A stretch of DNA of 64,000 nt from Actinoplanes sp. NBC_00393 (GTDB taxonomy: Bacteria > Actinomycetota > Actinomycetes > Mycobacteriales > Micromonosporaceae). This document shows, piece by piece, positions 1 to 64,000 of the stretch. The position numbers and the translations under genes were made by a program. Location of the stretch: assembly GCF_036053395.1 (NCBI RefSeq), contig NZ_CP107942.1, forward strand, positions 8,202,501 through 8,266,500, given 5' to 3'. The notes beneath the pieces are model-generated. The model ran no database searches and was not told the origin of the DNA. It worked only from the letters and a program-made list of their open reading frames with translations. Every line of letters begins with the position of its first letter. The stretch's first letter is position 1.

Positions 1-2
1 CC

Positions 3-65
3 GGCAAGACGGTCACCAAGCAGAAAATCTGGAGCAAGAACTACGTGGTCCGGCGCCTGGTCTGA
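3..65 (+). CDS. C-terminal end of an unidentified protein (partial)
   Basis: The window opens inside an open frame whose last 20 residues begin GKTVTKQKIWSK and end in VVRRLV before a TGA. The basic, beta-like tail resembles the end of an exported or cell-wall protein, but this is too little to name a family. The frame is inferred from the absence of stops and from the strong hairpin that follows. It is separated from the copper genes by that hairpin, so it probably belongs to a different transcription unit. Confidence 0.45.
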   Translation, partial: GKTVTKQKIWSKNYVVRRLV

Positions 66-105
66 GTCGGCTCCCCAACCGACCGCGCACTGTTCCGGGC
101 ATCGA

Positions 106-152
106 ACAGCGCCGCCTGCACCCGTCCTTGGCGGAGGTGCAGGCGGCGCTGT
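106..152. terminator. Bidirectional terminator hairpin
   Basis: A perfect 17-bp stem (ACAGCGCCGCCTGCACC at 106-122, its complement at 136-152) with a 13-base loop lies between two converging genes, the partial gene ending at 65 and copA ending at 161. There is no clear U tract, as is common in high-GC actinobacteria. Confidence 0.8.
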
Positions 153-160
153 CGTACGCC

Positions 161-2425
161 CTACTTCGTGATGCTGGTGAAGCGGCGCAACCTGAGGCTG
201 TTCGCGACGACGAACACCGAGCTGAACGCCATCGCCGCGCCGGCGATCATCGGGTTGAGCAGCCCGGCCGCGGCCAGCGGCAGGGCCGCGACGTTGTAGG
301 CGAACGCCCAGAACAGGTTGCTCTTGATGATGCGCAGGGTGCGCCGCGACAGGCGGATCGCGTCCGCGGCTGCCATCAGGTCACCGCGGACCAGGGTCAG
401 GTCGGACGCCTCGATCGCAGCGTCGGTGCCGGTACCCATGGCCAGCCCGAGGTCGGCCTGGGCCAGGGCGGCGGCGTCGTTGACACCGTCACCGACCATC
501 GCCACGACCTTGCCCTGTCCCTGCAGCCGCTTGACCACGTCGACCTTGTCGGCCGGCAGCACCTCGGCGATCACCTCGTCGATGCCGACCTGTCCGGCCA
601 CGGCCCGGGCGACGGTCTCGTTGTCGCCGGTGAGCAGCACCGGCGACAGACCCAGCGCCCGCAGCTGGGCGACAGCAGCCCGGCTGGTCGGCTTGACGGT
701 GTCGGCGACGGCCAGCACACCGCGGGCTTGACCGTCCCAACCCGCGACCACGGCTGTCTGCCCCGCCGCGTGAGCGGCGGCGACGGCCCGCTCGACGTCG
801 GCGGGAACCGTCAGACCGGCCTGGCGAAGCAGTGCCGGACGGCCGACGTGCACGGTGTGGCCGTCGACGGTGCCGGTGACACCGAGGCCTTCGGTGCTCG
901 CGAATCCGACCACCTGCGGCAGCGGCGCGCTGTCAGCTGCTGCGACGGCGATCGCCTGGGCGATCGGGTGCTCGGAGGCGGCCTCCACCGCCCCGGCCAG
1001 GCGCAGCAGCTGCTCACGGTCGACGCCGTCGGCGGGTACCACGTCGACCAGGCTCATCCGGCCGGTGGTGACGGTGCCGGTCTTGTCCAGCACGACGGTG
1101 TCCACGGTCCGGGTCGACTCGAGGGTCTCGGGGCCTTTGATCAGGATGCCGAGCTGCGCGCCGCGGCCGGTGCCGACCAGCAGTGCCGTCGGGGTCGCGA
1201 GGCCGAGTGCGCAGGGGCAGGCGATGATCAGTACGGCGACGGCGGCGGTGAACGCGGCTGTCCAGCCGGAGCCGGTGCCCACCCACCAGCCGAGCGTGGC
1301 GACGGCGAGGCCGATCACGATGGGCACGAACACGCCGGAGATCCGGTCAGCGAGCCGCTGGACGGCGGCCTTACCGGTCTGGGCCTGCTCGACCAGCTTC
1401 GCCATCTGCGCAAGCTGCGTGTCGGCACCGATCCGGGTGGCACGCACGATCAACCGGCCACCGGCGTTGACGGTCGCGCCGACCACCGGATCGCCGGGGC
1501 CGACCTCGACCGGCACGGACTCGCCGGTCAGCATGCTCGCGTCCACGGCCGAGGTGCCGTCCTCGATGACACCGTCGGTGGCGATCTTCTCGCCCGGCCG
1601 GACCACGAACCGGTCCCCCACTGCCAGGTCGGCGACCGGAATGCGCCGTTCGATGCCGTCGCGCAGCACCGCGACGTCCTTGGCGCCGAGTTCCAGCAGG
1701 GCCCGCATGGCGGCGCCGGCACGGCGCTTGGAGCGGGCCTCGAAGTAGCGGCCGGCGAGGATGAAGGTGGTGACGCCGGCGGCGGCTTCCAGGTAGATGG
1801 CGCCGGCGCCGTCGGTGGTGCCGATGTCGAGGCTGAAGGGGTGCGTCATGCCGGGCGTGCCCGCGGTGCCGAAGAACAGCGCCCACAGCGACCAGCCGAA
1901 CGCTGCGATCGTGCCCATCGAGATGAGAGTGTCCATGGTGGCGGCGCCGTGACGCAGGTTGGTCCAGGCCGCCCTGTGGAACGGCCATCCGCCCCAGACG
2001 ACGACCGGCGCGGCCAGCGTCAGCGACAGCCACTGCCAGTAGGTGAACTGCCAGGCCGGCACCATCGCCAGCAGCACCACCGGCACGCTGAGCGCGATCG
2101 CCGTGAACAGCCGGGTCCGCAACGCGCGCAGTTCGTCGACCGGCTGCGCGTGTTCGGCCGGGTCGTCACCGGGCTGTTGCGGTGGCGGCGGGAGCGTCGC
2201 GGTGTAGCCGGTCTTCTCGACGGTGGCGATCAAATCCTCGGCGCTCACACCGTCGGGGTAGGCGACGCTGGCCTTCTCGGTGGCGTAGTTGACGGTCGCG
2301 ACCACGCCGTCCATGCGGTTGAGTTTCTTCTCGATCCGCGCGGCGCAGGAGGCGCAGGTCATGCCGCCGATCGCCAGCTCGATCTGGTTCGGGGCCACGG
2401 GCAGCGGCCCGGCGACGGTTGCCAT
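161..2425 (-). CDS. copA: Cu(+)-exporting P1B-type ATPase CopA
   Basis: This 754-residue inner-membrane ATPase should pump Cu(I), or Ag(I), out of the cytoplasm. An N-terminal heavy-metal domain carries GMTCASC near residues 21-27. The transport core has TGES near 297, the CPC metal site (ACPCALGL) near 403, the phosphorylation motif DKTGT near 446, the EHPIA motif and GDGVND. Length and motif order are normal for CopA. It is the last gene of a leftward copZ - exported protein - copA operon whose promoter carries a CsoR-type palindrome. The assignment is very secure; preference between copper and silver cannot be read from the sequence. Confidence 0.97.
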
Positions 2426-2437
2426 GACGCTCTCCTC

Positions 2438-3415
2438 CTAGTCGTGGGTGTGGCCATCGGCGCCGTGCCCGGACGGGCTCGGTGCGGCAGACACAGCGGC
2501 CGTGGCCGGCGCAGAGCTCCGCGCGCCCGGGACAGCTCCGGCAACGGCGGTGAACTCGGCGGTACGGACCTTCCCGTCGTGCTGGAAGTCCAGATACAGC
2601 CGGTAGGCGCCACTGGACGGCACCTCGGCGTGGAAGGCGACGTCGGGGCCGGGCGTGGTGCGGCCGTCGCCGGGGGCGCCGTCCGGGTGCACGTGCAGAT
2701 ACGCCAGATCGCCGTCGCGCAGCGCGACCAGGTGGCCGTACGCGCCGAGGTAAGGCTGCAGGTCGGTGACCGGCTGGCCGTCCTTGCTGACGGCGAGCGT
2801 CAGCTTCGACGAGGCGCCAGGCGTGAGGTCGCCGGTCAGGGTGACCGTGTAGCCGTCGACCATCGTGGTCCGGGTGGTCGCGGGAAGCCGGGTGGGCTGG
2901 TAGTCACCGGGGGCGGGCACGTCGGCGCCGAGGGTGAGCCCGTCGTGGCCGGCGGGCTGGAAGTCGGCGAAGACCCGGTACTGCCCGGCAGCGGGTACGG
3001 CGAGCGGGATCGACCAGGTGCCATCGCTGCCGAGTTCCGGATGTACGTGCTGGAAGCCGGACAGGTCACGACGGACCACGATCAGGTGCAGGTCCTTGTC
3101 GTGGCTGGTCGTGTAGGCGGTGACCGGCCGAGAGTCCGGGCCGGTGATCTGGAACCGAAACGGCTCCGGTGTGCCCGTCGACAGGCTGCCGCTGAGTGGG
3201 GTGAGCCGGTAGCCGTCCTGGCTGATCTGTAGCCCGGCTGGCAGCACCGCTGCCGGTGCGGCCTTCCGCTCGGGTGGCGTGCCGGTGTGGCCGCCGTCGT
3301 GGGCGGCCGGGGTGGCGGGTGCGGCTGCCGGGAAGAAGCCGCCGAGGCCGAGAGCGACCGTGAACACGGCCGCCAGCCCGATCCCGAAGCCGCCCAGCTT
3401 GATGGCGGTGTTCAT
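2438..3415 (-). CDS. Exported, membrane-anchored protein with two HxHP-containing repeats, candidate copper binder
   Basis: The 325-residue protein starts at the ATG at 3415, giving a hydrophobic signal-anchor (about residues 5-30), then a low-complexity Ala/Pro/His linker. Two similar beta-rich modules follow: one with GFQHVHPE then a cluster ending YRVFADFQPAGHDG, the other with YLHVHPDG then a cluster ending YRLYLDFQHDGK. The tail is His-rich (HGADGHTHD). The duplicated HxHP plus a distal DFQ-x-H suggests a metal site in each module. It lies between copZ and copA in one operon, so a role in extracytoplasmic copper binding or delivery is inferred. I do not recognise a named family; this is not a classical CopC or YcnI. 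Confidence 0.8.
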   Translation of the reverse strand: MNTAIKLGGFGIGLAAVFTVALGLGGFFPAAAPATPAAHDGGHTGTPPERKAAPAAVLPAGLQISQDGYRLTPLSGSLSTGTPEPFRFQITGPDSRPVTAYTTSHDKDLHLIVVRRDLSGFQHVHPELGSDGTWSIPLAVPAAGQYRVFADFQPAGHDGLTLGADVPAPGDYQPTRLPATTRTTMVDGYTVTLTGDLTPGASSKLTLAVSKDGQPVTDLQPYLGAYGHLVALRDGDLAYLHVHPDGAPGDGRTTPGPDVAFHAEVPSSGAYRLYLDFQHDGKVRTAEFTAVAGAVPGARSSAPATAAVSAAPSPSGHGADGHTHD

Positions 3416-3417
3416 GA

Positions 3418-3624
3418 CTACCTCGCGAGTTCGTAGCCGGCCTCGTCGACGGCCGCGGCCACCGCGGTCTCGTCGACGGGCTGGTCGCTGGTGACGGTGA
3501 CCGTGCCGGAGGCCAGGTCGACCTGGACGTCGGTGACACCGGGGATCGCACCGACTTCTGCGCTGACGGAGTTGACGCAGTGCGAGCAGGTCATGCCGGT
3601 CACGGTGTAGGTCTGGGTAGCCAT
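3418..3624 (-). CDS. copZ: CopZ-like copper chaperone (HMA domain)
   Basis: A 68-residue single HMA-domain protein with the GMTCSHC metal motif near residues 9-15. Such chaperones carry Cu(I) in the cytoplasm and hand it to CopA. The ATG at 3624 is chosen because AAGGAGA sits just upstream and the remaining sequence is exactly one ferredoxin-like HMA fold; a longer in-frame start at 3672 would add an unrelated tail. It is the first gene of the operon, 2 bases from the exported-protein gene, and directly follows the CsoR-type operator. Confidence 0.93.
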   Translation of the reverse strand: MATQTYTVTGMTCSHCVNSVSAEVGAIPGVTDVQVDLASGTVTVTSDQPVDETAVAAAVDEAGYELAR

Positions 3625-3686
3625 CACGATCTCCTTGCCGTTGGACGTGAGCGGCGGGACGTCGTCGCCCACAAATAACCATACCC

Positions 3687-3703
3687 ATACCCCCCTAGGG
3701 TAT
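3687..3703. promoter_or_regulatory. CsoR-type copper operator upstream of copZ
   Basis: ATACCCCCCTAGGGTAT is an inverted repeat of ATACCC and GGGTAT separated by 5 bases, the layout expected for actinobacterial CsoR-family operators. It lies about 60 bases before the copZ start. The same half-sites with the same spacing recur before copB at 13920-13936. Confidence 0.75.
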
Positions 3704-4002
3704 CAAGAGTCCGGGGTGGTGATGCGCTGCACGCTTTCGGCGCCGGCGCCACAACATGCCCGCCATGCAGGTTCCCGTCGGCCCGGTGGCTAACCGGCAG
3801 CACACCGCGGCCCTACCGTCTGTTGGCGCGCTGGTCAGCCGTGCCCGCCTGGCCGGACCGGTCGACGGGCACGCCACGCGGACCGGATCCGGATGGCGTC
3901 GACGCCCGCACGGTCGGCCATCCTCGCCGGCGAGGAGCGCACCGGCGAGGAGGAGGTCAGCGAGCGGACTTGGCCCCAGGTTGAGCTCGGCCCGCGCGAT
4001 GG
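3704..4002. other. Intergenic stretch with no supported gene
   Basis: Short ORFs here (one on each strand) lack ribosome binding sites and protein-like composition. GC is as high as in the neighbours. It contains part of the copZ promoter region and the downstream end of the cueP-like gene; nothing else recognisable. Confidence 0.5.
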
Positions 4003-4602
4003 TTAGGCGAGTCGCAGCGTGGTCAGGCAGGTCGGGTCGTCTGCGCCGGTGCTGATCTTCGACTCGGCGGTCTTGCCGTCCGAGGTGATCGAAAGGGTGC
4101 CGGTGATGTTGCGCGGCAACCAGAACCCGACGAAGCCGTTGGCGAAGGTGGTGCGCGACTCGTCCACCATCACCGTTCCGTCGGCATCGTTCACGATCTT
4201 GACCTGCACCTGCTTGCCGGCCAGTTCCCCCTTGCAGCCGGTGGGCGCGTGGAAGAAGCAGTCGTGGGTCTGCTGCAGGTACGGGCCGGCCGACAGGTAG
4301 AACCGGTCGGCGGGGATGGGCATGCTGTACTCCTGCCCGCCGTCGGAGATCAGCAGCTCACCGGCCCGCACGGACGCCTTCAACCCGGCAGGGCGCTGCT
4401 GCAGGTCCAACCGGTCGAGCTGGTCGATGACCTCCACCGTGCTCTTGCCCGCCAAGCCATAGCGGGTCAGCAGCGGCTGCGCCTCAGCCGACGACGTCAC
4501 GGTCGCGGCGGCCGGACCGGCGACGGGCGCAGAGCCACCGGTGCCGGAGCAACCGGCCATCGTCAGAACCGACACCACACTTACAAGAAAGAGCCGCTTC
4601 AT
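4003..4602 (-). CDS. CueP-family metal-binding lipoprotein
   Basis: The 199-residue protein begins at the ATG at 4602, preceded by GGAG. A signal peptide ends in the lipobox LTMAGC, so it should be lipid-anchored outside the membrane. The mature part follows the CueP pattern: LLTRYGLAGKS near the start, a region ending PADRFYLSAGPY, then THDCFFH, GCKGEL, a WLPRNITG stretch and a C-terminal PTCLTTL. The three mature cysteines match those that bind copper in CueP of enteric bacteria. It stands alone, leftward, downstream of the MFS gene by about 270 bases. A role in extracytoplasmic copper resistance follows from the family. Confidence 0.85.
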   Translation of the reverse strand: MKRLFLVSVVSVLTMAGCSGTGGSAPVAGPAAATVTSSAEAQPLLTRYGLAGKSTVEVIDQLDRLDLQQRPAGLKASVRAGELLISDGGQEYSMPIPADRFYLSAGPYLQQTHDCFFHAPTGCKGELAGKQVQVKIVNDADGTVMVDESRTTFANGFVGFWLPRNITGTLSITSDGKTAESKISTGADDPTCLTTLRLA

Positions 4603-4871
4603 ACTCACAATTCTCCATCGGCAGTCAGTCACACGGTTGACGGGGCGTGCAGGTCAGGACCAGAACAGGCCGCTCTCCCGGCTTCGGGACGGCGGCTCGG
4701 CAGGCACACAGCCGACTGTTGGCTCTTGCCGTGCGGGCGGTGCGCCATCGTGAAGGCGGCGGCACTCGGCTGCGGACCTAACGGCACTCCGTTCCCCGGC
4801 GAGCAGCGGTCGCCCGGTCTCGGACAGGCTGCCGACATGACAGCCCGCCCGAGACCGAGCTGATCAGCGGG

Positions 4872-6161
4872 TTACGCGGTGGCGGCGTCGCGCCGAGTGC
4901 CGGCCGCCGCGCCGGGTGCGGTGGTCAGGTGCCCGGCACGTGACAGGTAGCCGACGGCCGCGGTCCCGAGCAGGCCGGTGGCGGTCAGCAGCAGCCACGG
5001 CAGGGCGGGCCAGCCCTGCCTGGAGCCGGTGTCGAGGGCGGCCCCGGTCAGCAGGTTGCCCGCGGCGATGCCGACACCGGCCAGGGTGTTGTAGAGGCCG
5101 TAGTACGTGCCGACCAGCCGTTGCCCGGCGAACTCGACGATGGTGGCCATCTCGAACGGGTACACGATCATCGTCGCGACCGTCAGCAGCACCGTGCTCA
5201 GCAACACCGGTGTCAGCGCCAGCGCGGTGTGCCACGGGCCCGCGCCGATCGCGGGGCTGATCGCGGCGGTGGCGGCGAGCGGCAGGAACGCGACGGCCAT
5301 CAAAGCAAGGCCACGGACGATGGCCTTCGGTGGGCTCCACCGGCGTTTGGCCCAGGCGGTCACACGGACCTGCCCGGCCACGGTGAGCAGCCCGGACACG
5401 GCGAACAGGATCGCCACCGGAGTCTCGGAGCCGGTCACCCGGCGAACCTCGATGGGCAGGCCGAGGTAAACCTGGAAGTTCAGCACGTAGGAGCCGATCA
5501 TCGCGGTGGAGAACAGCAGGAAACCCCGGTGACGCAGCACCTGCCGCCAATCCGCGGTCGCGCTGCCGCCGTCCGGGCCGACCGAGGCGTGCCGGGCGGG
5601 CAGGGCGCGGGCCTGGGCGATCAGCAGCAGCAGGAACAGCACCGCGGCGACGGCGCAGACCCATCGGAAGGATGCGGTCAGCAGGGCAAGGCCGATCAGC
5701 GGCCCGGCGAGGATGCCGGCCTGGTAGAAGACGTTGAACACCGCGAACGCCTCGGTCTTACGCTCGCCCGATTCGGCGGCAAGGTACGCGCGGACCGCCG
5801 GGTTGAACAACGCCCCGGCCAGACCGATCAGCACCGAGGCGGCAATGAGCAGGGGCACGCTCGTTGCGAGGCCGAGCAAGGCGAACCCGGCCACGCGCAG
5901 GCCGAGGCCGGCCAGGATCAGCGGTTTGTAGCCGTACCGGTCGGCGAGGGTGCCGCCGATCAGGAACATGCCCTGCTGGCTGAGATTGCGTACGCCCAGG
6001 ATCAGGCCGACCGCCCAAGCGGCCATGGCCAGGTCGCCGGTGAGGTAGCCGGCCAGGTACGGCATGAGCATGTAGAAGCCGATGTTGATGGTCAGCTGGT
6101 TGACCAGCAGCAACTGCACCGGCCGGTTGAAGGACCGGATCTGGCCCAGGGTGCCGGTCAC
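4872..6161 (-). CDS. MFS transporter (drug/metabolite exporter type)
   Basis: A 429-residue major facilitator with about 12 hydrophobic segments. The motif-A-like loop [14 protein letters not shown] lies between helices 2 and 3, and the start [10 protein letters not shown] resembles the MdtH/DHA1 group. The GTG at 6161 overlaps the stop of the upstream PLP enzyme by 4 bases (GTGA), so the two are translationally coupled; a much longer upstream frame is a shadow of that enzyme. It probably exports the product of the partner enzyme. Substrate is unknown. Confidence 0.88.
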
Positions 6162-7270
6162 AGCGCGCCCTCGCTGGTGGGGTCGATCACCCGGGTACAG
6201 CGCGTCCAGCGCCGCACCTCCCGCTCGTAGGGATGACTGATCTCGTCCGGGTCGGCAGCCGGAGCCGATCCGAGCAGATCGTGGTGACGGCAGTAGTCGT
6301 CGCTGTAGACGGTGTCGGCGTAGCGGTGCGGCCCGTCGGGGAAGATCGCGGCGATGCGGGTGTCGTCGGGCAGGGTCCGCGACAGCCAGGAGGCGACCAG
6401 CGCCACCGCGCCGACACTCCACCCGCCGCTGACGTAATGACCGCCAGCCAGCCTCCGGCAGGCCCACACCGACTCCGGAGCGGCGACCCAGTGGACCTCG
6501 TCGAAGGCCGGATAGTCGACGTTGCGCGGGTGGATGCTGCTACCGAGCCCGCGCATGAGCCGGGTCCGGGCCGGCTGACCGAAGATGGTGGAGCCGCACG
6601 CGTCGACACCGACCAGCCGCAGGTCGGGGAAAAACTCGCGCAGCACCCGGGCAGTGCCGGCGCTGTGCCCGCCGGTGCCGACGCTACACACCAGCACGTC
6701 GACGCGGCCGAGCTGCGCGGCCAGCTCCAGGGCGAGGCTCTGGTAGGCGTCGACGTTGTCGGGGTTGTTGTACTGGTCCGGGCAGAACCCGCCCCGCTCG
6801 GCCAGCAGCTGATTGACGCGGTCGCGGCGGGCCTGCTGCCAGCCGCCGGTCGGATGCGGCGTGTCGACCAGGTCGACACGGGCGCCGTAGGCGGTCAGCA
6901 GGTTCCGCAGCGGTGGCTCCATGCCGGGGTCGGTGACCAGGGTGACCGGGTGGCCGTGAATCAGCCCGGCCAACGCCAAGCCGAGGCCGAGGGTGCCGGA
7001 GGTGGACTCCACGATCGGTGCGCCGTCGGCGAGGACACCACGTTCACGGGCGCGCTGGATCAGGTGCAGGCCGGGCCGGTCCTTGATGCCGCCGGGGTTG
7101 TGGCCTTCAAGTTTGGCCCAGAATCCGCAGTCGGTGGTGGCGGTGATGTCGCGGGTCCACAGGACCGGGGTGTTGCCGACGAGCTGGTCGAGGTGGTGGC
7201 AGGTGGAACTGGAGACGAGCTGGGCGGGAAGAGGCCGGCGGTGAAGCCGGGGAAACGTCACGTCGATCAT
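6158..7270 (-). CDS. PLP-dependent fold-type II synthase, cysteine synthase-like
   Basis: 370 residues. The PLP lysine is in [10 protein letters not shown] (Lys63), the substrate loop is [12 protein letters not shown], and the phosphate loop is GTGGHSAG. This is the beta-replacement family that includes CysK, CysM and SbnA. Differences from housekeeping CysK (an altered NPxxSxKDR core with GIKDRP, and a C-terminal extension of about 45 residues) suggest a specialised product such as an unusual amino acid or a metallophore precursor. It is coupled to an MFS exporter by a 4-base overlap and sits between copper genes. The reaction itself cannot be deduced. Confidence 0.85.
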
Positions 7271-7428
7271 CGTGGGTAGCCGCTTTCGCAGACGTGGTCC
7301 GACACCCGGCGCCCACAGTGGTGGACGTCAGGTGCGGAGGTGAGCAGAGGTCACGGAGGCATGTCGCCGACCGAAACCGGGCCCTGCGCAGCGGCAGGGT
7401 TGGCCCGGGGCGGCGCGTGCGGGACCTG

Positions 7429-7803
7429 TCAGCTCCGATACACGCTCGTCAGCGACAGCACGGTGTGCCGCTGCCTGCCGGGAGGGTGGGCCGCGTCAGC
7501 CGCAGCGGCGGCAGCGGTGAGGGCGTCGTCGGTAGTGGGAGATGCCGCGACCAGTGGAAGATCCACATCGCCGAAGGAGGGCTGCTGCAGGAGCGCCACC
7601 GGGGTGCAGGGATGCGCGAGATGCTCTTGTTCCGCCGTTACTGCGGTGCACTCGGTGTCGTCACCCGATGACGAGGCAGCAACCTGCGGGCCCGCCGCGG
7701 TCGCGGGATGGGCGTGGTGCGCATGCTGGGGCACGTGATGGAGCATGGCGCCGCAGAGCAGCAGCAACGCCATGGTGGTCATCCGCACGATCAGCTGGAA
7801 CAT
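7429..7803 (-). CDS. Small exported or membrane-anchored protein, His-rich
   Basis: The 124-residue protein is taken from the ATG at 7803, with a purine-rich GGGAAGGG upstream. It has one N-terminal hydrophobic segment (MALLLLCGAML), then HHVPQHAHHAHP, a Cys pair (TECTAV and HPCTPV) and a low-complexity Ala-rich tail. No family is recognised with confidence; it resembles small actinobacterial proteins of the DUF6153 type. It lies after the hairpin at 7932-7962, so it may have its own promoter. The His cluster fits an environment of copper-handling proteins, but that is context only. Confidence 0.55.
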   Translation of the reverse strand: MFQLIVRMTTMALLLLCGAMLHHVPQHAHHAHPATAAGPQVAASSSGDDTECTAVTAEQEHLAHPCTPVALLQQPSFGDVDLPLVAASPTTDDALTAAAAAADAAHPPGRQRHTVLSLTSVYRS

Positions 7804-7931
7804 GGCCCTTCCCGCTCGGCGTTCCAACGAAGCCAAGCGGCAAAAGTACCAAAGACCCGTTTCGTTCCGCCGGGTTTCGCGGACTTGCCACTCCGTCTCC
7901 CGCACACCCTGTGCGATCCCGAACGCGGGCC

Positions 7932-7962
7932 GGGCGGCCAGGCGCGTCACGCCTGGCCGCCC
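7932..7962. terminator. Strong hairpin terminator after the DUF305 gene
   Basis: A perfect 13-bp stem (GGGCGGCCAGGCG at 7932-7944 and its complement at 7950-7962) with a CGTCA loop starts 15 bases beyond the stop of the leftward DUF305 gene. It separates that gene from the small protein gene further left. Confidence 0.8.
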
Positions 7963-7976
7963 CGTGATCGACGGGA

Positions 7977-8627
7977 TCAGAGGCGTTCGAGGATGGTCTT
8001 CATCGCGGCGATCTCGGCCTGCTGATCGGTGATGATCTTCTGCGCGAGGGCCTTGGCCTCGGGGTTGGAGCCCTGCGCCACCTCGGTCTGGGCCATCTCG
8101 ATGGCGCCCTCGTGGTGGCTGATCATCATGGTCAGGAAGTGCTTGTCGAACGCCGCGCCCTTGGCGTCCTCGAGCTTCTTCATGTCGGCGTCGGTCATCA
8201 TGCCGGGCATCGAGCCGTGGTCCATGCCGGAGCCCATGCTCATGTGCGGTTCCGGGGCGGGCTTGCCCCAGGCGGTCAGCCAGCCGGTCATCGTGTCGAT
8301 CTCGGGCTGCTGCGCGGCCTGGATCTTGCCGGCGAGTTGCTTGACCTCAGCGTCGGCGGCGCGGCCGTCGGCCATGTCGGCCATCTGCACGGCCTGCTGG
8401 TGGTGCGGGATCATCGCTTGGGCGAAGGTGACGTCGGCGTCGTTGAACGTGCCGACCGCCGACGCGGCCGGCGAAGCGGCGGTGGTGGCGCCGTGGTTCA
8501 TGCCGGTGCCGGACGAGGAGTGGTCGCTGCCGCCGCAGGCAGACAGCACGAGGGTGGCGGTGACGGCGGCGCCGGCGAGCAGGCCGCGGCGCAGCACGGT
8601 GGTGGGCAGCTGGGAATGACGCATCAT
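7977..8627 (-). CDS. DUF305 lipoprotein with Met/His-rich linker
   Basis: A 216-residue lipoprotein (lipobox LSAC after a basic, hydrophobic signal). Two ferritin-like DUF305 halves are present, one with FAQAMIPHHQQAVQMA and one with FLTMMISHHEGAIEMA. They are joined by a linker rich in Met and His (HMSMGSGMDHGSMPGMM). DUF305 proteins are common in copper and silver islands of actinobacteria; the Met/His linker is what a Cu(I) ligand set looks like. Two adjacent ATGs (8627 and 8624) can serve as start. A strong terminator follows. A function in extracytoplasmic copper binding is inferred; no biochemical role is certain. Confidence 0.88.
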   Translation of the reverse strand: MMRHSQLPTTVLRRGLLAGAAVTATLVLSACGGSDHSSSGTGMNHGATTAASPAASAVGTFNDADVTFAQAMIPHHQQAVQMADMADGRAADAEVKQLAGKIQAAQQPEIDTMTGWLTAWGKPAPEPHMSMGSGMDHGSMPGMMTDADMKKLEDAKGAAFDKHFLTMMISHHEGAIEMAQTEVAQGSNPEAKALAQKIITDQQAEIAAMKTILERL

Positions 8628-8713
8628 CGCGGGTCGTAACCTTTCGGCAGGTTTTCGGGTACGCGCGAACGCCTCGACACGACCGCAGACGGGTCGACGT
8701 CGAGGTGGCGTTG

Positions 8714-9148
8714 CTATATGCGCAGTACCGCTGCCGATGCGAGCGTGAGTCCGGTGAGACGATCCGGTGGCGCCCGGGGGGACGGCGCCCGCAGGACCGC
8801 GGGCGCCGGAAGCGGGCGGCGACCCTGAACCAGGGTCAGCAGCCAGAGCAGCATCACCACGACGGCAAGGCCGGTCAGGATCGCCAGGCAGGCGCTCCAG
8901 GCTCCGGAGCCGTGCCCGCCGTGGCCGTCGCAGTGCCCGTCCGGGCACGGCTGCGCCGCGGTGACGACAGCGGACAGCATCTCGGCGGCGCCCGCCGCAG
9001 TCGTGCTCATGCCGGTCATCGCCGGGTGCGGGTCGGTGCGGATGCCTGTGTGGCCGAGGGTGTGCATGAGCGCCAGCCCCAAGGCGGTCGCCAGTAGCAG
9101 CGCGAGGCGAGCCGTGCGGCCCACTGCGGTCGCTGCTGTCCTCGTCAC
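8714..9148 (-). CDS. Small two-helix membrane protein with His/Cys loop
   Basis: A 144-residue protein from the GTG at 9148. Helix 1 (LALLLATALGLALMHTLGH) is followed by an exported loop with CPDGHCDGHGGHG and then helix 2 (CLAILTGLAVVVMLLWLLTLV). The C-terminus is basic and Pro-rich. It resembles small actinobacterial membrane proteins of the DUF6153 kind; the loop could bind a soft metal. The start is uncertain because no good ribosome site is visible. It is third in the leftward run below the TetR operator. Confidence 0.6.
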   Translation of the reverse strand: MTRTAATAVGRTARLALLLATALGLALMHTLGHTGIRTDPHPAMTGMSTTAAGAAEMLSAVVTAAQPCPDGHCDGHGGHGSGAWSACLAILTGLAVVVMLLWLLTLVQGRRPLPAPAVLRAPSPRAPPDRLTGLTLASAAVLRI

Positions 9149-9195
9149 GGCGTCCACGGTAGCGCGCGACCTGACCGCCGTCCGCCGAGGACCAC

Positions 9196-9732
9196 TCAGG
9201 CTCCCGTGTTCGCCGCTGAATCGGCGCCGACGTGCTGGCGCCGTCGATGTCCTGCCGGAGTCAGTCCTCGAGGCTTGTACACCGACAGCGCCAACGCGAC
9301 CAGCAACAGGATGGCGGCACCGGCCGCGTGTACCAGCGGCGACGCGGTGGCCGTCACCGACGGCCCGCCGTCTGCCGCGACGCGCGCCGCATCGGCGAGA
9401 GCATCGAGAGTGCGCGTGTACAGCAGCAACACGGCGACGGCGAACGCGGTGAGCACAAGCTTGACGAGCACCCAGTAGTGACGGACCAAACCCCACACGG
9501 TGATCAAGGACTGCATCACCCCGGTGACCAGGCTCGCGATCCCGAACGGGACCAGCACGTACCAGCCCAGCGGCCGCAGGAGCAGGTAGACGGCATCGGC
9601 CGTGCGCGGATCGTCGGCGGTGACGGCGAGACCGGCCAGAACCAGGGAGGTCGCGACGGCGCCGAGCCATCCGACGGAGGCGGCGATGTGCAGCAACAGT
9701 CCCGCGCGGCGCATCCCTACCGGCAGCGTCAC
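9196..9732 (-). CDS. CopD/DUF2269-like integral membrane protein
   Basis: 178 residues with four or five hydrophobic segments. The first contains LLLHIAASVGWLGAV, whose His and Trp-Leu-Gly pattern is typical of CopD/DUF2269-like proteins; HYWVLVKLVLT follows later. The GTG at 9732 overlaps the stop of the gene before it by 4 bases. Its tail ends in a basic region. Members are often found with copper genes, but a transport role for this one is inference. Confidence 0.75.
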   Translation of the reverse strand: MTLPVGMRRAGLLLHIAASVGWLGAVATSLVLAGLAVTADDPRTADAVYLLLRPLGWYVLVPFGIASLVTGVMQSLITVWGLVRHYWVLVKLVLTAFAVAVLLLYTRTLDALADAARVAADGGPSVTATASPLVHAAGAAILLLVALALSVYKPRGLTPAGHRRRQHVGADSAANTGA

Positions 9733-9905
9733 CGGTGGCCGTCGCCGGAAGCGGCCGGCAGCGATCCCTGGCCCATGTGGCGGCCGGGCCCGTGACCGGA
9801 CAGCACCGCCACTAAGACCACGACCAGCAACACCACGCCGGTGATGAGAAAGGACTTCACCCAGCGCGGCATGCCTTCCTCGGACGCAGGCCCTTGACGT
9901 GTCAT
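9729..9905 (-). CDS. Small single-pass membrane protein
   Basis: A 58-residue protein whose ATG at 9905 has GGAAGG upstream; an alternative ATG at 9920 adds five residues. It has one transmembrane helix (FLITGVVLLVVVLVAVL) followed by a His/Gly-rich outer tail (GHGPGRHMGQG). It is the first gene leftward of the TetR-type palindrome at 9926-9942 and overlaps the CopD-like gene by 4 bases, so the pair should be co-transcribed and under TetR control. Function unknown. Confidence 0.65.
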   Translation of the reverse strand: MTRQGPASEEGMPRWVKSFLITGVVLLVVVLVAVLSGHGPGRHMGQGSLPAASGDGHR

Positions 9906-9925
9906 CGCCACGCCTTCCACTTTTA

Positions 9926-9942
9926 CAATACAGATTGTATTG
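9926..9942. promoter_or_regulatory. TetR-type operator
   Basis: CAATACA-GAT-TGTATTG is a perfect 7-3-7 inverted repeat in an otherwise AT-rich gap between the leftward small membrane gene and the rightward TetR gene. Position and symmetry fit an operator that controls both directions. Confidence 0.75.
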
Positions 9943-9988
9943 ATAATAGGCAGAGTGACGGAGTGCGGGCAATGCGTACGATGGAAGG

Positions 9989-10588
9989 GTGCCGAAGTTG
10001 TGGAACTCGACCGTCGAACAGCACCGCCACACCGTGTACGCGGCCATCCTCGACGCCACCGCCGCGCTGATCGCCGAGCACGGCCTGGCGGTCAACATGT
10101 CGCAGATCGCCGCGCACGTCGGCATCGGCCGGGCCACGCTGTACAAGTACTTTCCCGACGTGCAGGCCATCGTGGCCGCCTGGCACGAACGGCAGGTCAC
10201 CGAGCACCTCGATCAGCTCGCCGCCGTCGCCGCCGACAGCGGCGATCCGGGCGAACGGCTGTACACCGTGCTGGCTACCTATCTGCGGCTGTCCACTACA
10301 GGTACGCATGCCGGGCGCGGTGGTCACGTCGGTGCCGCGGCCACGCAGGTCGCGATGACGCTGCACCGGGCCTCGCACATGCCGGCCGCCCATCAGCGGC
10401 TGCACGAGCTCGTCACCGCCGTCATCACCGACGCCGCCGACGCGGGTGCCGTCCGGACCGATGTGCCGTCGGGCGAACTGGCCGTCTTCTGCCTGCACGC
10501 GCTGGCTGCGGCGGCCGTGCTGCCGCAAGCCGACAGCCGCGAGCGACTGCTCGAGGTCACCTGGGCCGGGCTACTGCCACCGCAGTGA
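9989..10588 (+). CDS. TetR/AcrR-family transcriptional regulator
   Basis: A 199-residue regulator. The N-terminal HTH reads MSQIAAHVGIGRATLYKYFPD, with the usual preceding helix AILDATAALIAEHGL. The C-terminal ligand domain is helical with no recognisable ligand signature. The GTG at 9989 is only adjacent to GGAAGG, so the TTG at 9998 is an equally possible start. It diverges from the small membrane/CopD-like genes across a perfect palindrome, which predicts repression of itself and of those genes. A hairpin follows at 10605. Confidence 0.9.
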   Translation: MPKLWNSTVEQHRHTVYAAILDATAALIAEHGLAVNMSQIAAHVGIGRATLYKYFPDVQAIVAAWHERQVTEHLDQLAAVAADSGDPGERLYTVLATYLRLSTTGTHAGRGGHVGAAATQVAMTLHRASHMPAAHQRLHELVTAVITDAADAGAVRTDVPSGELAVFCLHALAAAAVLPQADSRERLLEVTWAGLLPPQ

Positions 10589-10604
10589 CCCGCCGCACCG
10601 ACGC

Positions 10605-10628
10605 CCGGCACCGGCCGGCCGGTGCCGG
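10605..10628. terminator. Bidirectional terminator palindrome
   Basis: CCGGCACCGGCC is followed immediately by its exact reverse complement (24 bp, fully symmetric). It lies between the converging TetR and L,D-transpeptidase genes. Confidence 0.7.
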
Positions 10629-10639
10629 AACGGGCGCGG

Positions 10640-11515
10640 TCAGGTGCCGGGCCGGCGTCCGAAGGTGTGCACGCGAGTTCCCATCTGCAGGTGATCCCAC
10701 ATGGCCACCGCGTCGCGGTGCAGCAGGTTGACGCAGCCGTGCGAGCCGCGGGCGATGTCGTGCAGGTACGTCGTCGTCTCGTGGAAGCCGATGCCGCCGA
10801 TGAACCGCTGCCAGTACGGCAGCCACACCTCGTACGGGTCCGACCACTCTTTCTCGGTTCGTTTGTTGATCCGGAAGGCGCCGGCCGGGGTGGCGTGGCC
10901 GGCGAAGCCGGTCCGCACGACCGTCGGCCCCGCCACGACGGCGCCGTCACGCATTACCCATGCCGTCTGCCTGGTGAGATCGACGCAGGCGGTCACGCCC
11001 GGCCCGGCGTCGCAGCGCTGCACGTTTTCCGGGATGGAGCTCGCGGTGATCCGGCGGGCGACATCAGCGGTCGTCGCGTCGGCCTGCCCGGCGGCGGGCT
11101 CGATACCGAACCGCTGCTGGAACCCACTGATGGCCGCGCAGTCCGTCGGCGACTGCCGCCCGTCGACGCTCACCGCGCCGAAGGAACCGAGCTGGGCAAG
11201 GTCTTCTTCGATGGCGCGCTGCCACCGGCCACCCGTGCACGGCGCCACGGCGGTCGTCGGCGATGCGGCGGCGCTCGACGTCGCCGGTGCGCCGTTCTTG
11301 CGTTCGCCGGCCGAGGGAGCGGTCCGCTCGTGGCGGACCACGGTGACGAAGGACTTGCCCGCCGGGTTCGTCTTCTGTCCTGATGGCGCAGCCGTCGCGG
11401 TAGCCGCCGGTGCCGGGGAACCGATCAGGCCGACGATGTCCGGGCCGGCCGTGGCCGCCAGGCCGAGCACCGCAGCCGCGCTCAGCAGATACGCCGCCGC
11501 TGATGAACCCGACAT
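10640..11515 (-). CDS. L,D-transpeptidase (YkuD) with N-terminal anchor
   Basis: 291 residues. The ATG at 11515 is preferred because GGAAGGG lies 8 bases upstream. A signal-anchor (AAAYLLSAAAVLGLAATAG) is followed by a disordered Ser/Ala/Pro region, then a peptidoglycan-binding-like helical module (ISGFQQRFGIEPAAG) and a YkuD domain with the catalytic HDIARGSHGCVNL (His and Cys present). Such enzymes make 3-3 cross-links in peptidoglycan outside the membrane, and some copper islands carry one. It lies leftward downstream of copB, with a hairpin between, so it is probably separately expressed. Copper inhibits L,D-transpeptidases in known cases, which could explain an extra copy here; that is inference. 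Confidence 0.92.
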   Translation of the reverse strand: MSGSSAAAYLLSAAAVLGLAATAGPDIVGLIGSPAPAATATAAPSGQKTNPAGKSFVTVVRHERTAPSAGERKNGAPATSSAAASPTTAVAPCTGGRWQRAIEEDLAQLGSFGAVSVDGRQSPTDCAAISGFQQRFGIEPAAGQADATTADVARRITASSIPENVQRCDAGPGVTACVDLTRQTAWVMRDGAVVAGPTVVRTGFAGHATPAGAFRINKRTEKEWSDPYEVWLPYWQRFIGGIGFHETTTYLHDIARGSHGCVNLLHRDAVAMWDHLQMGTRVHTFGRRPGT

Positions 11516-11646
11516 CCTGACAACCCTTCCCTTCGACGACGCCAACGGACGCCAGATCGGCAGCCCTGCCCGTCGGGCTTCGCGGTGGTGGGGAGCAGTC
11601 GTGGTGCGATGTGCCTAAATTCGTCGCGCGGGAGGCAGGTAGCAAC

Positions 11647-11677
11647 GTGGCCCCGGCAGCATCGCTGCCAGGGCCAC
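11647..11677. terminator. Terminator hairpin after copB
   Basis: Arms GTGGCCCCGGCAGC (11647-11660) and GCTGCCAGGGCCAC (11664-11677) pair over 14 positions with one mismatch and a 3-base loop, about 30 bases beyond the leftward copB stop. Confidence 0.75.
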
Positions 11678-11707
11678 GCCGACTCACCCGGGACACCTGA
11701 CCGTTGC

Positions 11708-13894
11708 TTACTGCTGCTGCGCGATCAGGTTCACCCGGCGCAGCAGCTGGGCATTGAGCGCGACCACGATCGTCGAGGCGCTCATCAGTACCGCGCCGAT
11801 CGCCGGGCTCAACGTGATCCCGGCCCATGCCAGTACCCCGGCAGCGAGCGGGATGGCGATGATGTTGTAGCCGGCCGCCCACGCCAGGTTCTGGATCATC
11901 TTGCGGTAGGAAGCCTTCGACAGCCGGATCACGCCGGTCACCGCCCGCGGGTCGGAGGAGGCCAGCACGACACCCGCCGACTCGATCGCCACGTCCGTGC
12001 CCGCCCCGATCGCCAGGCCGACATCGGCGCGCGCCAGCGCTGGCGCGTCATTGACGCCGTCACCAACCATCGCCACCCGCAAACCGCGGGCCTGCAACTC
12101 GGCGACCGTCCGGTCCTTGTCGGCCGGCAGCACATCGGCGAATACCTCGTCGACACCGGCCCGGAACCCGAGGTCGGCGGCGACGGCCTCGGCCACCGGC
12201 CGGGCATCCCCGGTGATCATCACGATCTTGCCGATACCGGCCCGCCGCAGCTGCTCGATAGCCTGCCGGGCCTCCGGGCGCACCTCGTCCTCCAACGCGA
12301 ACGCGCCGATCACCTCCGCGGCACCGCCGTCGTCGTGCAGGCGCAGCAGGTGCAGCACCGCAGCGCCCCGCGCCGACCACTGCCCGGCCGTCTCCTGCAA
12401 GCCACCCGGGACAACGACGTCGAGTTCGCGCAGCAGAGCCGGTCCACCGACGGCGTACGTGTGCCCGTCGACGCTCGCCTGGACGCCGCGGCCGGTCAGT
12501 GACCGGAACCCGGTCGCGTCGGCGTGCAAGCCACGTTCATGGGCGACGGCGGTCAGTGCCCGGGCGAGCGGGTGTTCGCTGTCGGCTTCCACCGCTCCGG
12601 CGATGCGCAGCACGTCGTCGTCGGTGAACCCGTCGGCGGCGGCGGTGCCGGTCACGGTGTGCGCGCCCTTGGTCAGGGTGCCGGTCTTGTCGAACAGCAC
12701 CGTGTCGACGGTCCGCATCCGCTCCAGCGCCAGCCGGTCCTTGACCAGAATGCCGGCCTTGGCCGACAACGCCGTCGACAGAGCGATCACCAGCGGGATC
12801 GCCAGGCCGAGCGCGTGCGGGCACGCGATCACCAGGACCGTCACCGTACGGACGACCGCCTGGTCAAGATCGCCGAGCAGCCACCAGGCCAGGAACGTCA
12901 CCACAGCGGCCGCGGAGGCGATGTAGAACAGCATCGCCGCGAACCGGTCGGCCAGCACCTGCGCCCGGCCGCCGGCGGCTTGGGCTTGCGCGACCAGCCG
13001 GCCGATGCCCGCCAGGGCGGTGTTCTCCCCGACCGCCTCGACCTCGACGCGGATCGCCGAGTCGGTCGCGACCGTCCCGGCCACCACCCGATCGCCCGCA
13101 CCGCGCGGCACCGGCCGCGACTCGCCGGTGATCATCGACTCGTCGAGTTCGGCCGCGCCGTCGACGATCCGACCGTCCGCCGGCACCCGGGCGCCGGAAC
13201 GCACCAGCACGGTGTCCCCCACGGCCAGGTCGGCGATCGGTACCCGCTCGACACCGCCAGTGTTCGTGAGGCGTTCGGCGTCGTCAGGTAGCAGCGCCGC
13301 CAGCGCGGACAGGGCCCCCTGAGCCTGGCCGATCGCCTTCATCTCCTGCCAGTGCCCCAGCAGCATGATGGTGACCAGCGCCGCCAGCTCCCACCAGAAG
13401 TCCAGGTCGAACAGGCCGAGACTGGTCGCCAGCGACGCCGTGTAGGCGACCGTGATCGCCATCGAGATCAGCAGCATCATGCCCGGCACCCGGTCCCGGA
13501 CCTCGCTGACCGCACCGGCCAGGAACGGCCAGCCACCGTAGAAGAACACGACGGTGCCCAGGACCGGGCCGACCAAGGCCGTACCGGGAAAGTCGAGGCG
13601 GTAGCCAAACCAGTCCATGATCATGTGGCTGGTCAGCACGATCGGGACCGTCAGAGCCAGGCTGAGCCAGAACTTGCGGCGAAAGATCTCCGGGTCGTGC
13701 CCGGCGTGCTTGTCATGGCCCTCATGCCCGTGACCGCCGTGATGCCCGGAACTGGGGCCGCGGGCATGGTGGTCATGCCCGGCCGTCGCGTGATGGACGT
13801 TTTCGTGGGCGCTCGCGTGATCGAGGGTCGCGGCAGCCGCGTGGTGCTCGCGGCCGTGCTGGTGGGTGTTGCCGTGTTCGTTGTGGGTCGGCAT
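11708..13894 (-). CDS. copB: P1B-type ATPase CopB (CPH motif)
   Basis: 728 residues from the ATG at 13894, which has a GGAGGTG site. Instead of an HMA domain it has a long His-rich N-terminus (HGNTHQHGREHH and several more HxH clusters). The core has TGES, the metal motif ACPHALGL near residue 358, DKTGT near 404, SEHPLA and GDGVND. CPH places it in the P1B-3 (CopB) group, which exports copper or silver with a different preference from CopA. It is monocistronic, bounded by a hairpin on one side and a 19-bp palindromic copper operator on the other. The island therefore has one pump of each class under the same predicted regulator. Confidence 0.96.
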   Translation of the reverse strand: MPTHNEHGNTHQHGREHHAAAATLDHASAHENVHHATAGHDHHARGPSSGHHGGHGHEGHDKHAGHDPEIFRRKFWLSLALTVPIVLTSHMIMDWFGYRLDFPGTALVGPVLGTVVFFYGGWPFLAGAVSEVRDRVPGMMLLISMAITVAYTASLATSLGLFDLDFWWELAALVTIMLLGHWQEMKAIGQAQGALSALAALLPDDAERLTNTGGVERVPIADLAVGDTVLVRSGARVPADGRIVDGAAELDESMITGESRPVPRGAGDRVVAGTVATDSAIRVEVEAVGENTALAGIGRLVAQAQAAGGRAQVLADRFAAMLFYIASAAAVVTFLAWWLLGDLDQAVVRTVTVLVIACPHALGLAIPLVIALSTALSAKAGILVKDRLALERMRTVDTVLFDKTGTLTKGAHTVTGTAAADGFTDDDVLRIAGAVEADSEHPLARALTAVAHERGLHADATGFRSLTGRGVQASVDGHTYAVGGPALLRELDVVVPGGLQETAGQWSARGAAVLHLLRLHDDGGAAEVIGAFALEDEVRPEARQAIEQLRRAGIGKIVMITGDARPVAEAVAADLGFRAGVDEVFADVLPADKDRTVAELQARGLRVAMVGDGVNDAPALARADVGLAIGAGTDVAIESAGVVLASSDPRAVTGVIRLSKASYRKMIQNLAWAAGYNIIAIPLAAGVLAWAGITLSPAIGAVLMSASTIVVALNAQLLRRVNLIAQQQ

Positions 13895-13918
13895 GTCGAC
13901 CACCTCCAATACAAAAGC

Positions 13919-13937
13919 TATACCCCCAGGGGGTATA
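13919..13937. promoter_or_regulatory. CsoR-type copper operator upstream of copB
   Basis: TATACCCCCAGGGGGTATA is a perfect 19-bp palindrome 25 bases before the copB start. Its inner ATACCC-N5-GGGTAT is identical in half-sites and spacing to the copZ operator at 3687-3703, so one CsoR-like repressor probably serves both. Confidence 0.85.
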
Positions 13938-14106
13938 CGGCAAGAGGTGGCCGGCACATCGATACTCACGTTGGACGCCGCCCTGCGGCAGACATCGCCA
14001 CCGCACACTGGCGTATCGCTGCGGACATATCCCTCTCGCAGGGACTCCCATCCAAGGACCCCAGCCATCACGCTCGATTCATCCGGTGCGACGGCGGGAG
14101 GCAGCG

Positions 14107-15521
14107 ATGACCACGACAGGTAAGACCTTCAAACGATGCGGATGCCGCAACGCAGAGGGGAAGCGGTTGGAGCAGCGCTGCCCTCAGCTACCCGAACGCG
14201 GGCACGGCTCCTGGTACTTCCACTGCTCCGCGCCGAACCTGTTCGGCCGCTCCGAACGGATCCGCCGGGGTGGGTTCGTCTCCCAGGCCGCCGCCCGGGC
14301 CGCTCGGGAGGACTGCCTCGCGGACAGCGCCGCGCGGCGCTGCGGTGACGGCTGGACGCTCGAACGGTGGCTGCGGCACTGGCTCGATACCCGCACGAGG
14401 ATCCGGCCGACGACCCGGCTGCACTACACCCGCGACGTCGAGCTGGTCCTCATCCCCGCCTCGGCCAATACCGGCTCTCCGACCTCGACGGACCACTGCT
14501 GCGCGCCGTCTTCGCCGAGATCGCGCAGACCACCAACGCCAAGGGCCTTCCGCAGTCGCCGTCGGCGCTCAACCACCTTCGCACCACCCTGCGCGCCGCA
14601 CTGAACCTGGCCGTCCGGGAAGAGCTGATCGGGTCGAACCCGGCCCGTCACATCGAGATTCACGGCTACCGGCGCCCGCACGCCCAGGTCTGGACCGACG
14701 GCCGGGTCGAAGCCTGGGAACGCACCGGCGAACATCCCCCGGTCGCGGTCTGGACGGCGAAACAGCTTGCCACCTTCCTGGAAGCCAACGTCGAGGACTC
14801 GCTGTTCGCGTTCTGGTGGCTCGCCGCCCTGCGCGGGCTGCGCCGCGGCGAGCTCTGCGGCCTGCGGTGGGCGGCCGTCGACCTCGACCGGGGGCTGTTG
14901 TTCGTCGAGCGGCAACGCACCACCGCGGGCTACACCGTCGTCGAAGGCGACCCGAAGACCGCCGCCGGCCGCCGTGCCGTCGCCCTGGACAAGCACACGG
15001 TCAGCATCCTGCGCGCCCATCGCAGCCGGCAACGCAACTCCGGCGAGCGGCGGCACGCTGCCGGCAAGATCTGGATTGACTCCGGGTACGTGTTCACCCG
15101 CAAGGACGGACAGCCGATCAACCCGAACTACGCCACCACTCGATTCCGGAAACTCACCGAACGAGCCGGACTGCCACCGGTGCGGCTGCACGACCTGCGG
15201 CACGGCGCCGCGTCCCTCGCCCACGAGGCCGGAGCTGATCTGAAGACCCTTCAGGATCTGCTAGGCCATTCGAGCATCGTGGTCACCGCCGACACCTACA
15301 CCAGCGTGCTCCCCGACAGCCAACGCCGCTGCGCGGACGCGACCGCCGCTCTGGTGCTGGCCGCGGCCCGGCACACCCGCAAACGCATCAAGGAAAAGGC
15401 GGCGAAGAACCGGCCCGCCGGACGCGACGAAAAACAAACACCTTCAGAGAAACGGCCCGCCACCAAAAAACGAAGCCGCAGGTCACGCGCCCGCCGCAAC
15501 CCGATCCGTCACGGAAAGTGA
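14107..15521 (+). pseudogene. Tyrosine-type site-specific integrase, broken by a frameshift
   Basis: The N-terminal part runs from 14107 (ATG with GGGAGG 5 bases upstream) and reads in one frame to a C run at 14454-14457. The rest continues in another frame to 15521. Restoring one C would give LIPRLGQYRLSDLDG, which joins the two parts seamlessly. Upstream are the arm-binding domain with a GSWYF motif and the SAM-like core-binding domain. Downstream, the catalytic domain keeps all expected residues: LRGLRRGELCGL, HDLRHGAAS, LGHSSIVVT and the nucleophile in ADTYTS. The tail is strongly basic. It reads toward the tRNA fragment at 15624, as in actinobacterial integrative elements. A sequencing error is the alternative to a true lesion. 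Confidence 0.88.
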
Positions 15522-15623
15522 TGACACCCATGTGGCACCCAACTGACACCCACCGTCCGATAAGGCCGGACAGCAAGAAGGGCCTGACCCGCGTTTCCGC
15601 AGTTCAGACCCGTCTAAATCTTG

Positions 15624-15665
15624 TGCGCCCGAAGGGACTCGAACCCCTAACCTTCTGATCCGTAG
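15624..15665 (-). other. 3' fragment of tRNA-Arg(ACG), probable attachment-site core
   Basis: On the minus strand, 42 bases run from the anticodon loop (CTACGGA, anticodon ACG) through the T arm (GGGGTTCGAGTCCC) to the acceptor 3' strand CGGGCGC and a discriminator A. They match what I recall of actinobacterial tRNA-Arg(ACG). The 5' half of the tRNA is absent: bases beyond 15665 do not continue it. Integrases of this type recombine within the 3' half of tRNA genes, so this is read as an att core 100 bases beyond the integrase. Its 3' end points toward the integrase. Confidence 0.82.
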
Positions 15666-15678
15666 CGCCAGCGGCAGG

Positions 15679-18081
15679 TCAGTAGCCAGGGCCGGTGTTT
15701 GTCTCGGGGTCCTGGTTGGCGAGGCGTTCCTGGCGGGTGAGGTCTTCGAGTCGCTGCCGGAAGGCCGGGAAGTTGGTGATGGTTCTTGTCGGGTCGGTCC
15801 GCAGGGTGAAGTCTCGCCGTAGCGCTGAGATCTTGATTCGGAGGTCGTCGTGGGCGGCGGAGTCGTCGAGGCTGCTCTCAATCTCGCGGAGACGGCTGTC
15901 TGCGATGGTGCGGGTGGCGCCAGAGTGGTAGTCGTCAAGGAAGCTGCGGACGATGCGGCCCATCCGCTTCTCGCGGCGGCGCTGGGTCTCGCCGATCGCG
16001 GCGTCCTCGAGCAGGTCGGTCAGGTCGCTGAGGAGCGCGATGAAGTTGTCTTCCAGGGTCTTGATCTCGGACGGGCGTCGACCATCAAGGGGGACCTGGG
16101 TGAGGTAGCTGACGACTTCGCGGGCGAAGCCGACCTTGTCGATCCCGGCGCTGAAGGCTTCGCCGAAGCTGTCCTTGAGGCTGTCCCACAGCGGGCGGCC
16201 GTCGTCGAGCCGGGTCTTTAGATCCGCCTCCTTGAGCTTGGCGGCCTCGTCTTCGTCGAGGCCCAGCAGCCGGATGGCGTACTTCCTCGCGGCGTGGACA
16301 GCAATGCGTACGGGGACGAGATCCTCGATCTCAGTCACGTCACCGGACTTGGTGGAAGCGGCGACCTTGATGTCGTCGGGCGGAGAGGCTGCACGTTTCG
16401 TGGCCCAGGTGTCGAGGCAGACGACGAACTTCGCGTCCAGGACGGGCTTGCGGTTCGCCTCGCTGCGCCGGATCTTCTCGACGGCCATCCGGCCGGCGCT
16501 GTCGCCGTCGAGAAGAGCGACGCACGGGGGCTTGATCGGGTCGCGTCCGCGGGCGAGATAGGCGATGTAGGGGACGCTGTCTGCGCTGCCGGCGGGCACG
16601 ATCGTGACTTCGTTGAGGTCGAGCATCCGGGCGACGTCGGGGCGCCGGACGCGCAGGGCGTTGGACATTCCGGCCAGCATCACCTGATCGGCGGACCCTT
16701 CGACGATGAGGTTCTTGCCGCCGATGAACGCGGTCTCGGCCACGTAGCTGCCGAGTGAGGAGCGCAGCGGTTCGTAGTGGGTGCGGGCGACATCGCGGAC
16801 GACACGGGTGCCCTCTTCCTGGGCGCCCTTGTCGAGGACCCGCAGCCGATCAGCGGCGTTCTTGTTGATCAAAAATGGTGAGTGCGTGACGTAGATGACC
16901 TGGTCGGCCCGTACGCGGTCGTCGGGGATCGCGAAGTTCTCCAGCACCCGCAGTAGGTCCTGCTGCCCAGAGTTCGACAGGTACGCGTCAGGCTCGTCCA
17001 TGAGCAGGAGCTCGTCGCGGTCCTCGGCCGGCCGGTGGGCTTTGAGCTGCACGAAGTAGGCGAGGAAGTGAGTCAGGCCGCGGCTGCGCTCGCCGAAGGA
17101 GTACTCGGCGCCAGTGCGGTCGCGGATGGTGAAGACGAGTTCGCGTTCCCGAGTGGCGACCCGAAGCTGGAAGTCGCTGTCCTGGCTCCACCAGCGCGAC
17201 AGGTTCAGGTGCCTCGCAAGACTTTCGTTGATCTTACCTTCGAGGCCGCTGACCTCACCTTCCTTGCCTTCGGTGATGGCTTTCTGAAGCTCCTTGAAAA
17301 TATTCTCGTCGACGCGGGCCACATCGACGAGCAGCTTCTTGGCCAGCGCCCGCGCTTCACGCTGACGCTTCTGCTCACGGCTCTCCGTCGTAGGAGCGGG
17401 ACGGCGGAAGAACCCCCACAGACGCTGGCCCCACGCCGGCACGTCGGCGTCGTCGTCGGCTTCCTCCGCAGCGTCCAGGAATTCCCCGCGGACGCGGCGG
17501 TCGGCGAGGTTGCCCAGCCGACCGCCCCACAGGGAGGCGATCGGCACGCTGTCGGGCACGGCGATGCTGGTGGAGAACCGCAGGACCTGCGGCAGGACGG
17601 CTTCAAGCGTCTTCACCTGGGCCGGGTCGTCGAGTTCGACGAGGTCCTCGTCGGCCAGGATGAACGGGCGCCCATTTCCGGGCCGCATGAACAGGAAGGT
17701 CTGGCCTACCTCCCTGGTGACTTCGAGTATTCCCAGGGCTTCGGCGTCGGCCTGTCGAGTGACGGTGAAGACGGCGCCGACGTCGGGTACTCGGACCTCA
17801 TCGGTCTCGACCGAAAACAGCTGCGAATAGCGACAGAAGTCGCTGCGAGTGACCTCACGGACACCCATCACGCCTTCGATGGCGTCCAGCAGGTGGCTCT
17901 TCCCCGACTCATTCGCCCCGACGATCGCAGTGATCTGCGGGTCGACATCGAGACGCACGTGGGGATACCAGCCTTCCGGCAGGATCTCCCACGGCTGGCG
18001 CTGGGCCTTCTCGTTAGCCCGGCGCTCGTAGTCGAAGTTGAACGACTTGAAGAATCTGACGTACACCCGCGTGAGGCGCAC
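15679..18081 (-). CDS. OLD-family ATP-dependent nuclease (AAA ATPase plus TOPRIM)
   Basis: About 800 residues. The GTG at 18081 is chosen because GAGGAGGGG precedes it at good spacing; the ATG at 18102 is the alternative. The N-terminus is an SMC/RecF-like ATPase: VYVRFFKSFNFDY, then Walker A GANESGKSHLLDAI, an ABC-type signature region (FGERSRGLTHFLAYF), Walker B LLLMDEPDAYLS and the switch region VTHSPFLIN. The C-terminus is a TOPRIM nuclease, with NLIVEGSADQVML supplying the Glu and ALLDGDSAG the acidic pair. OLD proteins nick or degrade DNA and act in phage defence. It diverges from the hamA/hamB pair across 370 bases, so it could be a partner or a neighbour. It is longer than GajA of Gabija, and no UvrD-like gajB is present. 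Confidence 0.88.
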   Translation of the reverse strand: MRLTRVYVRFFKSFNFDYERRANEKAQRQPWEILPEGWYPHVRLDVDPQITAIVGANESGKSHLLDAIEGVMGVREVTRSDFCRYSQLFSVETDEVRVPDVGAVFTVTRQADAEALGILEVTREVGQTFLFMRPGNGRPFILADEDLVELDDPAQVKTLEAVLPQVLRFSTSIAVPDSVPIASLWGGRLGNLADRRVRGEFLDAAEEADDDADVPAWGQRLWGFFRRPAPTTESREQKRQREARALAKKLLVDVARVDENIFKELQKAITEGKEGEVSGLEGKINESLARHLNLSRWWSQDSDFQLRVATRERELVFTIRDRTGAEYSFGERSRGLTHFLAYFVQLKAHRPAEDRDELLLMDEPDAYLSNSGQQDLLRVLENFAIPDDRVRADQVIYVTHSPFLINKNAADRLRVLDKGAQEEGTRVVRDVARTHYEPLRSSLGSYVAETAFIGGKNLIVEGSADQVMLAGMSNALRVRRPDVARMLDLNEVTIVPAGSADSVPYIAYLARGRDPIKPPCVALLDGDSAGRMAVEKIRRSEANRKPVLDAKFVVCLDTWATKRAASPPDDIKVAASTKSGDVTEIEDLVPVRIAVHAARKYAIRLLGLDEDEAAKLKEADLKTRLDDGRPLWDSLKDSFGEAFSAGIDKVGFAREVVSYLTQVPLDGRRPSEIKTLEDNFIALLSDLTDLLEDAAIGETQRRREKRMGRIVRSFLDDYHSGATRTIADSRLREIESSLDDSAAHDDLRIKISALRRDFTLRTDPTRTITNFPAFRQRLEDLTRQERLANQDPETNTGPGY

Positions 18082-18451
18082 CGGCCCCTCCTCGACACCC
18101 ATCCGTCTGGCACCGATGCCAGCGGCCTGCGAGGAATCTAGCCAAGGGGTATGACAGAAACGCTTATGTACCAGGCCTTCCCTGTTCTGTTCCTTGCCCT
18201 GGACGGCGTGGCGGACCTTAGTCGAGGCATCCGCGAACCCGGGCTGTTGATCATCTTCGAGCGTGGGGTCGAAGGCGGGGTCACGGGTTACGGCGCCGAC
18301 CCCGGCCAGCTGGCGACGTCGTCCTGCGGAGGTGGGTGCCGAGGTGACCGCAAAGCATTCAGCTACAACGTGTCCCGCTCGTCCCATCGGCTCGATACAG
18401 TTTTGTCCGCTGATGCTTGGTCACGAACAAGGGATGCGTGGACGTCAGGAC
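18082..18451. other. Divergent promoter region between the OLD nuclease and hamA
   Basis: 370 bases without a supported gene. In-frame upstream extensions of hamA (to 18263) and of the OLD gene (to 18387) have no ribosome binding site and low-complexity translation, so both are treated as non-coding. No clear operator or sigma-70 promoter could be picked out by eye. Confidence 0.5.
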
Positions 18452-19219
18452 ATGTCGGATTTTCGGCGTTGGTGCACGGTCGGTACACCGGTACCAACCG
18501 GAGGTCACCTTGCTGGCTTCATCGAGTCTCACGACGACGGCGCGGGAATCGCCACGATCGCGGCCGGCCTTCCCTCGACGTACGCCAAGTCCGGCTCGCT
18601 TGCACGCATTGCCGAGCGCTTGGGCAAGGACGCTGTCGCGGAGTTTCTGCGTAACAAACTTCCTACCTCGGCCAGCGCCCGATCCGGTGACATGGGTGAG
18701 ATCCTCGCGACGGCCTATCTTCACGAGGAGCAGGGTTGCGTGGTCGGGCCGAGCAGGTTGATCGATCGCGACCACCAGGAATGGGCCATGAGGGGCGACG
18801 ACGCGCTCGGAGCGAAGTTCGATGCCGATGGCAAACTGCGCATCGTGAAGGCGGAGGCCAAGAGCCGCGCCCGGCTGTACGGCAACACGGTCGCGGAGGC
18901 GCGCGACGGGTTGTCGCGCAACGACGAGTTGCCGTCCCCGCAGTCACTCACCCAGTTCGCCGAAAGGCTTCTATCGACGCCCGACAGCGAAAATGTCGGG
19001 GACGCTGTGCTCGCCTTGCAGCTGGGCGAGGGCGTCCGGCCCGAGGACGTCGATCACCTGATGTTCCTACTCACGGGCAACAACCCGGGCAAGCACGTGA
19101 CCGCGGACCTGGAGGCCTACCGGGGTTCCGTGCCGCAGTTGACGATCACGCTCCGGGTCCAGGGCCACCGGCAGTTCATCCAGGAGGCCTACGAGAAGGT
19201 GACCGCCAGTGGCGCGTGA
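18452..19219 (+). CDS. hamA: HamA-like nuclease of Hachiman defence (DUF1837-type)
   Basis: 255 residues. The C-terminal half carries the pattern of the HamA nuclease: GDMGEIL (Glu83), an acidic RGDDALG near 116-117, and IVKAEAKSRA with Glu135 and Lys137, i.e. a PD-(D/E)XK-type E-D-ExK site. The N-terminal part is a small regulatory domain. The ATG at 18452 has only a weak AGGA site; 18434 is an alternative. It overlaps hamB by 11 bases, so the two are coupled. In Hachiman, HamA is held inactive by the HamB helicase until DNA damage or phage DNA is sensed, then degrades DNA. The family call rests on the motif plus the adjacent helicase. Confidence 0.8.
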   Translation: MSDFRRWCTVGTPVPTGGHLAGFIESHDDGAGIATIAAGLPSTYAKSGSLARIAERLGKDAVAEFLRNKLPTSASARSGDMGEILATAYLHEEQGCVVGPSRLIDRDHQEWAMRGDDALGAKFDADGKLRIVKAEAKSRARLYGNTVAEARDGLSRNDELPSPQSLTQFAERLLSTPDSENVGDAVLALQLGEGVRPEDVDHLMFLLTGNNPGKHVTADLEAYRGSVPQLTITLRVQGHRQFIQEAYEKVTASGA

Positions 19220-22200
19220 GGCGCGGGAGCTTGTGGCCATTCTGACTTCCGCCACCGACGCTGGCTTCCGTGACCGTCTCCTGGCCAGGGGCCAGGCCCA
19301 GTCGATGATTCGCCGTGACGGCACGCTGCCCCCGGACGCGCCGAACTTCAGTTCGTTCCTGGATGCCGACCTGCTCAACTACGGGTACGCGCTGCTGTCG
19401 ACCAGCCTCGAGCTGTGGGAGATCACGCAGAACGACTCGCCCGAGCAGATCGTCCTTGCCCAGCAGGGATTTATCCAGAGCTCGTATGCGCTTGAAGCGG
19501 CCACCCGGAATGCGGCCTCCACTGCGGACCTGGTGTTTCACGGCCTTGTTGCCGGCGCGGCCAGTCACCTCGGCGGCTTCTCCGCGCGGGCATTCTCGCT
19601 GATTCGAGGCAGCCGGCATTCGGGACGGCTGACTCCTATGGAGGAGACACTGGCCGACCTGCTCATGCGCAATCTGGGCGCGATCGAGCGGCGGACCCTG
19701 TCGCTGCGGACGTCAGATCAAGTCTCCGACGCCGCAGTGCTGGCAGCTCTCAACCCGACGGGGAATGAGGTGGACGAGGAACCGGACGACGAACCGGCGG
19801 ACGAGGAGCCAGTGGGCGAGGAGGTCGGCCCTGTTGTCCTGCTGTTGAGCGAGAACTACCTGTCGGCAGTCGCGGCCGGGCTCTTCGCGATCGAGGTCGG
19901 CAATCGCGCCCTGCTGGAGATCGCTCTCGCCGAACTGCGCGAGGGCGAGCAGGCGTCCTCGGACATGAGTGCTCCAGGCCCGTGGTGGATCTACCGGCTC
20001 ACCCGGCATCTGTTGGACGGCCTGTTCGACAGCAGCCTGGAGACCAACATTCCGACCGATCCGCCGTCCGGTGCTGCCGACCGAGTCGAGCGGTGGCGGT
20101 ATCTGCGGCGGACCTTCGTCGCGTCGTTGCTGGCACGGGAGCGCTCCGAGATCGACTTATGGCCCTCACAATTGCATGTCGTCGGGCGACTCTTCCAGGA
20201 CATGCGGGACCTCGTCGTCGCGCTGCCGACCAGCGCGGGAAAGACCCGCATCGCGGAGTTGTCGATCTTGGCGTGTCTCGCGCAACAGCGTCGGACGGTC
20301 TACGTCACCCCGCTGCGAGCGCTATCTGCACAAACCGAGCACATCCTCGCCCGCACGTTCACGCCGCTAGGCATCCGGGTGTCGTCACTCTACGGGAGCA
20401 TGGGAACCAGCGACGTCGACGAGGACACCCTGCGCTCCAGCGAAATCGTCGTGGCGACCCCCGAAAAGCTGGACTTCGCCCTGCGATCGGACCCGTCGTT
20501 GCTCGACGACGTCGGCCTGGTCGTGCTCGACGAAGGACATATGATCGGGGCCTCCGAACGCGAGGTTCGCTACGAAGCCCAGATCCAACGGCTGCTGCGC
20601 CGCTCAGACGCCTCGGAACGTCGCATTCTCTGCCTGTCGGCCGTCTTCCCCTCTGGGCCTGAGCTGGAGGACTTCGTCGCGTGGATCACCGACGACGAGG
20701 CAGACGGGCTGCACCGCGAATCGTGGCGCCCGACTCAGCAGCGCTTCGGCCTAGTCGAGTGGCGCAGAGACCATGCCCGGTTGTCCATCACTCTCGGTTC
20801 GGAACAGCCGTTCATCGAGCACTACTTCGAGGAGAAGGAGCCGACCGGCAAGCGCAAGAAGATGTTTCCGAAAGACCAGCGCGAGCACGTCATCGCGACC
20901 GGATGGCGGCTGGTCGAGGAAGGGCAGACCGTCCTGGTCTTCTGCCCGCTACGCAAGTCGGTTGAACCGTTCGCCAGCACGATCGTCGATCTTCATGCTC
21001 GGGGCCTCGTGACCTCGCTGTTGCCGGCCGACGTCGACCTGAGCGATGCGCTAACGGTCGGTGCCGAGTGGTTCGGTGCCGACCACCCCATCCTGAAGTG
21101 CCTTGCACTCGGCGTGGCCATCCACCACGGCGCGTTGCCCGGCCCCTTTCGGCGCGAGATCGAACGTCTCTTGCAGCGCGGCATCCTGAAGGTCACTATC
21201 GCCTCGCCCACGCTCGCTCAAGGACTCAACCTGTCCGCCTCCGCGGTGCTCTTTCACAGCCTGCACCGCGGCAAGGAACTGATCAAAACCTCCGAGTTCA
21301 TGAACGTGATCGGCCGTGCCGGCCGCGCGTTCGTCGATACGGAAGGACTCGTCCTCTACCCGATCTTCGCCCCCACACAAGGTCGCCGCCGTGAGTGGTT
21401 CCAACTAACGCAAGGAGACGGCGGCAAGGATCTCCAATCGGGGCTGATTGAGATCGGTGTTGACCTTCTGCGCCGGATGTACCGCTCCCAAGGACTCACG
21501 GCGGTCGAGCCCTTGCTTGAATACCTCACCGGCGCCCCCGAGTGGTCTCTGCCCGTCGTGGCACACGAGGCCGCTGACGTGCAGGAGGCCGCCGCCGTGA
21601 GCTGGCGAGAGAACCTCAAACTTCTCGACATCGGCATCCTCAGCATCGTCGGAGACGGCGACCAAGACGTGATCGCCGACGCCGCGACCCAGATCGTCGC
21701 CGACGCCCTGCGCGACTCGCTGTGGGACCGGCAACTGCGCCGCGACGAAGACATCAACACGGCAGCCGTTCGTGCGCTCGTCTACAGCCGGACCAGGTAC
21801 CTGTGGCAGACGGCCACACCATCCCAGCGCCGCGGATGGTTCCTGGCAGGACTCGGGGCCGAGGGCGGTTCCGAGCTCGCACAGGTATCCGGTCACATCA
21901 TCGCCCTCGCGGGTCAGGCCGAGACCGCGATCCTCGAGGAGGACCATGCGGCAGCCGCCGACCTGATCGTGCTGATCGCCGAGACGGTATTCGCAATCGA
22001 GATCTTCGAGCCGAAAACGAGCCTCGCCAACTGGGACGACGTACTACGGCACTGGGTACGCGGATCGGCCCTGAGCGAGGTGCCCGGAGACCGCGTTGAG
22101 GTGGCCCAGTTCATCGAAGACGACGTCATCTACCGGCTGGTCTGGGGAATGGAAGCCGCCAAGGTGTACGAGGCGGCGCAGAGCAACGCCGACGCCGAGG

Positions 22201-22739
22201 CCTTGTCGGGCTCGGTACTCGCCGCCATCGAGACGGGAACCTTCAACCAAGCGGTCTCGGTCCTGATCCGTACGGGCTTCGACCATCGTCTCGCCGCCAT
22301 ATCGGCGGTCACGAGCACCGCAGCCACCTTCGATTCGCCGGACGGCATGCGCCAGTGGATCGATGGGCTCGCCCCTCAGTACGCCCTCGACCCAGACTGG
22401 CCGACACCTGAGTCACGGTCAGCATGGGAGGGATTCGTCAACCCGTCACGGACACGCCGTGCCCGCCGATGGAGCCAGCAGACCCGCGACGTGCAGGAAG
22501 TCACCTGGTTCGCGACGCCTCCCGAACCGGACACGTGGCTGCGGGTGACCGACGCGACCCCGGGGAAGATCAACATTTGGTCTACAGGCTTCGACCTGCT
22601 CGGCGAGGCGGCTGTTCTCCTCAATCAGGAACGGCAAGGCGTCCTCCGCGCCCGCCGGCACCGCGCGGACACCGGTATCCGTTTACGCTATCGGGGCCCG
22701 GGAGATTTGTTGCCGAAACCACCGGTCCTTGGTGGATAG
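19209..22739 (+). CDS. hamB: HamB-like superfamily 2 helicase of Hachiman defence
   Basis: 1176 residues from GTG 19209. Residues 1-310 are a helical N-terminal region with an acidic insert (about residues 178-210, rich in Glu/Asp). Then come the Q-like LWPSQLHVVGRLF, Walker A LPTSAGKTR near 338, VYVTPLRALS, DEGH near 439, LSAVFPS, VFCPLRKS, an ASPTLAQGLNLSA stretch and VIGRAGRAF near 700. This Ski2-like DExH layout with a long C-terminal domain is that of HamB. It probably translocates on DNA and controls HamA. The pair forms a complete two-gene Hachiman system. Confidence 0.85.
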   Translation: MAREARELVAILTSATDAGFRDRLLARGQAQSMIRRDGTLPPDAPNFSSFLDADLLNYGYALLSTSLELWEITQNDSPEQIVLAQQGFIQSSYALEAATRNAASTADLVFHGLVAGAASHLGGFSARAFSLIRGSRHSGRLTPMEETLADLLMRNLGAIERRTLSLRTSDQVSDAAVLAALNPTGNEVDEEPDDEPADEEPVGEEVGPVVLLLSENYLSAVAAGLFAIEVGNRALLEIALAELREGEQASSDMSAPGPWWIYRLTRHLLDGLFDSSLETNIPTDPPSGAADRVERWRYLRRTFVASLLARERSEIDLWPSQLHVVGRLFQDMRDLVVALPTSAGKTRIAELSILACLAQQRRTVYVTPLRALSAQTEHILARTFTPLGIRVSSLYGSMGTSDVDEDTLRSSEIVVATPEKLDFALRSDPSLLDDVGLVVLDEGHMIGASEREVRYEAQIQRLLRRSDASERRILCLSAVFPSGPELEDFVAWITDDEADGLHRESWRPTQQRFGLVEWRRDHARLSITLGSEQPFIEHYFEEKEPTGKRKKMFPKDQREHVIATGWRLVEEGQTVLVFCPLRKSVEPFASTIVDLHARGLVTSLLPADVDLSDALTVGAEWFGADHPILKCLALGVAIHHGALPGPFRREIERLLQRGILKVTIASPTLAQGLNLSASAVLFHSLHRGKELIKTSEFMNVIGRAGRAFVDTEGLVLYPIFAPTQGRRREWFQLTQGDGGKDLQSGLIEIGVDLLRRMYRSQGLTAVEPLLEYLTGAPEWSLPVVAHEAADVQEAAAVSWRENLKLLDIGILSIVGDGDQDVIADAATQIVADALRDSLWDRQLRRDEDINTAAVRALVYSRTRYLWQTATPSQRRGWFLAGLGAEGGSELAQVSGHIIALAGQAETAILEEDHAAAADLIVLIAETVFAIEIFEPKTSLANWDDVLRHWVRGSALSEVPGDRVEVAQFIEDDVIYRLVWGMEAAKVYEAAQSNADAEALSGSVLAAIETGTFNQAVSVLIRTGFDHRLAAISAVTSTAATFDSPDGMRQWIDGLAPQYALDPDWPTPESRSAWEGFVNPSRTRRARRWSQQTRDVQEVTWFATPPEPDTWLRVTDATPGKINIWSTGFDLLGEAAVLLNQERQGVLRARRHRADTGIRLRYRGPGDLLPKPPVLGG

Positions 22740-22968
22740 ACAGGCGCTTCGAATTCTTTGGGCGCCCGGTGGCCTGCTTGCGCACGGCGCCCCACCGCCC
22801 GAGGGCGTGGCCGGCGCCGCTGGGGAGTGACCTCGCCCGGCACGTCCGAGCCTGCACGCCCCGACTTACCCAGCAATCACAACCTTCACTCCGGTAGATA
22901 ACTCACTGTCTGGCCACCGCCGTCTGGTGCCGTGACCTGCTCGCCGCCGGACGGTAACCTGGCGCTCC

Positions 22969-23589
22969 GTGACGGTCACGAGCGTTAGTACTCCGCCCGA
23001 CGGCGCTGGCTACGATGCGCTGGTCTTCGATTGGGACGGCACCCTCGTCGACTCCCGTCAGCTTTGCTTCGACGCGCTCGCCCGCGCTCTGGCCGACGTC
23101 GACGTGACCCTCGACCCCGTCTGGTACTGGTCCCGCGAGGCCATCGCTTCGCCCGATCTGCTCGTGCTGTGGGAACAGGAATTCGAAACGCTTCCTGAGC
23201 CGGTGGATGAAATCATCGTGCGCTGCCGTCGATATGTGATGGCCGCCGCCGCGCAGCTGGTCGTCATCAATGAAACCGCTCGGATCGCGCGGGCCGCGAG
23301 AGCCCATGGCCAGCGCTTGGCAATCGCCTCGAACGCCTCCACCAACAACGTCGCCGCCGGACTGGCCGCAACAGGCCTAAACCAACTGTTCACCACCGTG
23401 GTCACCTGGAGCGACGTCCCGGCCGGGCGGGGAAAACCGGCCCCGGACGTCTATCTGCTCGCCGCCAGCCAGCTCGCCGTGGTCCCGCAGCGCTGCCTGG
23501 CCTATGAGGACACCGATGCCGGCGTCACCGCAGCCCTGGCTGCGGGGATGAGCGTCTACAACGTGCGCACCCGCTTGCTATACCCCTGA
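22969..23589 (+). CDS. HAD-superfamily phosphatase/phosphoglucomutase-like hydrolase
   Basis: 206 residues. The four HAD motifs are intact: DWDGTLVD (nucleophile and acid/base Asp), SNAS, the Lys in GKPAPDVYL, and YEDTDAG. The cap between motifs I and II is helical, as in beta-phosphoglucomutase and phosphoglycolate phosphatases. It starts at a GTG after 230 non-coding bases and is not coupled to hamB. Substrate is unknown, and a link to defence is only positional. The enzyme may simply be cargo. Confidence 0.85.
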   Translation: MTVTSVSTPPDGAGYDALVFDWDGTLVDSRQLCFDALARALADVDVTLDPVWYWSREAIASPDLLVLWEQEFETLPEPVDEIIVRCRRYVMAAAAQLVVINETARIARAARAHGQRLAIASNASTNNVAAGLAATGLNQLFTTVVTWSDVPAGRGKPAPDVYLLAASQLAVVPQRCLAYEDTDAGVTAALAAGMSVYNVRTRLLYP

Positions 23590-23741
23590 CCAGAACCCCC
23601 GCGGTCCCACGTCTCTGAGGTCCTCAGCCGGAGCCGTTTCACCAGGATGCTCGCACGGGCGTAAGGCCATCACTCGCTGGTGGAAGCCCTGAAGGCCCAC
23701 CTCAACGAACCACTCCGCGTGGCCCGTCCCGGGGCCGCCGG

Positions 23742-23978
23742 TCATCGCGGGCTGTTTTGCCTGCGTCGGGCGGGCGGAAGGTTGCGGTCGCACCGGGTGT
23801 GTAGAGCGCCGCGCCACAGCGCGGGCCACATGTTGCGCAGGACCTCGGCCAGCGCCCGCAGGATGGCCGGCCGCTGGTGCGGCGCGCTGCCGGAGAGACA
23901 GATACGCACGAGAACGCACAGGAACAACATCGCGATTGCTATCGCGATCAGCGCGGCGACCGCTACAGGTGTGGACAC
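23742..23978 (-). CDS. Small single-pass membrane protein, unknown
   Basis: 78 residues from GTG 23978 with GAAGGA about 10 bases upstream. Residues 5-28 (VAVAALIAIAIAMLFLCVLV) are one transmembrane helix, followed by a basic cytoplasmic or outer tail rich in Arg and Pro. It diverges from the HTH-protein gene at 24092. No family recognised. Small membrane proteins beside defence genes are sometimes effectors, but nothing in the sequence proves that here. Confidence 0.5.
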   Translation of the reverse strand: MSTPVAVAALIAIAIAMLFLCVLVRICLSGSAPHQRPAILRALAEVLRNMWPALWRGALHTRCDRNLPPARRRQNSPR

Positions 23979-24091
23979 GTCGAGAACGTCCTTCGTCGGT
24001 CCCGGGATCTGCTCCCCGGGCTGCGGTCCATTAACCCACCTGGCTATTCTTCGTAGAGAAGAAAGTTTGCGGGGTTGTAAAAGGAGAGCAT

Positions 24092-25138
24092 ATGCCGCGG
24101 GGCACGATCAGCGGGGCCACGGCCGCCTTGATCGCCGCCGTGGCGGAGCAGGGTGTGACCGTCTCGGCGTACCAGATCGAACGGTGGCGGACCGCCGGCG
24201 ATCTGCCCCGTCCGGTTCGCCACGGCCAGGGCCGGGGCCGGGGCGTGTACTCCGAGGCACCGGACGAGCAGACGGTGCAGCGGGCCGTGATGCTGGCCCG
24301 GGTATCGCGGCGCGGCTCGCGGCGGATGGGATCTCACCCGATCGAGCGTCTGGCGCTGGGCCAGCCGATCGAGGAAGCAGTGGCACGGGACTCCATTGAT
24401 GAAACCCTGGCCGACATCGGCCGGGTGTTCGGCCTGGGCGCCGCCGACGAGGACGCGGCCTGGCAGACGCGGGAAGTCATGGCCCACCAGATCCCGGAGA
24501 CGCCCTTCCGCTGGCAGGACATGCTCGACGCGGTCGAGGACAAGCCGCCGCCGGCAGCGCCGCTGCCGGGCCGGACGCGAGCGGCTTATGCCGTCATGCT
24601 GCACTGCATGGTCGGTAACAGCGATGACGTCACCCCGGACGACATCCCGGAGTTGCTCGGCCTGATCGGCGGCCTCTCCCCGGAAGCTGTCGAGCAGCTA
24701 CGCGCCGAGCAGTACGAAGCGGATCTCCGCGGCGAGCAGCCCTGGCGGGCCGTGTACGAGCGGATATCGATCCCGCGGCTGCGCGCCGACGCCCGGACGA
24801 TCGAGATCGAACTGTGGCAGCGGGCGCTGGCCGCGTTCTGGACGGTCACGACCCAAAATATGATGGTGGCCATGGTCGGCACCCTGGCGTTGGCCGGGAG
24901 CCCGGTCGACCTCGGCCCGCATCTGCGGATCACAGCCGAGGCTGTCCACACGCTCCAGGCCGACCCGATGTGGAAGGTCGTGAACCAGTATCAGCTGAGC
25001 CGCCAGCCGCGCCGCCGTGTGCGAGAACTGACGCTCGGCGCGATCGGCATGATAATCGGCGGGCAGGTCGAGGCATGGGAGAGCTATCTGGAGCGTGTTC
25101 TCGCGATTACTCATCCGGCCAGCCACGACCGCCCCTGA
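24092..25138 (+). CDS. Protein with N-terminal MerR-like HTH, otherwise unrecognised
   Basis: 348 residues with an excellent AAAGGAGAG site. Residues 10-55 look like a MerR-type winged helix (VTVSAYQIERWRTAGDLPRP, then a Gly/Arg-rich wing GQGRGRGVYS). The rest is alpha-helical with no known motif: one acidic central segment (TPDDIPELLGLIGG) and a hydrophobic stretch (MMVAMVGTLALAG). It may be a regulator with a fused sensor domain. It is alone on the plus strand, ending at a strong hairpin that converges with the candidate nuclease. Not recognised as a member of any named defence system. Confidence 0.75.
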   Translation: MPRGTISGATAALIAAVAEQGVTVSAYQIERWRTAGDLPRPVRHGQGRGRGVYSEAPDEQTVQRAVMLARVSRRGSRRMGSHPIERLALGQPIEEAVARDSIDETLADIGRVFGLGAADEDAAWQTREVMAHQIPETPFRWQDMLDAVEDKPPPAAPLPGRTRAAYAVMLHCMVGNSDDVTPDDIPELLGLIGGLSPEAVEQLRAEQYEADLRGEQPWRAVYERISIPRLRADARTIEIELWQRALAAFWTVTTQNMMVAMVGTLALAGSPVDLGPHLRITAEAVHTLQADPMWKVVNQYQLSRQPRRRVRELTLGAIGMIIGGQVEAWESYLERVLAITHPASHDRP

Positions 25139-25158
25139 ACCGGCTCCCGCTCGTGTGG

Positions 25159-25183
25159 CCCCGGCCGGCGAGGACGGCCGGGG
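25159..25183. terminator. Bidirectional terminator hairpin
   Basis: Perfect 9-bp stem CCCCGGCCG/CGGCCGGGG with a 7-base loop, between two converging genes that end at 25138 and 25189. Confidence 0.75.
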
Positions 25184-25188
25184 AACGG

Positions 25189-26697
25189 TCAGGCCGCCGG
25201 GTCGGCCGCCGACTCGGCGAAGGGCAGACGGTTCCACGCCTGCATGAGCAGGGGGTTGGTGTCGTCAGGGTCGCGAAAGTCGTTGAGGGCGATGCCGAGG
25301 TCCCAGGCCTGCCGCTCGTCGCCGGCGCTCATGATCTGCGTCAGGATGTCCGATGCCGAGCGGCGCTGGCCGATGGCGACCAGGTGCTCGATGTCGCGGA
25401 CGGACGCGACGATCGTGGGCAGCGCCGGGGTCGGCAGGAAGTCGCGGCCGAAGCTGTTGGCGATATACCAGGGGTCCAGCGTGGCGACCATGCCGATGAT
25501 CGGTCGGTCGGCGGGAAGGTGCGCGAACTCGGCGGCGCCCTCGTGAATCTTGGCGAGGGTTCGTCCGAGCTGCCCGAATGCCTTGCCCAGGGTGTCCGTG
25601 TATTGCCGCTGGGCAGAAGCGTCGGCGGCCCGCGCCGCCAGCGGTGAGCGGCGCGCCTTCGCCTCAACGAGCACGACGAGGTCGTCGAAAACGAGGAACT
25701 TGTCGGTGCTCTTCAGCTCCTTCTTGCCCTCGTGATAGACGATCTCCGGGCAGACGGTGACGCCCGGCAGCGTGGCGAACTGGCGCCCGAGGTAGTCCTC
25801 CAGCAGCTCACCCAGATCCCGGGCGAACGGCTCTCCCCACCGCTTCAACCCGACGTAGTACAACTCCAGCGGCGACAGCCGCCGAGAGATGAGCCGCGGG
25901 ACCGGCGCGAGCAACCGTCCATCGGCCAGCCGCACGAACGGCCGGGAGGTCAGCGGGTTGAACGCGTACCGGTCGAGGTACGGAAGCGGAACCCGATTGC
26001 GGGCGGCGGCGTCCTCGGCCCGGAACTCGGCCATGCTGCCCGCGAATACCGCATCGACCACCGCGAGGACCTCATCGCGCGGCATCACCTCCAAGATCCG
26101 CTCGAAGTTGGCCTGGTCCATCCATGCCGGGTCGAAGATCCCGGCGTTGCGGTCCACCGCGGTGGCCAGCAGGATCACGATGGCGGCCGCGGTCGTCATG
26201 TCCGCACCGATCAGCTGCTTCATCGACTCGCTCGACACGACCTCCAGGGTCTTGCCGCCGGCGTAGCCGTCGAAGAAGGCCATCGATCGGGAGATCTCCT
26301 CCATGATCGATTCCTGGTACGGGAACTGCTCGAACGCGATCCGGGCCAACACCGCGAACGGCGAGTTCAGCTCCGGGCGCCCGAGCTCGTCGGAGATCAG
26401 GTTGTTGTGCATGTGACACGCCAGCACCACGTCCCGTTCGCTCGGCACCGCACTGCGGAAGGGATTGCCCTGGCAGATCGCCGCCTTGGCGACCGCCGCG
26501 AGCGCCCACGGCGGTGTCGCAACGAACGCGCGGGAGCTGTTCACGCCGTCCAGGTGACCCGGCAGCGACAGCGCGCGCCGGGCGACGGCGAAGAGCATCG
26601 CCTCCTGGTTGAATCGGCGCACGAAGTCGCCGAACTCTGTGTAAGAGTACTCCCGAGACGAAGAGGTGATCACGATCAAATCGTCCCACAACGCCAC
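25189..26697 (-). CDS. Candidate PD-(D/E)XK nuclease, unrecognised family
   Basis: 502 residues from GTG 26697. The N-terminal 250 residues are helical with no known motif. Residues around 305-345 contain CPEIVYHEGKKELKSTDKFLVFDDLVVLVEAKARR: a Glu, then an Asp before a beta strand, then ExK, the hallmark of PD-(D/E)XK folds. The C-terminal part has GMVATLDPWYIANSFGRDFL and a helical end. No ribosome binding site precedes the start, but a TATAAAAT box 7 bases away suggests a leaderless transcript. It stands alone, bounded by hairpins on both sides, between Hachiman and MADS. It may be a single-gene defence nuclease. Confidence 0.7.
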   Translation of the reverse strand: MALWDDLIVITSSSREYSYTEFGDFVRRFNQEAMLFAVARRALSLPGHLDGVNSSRAFVATPPWALAAVAKAAICQGNPFRSAVPSERDVVLACHMHNNLISDELGRPELNSPFAVLARIAFEQFPYQESIMEEISRSMAFFDGYAGGKTLEVVSSESMKQLIGADMTTAAAIVILLATAVDRNAGIFDPAWMDQANFERILEVMPRDEVLAVVDAVFAGSMAEFRAEDAAARNRVPLPYLDRYAFNPLTSRPFVRLADGRLLAPVPRLISRRLSPLELYYVGLKRWGEPFARDLGELLEDYLGRQFATLPGVTVCPEIVYHEGKKELKSTDKFLVFDDLVVLVEAKARRSPLAARAADASAQRQYTDTLGKAFGQLGRTLAKIHEGAAEFAHLPADRPIIGMVATLDPWYIANSFGRDFLPTPALPTIVASVRDIEHLVAIGQRRSASDILTQIMSAGDERQAWDLGIALNDFRDPDDTNPLLMQAWNRLPFAESAADPAA

Positions 26698-26703
26698 AAC
26701 CGC

Positions 26704-26711
26704 ATTTTATA
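26704..26711 (-). promoter_or_regulatory. -10 box of a leaderless promoter for the candidate nuclease
   Basis: TATAAAAT on the minus strand lies 6 bases before the GTG start at 26697 in a notably AT-rich patch. That spacing puts transcription initiation at or next to the start codon, in line with the missing ribosome binding site. No good -35 is visible. Confidence 0.5.
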
Positions 26712-26770
26712 CACGAATGGGTGTTGACGTGGTTGTGGCACAACCTCGACTTTTCCTCTCATCGATCACC

Positions 26771-26807
26771 GAGGCCTGGACCGATCTGCGAGATCGGGCC
26801 AGGCCTC
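26771..26807. terminator. Terminator hairpin of the MADS operon
   Basis: Arms GAGGCCTGGACCGATCT and AGATCGGGCCAGGCCTC pair over 17 positions with one mismatch and a GCG loop, just beyond the stop of the leftward 1783-residue gene and before the candidate nuclease promoter. Confidence 0.8.
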
Positions 26808-26822
26808 GTTAAGAATTCTCCG

Positions 26823-29800
26823 CTACACCGCTGTCCTTGTGCCGCCGCCATGGCGGGTTACCCGTGGGCGAAGCGAGATCTTGACGGCTCTGCGGGTGAA
26901 TGCCGCGTCGGTGGACTTGTTGGACCACAAATACGCCTCGCCGCGATCGAGCGCGGCCAGCTTGGCCGGTGTCAGGTCGGCGAGTGCGGCGTTGGCCTTC
27001 TGCAGGTGTTTGAGCCAGGCCGGCGATGTGAACCGATGCAGGATGACGTGGTTGGAGAGTTCGATGAGTGGGATGGGCACTGACGGTGGGTCTTGGCTGG
27101 CCACGAGGATGCTCATGCCCTTGTGCCGCATCTCTCTGACACTTTCCACCAGGCCGTGCACCAGGTCGGGGCTCTCGATGTACTTGTGTGCCTCGTCGAA
27201 GACCACGAGCTTGTTGAACCGCTCCCCGTTGGCCGTCGCCTCGGCGAAGAGTTCCATGAGTACCACGAAGAGACCGAGCGCCTCGTCTTTCTCGATGAGT
27301 TCGTCGCGGAGGTCGACGATGATGAGGCGACCGGGCCGGACAAGGTCCTGGACCCGGAAGCTGTCGTCGATGTAGTCGGCTGCGAGGTCGAGTCGCTGGT
27401 GGGCGAGCTGCTTGATTTGGTCGGTCAGCGTGGACTGGTCGATGCCGTCGCGGAGGGCGTCAAGCGTGAGCCCGGAGCGGTTGGCCCGCATGATCCGGTT
27501 GAGCTGGCGGATGTAGGTCGACTGGTTACCGAGGGCGCCCATGAGGAAGCGCCAGTGGCTGGCCCGTAGTTCGTCGGAGCCGAACTTCAGTGGGTGGACC
27601 TCGATGGCGGGGTATTCGGCGCGGCGTGCCGCGACTTGGTCGGAGGGCGCCAGCATGACTACGTCGGTGAGTGCGGCGGGGTCGGCTCCGTAACGCTGCC
27701 GCAAGCGTTCCACCAGTTCCGCGTCGTCATTGGGTTCGACCATGCTGGCGAACTCGGGGGTGTAGGTCAGCGTGGGGCTGTAGTGGAAGACGATCGTCGC
27801 CAGTGGTTTGGGGAGTTGGTTGAGCGCCGGAACCGGCAGTGACACGGCTTCGATGATGGAGCCGAGCGTGTAGCTCTTTCCGCTGCCTTGCACCCCGAAG
27901 AGGCTGATGGTGTGGGTTTCGTTGAGGTCCAGAGCGATTCGCCTGCCTACGGCTTCACCGATCACGCCGTACTGGGGTGACGGGCGCGTCGTCCCCACGA
28001 ATACGTCCGGGTCTGCGGTGGCAGCGGCCTGCTCCGTGGCGGCGGGAACCCGCGGCTCGACAGGCACGGGTGGATCGATAACAGCTGGCGGCTCCTCAGC
28101 CGGTTCGGGAGAGTCTTCGGTCGCAGCCGGCGGTTGCTCCGGCGGTACGTCCTGCTCGGCCGGGATGTCGTGCGACCGGGCAGGTGCCCGGAAAGCTGCT
28201 CCCGCTGGCCGTGGGACGGTGAGGTCGCGACCGGACATGGTGGCGGAGGTCTGGCTGTCCGCGGAGCCGGCGGCTAGCACCGGATCGGTCACGATCGCGT
28301 CGAGCAGTTCATCGACGAGGTCGCGGCCGATGCGGTGGAACTGCACGCCCGATTCGGTGTCGATGTCGGAGCCGGAACCACTCAGGTCGAAGATCAAACC
28401 GGTACGGGTGAAGTCCAGCCGATAGCCGTCGTCGAGGTTGTCGAGCAGCCATTCCGCCTCTGCCGCCGGCCCGGCGGTCATGACGCCGTGCCGAACCGCC
28501 CGAGCGAGGTAGTGCCGCAGCAGGGTGGCGAGTTCGGCGTTGCGTACCGTCCGGTCCGGCCGATCAGGCTTCAGGAGGTCGGGGTCGAAGCTGCCACGCA
28601 GGACATCCTCGCTCCGGTCGAGTTGCTCGGAGATCTTGTCGCGAAGCTGTTGGATGTCGGCGATGCTGTTCAGTGCCGTATGGCATTTGACCTCGACGAG
28701 GCGGCAGGTGATCGTGCGTTGCCGTGCGTTCAGGCTGAACAGAGCGAGGTCGGTGCGGTGCAGCGTGACGCTTTCGGTGATCTCGTCGGCTCGGCGCCGC
28801 GCCTCTCGATAGAGTTCCAGGTGCGCGTCCAGTGGTACCAGGACCTGATCTCGTAGTACGCCCTGGTAGTCCAGGTAGAGCCGGGCGATGGCCAGGCCGA
28901 GCACTTCGGTTCGCTGGTTCGGCGCGGTAGATGCGATCTTGAACGCGAGCCGCCCGGACAGCAGCCGGAGCTGGTCGAAGAAGGCACCTGCGTGGCGCCG
29001 GTCGATGTGTACGCCGTGCTGGTCCACCATCGGGTTGAGCATGGCCCGCAACTCGTCGACCGATCGGGAGCTGACCACCAGGTGATGGTCGAGGCCCGCG
29101 TCGCCGTCCGGGGCATAGTCGATCACGTAGGCCGGGCGCCGTGTGCTGCCCGGGCTGTCGAAATATTCGACGCCGAGGGTGCGGTCGACGGTGATGACCC
29201 AGTCGCTGCATCGGTGGGCCTGGTGAAGCAGGGCGGTGTCGTCGGCGTCGAGGCTGAGCGTGATCCGTGGAACGCGCCCGTGGCCGGGTTCGCCCGTGGT
29301 GACGGTCGCGGTGGCTGCGGCGATCGTCGCCGGTAGTGCGGCCAACAGGTCGGTGCATTCCTCTGCGCCGGGCAGCTCGCGGGCGTGGCCGTGGCGGGGT
29401 TGCTTGTGCCAGGCGATGTCCGTGCCGGTGTCGACGAACCGCACTCGCATGGGTTGGACGAGCCCGTGAACCGGGACGGGCACGGCTTGCTCGTCCTCAC
29501 CGACATCGAACCGTTCACCGGTGAAGGCGTCGAACAGGACGGTCACGTGGGCGGTGTGGTTGCTGGTCGCCGAGCGGTACTCAGCCAGCGGCCGGATCGC
29601 GACCGAGAGTTTCGGAGTGAGGGCAGTCGCCGACGGTACGGCGAAAACCTCAGCCTCGGCAGTGTTGCTCCAGGTTCCTCGCAGCAGGTCGGCCAGCGCT
29701 TCGCCGACGCCCGGGGTCTGCGGGTCCGTGGCGAACAGCCGCAGGTCGTAACGCAGCTGCTTGGTCGAGGGGCGGCGTTCGAGTTCGAGCAGTGTCTCAG

Positions 29801-32174
29801 CGAGGATGTCGCCACGCCCGGCGTTGACCGCGCACACCACCAGCGTGCTCACGTACGGGTGCATCCGCAGGTATCGTTCGAGCCGGTCGGCAAGCTTGGC
29901 GGGTGGGATCGTGCCCCCGGCGGCCGGTCCGGCGGCGGCCTTCAGCGCTTGAGCGAGATCCATCAGGACGGTCTGCGGGTCGTGGGTCTCCGACGGGAGG
30001 CAGACCCCCCAGTACCGGCTGAGGTTGGCTGCCGCCATGGTCAGGCGCCCGTCGTCGGCCACCACAGTCAGCGGGAACCCGGTGGGTTCGAGTTCCAGCA
30101 GCGTGTGCCCGGCGGCGATGAGGCTGGCCGGCTCGGCTGCCGCGGCGTCCGCCAGCCAGGCGTTGCCGAGTTCGGCCCAGGTCAGTAGCCACAGCAGACG
30201 CAGTGGATGGGTCGGTGCGACGAGCGTGAGTTCCCGGTGGGTGCCTGCGGCGTCGCGGTAGTCGACCGTCACCGTGTCGACGCGGAGCAGTGCGGTGAGG
30301 TCGCGCAGTGCTCCGGCCACGGACTGCTGGGCTCGATGCAGGTGCCAGGTCAACGCGGAGGCGTACGCCTGGGCGTAGGCGATGATCGGTTCACGAAGGG
30401 TGACCAGGTCGCGACCGGCAAGGATCATGTCATCGGTGCCGGCGATCGCCTGGAAAACCGCCGTCCGACCTTGCAGGACCAGGGCCGTCGACTCGTCATG
30501 GTTCGCGGGAAGGCCGCTGTCAGACCGGTGGATCTCCACAGGGGTCTCGGCCGCTACGGTGATCCGCAACGGCTGAAGCCGTTCCGGTGCGGCGAGAATC
30601 TCCCGCTCCAACTCGCCGAGGACTGGGCCGACCTGGATCTCGGCATTGCCATACGATCCGAAGCCGGCCTGGAGGCCGACGCGGTCCCGGCCTTTCCAGG
30701 ACACCGAGCGACAGGTGAGGGTCTGCCAGTCCCGACCGTCGGCGAGCGCTGCGAACTGCAGTTGTCGCAATACCTGGGTGACGCCGACGCCTTTGGTGAT
30801 CTGTTGCCTAGTGGGCGGCTCGTCCAGGTCGTCGCCGTCGGCGACCACGTAGAAGCGGTCGCTCTCCTCAGGTGGGTGACCGCCCGACTCGATCTCCTCG
30901 CCGCGTCGACCGCGACGTTCGGCTGTCGGCAGCTCGACCCCCGCCGCGTCCAGCGGCAGCACCCGTACGTAGTGCCAACCCGGTTCCAGGTTGGCAGTGC
31001 GCAGCTTCCGCAGTTTCGCCTTGTACGGGTCGCGGACGGTGGTGGAGACCTTGACCATGGTCTGCACGCCGGCCGGACCTGCTTCTTCGGAGACCAGCTG
31101 CACCGCGAACCGGGCCAGGCCGGTGACCGTACGTGGATCGGGTTCGACGCGGAAGGTGACCGCCAGTTCTGTCTGCCCGGAGCCACCGGCGATGAGGTAG
31201 GGCTGGCCGGCGATGCTGCCCAGCACCGCATGGTCGGCGTGCTGCGGCTGGCTGCCGGCCAGTGGCAGATCGAGTTCGCCGACTCGGATCGTGACGTGCT
31301 GGACCGGTTGTTCGTCGGGCAGCGGCCAGCGGTGGAAGGCGAGCGGCCAGTTGGCGTGGTCGACGACGATCGGCCGGGTCCAGGCTCTCGGGTCATCCAG
31401 GCCGGTGCGGGTCAGGAAGTCCGCGAGCCGGGACCGGAAGCCTGCATCGGTGAGCCGTAACGCGATCACCCGCTGGCGTACGGATCGGTCCGGGGTGTTC
31501 AGCGTGCGGACCGCGGCCACGTTGCGCTGTACACGAAGTCGCACACCGGCAGGTTCGGTGAAGACCTCGAAGTCGGGGATCAGGCCCAGTTCGAACAGCG
31601 CTGCCCCGGCGGCCGGACGGTCGTAGTCGTTGGCGGCAACGGTCAGCAGATACCGTGCCCGCTCGGCAGCACCGGCTGGACGTGCCGCGTGTTCGTCGAG
31701 CGCGGCGAACATCTCGAGCAGATCGTGGCGCAGTTCGTCCGGCACGTTCACCAGCAGTTGCGCTATCAGGTCGGGGTAGACCTCGCCGAGCGTGACGTCC
31801 TCGAAGGTGGCCACGTCGAACGAGTCCTCGGCGCTGACGTGCACCCCGGGTGGGAGGAAGACGAGCAGCGGCGGACGCAACCGGTCCTGGGCGTCCGGGT
31901 TGCGCAGCTCGACCAGCTTGGTGCTGGTCACGGCGACGTCGGCGGCGACGGTCGGCGGCTGCCCGAGGACGTGCACCTGCGCCTGATCGCCGACGGCCTC
32001 GCGTAGCCTGCGGCACAGCCGCTCGGCCAGCGAGGCGGGTACGTCGGCGACCCGCGCGCAGTGGCCCCTCCCACGGGCTGCCAGCAGGCTGGACAACCGT
32101 GGGACGAGCACTCGTTCGAGCGCCTCGTCGAAGTCGGCGTCGGTGATCTCCCGCAGCCCGGTGCTCGTGCTCAT
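26823..32174 (-). CDS. mad8: MADS ATP-binding protein MAD8 (HerA/FtsK-like C-terminus)
   Basis: 1783 residues. The ATG at 32174 overlaps the stop of the previous gene (ATGA). A longer frame to 32990 is an overlap artefact. The first 1350 residues are large mixed domains without recognisable catalytic motifs. A Pro/Glu-rich linker near 1360-1400 leads to a P-loop module of the HerA/VirB4 type: LFGVQGSGKSYTL near 1428, Walker B LVVFDEAHKY near 1658, then the SILVASQDPPSVP sensor and a C-terminal SLRPR end. By analogy with HerA-like pumps it may move along or translocate DNA. Last gene of the operon, followed by a strong terminator. Gene name rests on position, size and ATPase type. Confidence 0.75.
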   Translation of the reverse strand: MSTSTGLREITDADFDEALERVLVPRLSSLLAARGRGHCARVADVPASLAERLCRRLREAVGDQAQVHVLGQPPTVAADVAVTSTKLVELRNPDAQDRLRPPLLVFLPPGVHVSAEDSFDVATFEDVTLGEVYPDLIAQLLVNVPDELRHDLLEMFAALDEHAARPAGAAERARYLLTVAANDYDRPAAGAALFELGLIPDFEVFTEPAGVRLRVQRNVAAVRTLNTPDRSVRQRVIALRLTDAGFRSRLADFLTRTGLDDPRAWTRPIVVDHANWPLAFHRWPLPDEQPVQHVTIRVGELDLPLAGSQPQHADHAVLGSIAGQPYLIAGGSGQTELAVTFRVEPDPRTVTGLARFAVQLVSEEAGPAGVQTMVKVSTTVRDPYKAKLRKLRTANLEPGWHYVRVLPLDAAGVELPTAERRGRRGEEIESGGHPPEESDRFYVVADGDDLDEPPTRQQITKGVGVTQVLRQLQFAALADGRDWQTLTCRSVSWKGRDRVGLQAGFGSYGNAEIQVGPVLGELEREILAAPERLQPLRITVAAETPVEIHRSDSGLPANHDESTALVLQGRTAVFQAIAGTDDMILAGRDLVTLREPIIAYAQAYASALTWHLHRAQQSVAGALRDLTALLRVDTVTVDYRDAAGTHRELTLVAPTHPLRLLWLLTWAELGNAWLADAAAAEPASLIAAGHTLLELEPTGFPLTVVADDGRLTMAAANLSRYWGVCLPSETHDPQTVLMDLAQALKAAAGPAAGGTIPPAKLADRLERYLRMHPYVSTLVVCAVNAGRGDILAETLLELERRPSTKQLRYDLRLFATDPQTPGVGEALADLLRGTWSNTAEAEVFAVPSATALTPKLSVAIRPLAEYRSATSNHTAHVTVLFDAFTGERFDVGEDEQAVPVPVHGLVQPMRVRFVDTGTDIAWHKQPRHGHARELPGAEECTDLLAALPATIAAATATVTTGEPGHGRVPRITLSLDADDTALLHQAHRCSDWVITVDRTLGVEYFDSPGSTRRPAYVIDYAPDGDAGLDHHLVVSSRSVDELRAMLNPMVDQHGVHIDRRHAGAFFDQLRLLSGRLAFKIASTAPNQRTEVLGLAIARLYLDYQGVLRDQVLVPLDAHLELYREARRRADEITESVTLHRTDLALFSLNARQRTITCRLVEVKCHTALNSIADIQQLRDKISEQLDRSEDVLRGSFDPDLLKPDRPDRTVRNAELATLLRHYLARAVRHGVMTAGPAAEAEWLLDNLDDGYRLDFTRTGLIFDLSGSGSDIDTESGVQFHRIGRDLVDELLDAIVTDPVLAAGSADSQTSATMSGRDLTVPRPAGAAFRAPARSHDIPAEQDVPPEQPPAATEDSPEPAEEPPAVIDPPVPVEPRVPAATEQAAATADPDVFVGTTRPSPQYGVIGEAVGRRIALDLNETHTISLFGVQGSGKSYTLGSIIEAVSLPVPALNQLPKPLATIVFHYSPTLTYTPEFASMVEPNDDAELVERLRQRYGADPAALTDVVMLAPSDQVAARRAEYPAIEVHPLKFGSDELRASHWRFLMGALGNQSTYIRQLNRIMRANRSGLTLDALRDGIDQSTLTDQIKQLAHQRLDLAADYIDDSFRVQDLVRPGRLIIVDLRDELIEKDEALGLFVVLMELFAEATANGERFNKLVVFDEAHKYIESPDLVHGLVESVREMRHKGMSILVASQDPPSVPIPLIELSNHVILHRFTSPAWLKHLQKANAALADLTPAKLAALDRGEAYLWSNKSTDAAFTRRAVKISLRPRVTRHGGGTRTAV

Positions 32175-33766
32175 CGTGATGGTCCAGCCGAGTTGAGGAG
32201 GTATCGGGGCGTGATGGTCTGCGTCAGATACGCGTCGGACAGATCGCTGTAGAAGCCGATCTCCCGCAGTTTGGCGACGAAAGCCGCGCGGTTGGCCCGC
32301 AGCGCGGCCTGATCCGTGAGGGTAGGCGCGCCGAAGCCGTCTCCCGGCGGCAACTGGTCGATGTACAGGCCGTAGGTCTCGCGGAGCTCTTTCAGGAACT
32401 CGTCGACTCGGAGCGGCTCCGTGCGCAGCAGGCCGTGACCGTCCGGCCGTAACAAGGCCAGCTGCAGCAGAACCTCCAGCAGCCGGCTGTCGAAGATGAA
32501 CCGGCGTTCGCCGCGGCGCGGCTGGGCGATCATGGCACCCGGCCGGTTCTTGAGTAGGAGCGCGTCGAGGCATTCGGTGAGGTATTTGCGATGGAATGCC
32601 ACCCGGCAGCTCGAGATGATCTCGATGTAGGTGGTGAACGCATCGAGTTTGAGCCCCACCAGGTCGGCGATCGCCGAGTCGGCGTCCTCCTCGGATTCCT
32701 GTACCGCATCGAGCACCCGCGGCAGGCGAGATTTGGCGAAGGCTTCCCGGTCGGTGCGGTATCGGGGTTCCAGCAACTGCAGTAACTCGGGGACCCCGAA
32801 CACCCCGTCGGCCGGGCGACGGCGCTTGTTCGTCCGGACCAGGTGCGCGGCCAGGTCGTCGAGCTTGCGCACGGTGAAGGTCCCTTGGATGAACTCGGGC
32901 ATCCGCGCGTACCAATAACGGGCGCTGCGCTCGGCCAGCGCGGCCACGGGCGTACCGGGAATGCCGGCCACGTCGAGGAAGAACCCGCACGTGGGGTCAC
33001 CGGTCTGCCCGGCGATGCGCTGCGGCAGCAGCCGCATCAACCGCAGGTGGTACCGGGCGAGGTGGAACGCGAACAGGATCTTCAGGTGCTCGACTAGCAC
33101 CGAGCGGGGAATGACCTGCTGGTGGTACAGCAGCCGGAAGAGGTCGGTCACCAGCAACCGCGCCGCTTCCTGGTCCAACGGCGGATAGCCGTACGCCGCC
33201 TTGCCCTCCCGGTCGGTGACCTTCTTACGCAGCACCTGGGCCAGGTTGATCAGCGCCTGGGTCTCGACATCGACCGTGGCACCCGTGGCTGGCGTCTCGG
33301 TACGACCGTCGACACCGGCGAAGAAGAACTGTTTGAGGTCGTCCAGCGCCCGTGCCCCGCGACCACCGGGTTCGTGGCGGATCATCCAGTACAGCTGATC
33401 ATCTGCCCCGTAGGGCCGTGACCGCTTGCCCGCCCGATACCGGTAGGCGAATCCGTGCAGTGGGCGCAGCCCGGCCACCGCCTGGCCCGGACGCCCACGG
33501 TTGACCAGGTCGAGCAGGTTGGTCTCCAGCCAGCGGTAGGTCATGGCCGGGTCGAATCCCTGGAACAAGTCCGGGTTGTCCCGGATCTGATCGACGTAGG
33601 CGTCGATCGGGATGCCGTCCGGCGCTCCGATCACCACGCTCGGCGAGCCGCGGAACCACAGCCGTGGCAGCAGCCCGGTCAGCACCCGGTCCATGTCGAG
33701 TTGCTTGTAGTCCAGGAAACTCACGCCGGGATGACGGAACTCCCGGTCCTGACGGTGCAGTCCCAT
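32171..33766 (-). CDS. mad7: MADS protein MAD7, unknown function
   Basis: 531 residues from the ATG at 33766, which overlaps the kinase stop by one base (TGATG); a GTG one codon earlier is also possible. No catalytic motif could be found. The sequence is mostly helical with the conserved-looking pieces LDYKQLDMDRVLTG at the start and SCRVAFHRKYLTECLDALL near residue 400. It is coupled to mad6 and to mad8 by overlaps, so it probably is made in fixed ratio to them and may be a scaffold or adaptor. The name rests on operon position alone. Confidence 0.7.
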   Translation of the reverse strand: MGLHRQDREFRHPGVSFLDYKQLDMDRVLTGLLPRLWFRGSPSVVIGAPDGIPIDAYVDQIRDNPDLFQGFDPAMTYRWLETNLLDLVNRGRPGQAVAGLRPLHGFAYRYRAGKRSRPYGADDQLYWMIRHEPGGRGARALDDLKQFFFAGVDGRTETPATGATVDVETQALINLAQVLRKKVTDREGKAAYGYPPLDQEAARLLVTDLFRLLYHQQVIPRSVLVEHLKILFAFHLARYHLRLMRLLPQRIAGQTGDPTCGFFLDVAGIPGTPVAALAERSARYWYARMPEFIQGTFTVRKLDDLAAHLVRTNKRRRPADGVFGVPELLQLLEPRYRTDREAFAKSRLPRVLDAVQESEEDADSAIADLVGLKLDAFTTYIEIISSCRVAFHRKYLTECLDALLLKNRPGAMIAQPRRGERRFIFDSRLLEVLLQLALLRPDGHGLLRTEPLRVDEFLKELRETYGLYIDQLPPGDGFGAPTLTDQAALRANRAAFVAKLREIGFYSDLSDAYLTQTITPRYLLNSAGPSR

Positions 33767-36700
33767 CACGCCTCCGCAGCCGGGCCGGTCGAGGTCTCGG
33801 GGGCGTCCATCACCAGAACACCGCCGTCGGCGATCCGGATCCGGCGCACATCGCGGCCGGCCACGGTGAGCAACAACTCCCGGTACGGGGTGGCCGACAG
33901 TTCGTTCTTGAAGATGGTCAGCCCCAGGTACAGCCCTTGCTGCTCGGCCGAACTGGGTAGATGCCCGTTACCGAGCCGGAACAGCAACTCGAACAGGTCC
34001 AGCCTGATCCGCAGTCGAGCCTCATGACCGCCCGGACCATGATGGCTGAGCACCAGCTCCTGACAACCGCCTTCCAGATAGGCCGACGCCGGGCCACCGG
34101 AGGGACGCAAACGGAGGCTGTCCGCGGGGAACAACCGGTAACTACGGACGGTGCCACCGGGAATCGCCCGGACCTGCAACGCGAGCGCACCACCGGACAC
34201 TGCGGCACCGGAAAGCCCTTCACCTCGGTTGATCGCGGTGATCAGGTCGGGTAGATGTCCGGGCACCCGATCCGGGTGGGCGAGCAACTCGGTGAAAGTC
34301 CGCGCCGACCGGTACGGCAGCATCCGGGACGAACGTTCCTCGTCCACACACTCGAAGTAGAAGCGGCGGCGGGCCGCCGCCAGGTATCGGCGGTGCGCTT
34401 CGGTCTCCGCCGGGTTCGCTGCGGCGCCACGCGGCAGCCGGGCGAACGCATCGTCGAGCAACCGCTGGTCGTAGTCGCCGCGCTGGTCGACCGTCATCAG
34501 AGCGCGCCCGGCGTCCGGTCCGACATAGTCCAGCCGCCGGTCCAGGGCAGGGTCGGCGACCGCGGCCACATCGAGCTGAGCCAGCAGCGCCAGGAGTCGG
34601 TCCCGGCCACCGGCCGGACCGATCCAGCTGTTGAAGTAGAACCCGTCGAGGATCGCGTCGCTGTCACCACGCGTATACAACTGATCGATCTGTTCGCAGT
34701 CCCGGCCCGAGGTCAGCAGGTAGGCCAGCGCGGACCCGACGTCACGCATGGTCAGATGCTGTACCCCGCGCAGAGCGGCGGTGGTGAACAGCATCCGCAA
34801 CCGCCCGGCGATTCTGGGGCCGACGCCCTCGTTGGCCAGCGTCTGCGCGTTGTGCCGGGCGTAGCAGGTGGCAGCGAGCGGACATCCCCCACACGCCTCC
34901 CACTGGGCCGGGTCGGTCATCCGGGCCAGCAGCCGGTCGAAGATCGGCGGCCCGAACTCCTCGGATTCGGAGAACAGACTCCGCCGATTCATGTTGATCA
35001 CCGCGACCGGGCCGTCGTCGGCAGCGCCGCCCAGCCCGGCACGCACCCTCGCCGCCAACGCGGGAAACCGCTCTTCGTGGACACTGACGAAATCGACCAG
35101 CCGACCTTCGTTGATGGCCATCAGCCGGGTCTCCCCGGCATTGCCGCCGAGTTCGGTTCCGGCGTACGGGGCGAAGAAGTCCGACAGCACCTCGTCGTTG
35201 GCGCGTTCTCCCTCGTCCTGGCTGCCGTCGTGGTTGGTGCGCAACCAGCGGCCGTTCGCCAGCCGGAGGTCAGCGCCGTTGTCCCGATACACCGGCACAT
35301 CGGCACCGGCGGCTTGCGCATCGCTCAACAACTGCTGCAGGTACGCCGTCTTGCCGTCACCCGCATTACCCGTGATGATCACCAACTGGTAGCGCCCGGC
35401 CAGCACCGCCTCGGTCAGCCGGGTGTCCAGTGCCGTGGACACGTACAGGTCGAACGGCCGGGCGCCGCTACGGGTACCCGCGTTGCTGCCGGCGCTCTGG
35501 CTGTACAGCGAACTCAGGAAGCCGACGAACGGGTTCGTCCCCTGCTGCGCGGCGGGCACGGTGACCGGTGGCGGGGTAGCCGGCTTCATCGGCCGGTGAA
35601 CCCGGTCGCCGACCGATCGCAGGGCGGTCAGGAACTCGGCCGCACTCGCATACCGCTCGCTGCGCCACGGCGCGATGGCCCGGAGCAGGACGCCGACCAA
35701 CTCGTCGGAGAGGTTGGTGAGGCCTGCGTAGGTCCGTGGATCGACCGCCGGCTCACCGGCGGCGCGCCGCACCCCGTCACCGAACGGCCACCGCCCGGTG
35801 AGCAGCTCGTACAGTGTCACACCGAGCCCGTACACGTCGCGGTCGACCAGGTCCGCGATCGTCACCCGGCCCGAGGAATAATCCGGTGGGGCATATTGGG
35901 GGGTGCCACCGACCTCGGACAGGCTGTCGCTGGCCCGGGTCGCCACGTTGAAGTCAAGGATCTTGCAGCCCACGTCGGTGCGCAGCAGGTTGGCCGGCTT
36001 GACGTCGCAGTGGAAGATGCCCTCACCGTGCAGGTGGGCCAATCCGTCCGCCACGTCGACGCCGAACCGCACCACATCCGCTGGCCCCAACGCCCGGTCG
36101 GCGACCAAGGACTTTCCATCTCGCCCTTCGAGGTGCTCGAACACCACGTAAGGCACCTTGCCCAACTCGAGGTAATCGGCCTCGCGCACCACCACGATGC
36201 TGCGATGCAACGGCAGACTCAGCAGCAGCTTGAACTCCCGCTTCAACCGCTCGACCACCGAATCGGTACCCCGGTGAACGATCTTGACCGCACGCTCCTC
36301 GTCGGCCAGATTGTCATAGACCCGGTACACGGTGCCGAACCGGCCCGCTCCCAGTTTCGCCCGAACCTGGTACTTCGCCGTCAACTGATGCCCTGGCGGC
36401 AGATTCCCGTAATCGACCTCGGCCGGCTTCGGCCGACTCACACCGGCCGCAACCCGGGCCAGCCGCTGCAATTCACGCAACGCATCCGCCGCCGACGGCC
36501 GAGCCGACGGCGCCAACGAACACATCCGGCGCAGCAGCGCCTCCACCGGCGGATCCACCCCGGCCGCCGACAACGCCGAATCCGGCAGGACACTGCCCCG
36601 ACGGAACTGGTCTGCCGACGACGCGAACGGCAACTCCCCGGTGAGCAACTGAAAGCCGATCACCCCGGCCGCGTAGACGTCCGAGGCACGGCTCATCGCC

Positions 36701-37839
36701 TGCGCCCGATTCTGACACTCCGGCGCCACATAGGCCGGGTCGAGCGCGTCGGCCAGGCTGCCGACGACCGTGTAATCGCGCGCCCCTTCCGGGCGGGCGT
36801 AGTCGAAACCGGTCAGCAGCGCCCGCCCGGTGTCACTCGAGACCAAAACCGCGGTCGGGGTCAACGCCCGGTGCAACACCGCGTAGGCGTGCGCATGAGC
36901 CAGACCTCGCACGATGTCACCCAAGACCCGCAATCTTGCGTCGGCGCTCAGCGCCTGCCGCGGATCCCTCAGATGAACGGCCAGAGCCTGCCCCCGCGTG
37001 TCGTCGAGGACCAGCACGAACCGGCTGTCGTCGTCGCTGGCGAAGAACGTCCGGCGCCCCACGATGAACGGGCTCGGCGGCAACTTCGCCAGCACCTCGT
37101 ACGCATTGGCAATCTTGAGCTTCTGGGTGGCGCGCTCCCGTTCCGGCAGCAACGGATTGGCCCGATACACCCGCAGCAGGACCGTCTCGTCGGCTCCGGC
37201 CACCGCGTTGCGGGCCCGATAATCGGTGACCTCATCGTCGCCGCCGAGCCGCTCGATCACCACCCAGTCACCGAACCGTTGCGGCCCGGTCGGTCGGCGG
37301 ACCGTGCCGGTAAGCGCTTCAATGATCGCCGCCTGATGCTGGCGGACGTCGCGCGCCATCCCCGGCCGAACCCGGGACACGTCACCCAACGCCGCGATCA
37401 GCCCGTCCAGGTCGGTGACGTGCAGCGCGTCCGCGTCGTCACGGTCACTCGGGTCGACCAGCCTGGCCTGTGGGCCGACCAGAGCGACGAGCTGATCGAC
37501 ATAGACCCGCGACAACGCGGGCCGATGCTGGGTGAGCAGGCCTTTCACCGCACGGGCATGCGCCCTCAGCTTGCGTACGGGTGAGGCGAACGGTTCCCGG
37601 CCCGCCGGGTACCAGCGGGTGCCGGCGACATCGATACGCCCCCGGGTGCCCTTCACATCAACCAGGCAGACGCCCCGCGCGTTGACGACGACGAGGTCTA
37701 CCTCGTAGCTGTCCCCGTGCACCGGGATCTCGACGTTGTGCAGGATGATCCAGTCGTCGGGGGCGTACTCGGCCAGATGCCGCAGCACCAAACGCTCGGC
37801 GTCGTTGGCCGGGGTCCCCCCGCCGACGATCTGGGCCAT
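33766..37839 (-). CDS. mad6: MADS protein kinase MAD6: NERD, two kinase-like domains and P-loop ATPase
   Basis: 1357 residues. Residues 20-65 form a NERD nuclease-like module (DSYEVDLVVVNARGVCLVDVKG). Residues about 190-460 are a degenerate kinase (HRALTPTAVLV in place of HRD, GFDYA in place of DFG). Residues about 490-750 are a second Ser/Thr kinase: GAGRFGTVY near 500, the lysine in ERAVKIV, the catalytic HCDVKPAN near 613, and DFN instead of DFG. Near 826 a P-loop (GNAGDGKTAYLQQLL) opens a C-terminal ATPase domain. So it combines an active-looking kinase, a pseudokinase and an NTPase. In the MADS order this is MAD6. Starts 2 bases after the S-subunit stop. Confidence 0.82.
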   Translation of the reverse strand: MAQIVGGGTPANDAERLVLRHLAEYAPDDWIILHNVEIPVHGDSYEVDLVVVNARGVCLVDVKGTRGRIDVAGTRWYPAGREPFASPVRKLRAHARAVKGLLTQHRPALSRVYVDQLVALVGPQARLVDPSDRDDADALHVTDLDGLIAALGDVSRVRPGMARDVRQHQAAIIEALTGTVRRPTGPQRFGDWVVIERLGGDDEVTDYRARNAVAGADETVLLRVYRANPLLPERERATQKLKIANAYEVLAKLPPSPFIVGRRTFFASDDDSRFVLVLDDTRGQALAVHLRDPRQALSADARLRVLGDIVRGLAHAHAYAVLHRALTPTAVLVSSDTGRALLTGFDYARPEGARDYTVVGSLADALDPAYVAPECQNRAQAMSRASDVYAAGVIGFQLLTGELPFASSADQFRRGSVLPDSALSAAGVDPPVEALLRRMCSLAPSARPSAADALRELQRLARVAAGVSRPKPAEVDYGNLPPGHQLTAKYQVRAKLGAGRFGTVYRVYDNLADEERAVKIVHRGTDSVVERLKREFKLLLSLPLHRSIVVVREADYLELGKVPYVVFEHLEGRDGKSLVADRALGPADVVRFGVDVADGLAHLHGEGIFHCDVKPANLLRTDVGCKILDFNVATRASDSLSEVGGTPQYAPPDYSSGRVTIADLVDRDVYGLGVTLYELLTGRWPFGDGVRRAAGEPAVDPRTYAGLTNLSDELVGVLLRAIAPWRSERYASAAEFLTALRSVGDRVHRPMKPATPPPVTVPAAQQGTNPFVGFLSSLYSQSAGSNAGTRSGARPFDLYVSTALDTRLTEAVLAGRYQLVIITGNAGDGKTAYLQQLLSDAQAAGADVPVYRDNGADLRLANGRWLRTNHDGSQDEGERANDEVLSDFFAPYAGTELGGNAGETRLMAINEGRLVDFVSVHEERFPALAARVRAGLGGAADDGPVAVINMNRRSLFSESEEFGPPIFDRLLARMTDPAQWEACGGCPLAATCYARHNAQTLANEGVGPRIAGRLRMLFTTAALRGVQHLTMRDVGSALAYLLTSGRDCEQIDQLYTRGDSDAILDGFYFNSWIGPAGGRDRLLALLAQLDVAAVADPALDRRLDYVGPDAGRALMTVDQRGDYDQRLLDDAFARLPRGAAANPAETEAHRRYLAAARRRFYFECVDEERSSRMLPYRSARTFTELLAHPDRVPGHLPDLITAINRGEGLSGAAVSGGALALQVRAIPGGTVRSYRLFPADSLRLRPSGGPASAYLEGGCQELVLSHHGPGGHEARLRIRLDLFELLFRLGNGHLPSSAEQQGLYLGLTIFKNELSATPYRELLLTVAGRDVRRIRIADGGVLVMDAPETSTGPAAEA

Positions 37840-37841
37840 CG

Positions 37842-39254
37842 CTACCGGGCCGCCTCTCGCACCGCATCATCCAAGAGCTTGAAAGCCTGATCCTCTTTCT
37901 TATCAGCCTCGTCCCGATCTCGATACGCCGCCCGCACCGTCTCCGCGATCCGCTCCCGGTCACTCTGTGTACACTCCGGTACTGGAATCTCTGCGCGAAG
38001 CATCTCGTGGATGTCCTGCTGCTTTCCACCGGTGGCAAGAGACCGCAGGATTCGAAATGCTGCCTCCGAGCGCAGGAAAGCAAAGAGGTATGCGCCGGAA
38101 AATTCTGGATCGCCCGATACTACCCTCAGGAAATGCTCGGAGAAAACGTAATTGTCAATCCAGCTCCCGGTAGCGAAGACTGGGCGACAGAATACTTCAC
38201 CTTCGCCCAACGTGCCTTGTGAAGCGATCAGTACCGTCTCGTTGGCCGCCTTGACAGCCCTCTGCTCAGCCTCAGACATCAAGATTCGGCGCCCTTCGGG
38301 CCTGAGCCAGAATCCTTGACGTTGTCCTACTAGCTGGACGCCGTTTTCAGAATCGCTTTCAACGCGCTTAAAACGATTGCCGCGTGCTAGGCGACCACCC
38401 CTACATATGTCACCCAGAGTTCGATGAGGAATCCCCGAAAGCCGCGAGAGGATCCGACGCGTGCGGGGCGTGAAATTCAGTGCCCGAATCGTCATCGGAG
38501 TCAGCCCGCTGACACTGAAGTCGATGTCGCGGGGCTGGTCGTGCCAGCGAACGTCCAACAAATCGGGAATACCAGCCGACTCGAAGAGATCCCGCGTGGC
38601 GGCGCAGACCCCATCCTCAAACCGCTGACGTGACTCCATGGATTCCTGGATGAGCTCGTCGATACGATGTTCCTTCGCTTTCCCAATGCGCGGGATCGGA
38701 ATTTCTGCGACGTGCTCCGGTTCGATATGGCGAACGCTGGTGCCATAGACATCACCTTTCACCATCGGGATTCCGAGCGGGCTGGCGAGAAAAGTATAAA
38801 GATAGCCCGGCGGAATCTTGTCGCCGTCAGCTACAACCCGTAGTACGTCCTCGCTGCATGCAAGCCCTTGCATGCTCAGCCTTGCGTAAGCGACTCTCCC
38901 CGCCGTCATCCCGGAACGAGTAATAAGCGTCCAGCCAGGCTCGATGGGAAGCTTGGGGTTTTTCTTCATTGCGGAACGGGTTAATAGCTGAAGACTGGTC
39001 AGATCGGCCTGGAAAATGTCAGCACTGCCAAGAAAGGGCACACCGAAGTCGGGGCTCGTAGTCCAGGATCGAGTGACGCGACCAGCGTGGAATATCCGAC
39101 TGGTAACCTCTCCAAGCGTTTCGGTTCGAGGGTATTCCTGGATTAAAGTTCTAGCGTCGTAAGCCCTGGATACATAGGGCTTCGCATCAAGGCGGAAACC
39201 CTTCTTAGCGAGCCAGCTGGCGCGTACCGGGGTGTCGAGGGCGGCGATTTTCAC
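37842..39254 (-). CDS. mad5: MADS restriction-type specificity subunit MAD5 (HsdS-like)
   Basis: 470 residues. Two target-recognition halves are visible: LGEVTSRIFHAGRVTRSW and TLGDICRGGRLARGN at similar places in each, each followed by a helical spacer (DELIQESMESRQRFEDGV and the C-terminal DRERIAETVRAAYRDRDEADKKEDQAF). It should set the sequence the methyltransferase modifies. Base composition is clearly more AT-rich than its neighbours, typical of diversifying S genes. GTG 39254 overlaps mad4 by 4 bases. Confidence 0.85.
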   Translation of the reverse strand: MKIAALDTPVRASWLAKKGFRLDAKPYVSRAYDARTLIQEYPRTETLGEVTSRIFHAGRVTRSWTTSPDFGVPFLGSADIFQADLTSLQLLTRSAMKKNPKLPIEPGWTLITRSGMTAGRVAYARLSMQGLACSEDVLRVVADGDKIPPGYLYTFLASPLGIPMVKGDVYGTSVRHIEPEHVAEIPIPRIGKAKEHRIDELIQESMESRQRFEDGVCAATRDLFESAGIPDLLDVRWHDQPRDIDFSVSGLTPMTIRALNFTPRTRRILSRLSGIPHRTLGDICRGGRLARGNRFKRVESDSENGVQLVGQRQGFWLRPEGRRILMSEAEQRAVKAANETVLIASQGTLGEGEVFCRPVFATGSWIDNYVFSEHFLRVVSGDPEFSGAYLFAFLRSEAAFRILRSLATGGKQQDIHEMLRAEIPVPECTQSDRERIAETVRAAYRDRDEADKKEDQAFKLLDDAVREAAR

Positions 39255-39880
39255 AAAGTCTCCTCGGGAAACCAGTCACGCAGTGTGTCGCGAAGCTGGA
39301 GGAATGCGGGATCGATGCAATTCTTGACGGACACCCGGCCAGCCACTCGGTGGAAAACTGCCTTCGACGTGTCGGCGCGATGGCGCCGCCGTAGATGTTC
39401 GAGCGCCGCCTTCGGGTTGCCCGGCTTGGTCTGGCCCGCAGGCCAGTGCCCGCTGACGGTGAGGATGTGCCGGAAGTCCGGCGGGCAGCCCAGGGCGCCC
39501 GCCAGGTTGGGGTTGTCCTGCCAGAGCCAGGCCTCAAGTTCGGGGTCGAGGACGACCACCACATACTCGTCCCACTCCAGGCTGACGTTCTTGCTGATCC
39601 GGTCGTGGATGTTCTTGACGCCGGGACTGCCCTCCCAGTCGTTGTCGAGCATCACCACGGCATGCCGGTGGGTGGCCACGTATGGTCGCAGCAGTTGGTG
39701 GGCGAGGCCGTACACTTCCGGGTCGCGGCGGGAGGCGACGACGATGTCCGTCGGCTCGACTGTGAAGCTCCCACAACCGAGCCGGCGGTGGCTCGCAGGG
39801 TTACCGAAGAATCCGCGGACCATCTGTTCCATCGAGCCGTCCGCGACGAGGAAGACGACGTCACGCTTGTCTGCTGGCAT
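39251..39880 (-). CDS. mad4: Small TOPRIM-like MADS protein MAD4
   Basis: 209 residues with a GGGGAG site before ATG 39880. VVFLVADGSMEQMV near residues 9-22 supplies a Glu and AVVMLDNDWEG near 74-84 supplies an Asp-x-Asp, the TOPRIM arrangement seen in DUF4276 and RloB-like proteins. A second acidic strand (VVVVLDPELEAWLW) is also typical of those. It could be a nuclease or nucleotide-acting effector. The gap to mad3 is 21 bases, the largest inside the operon. Confidence 0.7.
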   Translation of the reverse strand: MPADKRDVVFLVADGSMEQMVRGFFGNPASHRRLGCGSFTVEPTDIVVASRRDPEVYGLAHQLLRPYVATHRHAVVMLDNDWEGSPGVKNIHDRISKNVSLEWDEYVVVVLDPELEAWLWQDNPNLAGALGCPPDFRHILTVSGHWPAGQTKPGNPKAALEHLRRRHRADTSKAVFHRVAGRVSVKNCIDPAFLQLRDTLRDWFPEETL

Positions 39881-39901
39881 GACTCCCCTGGGTGAAGGTC
39901 G

Positions 39902-41191
39902 TTACGAGAAGACGCCGGCTGCGAAGAGGGTGCCGATGTCGATGTTGCCCTGCCATTCCCTCAGCTGGGGGTGTTCGTCGCCCGGGATGACGGTAACGGC
40001 GCCGTCAGTGCCGATCCGGGCCGCGAGCACGTCGCTCAGCTCAGTGTTGGCCAGCACGATCGGCGATTGGGTGGAGACCAGCACCTGCCCGTTGTAGATC
40101 GAGGACAGCGACTGCACTACGGTTTCGATGGCCCGCGGGTGTATGCCGTTCTCCGGTTCCTCGGTGGCCAGCAGCCGGGGTATCGCCGCGGTCGGCAGAT
40201 ACGGCAGCAGCGACAGGGCGAGGATACGCAGCGTCCCCTCGGACAGCCCGGAAGAGGTCACCCGATATCCGCCTGCGTAATTGACCGCGAAGTAGGCGTA
40301 GTGGTCCTCTTCGCGTTCGATCGCGGTGATGTCGGCGACCTGTGGCAGCGCCGTGCGCACGTGGTCCACCCAGAAGCGGAAGCGGTCCGGATCGGACTGC
40401 TGCAGATGCAGGGCGAGCCACGGGGTGTTGCGCCCGTCCGGCAGCAGCCGCACCGGGTCGCCGGGTGGTGCCGCCTCACGCAGCGAGTCCCAGTCCGGGT
40501 TGTAGAACACCACTCCCTCACGCAGCAGCTGGCCCAGCCACAGCGCCGCGGGGAACAGTTCAGGGTCGGCGAGCACCGCGCCGAGCGCAAGCTGACCGGG
40601 CGGTACTTTCAGGTCGGGTATGCGCGGCCCGCGGGTCGTGGTCTCCACCCAGAAGCGGGTGGGTTCGCCAGCACCGGGCCGCCGGATGATCACCTGCCCG
40701 TTCTTGGTGCGCTTTTGCGTCAAGGATTTGCCCTGCAGCGGAACACCCGGCTGCGGCCTCGGCCCCGTCTCGGGGAAGAGGAAAAGGTATTCCTCGACGA
40801 CACGCAATTCGTAGTTGAACACCTCCAGGCGTACCTCGTACCGAAGGTGGGTGGGGGTGTGCTCGGCGAGCGAGGGCGCGCTGCGTCCGGCCATCATGTT
40901 CTCGATGTCGGCGGGCAGCCGGGCCTCGATCGAGAAGGTGAGCGACTCGCCGTGCCCCTGATGCAGGAGTTCGGTGAGGGTCCGCGCCCGCGGGACCCGC
41001 CGCGCGGGCTGCGGGCGCAGGAATGCGTCGGCCGCCCGCTGCTGCCCGAGCAGGTCCCCGAGCAGCACCGGGATGTCGAGCAGGGTGGTCTTTCCCGCGC
41101 CGTTGCCCCCGGCCAGCACGTGATATCGGTCGAAGTCCACGCTAAGCCGCGGAAAGCACCGATATCCGTACGCCTCGACGCGGGTGATCAT
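39902..41191 (-). CDS. mad3: MADS AAA-family ATPase MAD3
   Basis: 429 residues of the RecF/SMC-like AAA_21 type. Walker A GGNGAGKTTLL is near residues 29-38, a signature SGLSEGTLRILALSLL precedes Walker B LATEEPENGIHPRAIE, and a VSTQSPIVLANTE switch follows. Short ATPases of this type pair with TOPRIM partners, and mad4 directly downstream fits that. Its ATG overlaps the methyltransferase stop by 4 bases. Confidence 0.82.
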   Translation of the reverse strand: MITRVEAYGYRCFPRLSVDFDRYHVLAGGNGAGKTTLLDIPVLLGDLLGQQRAADAFLRPQPARRVPRARTLTELLHQGHGESLTFSIEARLPADIENMMAGRSAPSLAEHTPTHLRYEVRLEVFNYELRVVEEYLFLFPETGPRPQPGVPLQGKSLTQKRTKNGQVIIRRPGAGEPTRFWVETTTRGPRIPDLKVPPGQLALGAVLADPELFPAALWLGQLLREGVVFYNPDWDSLREAAPPGDPVRLLPDGRNTPWLALHLQQSDPDRFRFWVDHVRTALPQVADITAIEREEDHYAYFAVNYAGGYRVTSSGLSEGTLRILALSLLPYLPTAAIPRLLATEEPENGIHPRAIETVVQSLSSIYNGQVLVSTQSPIVLANTELSDVLAARIGTDGAVTVIPGDEHPQLREWQGNIDIGTLFAAGVFS

Positions 41192-43344
41192 CGGGGTGCT
41201 CCAGGCTCGGGGTGCGCCTCGCGGAACTCCCGGTACTTCTGGGCGATGACCGGCAGGTCGTTGTCGATCGCCTTCTCTCGGCGGGTGATCCGTCGGACGG
41301 TTGCGACCCCGTTGCGCCGGATGTTCTCCACGTACTCCTTGGGTTCCAGGACCACCTCACCATCCGGGCGGCGTTTGTACACCGGCTTACCCCTGCGGTC
41401 GAAGCCGACCTTTTCGGCCACCGCCATGAAGACCGGGTAGTCCACCTGCTGACCTAGATCGGCGGCCATCCGTTCCTCGCGGGTCTTGCGCTTGAGGAAC
41501 AGCAATGACGTCAGGATGTTGACGTCGGCCTCGTGCACGAACGTCTCGACCGGCAGCTCAACGCTGGCCAGCACCCAGCAGTTGTCCAGGATCCAGCGGC
41601 GGATCCCCTCGTCGGACGGCCCCGGGTTGGACAGGATCCCGTTGGGCAACACGATGCCGATCTTGCCGCCGGGCCGGACCCACTCCACGGCACGCTGGAT
41701 GAACAGTTGCTCCGGCGACATCGCGGAGACCCGACTGCCGGGAGTGGCCTCGACCAAGCCGGTCTCCTTGTTCCGCGACCATGGCTGCGCAACGCCGTCG
41801 CGGTAGTGCTCAAGGATCTCCTGATCTTCGATCTTGATGTCCGTACCGAACGGCGGGTTCGTCATAAGGATGTCGACCTGGCCCAGGGGAAGCCGGTCCC
41901 GGGCCACGATGCGATCCTCCAGGTGCCCCCCGGGGAAGGCCAGCGAATCCATCCAGAAGGCGTTGCCAGCCACACCGGTGAGCAGCATGATGCTCATACT
42001 GGTGGCGCGGACCAGGAAAGGGTCAAAGTCCGCCCCGAACAGGTGATCCTGGACGTACGCCGCGAGCCGTTCCTGGTGTGTCTCGAGCTGTTCCTCGGTG
42101 TCCGGCAGCCCGGTGGTGCCCTCCTCGGCTTGCCACTTCTTGAGCAGGTGCCGCAGCGTCGCCCGGAGGAAGCCGCCTGTGCCGCAGGCGGGGTCGAGGA
42201 CGACGTCGTCCTCCTGAGGGTCGAGGATCTCTACCATCAGGTCGACCGCGCCCTGTGGGGTGAAGTACTGCCCGCGGTCACCACGAAGGTTGGTGCCGAC
42301 CAGTTCCTGGTAGGCGATGCCCTTGGCGTCGATGTCCGTGCCGGCCAGGTCGTAGGAGGCGAGTTCACCGACGATGAAGGCCAGCGCCCGGTCCGACATC
42401 GTGATCTGGTCGCGCTCGGTGAAGAGCGGGTACTGTTTCTTCACTTCGGTGAAGAGTTCCTTCACCCGCTTGGCGATTTCCTCGCGCCCGTCCTTGTCGA
42501 ACGGCTCCTTGGGCAGGGCGTAGAAGCGCCGCGGTACACCCAGCCGCCGGCTCTCCCGCTCGTCGTACACCTTGGCGAAGATGACGTATAGGAACTGCCA
42601 GAAGGCGGCGTCCTTTGGCAGGCCCTCGTTGCCGTGCACGTAGTTGTGGCAGCGCCGGAACGCCGTCTTGAGCATGGCGGCCTCGCCACGCCGTAGCCGG
42701 GCTGCCGAACCCAGAGTGCCGCTGAGGCTCTCGTGGCTGACCGGCCAGTCCGCCCGGTCGTCGAACTCGACGCCGAAGGTGCTGGTCTCCCGGTGCAGGA
42801 AGAAGAAGTCGAGCCCGTTGGTCCACATGCCGTACTGGGCGTTCGGCGTCTGAGGCTGACCGAGCAGGTCTTTGAGTTCGTCGAGGTCTTTCCCCGCCTG
42901 CTCGAAGGTTCGGATCTTCGTGACCGCCCGGCCGCTCTTGGGCTCCGGCTTACAGACCACGACGCGCTGCAGGTTGGCCAGCGTGTGCTCACTGCCAGGG
43001 GCGAACACGGCGATGTCCGCTTTCTTCGTGCTGCGGCGGCGGCCGTCGATCGACACCGGGATGGGGAAGTCACGCTCCATGTCGTCGACGGAGACGCCAT
43101 ACTCCAAGAACAGCGCACGAGCGATCCGCTGCCGGACCCGTTCGTTGCCGCGATCCTTGATCCGCCGGTCGGTGATGTAATCGATGATCTCGTCTTCGGC
43201 CAGCGCATCGTCGTCGGCTGCGGCGCCGGCCTCCGCCTCGTCCACCGTGTTGTCCTCGAGGTCGAAAAGCGTATCTACGCCGTTGTCATCCGTCATCGTC
43301 CTGCGCTCAGCCCTTCCCACTTCATCGCTGCGGCACGCTTTCAT
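41188..43344 (-). CDS. mad2: MADS N6-adenine DNA methyltransferase MAD2
   Basis: 718 residues from the ATG at 43344 (GGAG site); ATG 43296 is an alternative. The N-terminal 200 residues resemble a type I R-subunit N-domain (KKADIAVFAPGSE ... VVVCKPEPKSGR). The catalytic part is HsdM-like: helical domain, then motif I DPACGTGGFL near 386, a motif region ADFDPFLVRATSMSIML, and NPPFG near 495. It should methylate adenine in host DNA with the S subunit mad5. First gene of the seven-gene leftward operon. The fused R-like N-domain separates it from ordinary HsdM. Confidence 0.88.
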   Translation of the reverse strand: MKACRSDEVGRAERRTMTDDNGVDTLFDLEDNTVDEAEAGAAADDDALAEDEIIDYITDRRIKDRGNERVRQRIARALFLEYGVSVDDMERDFPIPVSIDGRRRSTKKADIAVFAPGSEHTLANLQRVVVCKPEPKSGRAVTKIRTFEQAGKDLDELKDLLGQPQTPNAQYGMWTNGLDFFFLHRETSTFGVEFDDRADWPVSHESLSGTLGSAARLRRGEAAMLKTAFRRCHNYVHGNEGLPKDAAFWQFLYVIFAKVYDERESRRLGVPRRFYALPKEPFDKDGREEIAKRVKELFTEVKKQYPLFTERDQITMSDRALAFIVGELASYDLAGTDIDAKGIAYQELVGTNLRGDRGQYFTPQGAVDLMVEILDPQEDDVVLDPACGTGGFLRATLRHLLKKWQAEEGTTGLPDTEEQLETHQERLAAYVQDHLFGADFDPFLVRATSMSIMLLTGVAGNAFWMDSLAFPGGHLEDRIVARDRLPLGQVDILMTNPPFGTDIKIEDQEILEHYRDGVAQPWSRNKETGLVEATPGSRVSAMSPEQLFIQRAVEWVRPGGKIGIVLPNGILSNPGPSDEGIRRWILDNCWVLASVELPVETFVHEADVNILTSLLFLKRKTREERMAADLGQQVDYPVFMAVAEKVGFDRRGKPVYKRRPDGEVVLEPKEYVENIRRNGVATVRRITRREKAIDNDLPVIAQKYREFREAHPEPGAPR

Positions 43345-43404
43345 GGTGATCTCCGTGCCGACCGTGCCGGAATATTACGGCCCGGGACTGACAAACCTGG
43401 GCGC

Positions 43405-43444
43405 AGCGCCTAGCCTTCAGGATTATTCGGGCAAAAGCGCCTAG
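43405..43444. repeat. Two direct repeats in the mad2 promoter region
   Basis: AGCGCCTAG occurs at 43405-43413 and again at 43436-43444, start to start 31 bases apart (about three helical turns), within the 130-base gap upstream of mad2. It may be a regulator-binding pair; no protein is known for it. Confidence 0.4.
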
Positions 43445-43474
43445 AATCTGCGTATTAGCCGCATCACGGCAGCG

Positions 43475-44071
43475 TTACAGCTCCTCGGTGAGCCAAACCC
43501 ATGCGTGCATCTTGTCGCCGGTGACGTCATGATTGACAACCTCGCCGATCCGCTCGTCGGCCAGCGGGTACTCCACGCCACCCTTGCTGGTCAGGAACAT
43601 GCTGGCAAACAGCCGCGCATCGTCGTAAGACTCGCGCAGCTCCTTCACCACCCCTGGATATTCGGCGGCTACAAGATGGCCCAGCGCTTCCGATATCTGT
43701 TCGCCATCGTCGTACGCGTGGTTGTCGACTTCAAACCCATCTCGCTCGATGAGCTGGCCCAGCGTAAACACGTCGATCAGCGGGGCCGGGCCGAGCAGCC
43801 CGCTGTTGACCTTCTCTCGCCAGTCGTCAGGGGATCCCTCCCCGAAAGCCCTGGCGCAGAAGTCGAGGTAGAAAGCGCTGACGGCGAGAGCTCGAAGGAT
43901 GCAGCGCGTGCGCTCGATCTCAGAGGTGTAGGTGGCCAATCCGCGTTGCCCAAGCAGGCCCCATGCGTGCTCGACCCAGGCCAGCTCGGAGCCGAATGAC
44001 CACGTGGAGATGACTGGCGTCACGACCTCCTCGACCTCGGACCAGTCCAAGCGATCTACTTCAGCACTCAT
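43475..44071 (-). CDS. Unrecognised protein upstream of mad2
   Basis: 198 residues, ATG 44071 with GGGAAG nearby. The sequence is acidic and helical (YTSEIERTRCILRALAVSAFYLDFCARAFG near residues 48-78) and ends in a Trp-rich piece (HAWVWLTEEL). It has no HTH and no catalytic motif I can name. It lies on the same strand 130 bases before mad2, so it may be the first gene of the operon or an unrelated cargo gene. It is not an evident MAD1, which is described as HTH-containing. Confidence 0.7.
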   Translation of the reverse strand: MSAEVDRLDWSEVEEVVTPVISTWSFGSELAWVEHAWGLLGQRGLATYTSEIERTRCILRALAVSAFYLDFCARAFGEGSPDDWREKVNSGLLGPAPLIDVFTLGQLIERDGFEVDNHAYDDGEQISEALGHLVAAEYPGVVKELRESYDDARLFASMFLTSKGGVEYPLADERIGEVVNHDVTGDKMHAWVWLTEEL

Positions 44072-44331
44072 AGCTTCCCGCCAAGCTCAACGAAAGCTCG
44101 CCCTGAAGCGAGCCCGACCACAAAGGATTACCAGCCAGCCGCCGTCGGGGCCACCCCGCACAACTTGACGTCCGCCCGCCCGGGTACAGCCGTCCTCGAT
44201 CATCCCTCTCGAGGGGATGCTGATCTACGGATTCTAGGATATACCGGGCCTCGGCTCGGCTCTGTTCGACTGCAGATCCGAAGTGGAGTTCGGCTGCCTT
44301 GCCTGCGACGTAGGTATCTATGCTGCGTGGC

Positions 44332-45267
44332 ATGGCTCAAGAGCGGCGCCGCTTTAAGATCAACATTGAGGTCACTGTTGAGGTCACCAATTCGAAGGCC
44401 CTGACCCAGGCTGCGCTTCGCGAAGTGAAAGCCGCCACGTTCGCGCCGGAACCGGGCCGCACCCTCGATCAGGTACGTGGCGAGGCGCGCGCCGAGGTTA
44501 GCGCCGACATCGCCGCGGCGCTCGAATGGGTGATCGAGCCGGACACGATCCTCACCATCGACGAAGGACTGCAGTTCATAGAGTCCACCCAGAGCGTCAT
44601 CGAAGTCGACGACACCGGCGTCGAGGCGGAGGGGACGCCGCCGGACTTCACCGCGCTGTTCTCGGTATGCCGATGCGGTAAGGATGATTGTGACGACTGC
44701 ACTAGCTTCCAGCTGACCCCGCGTACGGCCGCAGCGTTGTGGATGGCCGGGCAACTCCTCGCTGACCAGGCATATGACGACATCGCCGAGCACGGCGACG
44801 ATCCCGTCTCCGACGACGGCGGATGGAACGTCCTGGAGAGCTATCCCCGCGTCACCTGGCGACAGGACACCGCCTGGCGGCAGCAGGCCGCGCGTTCCTT
44901 CGACGACCTGACCGGCGATCTTGAAGCCGGTCGCTGGCCGTCGCCGACCTGCCCCGGTGAGGAGATGGCCCTGCACCTGATGCTGCAGATGGCCGAAGCG
45001 GCGGTCGAGGACGGTTGGGGAGTCCCCGCGGACGTCCTCGCCCGCCTGCCCGAACACCCGGGCGATTACGACTGGGAACTTGCAGTGGACGTACTGTTCC
45101 AGGACGAAGACATCCTGAACCTGTTCGACGAGAGCATGGACGGCATCGAAGATCCCGGCTCGGACGAGAACCGGACGACCGGGATGGGCGACTACCGACC
45201 CGAAGCCTGGTTCCGTCCGTTCAGCAACAAGACCCCCAGAAACGGCCAACGAGGCTTCCGACGTTGA
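44332..45267 (+). CDS. Unrecognised protein with a four-Cys cluster
   Basis: 311 residues from the ATG at 44332; an in-frame start 12 bases earlier is possible. It opens with a charged strand-rich stretch (RRRFKINIEVTVEVTNSKALT). Residues around 115-125 carry CRCGKDDCDDC, a compact four-Cys cluster like a zinc knuckle. The C-terminal half is acidic and helical. No ribosome site is seen; TATCTAT about 20 bases upstream may be a -10 element. It diverges from the 198-residue gene and converges with nothing obvious. No known family. Confidence 0.7.
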   Translation: MAQERRRFKINIEVTVEVTNSKALTQAALREVKAATFAPEPGRTLDQVRGEARAEVSADIAAALEWVIEPDTILTIDEGLQFIESTQSVIEVDDTGVEAEGTPPDFTALFSVCRCGKDDCDDCTSFQLTPRTAAALWMAGQLLADQAYDDIAEHGDDPVSDDGGWNVLESYPRVTWRQDTAWRQQAARSFDDLTGDLEAGRWPSPTCPGEEMALHLMLQMAEAAVEDGWGVPADVLARLPEHPGDYDWELAVDVLFQDEDILNLFDESMDGIEDPGSDENRTTGMGDYRPEAWFRPFSNKTPRNGQRGFRR

Positions 45268-45585
45268 TCGCACGGCCGTCAACAGCTCGCGGCCAGCGAC
45301 GAAAGTCGACTGCGGTAAGCGGCCTCATGGTGCCGAGCGGCGGCCATCGCTTGGGGAGAAACCTGGCGAAGTCGGACCGCCGCCCGGTATCCAGCAGGAT
45401 AGCCGGGGATTGTCGCTGGCTCGCGCGTTCCAGGCTCGCTAAGTACGCACCCGGGCGGGTCATGTGGTCACCGCTGATGCATCGGTAGTCGACCTCGCTG
45501 CCCATGCTGCTGGCCCGCAGCAACCATCGGTTCTCAACCGTCCTCTTTCGAGGGTTTTGGCACTCGCCCGGGTCGGCCCCTGAAG
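45268..45585. other. Intergenic stretch, no supported gene
   Basis: 318 bases between converging genes. A minus-strand frame across it lacks a ribosome binding site and has a protein composition typical of antisense shadows. No clear hairpin was seen. Confidence 0.45.
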
Positions 45586-45852
45586 TCAGGCGAGCCATTC
45601 GTCGGTATCGTCGCCTTCGTCAACACGGTGAATCTCGCAGTCTCCAGTTGGCTCAGTCTCGTCGACACGCCATGCGGAGTGAAGCTTCCGGTCGAGATCA
45701 AGGACCTTAGGTGCCCGGTCAGCAGCGTCTGCTGCGTCCCGCCACGACGAGTACGGGCCGACCACAATGAATCGGTACCGGGCAGTGGGAGCAAGTCCAG
45801 CCCACAGCCACACCCTGGTCTCGGTGTCGTCTACGTCATCGTCCGCAGTCAC
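45586..45852 (-). CDS. Small hypothetical protein
   Basis: 88 residues from GTG 45852 with GAGGGGA 7 bases upstream. It has an acidic start, then VWLWAGLAPTARYRFIVVGPYSSWRDAADAADRA, which looks like a small alpha/beta domain, and an acidic end. Upstream in-frame residues are basic and unlikely. Function unknown; no operon partner. Confidence 0.5.
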   Translation of the reverse strand: MTADDDVDDTETRVWLWAGLAPTARYRFIVVGPYSSWRDAADAADRAPKVLDLDRKLHSAWRVDETEPTGDCEIHRVDEGDDTDEWLA

Positions 45853-46063
45853 AGCGCGTCCCCTCGTCTTTCTGCGGTGCAGACGAAACCCACCGGTGGC
45901 CTGCAGCCGCATACCAACGTACGAATGCTGCCGATGTCGCCCGTTCAAGACTCCTGGCTGACACTAGTTATTTTCCACGCGTGCGACGCCTGGTCACTGC
46001 GCTCCTGAGCAAGCCCGGTGCGGGCGCGCATCCGCACCGGGCTCGGATGTACTCGTCGGTCGG

Positions 46064-46228
46064 TCAGTCCTCGGGGTCCGGGTCCTGATGGTCCTGCTCG
46101 TTGCGGTCGGCTGCGGATGCGGCCCGCTCGTCGAAGCCGGACTGCGCGGTCGGAGATTCGGGATCGCGGTCAGCCGCTCGCTCGATGCGGTCGGCCGCTT
46201 CGCGGTCCATAGGAGTTTCCCTGGGCAT
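46064..46228 (-). CDS. Small acidic/charged protein of an actinobacterial type
   Basis: 54 residues from ATG 46228, with GAGAGGTG about 9 bases upstream. The sequence MDREAADRIERAADRDPE followed by GFDERAASAADRNEQD repeats an AADR-like charged motif that I recognise from short hypothetical proteins of actinomycetes. Likely disordered, helix-prone. No function known. Confidence 0.6.
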   Translation of the reverse strand: MPRETPMDREAADRIERAADRDPESPTAQSGFDERAASAADRNEQDHQDPDPED

Positions 46229-46750
46229 GGTGCCGACACCTCTCGTGTCGAGATGGATGGGGTTGGGGCGCGCACGAGCCGGCCGGCGCGTCCGAAACGC
46301 GCCCCACGTCCTTAAGCGGGACGGCAACGTGGCGTAGTGCCGCGACCCACGCGCGTGCACCACAGGCCTAGCTCCCTGCCCAAGGGAGCCGCCGCGCCTT
46401 CCCAACCGTGTTCCGGAGAGGAGGCGTCACATGTCCTTGATAGGTCCGCGTCGAGGCGGTCTGGCCGTCCAGCATGCCGCCTTACCATCGGGACTGCCGC
46501 CGGCGCGCGGTCCAACCCTTCGCCGGTGCCCGATACGGCCCGTAACGCCAAGCCGCACCTTTGATGCTGGGTCCAGTTCGACTATCCGGTCAACCCCTCA
46601 TCCGATGGAATTCCTCGTCGGCCGAGGTGCAGACGATCGGTTGAGGTTGACGACACATCACAGACGCGCTTACCCAGGAGGGTTCATCGTACTAGTGTAC
46701 GAAGATCGCGGAGCAGGGTGCGAGCAAGAGCCAGCTAAAGGGGTGTTGCG
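46229..46750. other. Long intergenic stretch between divergent small genes
   Basis: 522 bases with several short frames but none with protein-like composition plus a ribosome site. Base composition drops around 46570-46720, which is probably the promoter region of the next gene. No att repeat or operator was recognised. Confidence 0.45.
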
Positions 46751-46939
46751 ATGAGTAAGCCAACGCGGGTATTGAGCTGGGTCTTCCGGCCGGCCGTGAA
46801 TCGACCGGCCGACATTCAGACGCTAGCGGGTGCCTCGATCTTCGAGGTAGGCCATGCCGGGGCGGACGGCACAGCGTTGGTGGTGCTGCGGGACGGCTCG
46901 CGGGTCCGGGCGCAGCGGTCGGAGATCGTCATGGAGTAA
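46751..46939 (+). CDS. Small hypothetical protein
   Basis: 62 residues with AAAGGGG 8 bases before the ATG. It reads as a small beta domain (SIFEVGHAGADGTALVVLRDGSRVRAQRSEIVME). It ends 43 bases before the converging prepilin peptidase. Function unknown. Confidence 0.6.
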   Translation: MSKPTRVLSWVFRPAVNRPADIQTLAGASIFEVGHAGADGTALVVLRDGSRVRAQRSEIVME

Positions 46940-46982
46940 CCCCTCCGCAGCCCCTTGCGCTCGGATCAGTCGGTGGTACCGG

Positions 46983-47747
46983 TCAGCCGGGGGTCAGGAG
47001 GTAGGCGAGGACGGCTCCCGCGACCAGGAAGGGCCCGAAAGGCAGATGTCCAGCCTGCGCGGTTCGATGTCGGACCTGGGCGACGGCGAACGGAAATGCG
47101 AGCAAGTAGGGCAACATCAGGCTCAGCGCGACCGCTTGCCAGCCGCTGGCAGCGAGTGCCGCGCCCAGGGTTGCGGCAAGGCGGACGTCGCCCATCCCGA
47201 CCTGGCTCGGCGTCAACAGCGCCAGCAATAGATAGAGGGTGCCGACGACGAGGCCGCCGGCCATGGTGGCGAGTAACAGCTGGGGTCGATCTTCCAGCCA
47301 CGCCGCGAAGCCGGCACACACGATCACGATGGCCGCCAGCGCACCGACGAGCCGGGTCGGCAGCCGCCGGACGGCGAGGTCGATGAGCGACAGCAGGATG
47401 CCGGCTTGGACGAGCAGGAGCCAACCGGCCAGCAGGACGGCCCGGCCACCGCTGGTATCCGCTGTTCGCCAGCACAGGGCCGCGCCTGTTATCGCCGCCA
47501 GTAGGCCGACGATCCACCGGTGATCGGGGCTGGCGCAGCAGGATGCGGCGAGCTGGAACCATCCTCGCCAGCCGACGGTAAATGGCGTACCGCACACGCT
47601 GCATGCGGTTCGGGGCGATTCGCCCTGGGCGACGGCCAGCCGGTAGGCGACCTGGGGCCACCATGCCGCTGTCGCGCCGCTCGCCGCTGCTATCGCGAGG
47701 ATCAGGCCGAGGGGCAGCTCGGTTGGGGATTCGGCCACCGTTGTCAC
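46983..47747 (-). CDS. A24 (type IV) prepilin peptidase, TadV/CpaA-type
   Basis: 254 residues from GTG 47747 (no good ribosome site, so the start is uncertain). It has six or more transmembrane segments. The two catalytic aspartates of GxGD proteases are present: SLIDLAVRRLP and GMGDVRLAATLG. FGPFL near the C-terminus is conserved too. A CxxC pair (ACSVCGTPF) gives the zinc-like loop of PilD-type peptidases. It should cleave the Flp prepilin and TadE-like pseudopilins encoded from 54.9 kb, although it lies on the opposite strand. Confidence 0.9.
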   Translation of the reverse strand: MTTVAESPTELPLGLILAIAAASGATAAWWPQVAYRLAVAQGESPRTACSVCGTPFTVGWRGWFQLAASCCASPDHRWIVGLLAAITGAALCWRTADTSGGRAVLLAGWLLLVQAGILLSLIDLAVRRLPTRLVGALAAIVIVCAGFAAWLEDRPQLLLATMAGGLVVGTLYLLLALLTPSQVGMGDVRLAATLGAALAASGWQAVALSLMLPYLLAFPFAVAQVRHRTAQAGHLPFGPFLVAGAVLAYLLTPG

Positions 47748-47903
47748 CGTTGCCAGTGTGGGGTGAGGTGGCCGGGATTCACGGCGCTTCCGTCGGCACT
47801 GGTTGGATCCGTTGCTCGCTGGCGGGCACGGCGTTGCCGTTGTGGCTCAGATAGGGGTGGCCGGAAGACGGTCGGCCGTAGGTGAGCTGGTGCCGGGGCC
47901 GGC

Positions 47904-48227
47904 TCATGGCTGGTGCGAGCGGTCACCGGAGCTGCGGTTGTCGTCCCACTGGGACATTCCCTTGACGAAGGCGTCGAGGGCAGGGATGACGAATTCACCC
48001 ATGGGCGTCAGTGCATAGTGGACGCCATCGCCGTCGTTCGGATGGCGCACCAGGCCGTGTTCAACGAGCCGTGCGACAGCGTCGCCGTGAGTCTTCGCGT
48101 TGTAGTTGCCGACGTCTCGTTGCAGTTCGTTGAAGCGTTTCGGCGACTGCGCGAGTGACGCGAGGATCTCCAAGGTCCAGCGGTATCCGAGCAGCTTGAG
48201 TGTGTCGTAGATGGGATTGAAATCCAC
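47904..48227 (-). CDS. HxlR-family winged-helix regulator
   Basis: 107 residues from GTG 48227, which has a strong GGGGGAGG site; a GTG-ATG pair 21-24 bases upstream is weaker. The HxlR signature is clear: LLGYRWTLEILASLAQSPKRFNELQRDVG, then DAVARLVEHGLVRH and YALTPMGEFVIPALDAFVKGMSQWD. It lacks the usual N-terminal Cys of redox-sensing members. Its target is unknown; a sibling winged-helix gene lies just to its right. Confidence 0.85.
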   Translation of the reverse strand: MDFNPIYDTLKLLGYRWTLEILASLAQSPKRFNELQRDVGNYNAKTHGDAVARLVEHGLVRHPNDGDGVHYALTPMGEFVIPALDAFVKGMSQWDDNRSSGDRSHQP

Positions 48228-48300
48228 CCGTCCTCCCCCGTGCGGCATCACTCAGAGTCGCGAGGCCCCTGCGCGAGTGTAGACGGACGTGAGTGGATCT

Positions 48301-48717
48301 CTAAACGCCTTTCGATGCCTTCAGCTGATTCCCAGGCCTTTCCGAGCCTTCGGTGCACCGTTGGTTACCACCACGAAACTCCGATCTAACGTTGCTCGGC
48401 GGAGCGTTCTGGCCCAAGGCTCGTGCGAGTTCGACCAGTGACCCGGTCAGCGACGCACCGACGTCGGTGAGGGCGTAGACGGTCCCCGGCTGATCGAGAT
48501 CCAGAGTTCCCGACCCCTCCGTCCGACGCACCAGATGGCCGGTGATCGCCCAGCGCAGGGCGCGGTCGAGAGTGTCCGCGCCGACCTCTGCCGCCAGGGC
48601 TTCACGGGTAGCCGAGCCACCGCCGCTCAACAGTGTCAGGAGCATCGGTACGGCGCCGGGCGCTTCGGCTAACTCTTGGACCAACTGGGAGGGGGTGCGC
48701 CTTTGCGTTGCGCTCAT
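48301..48717 (-). CDS. Winged-helix (HxlR-like) DNA-binding protein
   Basis: 138 residues from ATG 48717 with AAGGAGA 8 bases upstream. A helix-turn-helix reads MLLTLLSGGGSATREALAAEVGADTLDRALRWAITGHLVRRTEGSG, followed by a wing and YALTDVGASLTGSLVELARALG, the same closing helix pattern as HxlR. The C-terminus is disordered. It lies 73 bases from the HxlR gene on the same strand. Confidence 0.75.
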   Translation of the reverse strand: MSATQRRTPSQLVQELAEAPGAVPMLLTLLSGGGSATREALAAEVGADTLDRALRWAITGHLVRRTEGSGTLDLDQPGTVYALTDVGASLTGSLVELARALGQNAPPSNVRSEFRGGNQRCTEGSERPGNQLKASKGV

Positions 48718-48954
48718 GACCGGTCTCCTTGAAGGAAAATCTATCGGCAGTGTAAGGCTCACATCGGTAAGCACAAACTGTCGCCAACCCGACAGTAGGC
48801 ATCCCATAAGTCAGCTTTTATGCCTCTTCTCCGGTGACTCTTGTACCTACCTTCAGCCACTTTCCGTGAGGTAAGTGGTGTTGCGGGAAGTGGGGGGTGA
48901 GGGTGTAGACCCGTTTTTTGGACCTTGGTTCATCGGCAGCTCACGGGGGTGAAC

Positions 48955-49512
48955 GTGCGCGGACTTCAACGACGTGGGACCGCGGTGTTGGCGGGGATTG
49001 TATTGACGCTCCTATCCACCGGATGTACCCGGAGCCCCGACCCGCAACCGACGAAGTCCGCGACGCCGGCGTCGCCTGCTCTGGCTGCCTCACCCGACCC
49101 GAGCACCGCAGGGCCGGACGCGCTCGCCGCCTATCGTGGGATGTGGCAGGCGTACAACACCGCTCTGTCCATCCCCGATCCCAAACACCCGGACCTGGCC
49201 CGCTACGCCGACGGAGAAGCTCTCGACCTCCTCACCACCGGCATCCGGGAAACCAAGGATGAAGGGCTCAAAGGTACCGGCACCGCCAAGCTCAATCCGG
49301 AGGTGACCTCGGCCGCGCCCGTTGACGCACCCACCACAGTCGAGGTATCCGACTGCCTCGACAGCACCGGTACGAAGCTGGTGCGCGCCTCGCCCGGTCC
49401 GCCCTACAGCGATTCGCCCGGCGGTCTGCGCCGCGCGACCGCAACAGTCAGTTGGAAAGCCGACGGTTGGAAGGTCACCCGCTTTGCGGTCCAGGAGGTG
49501 GGAACATGCTGA
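48955..49512 (+). CDS. Exported lipoprotein of the Tad cluster
   Basis: 185 residues from GTG 48955 (GGGGGT a few bases upstream; the GTG at 48949 is equally possible). The signal peptide ends in LLSTGC, a lipobox. The mature part has a Pro/Ser/Thr-rich linker, then a domain with YRGMWQAYNTA and a C-terminal WKADGWKVTRFAVQEVG resembling an NTF2-like or DUF-type fold common near actinobacterial Tad genes. It overlaps the next gene, so it opens the Tad operon. Confidence 0.75.
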   Translation: MRGLQRRGTAVLAGIVLTLLSTGCTRSPDPQPTKSATPASPALAASPDPSTAGPDALAAYRGMWQAYNTALSIPDPKHPDLARYADGEALDLLTTGIRETKDEGLKGTGTAKLNPEVTSAAPVDAPTTVEVSDCLDSTGTKLVRASPGPPYSDSPGGLRRATATVSWKADGWKVTRFAVQEVGTC

Positions 49513-50369
49513 GCCGACGGGGTCTGGTCGCGATCGCGATCGCTGTCATCTTCCTCGGATCGGTAAGCGCGCCGGCGTACGCCGACAACTTCAAGCCGGT
49601 CGGCTGTAATCGATCGCCGAAACCTCCCGGCTGCAAGGTGACGGTCGGCACCCCCGGAAACGGCGGAGGTCAGAACAACGGCAACGGTGGTGGAGACTCC
49701 GGCGACGGCTCCGGGTCGGATGATGGGACCTGGAACGGCTGCGCCTATGAGCCAGCCCCCGGAAATCTGGCACCGCCCGCCGGTAAGAAACCCGCGGACG
49801 GTGGCTGGTTCGTTGAGGTCTGCCTCATCGGGGATGGCAAGGGTGGCCCGCAGACCAGTGCGCCGATGTGGATTGACGGGCCGGCACCGACGGTTGATCC
49901 GGCGGAGATCGCCCGGCAGGCGGTCGCGCAGCTGACGCTGCCCCTGCCTGGCATCGAGGTCAATCCGGATCCGCCGGCGCGGCAGTTCGTCTACCTCCCG
50001 ACGTGGCTGTGGATCGACGGTTCCTCGTGGGCGCCGCAGTCCGCGACGGCGTCGGTACCTGGACTGTCGGTCACGGCGGTGGCGAAGCCGACGAAGCTCG
50101 TCTTCACCCCAGGTGACGGGGCGAAGACCGTGCACTGCACCGGCCGCGGCACTGTCTGGACGCCGGGCCTTAACCCGGACAAGAAGTCGCCGACCTGCGG
50201 ACACACCTACACCCGGCCGGGCTCCTTCACGATCACCGCGACCGTCACCTGGCAGATCAGCTGGGCGGGTGGGGGTCAGACCGGCACGGTCCCGGACCTG
50301 ACCACGACCGCCTCCCGCAGCGTCACCGTCACCGAATCCCAAGGGCTCAACACGACGACACGGGGATAA
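49506..50369 (+). CDS. Secreted PKD-like-domain protein of the Tad cluster
   Basis: 287 residues with an N-terminal signal peptide (LVAIAIAVIFLGSVSAPAYA). A Gly/Asn/Ser-rich linker follows, then a beta-rich domain with LPTWLWIDGSSW and, near the end, CGHTYTRPGSFTITATVTW, the PKD-type HxY..xG motif. Proteins of this size sit beside actinobacterial Tad genes and are exported. The start overlaps the lipoprotein stop by 7 bases. Confidence 0.75.
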   Translation: MLSRRGLVAIAIAVIFLGSVSAPAYADNFKPVGCNRSPKPPGCKVTVGTPGNGGGQNNGNGGGDSGDGSGSDDGTWNGCAYEPAPGNLAPPAGKKPADGGWFVEVCLIGDGKGGPQTSAPMWIDGPAPTVDPAEIARQAVAQLTLPLPGIEVNPDPPARQFVYLPTWLWIDGSSWAPQSATASVPGLSVTAVAKPTKLVFTPGDGAKTVHCTGRGTVWTPGLNPDKKSPTCGHTYTRPGSFTITATVTWQISWAGGGQTGTVPDLTTTASRSVTVTESQGLNTTTRG

Positions 50370-50371
50370 CC

Positions 50372-51055
50372 ATGTCTTCCACTGCAACGCTCGACGCGCC
50401 ACGGTCGAGCGGTACCACTGGCTTGCCTGTGAACGGTTCGACCGGGCCGGTCATCCGGCGCCGGATCAGTGTGCCCCGATTGCTGCTCGCCGCCCTGCTG
50501 ATCCTCGGCTTCGCCCTGGCCGGTGCCGTGGTGGCCAACCAGGTCGACACCCGGGTGCCAGTGCTGGCCGCCGCGCGCAACATCGCCGCCGGGCAAACGA
50601 TCACGGACGCTGACCTGGTGGTGGTACGCATCGCCGCCGAATCCGGAGTGGCGACCCTGCCCGACGCGCAGCGTGTGTCGGTGGCGGGGCGGACGGCGTC
50701 GATGCCGGTGGCGGCGGGCACGCTGCTGCATGACGGGCTGCTCGGGGAGCTGGCGTGGCCAGCGGCCGGACAGTCGGTGATCGCTGTGGGGGTCAAGCCG
50801 GGCCGGGCGCCGGCTGGGCTGACCGCCGGCTCGCCGGTCACGGTGCTGATGGTGCCGACCGCCGGGGTGGGCGGCGGCGACGCGGCCAGCACGGGGACGG
50901 TGGTGCAAGCGCGGGCGACGGTGGTGTCGGTGGAGCAGGCCGCGGACCAGTCGGGACAGCAGATCGTTTCGCTGCTGTTGTCCGGCAACGATGCCACGAA
51001 GATCGCTTCGGCCGCCGGTGAGGCAGCGCTGATTCAGCTCGGCGCGGGGCGGTGA
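50372..51055 (+). CDS. SAF-domain pilus assembly protein (CpaB/RcpC-like)
   Basis: 227 residues. One transmembrane segment (LLLAALLILGFALAGAVVA) is followed by the SAF motif region VLAAARNIAAGQTITDADLVVVRI and a second conserved block (VIAVGVKPGRAPAGLTAGSPVTVLMVP). CpaB/RcpC helps form or modify the Flp pilus at the outer face of the cytoplasmic membrane. It starts 2 bases after the preceding stop. Confidence 0.85.
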   Translation: MSSTATLDAPRSSGTTGLPVNGSTGPVIRRRISVPRLLLAALLILGFALAGAVVANQVDTRVPVLAAARNIAAGQTITDADLVVVRIAAESGVATLPDAQRVSVAGRTASMPVAAGTLLHDGLLGELAWPAAGQSVIAVGVKPGRAPAGLTAGSPVTVLMVPTAGVGGGDAASTGTVVQARATVVSVEQAADQSGQQIVSLLLSGNDATKIASAAGEAALIQLGAGR

Positions 51056-51062
51056 ACCGACC

Positions 51063-51830
51063 ATGTTGATCATCGTGTGCTCGGTTAAGAACGCCCCCGG
51101 CGCCACCACGCTCGGTCTCGGCCTGGCCGCGCTGTGGCCGGAGAACAACGCGGTGCTGCTGGAGTGCGACCCAGAGGGCGGCGATCTGGCCGCCCGGTTC
51201 GGGCATCATCCACAGCCCGGACTGACCGGCTTGGCGGCCGTGGCCCGCACCGAGGACGCGCAGGTGGACCTCGGTGAGCACGCTCAGGAGCTGGGTGTGG
51301 GCGCGCGGGTGGTACTGGCTCCGCCGGGCGATGCCGCTGCGGCGGCGGTGCAGACCCTCACCTACAGCGGCATCGAGGTGCTGCGCCGGGCCGCCGACGA
51401 GCAGGCCGTCATCCTCGATATCGGTCGGCTGGCCCGCGGCAAACCGGGGATACGGCTAGCGGCAGTGGCCGATCACGTGCTGATCGTGGCCGGCGCACAG
51501 CTGTCGGACGCGTTGCAGGTCCAGGCTCGGCTGGAGTGGCTGCGCCCGGAGTTGTCCGGCCGACTGTGGCTGGTCCGTTCCGGTGACAACGGCTACGGTT
51601 CGGCCGAGCTCAGCCGAGAGCTCAAGGTGCCGGTACTGGGTGAGATGCCCACGAGCCGGCTGGTCGCCGGTGCGCTGGCCGGCCGGCTGCAGGTGCCGAA
51701 CTGGCGGCGGCTCAAGCTGGCCCGCGCAATGCGCGACATGGCGATCACCCTGACGACCGCCCAGCCGGCGTCGATCCTGCCGCCCGATACCGCCGCCGAG
51801 CGGCTCGTCGCGGTGGAGGCCCGGTCATGA
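51063..51830 (+). CDS. CpaE-like MinD/ParA-type protein
   Basis: 255 residues. The N-terminus has VKNAPGATTLGLGLA where a deviant Walker A would be, but the lysines of KGGxGKT are missing. LLECDPEGGDLAARF and ILDIGRLARG correspond to the switch and Walker B regions. CpaE-like proteins position the pilus machinery. The lost lysine suggests weak or absent ATPase activity, as in many actinobacterial Tad-linked members. It overlaps tadA by 4 bases. Confidence 0.8.
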   Translation: MLIIVCSVKNAPGATTLGLGLAALWPENNAVLLECDPEGGDLAARFGHHPQPGLTGLAAVARTEDAQVDLGEHAQELGVGARVVLAPPGDAAAAAVQTLTYSGIEVLRRAADEQAVILDIGRLARGKPGIRLAAVADHVLIVAGAQLSDALQVQARLEWLRPELSGRLWLVRSGDNGYGSAELSRELKVPVLGEMPTSRLVAGALAGRLQVPNWRRLKLARAMRDMAITLTTAQPASILPPDTAAERLVAVEARS

Positions 51831-53131
51831 CCGTGGTGCAGCAGGCTCGCAACGGGTGGCAGCCGACGGCGCACCAGGCGCTGATTGACGAGCTGCGGCA
51901 GCAAGTCGCGTCCCAGCTCGCCGCGTCCGGAGCCCGGCTGTCCGGCCGCGAGCGTGAGCAGCGCGTCGACGATCTCGTCCGGACGGCGATGGACGCACAC
52001 GCCCAGCGACAACTCGCCGCCGGAGCGATGCCGCTGGACCCGCCGGTCGAGCGGGCCGTGGCCAAGGCGATCCGGGACGCGATGACCGGGATGGGCCCGC
52101 TGCAGCCACTGCTGGCCGACCCGACGATCACGAACATCTTCATCAATGGCGGCACCGTCTGGGTCAAACGCACCGACGGCACCAAGGTCCGGATGCCGGC
52201 GATCACCAGCACCGCCGACGAGCTGATCGCCCTGATCCGCGACATCGCCGCCCGCGCCGGCGCCGACGAACGCCGCTTCGACCGCGGTGTGCCCCGCGTG
52301 AGCGTCCGGCTCCCGGATGGGTCGCGGCTGTTCGCCACCATGCTGTCGCGCGAGCCGTCGGTGTCGATCCGCAAGCACACCCTGCTGCAGACCAGCCTCG
52401 ACGAGCTGACGTTCACCTACGGCACGATGGACGCCGGCCTGCGCGACCTGCTCACGGCGATGGTCCTGGCCCGCCGCAACGTGATCATCTGCGGCGGCAC
52501 CGACACCGGCAAGACCACGTTCTTGCGGGCCATGGCCAAGGCGATCCCTCCGCACGAGCGGCTCATCACGATCGAGGACACCGACGAGCTCGCCCTCGAC
52601 CTGGACCCCGATCACCCCGATTGCACCGCCTTGCAGGCCCGCGAACCCAACGTCGAGGGCGAGGGTGGCATCGACCTTGCCGAGTTGGTGCGATGGGCGC
52701 TGCGGATGTCCCCGGACCGGGTCATCCTCGGCGAGGCCCGCGGCGGCGAGGTCGTACCGCTGCTCAACTGCATGTCTCAAGGCAATGACGGGTCGCTGGC
52801 CACGATTCACGCGTCCAGTTCGAAGCAGGCGTTCTCCCGGCTGATGACCTATGCCGCCCAGTCGGCCGAGCGGCTGCCGTTCGAGTCCACCGCACCGCTG
52901 ATCGGCGGTGCCGTGCACTTCGTAGTCCACCTGGCCTGGTCGGCCGACGGGGTCCGGGTCGTCTCCTCGATCCGGGAGGTCCTGCACGCCGAAGGCGCGG
53001 AGGTCATCTCCAACGAGGTGTTCAAACCGGGCCCGGACCGGCGCGCCGTGCCGGCGGCGCCGCTGCGGACCGACACCCTCGACGAACTCGTGGCCGCCGG
53101 GTTCAACCCCGACGCCGTCCGAGGCTGGTGA
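51827..53131 (+). CDS. tadA: TadA/CpaF-type pilus assembly ATPase
   Basis: 434 residues of the PilT/VirB11 superfamily. Walker A GGTDTGKTTFL is near residue 222, then the Asp box TIEDTDELALDL, Walker B VILGEARGGEVV and a His box ATIHASSSKQAF. An N-terminal helical domain with GMGPLQPLLADPTITNI precedes the catalytic core. It powers extension and retraction of the Flp pilus at the cytoplasmic face. Start ATG overlaps the cpaE-like stop (ATGA). Confidence 0.95.
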   Translation: MTVVQQARNGWQPTAHQALIDELRQQVASQLAASGARLSGREREQRVDDLVRTAMDAHAQRQLAAGAMPLDPPVERAVAKAIRDAMTGMGPLQPLLADPTITNIFINGGTVWVKRTDGTKVRMPAITSTADELIALIRDIAARAGADERRFDRGVPRVSVRLPDGSRLFATMLSREPSVSIRKHTLLQTSLDELTFTYGTMDAGLRDLLTAMVLARRNVIICGGTDTGKTTFLRAMAKAIPPHERLITIEDTDELALDLDPDHPDCTALQAREPNVEGEGGIDLAELVRWALRMSPDRVILGEARGGEVVPLLNCMSQGNDGSLATIHASSSKQAFSRLMTYAAQSAERLPFESTAPLIGGAVHFVVHLAWSADGVRVVSSIREVLHAEGAEVISNEVFKPGPDRRAVPAAPLRTDTLDELVAAGFNPDAVRGW

Positions 53132-53138
53132 TGGCGCG

Positions 53139-53996
53139 GTGAGAGCCTTGTTCGCCTTGTTTGGCGCCGGGATCGGCGGCGCTCTGCTGATACTGATCGG
53201 CGGGCTGCGGTCTCAGGTGCGCCCGGACCGGCCCGGCCGCGCCGAACGCCGCCGGGCCCGCACCGGCGCGTCCGCGGTCCGGATCGCCGCCGTACTCGCC
53301 ACCGGCGCGGTCGTCGGCGCCGCGACCCAGTGGCCGATCGCCGCGGTGCTCGCCGCGGTCGCCGCGTGGACGTTGCCGAGCGTGCTGGGCCCTGACCGGG
53401 GGCAGAAGCGCACTCTGGCCCGGGTCGAGGCGATCGCGGCGTGGGCTGAGGACCTGTCCGGCACGCTCCGTGCGGCGGCCGGTCTGGAGCAGACGATCCT
53501 GGAGACCGCCGCCGTCGCGCCGGCCGAGATCCGTACCGAGCTGGCCCGGCTCACCGAAGCGATCCGCGCGGGGATCCGGCTGCCGGACGCGCTGAGGGCA
53601 TTCGCCGACGAACTGTCCGACCCGACCGCTGACATGGTCGCCAACGTGCTGCTGCAAGCCTCGCAGCACCAGGCCCGCGACATCGCCGTCGGCCTGTCCG
53701 GGGTCGGTCGCCGCGCCCGCCGGCAGGCCACGTCCCGGATGCGCATCGCCACCGGCCGGGCGCGCGTGCGTACCGCCACCCGGATCATCATCGGGGTCAT
53801 GCTGGCCACCCCCGTCGGCTTGGCCATCTTCGTCGGCGACTTCCTCGCTCCCTACGGCACCGGGTTTGGGCAGGTGCTGCTCGCGGTGTTCGGCGCGATG
53901 TTCGCCGGCGTCATCGTCTGGATGGTGCGCACCGGCCGGGTCCGTGACCTGCCACGGATCCTGACCAATCCCGGCGAGGAGGTGCTGGTGCCATGA
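53139..53996 (+). CDS. tadB: TadB-like pilus assembly membrane protein
   Basis: 285 residues from GTG 53139. It is a type II secretion F-domain-like protein: transmembrane helices at the N-terminus and around 210-260, with the conserved helical region LSGTLRAAAGLEQTILETA and ADMVANVLLQASQHQARDI between. It should form the inner-membrane platform with TadC. The next gene overlaps it by 4 bases. Confidence 0.88.
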   Translation: MRALFALFGAGIGGALLILIGGLRSQVRPDRPGRAERRRARTGASAVRIAAVLATGAVVGAATQWPIAAVLAAVAAWTLPSVLGPDRGQKRTLARVEAIAAWAEDLSGTLRAAAGLEQTILETAAVAPAEIRTELARLTEAIRAGIRLPDALRAFADELSDPTADMVANVLLQASQHQARDIAVGLSGVGRRARRQATSRMRIATGRARVRTATRIIIGVMLATPVGLAIFVGDFLAPYGTGFGQVLLAVFGAMFAGVIVWMVRTGRVRDLPRILTNPGEEVLVP

Positions 53997-54859
53997 CCAC
54001 GCTGATCATCATCGGGGCCGGTATCGGGGCCGGCCTCGCCCTGCTGATCACCGCGCTGGTGCCGGCCCGGCCGCCGCTGGCGTACGCGATCGAGACGCTG
54101 CGCCACCGGCCCTCGCCAGTCCTGCACGGACGGCAGCGGTGGCAGCAGCTGCTCGGCTCACCGCTGCAGCACCTCGGCCTGCCCCGCGAACGCGTCCGCA
54201 AAGATTTGGCCGTGCTGGAGCGCGATCCGCACGAGTACCTCGCCGGGCAGCTCGGCCTGGCCGCGCTCGGCCTGCTCGCCCCACCGGCCACAGTCGCGCT
54301 CTTGAACGTTCTCGGCGCCGACATCGGCTGGACCATTCCGCTGTGGCTGGGCCTGGCCCTGGCGGCCGGTGCGTTCGTCGTCGGCGAGCTTTCGGTGCAC
54401 GAGGAGGCCGAGGAGCGACGGCTGCTGATGCGCCACACCCTCGCCGCGCTGCTCGACATCGTGCCGCCCGCTCTCGCGGCCGGCGCCGGGATCGAGCAGG
54501 CCCTCAACGACGCGAGCTCGATCGCCGAAGGCTGGGCCGCCCGCCGCATCCGCCAAGCGCTGGTCACCGCCCGGGTCAGCCGCCAACCCATCTGGCAGCC
54601 GCTGCGCGAACTCGGCGAGCGCACCGGCGTCGTACAGCTCGAACAGCTCGCCGCCACCCTGCAACTCGCCGCCGGAGAGGGCACCCGCATCCGCGAGGCA
54701 CTGCTGCAACGCGGCGAGGCCCTCGCCGACCGGATCACCGCCGACATGGAAGCCGAAGCCGAGTCGGCCACCGAACGCATGAGCGTCCCCCTGATGGCTC
54801 TCACCAGCATCTTCCTGCTGTTTCTGATCTATCCGGCCATCGCCTCCCTCACCACCTAG
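53993..54859 (+). CDS. tadC: TadC-like pilus assembly membrane protein
   Basis: 288 residues with two N-terminal helices, a third pair around residues 95-140 and a C-terminal pair. The cytoplasmic part has LLDIVPPALAAGAGIEQALNDA, the F-domain pattern, and LAATLQLAAGEGTRIREALL. It pairs with TadB in the inner membrane. A good ribosome site 10 bases after its stop serves the pilin gene. Confidence 0.88.
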   Translation: MTTLIIIGAGIGAGLALLITALVPARPPLAYAIETLRHRPSPVLHGRQRWQQLLGSPLQHLGLPRERVRKDLAVLERDPHEYLAGQLGLAALGLLAPPATVALLNVLGADIGWTIPLWLGLALAAGAFVVGELSVHEEAEERRLLMRHTLAALLDIVPPALAAGAGIEQALNDASSIAEGWAARRIRQALVTARVSRQPIWQPLRELGERTGVVQLEQLAATLQLAAGEGTRIREALLQRGEALADRITADMEAEAESATERMSVPLMALTSIFLLFLIYPAIASLTT

Positions 54860-54882
54860 AAGGCACTCACGAAGGAGTAGTC

Positions 54883-55092
54883 ATGCCCCGCAAACCCCTG
54901 TTGACCCACATCGTCGGTCTGCAGACGCGCGTTCAGGAACGCGTCGCCGAGCTGCGCAGCAACCCGGACCGAGGCAGCCACGCCACCGAGTACGCCATCG
55001 GCATCGGCGCTGCCGCGGCGATCGTGCTCGGCCTGTTCGTGGCTTATCAGACCGGCGTCGACGAGATCATCTCGAGCTGGGTGTTCCAGTAG
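54883..55092 (+). CDS. flp: Flp-type pilin
   Basis: 69 residues with GAAGGAG before ATG 54883. The prepilin site is GSHATEYAIG: cleavage after Gly would put Glu at +5 and Tyr at +6, the defining Flp pattern. The mature helix is AIGIGAAAAIVLGLFVAYQ. The leader (about 32 residues) is longer and more basic than in proteobacterial Flp, as is usual in actinobacteria. It is probably the major pilus subunit, processed by the A24 peptidase at 47 kb. Confidence 0.85.
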   Translation: MPRKPLLTHIVGLQTRVQERVAELRSNPDRGSHATEYAIGIGAAAAIVLGLFVAYQTGVDEIISSWVFQ

Positions 55093-55490
55093 TGGAGCCG
55101 GCCCGACCCCAGGCAGGCCGCCGGAGTCGTGTGATGCAAGACGACCGCGGCTCCGTCGCCGTGGAACTCGCCTTCGGCGCACCGATCCTGCTGGGCATCA
55201 TCGTGCTGCTGTTGCAGATCTTCGCCTGGGGCATGGCCAACCACGCCGCGCACGCTGCCGCCGACCACGCCGCGCAGACCGCCCGGGTGGTCGGCGGCAG
55301 CAGCGCCACCGGCCAAGCCGACGCCAACGACCTGCTGCGCGAATTCGGCAGCCCATTCCTCACCAACCCGTCCGCGACGGTGTCACGCGGCGCCGCCGTC
55401 ACCACCGTGACCGTGCGCGGCACCGTCCGCGGAATACCGGTACCGGTCACCGTCACCGTGCAAGCCCCCACCGAGAGATTCGTCCCATGA
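55092..55490 (+). CDS. TadE-like pseudopilin
   Basis: 132 residues from GTG 55092. DDRGSVAVELAFGAPILLG is the TadE signature (short positive leader, Gly, Val-Glu pair, hydrophobic helix). The C-terminal part is a small exported beta domain with VSRGAAVTTVTVRGTV. It overlaps the pilin stop by one base and the next pseudopilin by 4. Confidence 0.85.
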   Translation: MEPARPQAGRRSRVMQDDRGSVAVELAFGAPILLGIIVLLLQIFAWGMANHAAHAAADHAAQTARVVGGSSATGQADANDLLREFGSPFLTNPSATVSRGAAVTTVTVRGTVRGIPVPVTVTVQAPTERFVP

Positions 55491-55924
55491 CAGCTCCAGC
55501 GGGCACCGGCCCCCGCCGACCCCATCGCGGCGACGACCGCGGGTCCGTCGCGGTGGAACTCGCCCTCGGCGTGCCCTTGCTGGTGCTGTTTCTGTTCCTG
55601 CTCATCGGCGCCTTCAACGTGGGCCGCGCCAACATCGACGTCAACGCGGCCGCCGGCGCCGCTTCCCGGGCCGCGTCGCTGGCCCGCACCTCCGCGGCCG
55701 CGACGGCGGCCGCCACCGACAGCGCCACCGCCAACCTCGGCGCCGACTGCGCCCGGCTGTCGGTGTCGGTCAACACCAGCAACTATCGGCGCGGCGGCGC
55801 GGTCACCGTTTCTCTCGCCTGCACCGTGCCCACCCGGGGACTGATCCGCGTCGGTCTCCCCGGCTCGCTGACGATCACCGCCTCGTCGACCAGCCCCATC
55901 GACCGGTATCGGGCGGACACCTGA
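55487..55924 (+). CDS. Second TadE-like pseudopilin
   Basis: 145 residues. The same DDRGSVAVELALGVPLLVLF motif and hydrophobic helix as its neighbour, but with a different exported domain holding two Cys (ADCARLSV and SLACTVPTRG) that could form a disulfide. Both ends overlap neighbours, so it belongs to the same operon. Confidence 0.83.
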   Translation: MTAPAGTGPRRPHRGDDRGSVAVELALGVPLLVLFLFLLIGAFNVGRANIDVNAAAGAASRAASLARTSAAATAAATDSATANLGADCARLSVSVNTSNYRRGGAVTVSLACTVPTRGLIRVGLPGSLTITASSTSPIDRYRADT

Positions 55925-56379
55925 TGATCAGACACCTTCCCGCTGTGCGCGGGCTGCGCCGCCGCTACGCCCTTGCGAGCGCCGACGATCGCGGCGCCGC
56001 CGCCGTCATGCTGCTGTTCATCGGCATGATCGCCATCGTCGCCGCGGCCGGGCTGCTCGGCGGCGGCGCCGTGTTCGCCGCCCGCTCCCACGGTTACGAC
56101 CTGGCCCATGCCGCCGCGCGCGCCGGTGCCCAGCAGATCGACACCGCTGCCTACCGCACCGACGGCACCCTGCGCCTCGATCCGGCCCGCGCCGCCCAGG
56201 CCGCCAAGCAGTTCCTCGCCGCAGGCGGTGCCACCGGCACCGTGCAGGTCACCGCCGCGCAGATCACCGTCACCGCCACCAGCAGGCAGGCCACCCCGAT
56301 GCTCGACATGTTCGGCATCACCACGATCACGGTCACCTCGACCGCCTCGGCCACCCCGACCACCGACCCACCGACCTGA
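55924..56379 (+). CDS. TadG-like pseudopilin / secretion-linked membrane protein
   Basis: 151 residues. DDRGAAAVMLLFIGMIAIVAAAGLLGG replaces the TadE motif; the Glu is lost (AAAVM), as in TadG-like proteins. The exported part is AARAGAQQIDTAAYRTDG followed by a beta-rich C-terminus. It is the third pseudopilin of the set, one base overlapping the previous gene. Confidence 0.8.
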   Translation: MIRHLPAVRGLRRRYALASADDRGAAAVMLLFIGMIAIVAAAGLLGGGAVFAARSHGYDLAHAAARAGAQQIDTAAYRTDGTLRLDPARAAQAAKQFLAAGGATGTVQVTAAQITVTATSRQATPMLDMFGITTITVTSTASATPTTDPPT

Positions 56380-56398
56380 GCGGGAGCGTGAAACCCCG

Positions 56399-59300
56399 AT
56401 GCTGATGCACCGGCTCGGCCGCCAGCTCGTCCGAGCGGCCAGCATGCTGGCCGCCCTCGCACTGATCGCAGGCCTACCCGCCGCGCTCGTCGCCTTCATC
56501 GGCTGGCCCCTGCCACGCACGGTGCCCACCGACTGGGCGGGCTGGGAGACCGTCCTTACCGGCGGCTTCCCCGACGCCGCGGTCGTCAACCTGCTCGCGT
56601 GCGCGTTGTGGCTGGTCTGGGCCGCTTTCTGCTACAGCCTGATCGGGGAGATCGCCGCCGTACGCCGTGGCCGGCCCGCCCGCCACGTCCGCGCGCTGTC
56701 ACCGCTGCAGGCTCTGGCAGCGCTGCTGGTCGCCGGCATGTCCGCCGGACCGGCGGCCGCCGCCACCCTGGCCATCCCACCGGCGGTCGTGAGCACGCTG
56801 GCGCCACCGTCGGCGACAACCGCCCCGGCGCTGGTGGCTTACACCACCAGTGACACCACTGCGACTCCGCCGACGGTGATCGGCGCCGAGCGCGGCAGCC
56901 TGTCGGCGACCGCGACCGCGCTACCCGCCGCCGACCTGACGGTCGACGAGACACCCTTGCCCCGGTTCGCGCTCGTCGCGCACAGTGGCCCGCTGACCGT
57001 CGCTACCGGTGGCCACGAATACACCGTGACGGTGCAGCGCGGCGACACCCTGTGGGAACTCGCCGACCGGTGGCTCGGCGACCCGCACCGCTGGCCGGAG
57101 ATCTATCAGCTCAACGCTGACCGATACGACGACCACGGTCGCATGCACCGAGGCGACCACATCGAACGGGGCTGGGTCCTGACCCTGCCCGACGACGCCA
57201 CCCCACCTGCAGGAAGCCGGCCGGCCACCCCACCGCAGCAACCACCTGCCGGAGGGTCCGACGAGCAACCGAGCACACCGCCGTCAACCGCCCCGAACGG
57301 CCCGACCACGTCCGCCCCTACTGCCTCCACGGCACCCGCCCGCGCCACGACGGCTCCGACAAGCCCGGCACCGACAGCCAGCACGACCGCCGCCGAAGCC
57401 CCGCCCTCGGCGTCGCCGCGCCCGAGTTCCACACCGTCGACCACGGCGAAACCGGGCGGTGGCGCCGAGACACCAACACCGGCTACCAGTACGCCTGCGG
57501 GGGCCTCGGCCTCCGCCAGCGACCCGGCGGGCCAGTCGCAGCCCGAACGCAGCCGCCCCGCCTCACCCGGAATCTCGCTGGGCAGCGGCAGCTGGCTCGA
57601 TGTGGGGCTGGCCGCCGCCGTCGCCGCCGCCATCGCCCTGGTCTGGGCACACCGGCGCCGCCGCTACACCCCCCGCCCGCTCTCGCCCGACCTGCGCCTC
57701 GACGACCCCGACCTGGTGCCGATGCCACCGGTCGTCGCCCAGATCCGGCGCCGGCTGCACGACGACCCGGACGTCGCCGACACCGATGCCGGAACCGATC
57801 CTGATGCGGCAGCGAGCTGGACCACGCCGATCTCTGCACCGGCCACCCACACGCTGCACCTGTCCGACACCAGCCCGGCCGACCCGCGCCTGCAGGACGA
57901 CGAATCCGACGCCGACGAGCCGCCGGCCGAACCTGACGAGCAGGAGGCAGAACCGGCTCCTACATCCGAGGTGCCACTCGCCCGCCCGGTCGTGCCGACT
58001 CTGACGAACCCGACCACCGCGGTGTGGCCGTCGTCCGGGCTCGGCCTGACCGGTCCCGGCGCCGAATCGGCAGCCCGCGGCTTCCTGGCCGCCGCACTCG
58101 CCGACGACGATCCCGACGCCTCGCCCACCCGCGCGGTGTTGCCCTCCACCACCGTGGCCACCCTGCTGGGGGCCGCCGCGGTCACGTTGCCCAGCACTCC
58201 ACGGCTGATCGTCACCGATGACCTCGCTGAAGCCCTCGACTTGCTCGAGCAGCAGATCCTGCACCGCAGCCGCCTGGTCTACGCCCACGAGGTCGACACC
58301 GTCGCCGCGATGCGCGCCGCCGACCGATACGAAGAACCAACCCCACCGCTGCTGCTGATCGCCGACGCCGCCAACAACCACGAACGCACCCGGATCGCCG
58401 CCCTGCTCGCCCAAGGCCAACGCCTCGATGTCCACGGGATCCTGCTCGGTGACTGGCCCGCCGGCGACACCGTCGTCGTCGACAGCGACGGCACCACCGC
58501 GGCCGGCGGCAGCGGGCGCCACGGACAGCATCCCGCCGACGTCGGCCGGCTCGCCGTGCTCACCCCCACCGAGACCGTCGCGGTGATCACCACCCTGGCC
58601 GAAGCACACACCGGCCTGCCGCAACCGCCACCGCCGATCGAGGCCGCACCACAGCCCCAGATCGCCGCCGAACCCGCCGAGGCTTCAGACGATGTCGTCC
58701 TGCCCTTGGACGACGCGGGTCGGGTGCTGGCCGCGCTGGCCGATCTCGGCGACGCCACCGCCGCCGGCATCGCCGCCCACCTCGACCTGCCGTACCCGGC
58801 CACCACCGCCAAACTCGTGCAGTGGGAGCACAGCGGCCACGCCGAGACGACTCGCACCGAGACTGGTCAAACCCTCTGGCGGCTCACTGACACCGGCCGC
58901 ACCGCCCTGGGCGCACCCACCACCGCCGTTTCTGCGTCGACGCCGGGCGATCCGGCAACCGACGGCGAGGCACAAGCCGCCGCGTCGCAGACCGGTGAAG
59001 TGGGAGCGGCCACCGGCGACCGCTTTGCCGAGATCGACACCGTTCTGCAATGGCCCGACCCGACGACCACGTTCACCAGCGAACACCCGCCCGCACCCGA
59101 GGACGGCGACGACACCGACAAGCCGGGCCATGTCGAGGTGACCGCGCTCGGTGAGGCGGGCATCGTGGCCACCGACCCCGATCGCAGGCCTCGCCGCAAG
59201 GCCCTGGAACTGCTGGTCTACCTGGCTGTTCACGACGGCAGCGCCACCGTCGAGGCCATCCTGGACGACCTGATGCCCGAGGCGCCGGCCAGCAAAGCCC

Positions 59301-59896
59301 CGGAACGGCTGCACACCTACGTCTCCGATCTGCGGTCGGTCATGCGCCGTATCGGTGGGCCCGCCACCTACCTGACCCACCCGAACCAGCGGTACACGCT
59401 CAACCCCGACGCGGTCGGCGTCGACCTGTGGCGGATGAGAGCGGCGATCCGCGAAGCCCACCAGGCCCACGACCCGCGACAGCGCGTCACCGCCCTGCAG
59501 CAGGCCGTCGACGCCTACCGCGGCCCGCTCGCCGACGGCGCCGACTACGAGTGGGCCGAGTCCTACCGCGAAGCCATCCGCCAGCAAGCCCTCGATGCCC
59601 ACCTCGCCCTGGCGGACGCCCTCCCCGACGACCTCGCGGCGCAGGCCCGGGTCCTGGAGGCCGCGATCGGGCACAGCCCGTACAGCGAACACCTCTATCA
59701 GCGGGCGATGCGGGCCCGCGCCGCGCTCGGGCACCTCGACGCCATCCGCACCCTGCGCCGTGCCCTCGACCGCGCGCTGGCCGAAATCGACGCGGAACCC
59801 GGCGACGACACCATCACCCTCGCCGACGAGCTCATCGCCGACCTGCAGCGTCCGGGGAGACGCACCGACATAGAAACGACCAGCGGCAGCAACTGA
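56399..59896 (+). CDS. LysM protein with SARP/BTAD-type C-terminal domain, Tad-linked
   Basis: 1165 residues from ATG 56399; longer frames upstream cross the preceding gene. Three transmembrane helices lie in residues 12-130. A LysM domain follows at about 207-262 (EYTVTVQRGDTLWELADRWLGDP), then a Pro/Thr/Ser-rich linker to about 390 and a fourth helix near 400-421. The cytoplasmic part holds a helical ATPase-like or regulatory region. Residues about 920-1004 are a winged-helix-like SARP segment (SKAPERLHTYVSDLRSVM) and about 1004-1155 a BTAD repeat domain (QRVTALQQAVDAYRGPL and DAIRTLRRALDRALAE). It may sense the wall through LysM and act inside through the SARP part. Last gene of the Tad operon. 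Confidence 0.82.
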   Translation: MLMHRLGRQLVRAASMLAALALIAGLPAALVAFIGWPLPRTVPTDWAGWETVLTGGFPDAAVVNLLACALWLVWAAFCYSLIGEIAAVRRGRPARHVRALSPLQALAALLVAGMSAGPAAAATLAIPPAVVSTLAPPSATTAPALVAYTTSDTTATPPTVIGAERGSLSATATALPAADLTVDETPLPRFALVAHSGPLTVATGGHEYTVTVQRGDTLWELADRWLGDPHRWPEIYQLNADRYDDHGRMHRGDHIERGWVLTLPDDATPPAGSRPATPPQQPPAGGSDEQPSTPPSTAPNGPTTSAPTASTAPARATTAPTSPAPTASTTAAEAPPSASPRPSSTPSTTAKPGGGAETPTPATSTPAGASASASDPAGQSQPERSRPASPGISLGSGSWLDVGLAAAVAAAIALVWAHRRRRYTPRPLSPDLRLDDPDLVPMPPVVAQIRRRLHDDPDVADTDAGTDPDAAASWTTPISAPATHTLHLSDTSPADPRLQDDESDADEPPAEPDEQEAEPAPTSEVPLARPVVPTLTNPTTAVWPSSGLGLTGPGAESAARGFLAAALADDDPDASPTRAVLPSTTVATLLGAAAVTLPSTPRLIVTDDLAEALDLLEQQILHRSRLVYAHEVDTVAAMRAADRYEEPTPPLLLIADAANNHERTRIAALLAQGQRLDVHGILLGDWPAGDTVVVDSDGTTAAGGSGRHGQHPADVGRLAVLTPTETVAVITTLAEAHTGLPQPPPPIEAAPQPQIAAEPAEASDDVVLPLDDAGRVLAALADLGDATAAGIAAHLDLPYPATTAKLVQWEHSGHAETTRTETGQTLWRLTDTGRTALGAPTTAVSASTPGDPATDGEAQAAASQTGEVGAATGDRFAEIDTVLQWPDPTTTFTSEHPPAPEDGDDTDKPGHVEVTALGEAGIVATDPDRRPRRKALELLVYLAVHDGSATVEAILDDLMPEAPASKAPERLHTYVSDLRSVMRRIGGPATYLTHPNQRYTLNPDAVGVDLWRMRAAIREAHQAHDPRQRVTALQQAVDAYRGPLADGADYEWAESYREAIRQQALDAHLALADALPDDLAAQARVLEAAIGHSPYSEHLYQRAMRARAALGHLDAIRTLRRALDRALAEIDAEPGDDTITLADELIADLQRPGRRTDIETTSGSN

Positions 59897-59973
59897 CGTC
59901 GCGGTGCCAGCGCCACGCGACGTCCCGGCTCCTGGTTCTCCGCAACGAGAAAAAGAGCCGGTCTCGCACTCGG

Positions 59974-59999
59974 GGTCCGGGCGTCACGGCGCCCGGACC
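59974..59999. terminator. Bidirectional terminator hairpin
   Basis: Perfect 10-bp stem GGTCCGGGCG/CGCCCGGACC with a 6-base loop, between the end of the Tad operon and the converging zinc-ribbon gene. Confidence 0.8.
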
Positions 60000-60104
60000 A
60001 TCGTTCGGTGGTAGCTGCCGCTTCCGCTGAGGAGAACGGCAGCCACCACCGGGTCATCGGTCAGGGCAAGCGCGGCCGACCAGCCACGTCGTCGTGATAC
60101 CCGG

Positions 60105-60380
60105 TCAACCGCCCGGCTGCTCCGGGGACCGGTCGCCGCCGACGGCGTCATCGGCGATGAAGTGACCTGCGGTGAAGCACTGGCGGTCGGCGTCGAAGAC
60201 GACGCCTTCAAGGCGTCCCATGATCAGTAGGCCGCACGCCGAGCAGGTCAGAGCAGCCTTCAGTTCCGCGACGGCCTTGGGCTGGACCCCGGCGATCGAG
60301 TACGTGCCCAGCGGTTTGCCCACCAGGACCGGCTGCACCGTGATGGTGCCGGCCGCTGCGCAGCCGGGACACGGCTTCAC
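60105..60380 (-). CDS. Small zinc-ribbon protein, unknown
   Basis: 91 residues from GTG 60380 with AAGGAGA 7 bases upstream. Two CxxC pairs (PCPGCAAAG and TCSACGLLIMG) enclose about 40 residues and should bind one zinc. The rest is a small beta domain. It overlaps the DUF4262-like fragment by 4 bases. Confidence 0.6.
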   Translation of the reverse strand: MKPCPGCAAAGTITVQPVLVGKPLGTYSIAGVQPKAVAELKAALTCSACGLLIMGRLEGVVFDADRQCFTAGHFIADDAVGGDRSPEQPGG

Positions 60381-60751
60381 TGATTGCTCTCCTTCACCGG
60401 TGGCAGGGTTTCCGGGTTCGCGATCAAGGGCTGGGTATGCGGCGGATATTCGTAGCCGCTCTCCCACGGGAACCTGCCGTGCTGGTCAGGCCAGACCAGT
60501 TGCTGCAGCCGTACCTTGTCGCGGCCGTACAGGGCGAACGCGACTCCGGGATGTAGATAGTCGTTCGGCGAGCCGTCGACGGAAGCGCGCGGGTTCGCAG
60601 ATTCCTGAGCGGCAACGTGCGGGAACCCGCACGGCGTGCTGGCAATTCCGAACACAATTGTGCGGGTTCCGACGATCCCGGCGATCGGGCTGCCCGTGGT
60701 TTCCAGCGAAAAACAACTGCGGCGTCCGGAGCCAGACCCGTACTGGATCAT
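60377..60751 (-). pseudogene. DUF4262-like protein with the N-terminal part missing
   Basis: A 124-residue frame. Its C-terminal 50 residues (VAFALYGRDKVRLQQLVWPDQHGRFPWESGYE) match the end of DUF4262 proteins well, but the N-terminal block with the usual YTIGL-type motif is absent. The first 70 residues (ETTGSPIAGIVGTRTIVFG and onward) do not look like the family. It is probably a truncated copy; an unusual divergent member cannot be excluded. Confidence 0.45.
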
Positions 60752-60808
60752 CTGCGGGTTTCGGTGCCGTTAGCGATCTTCAAGAAACGAAGGTTTATTG
60801 ACGGCGAG

Positions 60809-61204
60809 TCAGGCGATGGGGCTGCCGATCCGGACCCGGTTGCCGTCGGGGTCGGTCAGGACGAACTCGCGCAGGCCGTAGTCCTGCTCGGCGATTTCGC
60901 CCACGCCGGCAATGTGGTGGTCGCGTAGTTGCTTCCACATCTTCGCCGCGTCGGCGACGTGGAGGAAACACTGCCCGGGCGTGGGGCTGGGCTCGTGGGT
61001 GAAGTGCAGTTCAACGCCGCTGTTGTGCAGCAGCAGGTAGCCGTCGTGCCGCTCGGTCTCGGTGAACCCAGCGCCGGTGTAGAACGCGGCGGTGCGGTCC
61101 AGGTCGGAGCTGGGCAGGATCGGGATGGCCGCCCGGGCTGATGCGGGCGTGGTGGGGCTGCCGGTGAGCCGGCGCGCCAGCGCGCCGAGCGGGGTGAACC
61201 GCAA
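60809..61204 (-). CDS. VOC-family (glyoxalase/bleomycin resistance-like) protein
   Basis: 131 residues using TTG 61204, since no ATG or GTG precedes the fold; the true start is uncertain. The two betaalphabetabeta units are clear: IPILPSSDLDRTAAFYTGAGF and ELHFTHEP in the first, CFLHVADAAKMWKQL and LREFVLTDPDGNRVRIG in the second. VOC proteins bind a metal through His and Glu; HFTHE and REFVLTD carry candidates. It is third behind MerR and the zinc-ribbon gene on the same strand, so may be mercury-induced. Substrate unknown. Confidence 0.8.
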   Translation of the reverse strand: MRFTPLGALARRLTGSPTTPASARAAIPILPSSDLDRTAAFYTGAGFTETERHDGYLLLHNSGVELHFTHEPSPTPGQCFLHVADAAKMWKQLRDHHIAGVGEIAEQDYGLREFVLTDPDGNRVRIGSPIA

Positions 61205-61231
61205 TTGGCGCAGCGCCGCGAGGGGGCCGGC

Positions 61232-61384
61232 TCAGCGGGCGGCCCAGAGGGCGCAGCCGACGCAGATGAACACTCCGGGGGTGGTGCCGAGCTCGACGAC
61301 TTCGCTCTTGGGGAGCTGGCGGCCGCAGCAGCCGCAGTGTTCGTGGTCGGAGGTGCGGTCGGTCTCGGCGGCGGCGGTCGTCAC
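61232..61384 (-). CDS. 50-residue zinc-ribbon protein, too short for usual gene calls
   Basis: GTG 61384 to TGA 61232. It has HCGCCGRQLPKSEVVELGTTPGVFICVGCALWAAR: a CxCC and a CxxC around a 20-residue beta segment, a zinc-ribbon outline. It lies 15 bases after the MerR stop and 27 bases before the VOC gene, in the same direction. Position in a tight three-gene run and clean codon pattern support it. Function unknown; a metal-binding or DNA-binding accessory is possible. Confidence 0.65.
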   Translation of the reverse strand: MTTAAAETDRTSDHEHCGCCGRQLPKSEVVELGTTPGVFICVGCALWAAR

Positions 61385-61399
61385 GGTGGTCTCGTCGGG

Positions 61400-61789
61400 T
61401 TACAGGTAGCGGCAGACCTGCTCGGCGCCGCAGGTGTCGGGGTCGCCGCCGCGGGCGGCGTCGTGCAGCTGCGCGACGGTGGTACGCAGCTCTTGCAAGT
61501 CGGCGATCTGGGCGTCGAGGGCGCGCAGCCTCGTGTCAAGTAGGTCCTCGACGTGCCGGCACGGCGCTCGGCCCTGGTCGCGCACGTCGAGGACCTCGCG
61601 GATCTGCGCCAGGGTCAGCCCGGCGGCGCGGCCGCGGCGGATGAAGTCCAGCCGGGCAATCGCGTCCTGGCCGTACTGGCGGTATCCGGTGGCGGTGCGC
61701 CCTTCAGGGCGCAGCAGCCCGGAGTCTTCGTAGAAGCGCAGCGTCTTGGTGGTCGTGCCGGTGACGGCCGCCAGCTCACCGATCCGCAC
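61400..61789 (-). CDS. merR: MerR-family metal-responsive regulator
   Basis: 129 residues. GTG 61789 is chosen because GGGAGG sits 8 bases upstream and the sequence then starts MRIGELAAVTG as the family does; a GTG three codons earlier is not spaced for a ribosome site. HTH IGELAAVTGTTTKTLRFYEDSGLL, then a dimer helix, with Cys77 (APCRHVEDLL), Cys120 and Cys126 near the end (CGAEQVC). Cysteines at both sides of the dimer helix are the metal-binding set of MerR-type sensors. It diverges from merA across a MerR-type operator, so it likely senses Hg(II). The C-x5-C end differs from classical MerR, so a broader metal range is possible. Confidence 0.85.
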   Translation of the reverse strand: MRIGELAAVTGTTTKTLRFYEDSGLLRPEGRTATGYRQYGQDAIARLDFIRRGRAAGLTLAQIREVLDVRDQGRAPCRHVEDLLDTRLRALDAQIADLQELRTTVAQLHDAARGGDPDTCGAEQVCRYL

Positions 61790-61810
61790 CGTGGTCACCT
61801 CCCGGCCTTG

Positions 61811-61832
61811 ACCTTCCCCTGCACTGGAAGGT
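61811..61832. promoter_or_regulatory. MerR-type operator in a long-spacer promoter
   Basis: ACCTTCC-N8-GGAAGGT is an inverted repeat that starts inside a TTGACC -35 box (61808-61813) and fills the space to a CAGTCT -10-like element at about 61834. The 20-base spacer with a dyad between the boxes is what MerR regulators twist. It sits between merR and merA. Confidence 0.8.
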
Positions 61833-61877
61833 CCAGTCTGACCCTGGTAGGGCTCGGTGACTAGCGAAAGGCAGCAC

Positions 61878-63266
61878 ATGGATGACGACGTCGATCTGGC
61901 GGTGGTGGGCTCCGGCGGCGCGGCGATGGCGGCCGCGATCGCCGCGCGGCAGGCCGGGGCCAGTGTGGTGCTGGTCGAGCGGGCCGTGCTGGGCGGCACC
62001 TGCGTGAACATCGGCTGCGTGCCGTCGAAGACGCTGCTCGCGGCGGCCGGCACCCGGCACGCCGCGCTGGCCAACCCGTTCCCCGGGGCCCCGACGTCGG
62101 CCGGCGGCGTCGACCTGGCGGCGCTGGTCGGGCAGAAAGACGACCTGGTCGCACAGCTGCGGCAGACCAAGTACGCCGACGTCGCCGCCGCCTACGGCTT
62201 CGAGGTCCGCCCAGGCCAGGCGACCTTCACCGACGGAGACACCCTCACCGTCGACGGGCAGCCGCTGCGCGCTCGCGCCTACATCATTGCGACCGGCGCC
62301 GAACCCGACCGCCCCGAGCTCCCGGGCCTGGACCAGGTGGACTTCCTGACCTCGACCACGGCGATGGAGCAGCAGGTGCTGCCGGAATCGCTGGTCGTTC
62401 TCGGTGGCGGGTACGTCGGCATGGAGCAGGCGCAGCTCTTCGCCCACCTCGGCACCCAGGTCACGGTCGTGGGCCGGCTGGCGCCGCGCGCCGAGCCCGA
62501 ACTCGCCGCCGCGCTGGCAGAGGTGTTCGCCGCCGACGGGATCACCGTGCTCGAGGAGCACGCCACCGCAGTGGAGACCATCGACGGCGGCGATGCGGTG
62601 CAGGTCGTCACCGCGTCCGGGCGTCGAGTGCGCGGGCAGCGACTGCTGGTGGCCACCGGCCGCCGGGCCCGCACCGACGGCCTGCACCTGGCCGCCGCCG
62701 GGGTGAAGACCGACGAACGCGGCTTCGTCGTGGTCGATGAGGCGCAGCGCACCGCCAACCCGCGGGTGTACGCGGCCGGTGATGTCACCGGCGCCCCGCA
62801 GTACGTCTACGTCGCCGCCGCGACCGGGCGGGTCGCAGGGGTCAACGCCCTGGCCGACGTCGGGGCGCGTCCGGCCATGGTGGACTACACAGGACTGCCG
62901 TCGGTGGTGTTCACCCGCCCGCAGCTGGCCTCGGCCGGGCTCACCGAAGCCGACGCCCTCGCGGCCGGGCACGACTGCACCTGCCGGGTCCTCGACCTGG
63001 CCGACGTGCCGCGTGCGCTTGTCAACCGCGACACCCGCGGCGCTGTCAAACTCGTCGCCGACGCCGTCACCGGCCGGGTCCTCGGTGTGCACGCCCTAGC
63101 CGACGGCGCCGGGGAGATGATGCTCGCCGCCACGTACGCCATCCGGGCCGGGATGAGCGTCGACGACCTCGCCGACACCTGGGCGCCGTATCTGACCATG
63201 GCCGAAAGCCTGCGGATCGTCGCCGGGACGTTCCGCAACGAACTGCCGACCTCCTGTTGTGCCTGA
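61878..63266 (+). CDS. merA: Mercuric reductase MerA
   Basis: 462 residues from ATG 61878, with AAAGG 6 bases upstream. It reduces Hg(II) to Hg(0) with NADPH. FAD-binding VVGSGGAAMAAAIAA opens the protein. The redox disulfide is GGTCVNIGCVPSKT near residues 41-50, and the second nucleotide site is VVLGGGYVGMEQAQL. Near 310 comes the FAD contact YAAGDVTG. The C-terminus ends TSCCA, the vicinal Cys pair that hands mercury to the active site. It lacks the N-terminal HMA (NmerA) domain. Confidence 0.96.
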   Translation: MDDDVDLAVVGSGGAAMAAAIAARQAGASVVLVERAVLGGTCVNIGCVPSKTLLAAAGTRHAALANPFPGAPTSAGGVDLAALVGQKDDLVAQLRQTKYADVAAAYGFEVRPGQATFTDGDTLTVDGQPLRARAYIIATGAEPDRPELPGLDQVDFLTSTTAMEQQVLPESLVVLGGGYVGMEQAQLFAHLGTQVTVVGRLAPRAEPELAAALAEVFAADGITVLEEHATAVETIDGGDAVQVVTASGRRVRGQRLLVATGRRARTDGLHLAAAGVKTDERGFVVVDEAQRTANPRVYAAGDVTGAPQYVYVAAATGRVAGVNALADVGARPAMVDYTGLPSVVFTRPQLASAGLTEADALAAGHDCTCRVLDLADVPRALVNRDTRGAVKLVADAVTGRVLGVHALADGAGEMMLAATYAIRAGMSVDDLADTWAPYLTMAESLRIVAGTFRNELPTSCCA

Positions 63267-63546
63267 CAACCGGCGCGGCGGCGGCCGCGGTGTGCTGTGG
63301 GCGGTCGGCGCCCTGGCCGTGTGCTGCACCGTGCACCTGCTGCTGCTCACCGGCGGCCTGGCCGGCATCGGCGCCGCCCTGGGTGTGCTGACTGGTAACG
63401 CAGTGCTTGCCGTCGCAGGCGCGGTCATCACCGCGATCGCCGGTGTCGCCTTTGCCCGGCGCTGGCGCCGCAACCCTGATCCCGGCGTGCCTACTGGCCG
63501 CCCACCGACCCGCAACGACAGGAGCGAATGTGACCAGCAGCGGTAG
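63259..63546 (+). CDS. Small membrane protein with CC pair, MerT/MerF-like transporter candidate
   Basis: 95 residues from a GTG overlapping the merA stop by 8 bases. Two helices: LWAVGALAVCCTVHLLLLTGGL and VLAVAGAVITAIAGVAFA. The adjacent cysteines in helix 1 are the Hg(II) entry site of MerT, MerF and MerC-type importers. It lacks their second periplasmic Cys pair. An importer role is inferred from this pair and from its place between merA and merB. Confidence 0.7.
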   Translation: MPDNRRGGGRGVLWAVGALAVCCTVHLLLLTGGLAGIGAALGVLTGNAVLAVAGAVITAIAGVAFARRWRRNPDPGVPTGRPPTRNDRSECDQQR

Positions 63547-64000
63547 CGACGGCGACCTTGCCACGGTGCTGGCCCGCGCCGGGCTGCCCGCCGACAACCT
63601 GCTCGCGCGCCAGGCCGCGCTGCCCGCACCGTTGCGCGACCTGCACCGGCTGGTGCTGGCTGGCTTCGCCGCCACCGGCGCGCCCCCGGCCCCGGCCGAC
63701 CTGGACGCCTGGGCGAGCGTCCACGGCGTGGATCTGCGGCACGCGCTGCGCGAGCTCGGTGACACCGAGCTGGTGTTCACCGACGCGGACGCCACCGCGG
63801 TCACCGGGGCGGTGCCCTTCGCCGCCGGCGTCTCGGCTCATCGGGTTGCCATCGCCGGCGGCCCGCAGGCCTTCGCCAACTGCGCCGTCGACGCCCTCGG
63901 CATCGCGGCGATGCTCGACCGCGACATCACCATCACCTCCACCGACCCGGGCAGCGGCGAACCGGTCACCGCCACCAGCCGGGCCGGCCGGTGGAGCTGG
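63530..64000 (+). CDS. merB: Organomercurial lyase MerB (cut by window end)
   Basis: 157 residues before the window ends, from GTG 63530 with GGAG 5 bases upstream. An N-terminal winged-helix-like region is followed by NCAVDALGIAAML, holding the first catalytic Cys of MerB (Cys96-like), and DRDITITSTDPGSGEPV, the following conserved block. The second Cys and the Asp99-like residue can only be partly judged. It cleaves the C-Hg bond; the Hg(II) produced is then reduced by MerA. Overlaps the transporter gene by 17 bases. Confidence 0.9.
   Translation, partial: MTSSGSDGDLATVLARAGLPADNLLARQAALPAPLRDLHRLVLAGFAATGAPPAPADLDAWASVHGVDLRHALRELGDTELVFTDADATAVTGAVPFAAGVSAHRVAIAGGPQAFANCAVDALGIAAMLDRDITITSTDPGSGEPVTATSRAGRWSW

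Follow-up and report, generated by a model that had tools for sequence, protein, structure and literature searches.

A tightly packed run of seven genes in Actinoplanes sp. NBC_00393 raises the question of whether this soil actinobacterium carries a complete MADS, the methylation-associated defense system reportedly presented by Maestri et al. in Cell Host Microbe in 2024, and of how its products would recognize and attack unmarked DNA. The window analysed is a 64,000-nt stretch of contig NZ_CP107942.1; all coordinates refer to it, position 1 being its first letter.

Gene content and family assignment

The window contains seven closely packed minus-strand ORFs, mad2 to mad8, with no internal stops, listed here with the score of each product against its NCBIfam equivalog model and the corresponding cut-off:

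41188..43344, minus strand: mad2 ORF, N6-adenine DNA methyltransferase, HsdM-like (NF047738; 1014 bits, cut-off 720)
39902..41191, minus strand: mad3, AAA_21 ATPase, accessory slot (NF047739; 579 bits, cut-off 420)
39251..39880, minus strand: mad4, mad3 partner (NF047734; 266 bits, cut-off 160)
37842..39254, minus strand: mad5, type I-like specificity subunit (NF047740; 559 bits, cut-off 400)
33766..37839, minus strand: mad6, NERD + pseudokinase + Ser/Thr kinase + DndF-like core, 1357 aa (NF047741; 755 bits, cut-off 460)
32171..33769, minus strand: mad7, predicted DndG-fold protein (MAD7 profile; 599 bits, cut-off 410)
26823..32174, minus strand: mad8, DndH-like protein, 1783 aa (NF047742; 211 bits, scored on the longer 2055-aa ORF, cut-off 175)

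The gene order and the joints agree with those claimed in the earlier note: the ORFs are intact, with 4-base overlaps in mad2/mad3, mad4/mad5, mad6/mad7 and mad7/mad8, and gaps of 21 bases between mad3 and mad4 and of 2 bases between mad5 and mad6. With a mad7 start one codon further on, suggested by a 531-aa database record, the mad6/mad7 overlap shrinks to 1 base. The mechanically called mad8 ORF, of 2055 aa, starts inside mad7, and an ATG at position 32174 that overlaps the mad7 stop yields the 1783-aa product. The proposed mad2 gene is likewise intact, but its start is probably the ATG at 43296 and not position 43344, because the mad2 ORF of a second operon in this genome (see below) starts at the matching downstream ATG. 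Upstream of this ATG lies a shared element, delimited by the edge of a blastn block at 43382 and by sequence comparison:

43297..43382, minus strand: conserved 5′ leader, common to both operons of the genome

All seven proteins thus exceed the cut-off of their own family, in the order mad2 to mad8, on one strand and closely spaced, and MAD7 was found in only 3 genomes of a 396-genome sample of the phylum, this one among them. These scores, together with the rarity of MAD7, indicate that the operon is not a chance assembly, and the profile comparison bears out its assignment to MADS. The distance of the host from Pseudomonas, put forward as a surprise, did not hold up: named Actinomycetota account for many of the most similar MADS proteins and loci in public data, and the operon kind is already known in relatives, making a MADS in an actinobacterium unsurprising.

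MADS is an eight-gene system in which a small HTH gene, mad1, lies upstream of mad2. The NCBI models of MAD2 to MAD8 do not require mad1, which was not matched in the two genes upstream of mad2; the spacer to the next upstream gene is only 130 bp. The PADLOC model for mad1, of 60 positions, was uninformative, scoring 150 generic HTH hits among 486 genome candidates, the sole one in the window being near 61.7 kb. Nor did BLAST find a mad1-like gene in other actinobacterial operons named as MADS and with a visible upstream region. The adjacent gene is:

43475..44071, minus strand: 198-aa gene just upstream of mad2, with a 68.7% identical protein in an Actinoplanes derwentensis-like genome (G417)

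At the limits used, its product matched nothing in Pfam, PADLOC or NCBIfam, and no counterpart was found in the stretch of the second operon (G000b). The block homologous to G417 spans 44082-26823, beginning 11 bp before this gene.

Within the operon, MAD3 and MAD4 are an accessory pair, optional to the system and encoded in a slot of variable content. MAD3 shows AriA-like and HEC-01-like matches. MAD4 itself has no Pfam match, nor any to DUF4276, a family matched weakly by two of 19 aligned relatives (best E 0.0014). One might speculate that MAD4 is a TOPRIM-like partner of MAD3, in the manner of a PARIS-like guard.

Modification genes and a second operon

MAD2 matches Pfam N6_Mtase and contains the motifs DPACGTG and NPPF; in PADLOC, the mad2 model (3.1e-75) ranks behind the generic MTase_II model (1.8e-202). 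MAD5 matches models Specificity_I and Specificity_II. A Pfam search of the seven proteins (E up to 0.001) found no helicase or ResIII domain, the only HsdR-related match being an HSDR_N-like stretch in MAD2. Most likely, MAD2 and MAD5 methylate self DNA and MAD6, MAD7 and MAD8 attack unmarked DNA; the first two would constitute a type I-like modification enzyme depositing N6-methyladenine on a bipartite motif set by MAD5.

The same chromosome contains a second complete MADS operon. The two differ mainly in mad5, the gene thought to choose the self-marked DNA sequence, and the difference is concentrated in one tract:

37961..39200, minus strand: exchanged mad5 tract, from about codon 17 to about codon 430, with both target-recognition domains and the spacer

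Nucleotide identity with the second operon is about 60% inside this tract and about 90% or more just outside it, with sharp edges. Given this exchange of the MAD5 core, two self-marks are probably in use in the cell, served by interchangeable machinery. Rather unlikely, in our judgement, is that both MAD5s share one motif, which would make the second operon a redundant copy and leave the divergence of MAD5 without effect on specificity. Identity between the two MAD5s is 63% and 56% over their target-recognition domains, as against 20-35% for several of the other operon pairs, and the two might therefore still recognize one motif, which we count against the two-mark explanation; however, divergence does not extend beyond the specificity core and has sharp boundaries, and in other close operon pairs (L099/L100) one MAD5 recognition domain is 95% identical and the other 52%, a pattern that is the mark of domain swapping. 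Such frequent exchange of MAD5 suggests that MADS evolves new specificities in the manner of type I restriction systems, and the twin operons are a natural test case for how two methylation-based self-marks are kept compatible within one cell.

The putative restriction module

Several domains and motifs of MAD6 and MAD8 bear on how unmarked DNA might be attacked:

37480..37806, minus strand: NERD nuclease domain of MAD6, aa 12-120 (PF08378, 1.2e-17; DVK at aa 61-63)
35605..36390, minus strand: kinase domain of MAD6, aa 484-745 (Pfam Pkinase; HCD kept, DFN replaces DFG)
33928..35448, minus strand: DndF/SspF-like core of MAD6, aa 798-1304 (SspF 4.2e-29; GNAGDGKT at aa 824)
29055..29897, minus strand: methyltransferase-like domain of MAD8, aa 760-1040, probably inactive
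28623..28751, minus strand: predicted PD-(D/E)xK nuclease residues of MAD8, D1142, E1161, K1163 and Q1184
26826..27995, minus strand: HerA/FtsK-type ATPase domain of MAD8 (GVQGSGKS at aa 1427, DEAH at aa 1660; HerA models)

Each of the three proteins shows a feature of a DndFGH/SspFGH-type module. MAD6 contains the P-loop core of DndF/SspF, which also matches an annotated DptF by BLASTP (4e-21); a predicted model of MAD7 has the DndG fold; and MAD8, with its presumably inactive methyltransferase domain and its HerA/FtsK ATPase, is homologous to DndH, matching DptH by hhalign (98.7%, E 2.6e-16). DndH itself also has a restriction-endonuclease domain and, at its N-terminus, an inactive SF2-helicase domain and an HTH. 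The D..EVK motif of MAD8 aligns with DptH, making this region a candidate nuclease, and the predicted nuclease residues, like those of the ATPase, are invariant in 21 aligned MAD8 sequences. A fold search with aa 760-1300 of MAD8 stopped short of the nuclease part, its matches lying mainly over the methyltransferase-like part and none reaching E <= 0.001 in Foldseek. A sequence search of the PDB with an E limit of 10 gave five matches for MAD8 (best 1.9e-4), and those with informative names are HerA-type ATPases; the sole PDB match of MAD7, to a ribosomal protein (E 0.66), was taken as chance.

MAD6, MAD7 and MAD8 would thus assemble into a restriction complex of the DndFGH/SspFGH type. This complex would land on unmarked DNA, translocate by means of the HerA-type ATPase in MAD8 and damage the DNA through the predicted MAD8 nuclease, with the NERD and kinase domains of MAD6 gating the complex or serving as a second effector. 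Against this explanation count the DFN of the MAD6 kinase in place of DFG and the results of several profile searches: PADLOC DndF models gave a best E of only 0.011, neither MAD7 nor MAD8 was matched by a DndG or DndH model with an E limit of 1, and hhalign found no match between MAD7 and one DptG sequence, a protein search with which returned three proteins, the query among them, too few for a useful DptG profile. According to a passage of PMC8092258, SspFGH is without sequence homology to DndFGH, implying that the two yardsticks are themselves remote from each other.

The main effector could instead be the kinase/NERD half of MAD6, acting by protein phosphorylation or suicidal DNA damage, with the DndFGH-like part as sensor only. 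This is unlikely: the NERD DVK and kinase HCD residues are kept, and a part of PMC10853773 proposes such N-terminal domains of DndF as co-effectors, but the nuclease and ATPase residues of MAD8 are conserved without exception in the alignment of 21 sequences, and SspFGH alone is reported to damage unmodified DNA (PMC8092258).

Integrity of the operon and comparison with known systems

We consider it quite likely that this is a complete, working MADS anti-phage operon (mad2 to mad8, with no mad1 found), operating by modification through MAD2 and MAD5 and restriction through MAD6, MAD7 and MAD8. A decayed or silent relic, as the lack of a mad1 beside the operon might suggest, is very improbable, since all ORFs are full length with their catalytic motifs kept and, in six of the seven genes, dN between the twin operons is 0.02-0.04 against a dS of 0.24-0.36. 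Neither of the outcomes that would have overturned the assignment, a pseudogene in the run or placement in BREX or another family, was found; membership in BREX type 2 or another PglW system was rejected as scarcely conceivable, for the likeness resides in the NERD-pseudokinase-kinase half of MAD6 (PADLOC PglW 4.4e-61), whereas PglW reaches 198 bits (cut-off 990) and BREX-6 PglX 18.5 bits (cut-off 900), with all seven MADS cut-offs passed.

Compared with MADS as described (Maestri et al. 2024), mad2 to mad8 are in identical order and tightly packed, with all proteins above the NCBI cut-offs; the differences here are that no mad1 HTH gene was found upstream, that Cas1 has no match in this genome and that the chromosome carries a second complete operon. 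The likeness to type I restriction-modification lies in MAD2, which resembles HsdM, and in MAD5, which resembles an HsdS with exchangeable recognition domains, whereas Pfam detects no HsdR-like helicase domain in the seven MAD proteins.

As regards DndFGH/SspFGH, the C-terminal core of MAD6, the fold of MAD7 and MAD8 match DndF, DndG and DndH, in the same order, and a passage of PMC10853773 describes DndF variants with NERD and with inactive plus active kinase domains; however, the sequence similarity is remote, and the operon has an N6-adenine methyltransferase and a specificity subunit instead of phosphorothioation genes, none of which is among its seven proteins. The word MADS is absent from the main text of the closest papers (PMC10853773, PMC12839542); the original MADS paper lay outside the scope of this comparison, and we claim no priority for the link. 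In a passage of a 2026 review (PMC12904381) the restriction mechanism of MADS is listed as unknown. We regard it as an evenly balanced proposal that in MADS a DndFGH machine has been re-wired to respond to N6-methyladenine in place of phosphorothioate marks, a modification-agnostic F-G-H core serving different marks, and that this chromosome runs two versions of it, whose exchangeable MAD5s would provide two self-marks, both of which each F-G-H set has to respect. If MAD6, MAD7 and MAD8 are a DndFGH-type complex, the published traits of SspFGH/DndFGH (unmodified DNA is damaged, absence of the mark is toxic and one subunit is a translocase) become ready tests for MADS.

The window operon and its surroundings

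All seven ORFs of the run mad2 to mad8 of the methylation-associated defense system (MADS) are open and lie on the minus strand where the earlier note had placed them (43344 down to 26823). The two gaps it described, of 21 and 2 bases, were recovered, and the overlaps, given there as 1 to 4 bases, are of 4 bases at four joints. The 1783-aa product of mad8 is read from an ATG at 32174; for mad2, a start at 43296 is more likely than one at 43344. The assignment to MADS was borne out by profile comparison, with all seven proteins passing the NCBIfam equivalog cut-off of their own MADS family. They also match the PADLOC mad2 to mad8 models (7/7), the generic MTase_II model scoring above the mad2 model for MAD2. 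A BREX assignment was ruled out, the BREX models scoring far under their cut-off.

Gene mad1, a small HTH gene 5′ of mad2, was not found adjoining the window operon, and a 198-aa gene occupies its expected place upstream of mad2. The block homologous to G417, a genome of the same genus, begins 11 bp before this 198-aa gene and ends exactly at the mad8 stop codon. A BLAST search with two mad1 query proteins against plus-strand ORFs (E ≤ 1e-4) gave matches in proteobacterial, myxobacterial and cyanobacterial loci (including L112, L116 and L143), and none in loci titled Actinomycetota; in ca. 10 of the latter the mad2-upstream region falls outside the stretch, and a divergent HTH protein could escape the search.

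Genes neighboring the window operon
14367–15521, plus strand: tyrosine integrase (integrase match)
15679–18387, minus strand: 902-aa AAA_21 protein (matches: OLD/GajA/AriA-like, MAD3-like)
18263–22739, plus strand: Hachiman-type pair, HamA (PADLOC, 3.9e-80) and HamB helicase (E 0)
25189–26697, minus strand: 502-aa gene, 125 bp 3′ of mad8, weakly GapS1-like (44 bits; cut-off 320)

For the 502-aa gene, the stretches fetched from G417 and for the second operon of this genome (G000) showed no homolog at E ≤ 1e-3. G000 is a single contig of 11,433,213 bases, on which the window spans C1, 8202501–8266500. The region is probably a genomic island, because six of the 18 integrase matches of the genome fall within 0.14 Mb (C1, 8.18–8.32 Mb) and GC content is lower from ca. 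14 to 50 kb of the window than outside. A partnership of MADS with CRISPR has been reported; it is unlikely in G000, since no Cas1 match was found at E ≤ 0.001 in the whole genome.

A second operon and the exchange of mad5

Strong matches occur at three places in G000 for MAD7 and at two for MAD2. One of the extra places is a second complete mad2 to mad8 operon, which spans the start of the record and was assembled by joining its two ends. A 16.57-kb block is homologous between the two operons (88.8% nucleotide identity); it opens 38 bp ahead of the mad2 ATG at 43344 and closes precisely with the mad8 stop. The flanks of the two operons differ. Upstream of the second operon there are a NACHT-domain gene and IS3-like transposase genes (L023, 3265–9538), and downstream there are lantibiotic genes (L022). 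MAD2 exceeded the cut-off in 18 different genomes of the samples (12 and 7 from two samples, G000 in both), and G000 was the only one of them to have two, with up to three candidates scored per genome and with drafts that may hide more.

Protein identity between the operons is 95.2% for MAD2, 93.0% for MAD3, 93.3% for MAD4, 93.1% for MAD6, 95.7% for MAD7 and 93.6% for MAD8, and 65.8% for MAD5, the HsdS-like specificity subunit; dS is 0.24–0.36 in six genes and 1.62 in mad5. Nucleotide identity drops from ca. 92 to 60% inside mad5 (ca. 39200 to 37961, codons ca. 17 to 430). The 40 C-terminal residues of MAD5 are identical in both, and the third-position GC of mad5 is low in both. A quick MAD2+MAD7 tree (17 rows) pairs the two operons as sisters with an SH-aLRT of 100. 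In a quick tree of MAD5 (28 rows), the copy from the window groups with P0122, from Actinoplanes sp. NPDC026619 (SH-aLRT 100), and the second copy with P0136, P0150 and P0156 (SH-aLRT 99). P0122 is 92% identical to the window MAD5 in the second recognition domain and 70% in the first; therefore, half-swaps occur too. In 121 non-independent operon pairs whose MAD2, 6, 7 and 8 average 82% identity or more, MAD5 fell short of this average in 119, and by 20 points or more in 67; L115/L116 is an extreme pair (core mean 93.8%, MAD5 34%). Since the MAD5 C-termini are identical and the MAD2 methyltransferases nearly so, MAD2 of either G000 operon may well be able to use either MAD5.

Distribution and the MAD3-MAD4 slot

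MADS in an actinobacterium is no surprise, contrary to the weight that the earlier note placed on the distance of the host from Pseudomonas. A MAD7 search returned 1281 relatives and, among the 120 listed, many were named Actinomycetota with MADS names; a species-genome scan gave 292 pattern-matching stretches, 235 encoding a relative, and the top 17 of the best 80 kept were actinobacterial by title. MAD7 was found in 3/396 genomes and MAD2 over the cut-off in 12/354 and 7/394 (phylum, family and class samples). On these counts, MADS is uncommon yet well established in the phylum.

We surveyed the MAD2-MAD5 interval in 82 loci (the best 80 of the scan and two more), 71 of which show both genes; the other 11, with a gene outside the stretch or not found, were left out. 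The interval contained a MAD3-like gene in 26 loci, was empty (<100 bp) in 39 and had other content in six, three of these containing a second N6-methyltransferase (L146 and L150) or, in L152, a Fic gene alongside a small partner. The MAD3-MAD4 pair is thus accessory and not core.

The MAD6-MAD7-MAD8 (F-G-H) module

G000 contains a third, divergent set:
C1, ca. 5,823,020–5,833,289 (L041, 2521–12790), minus strand: MAD6-7-8-like genes

Its MAD6 (25% identity) scored 413 bits (cut-off 460), its MAD7 416.8 (cut-off 410) and its MAD8 69.5 (cut-off 175), and a UvrD-like gene lies upstream. No MAD2 match was found in G000 at E ≤ 1e-10 beyond the two operons, and so none near this set, which supports F-G-H being a separable module. 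A MAD6-7-8-like set without MAD2-5 also occurs in a Rhizobium phaseoli plasmid.

Related arrangements were observed elsewhere. In a Priestia plasmid (L051, 4232–17715), a further F-G-H set (dptF, dptG and a DndH-like gene) adjoins adenine methylation genes: immediately 5′ of it are genes for an AlwI-family endonuclease and a Dam-family methyltransferase. In a Bacteroides finegoldii plasmid (L054, 4973–20663), a MADS-like operon without mad3-4 has a gene for a PP2C phosphatase after it, which may be the counterpart to the kinase of MAD6. Two IMG/VR contigs (L153 and L154) contain MADS-like operons (MAD2, 5, 6, 7 and 8), one with 33% identity in MAD7, and the Mycobacterium phage record prophiGD51-2 (MW584195.1, 13226–15154) a MAD2-like methyltransferase (35.7% over 92%).

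We propose that MAD2-MAD5 would put a mark on self DNA and that MAD6-7-8 would damage DNA without it. The restriction mechanism of MADS is listed as unknown in a review (PMC12904381), and another paper points out a parallel between PglW and DndF, though not one with MADS (PMC12839542). As described in PMC8092258, SspFGH has no sequence homology to DndFGH; it damages unmodified DNA, suppresses phage replication and is toxic without marks.
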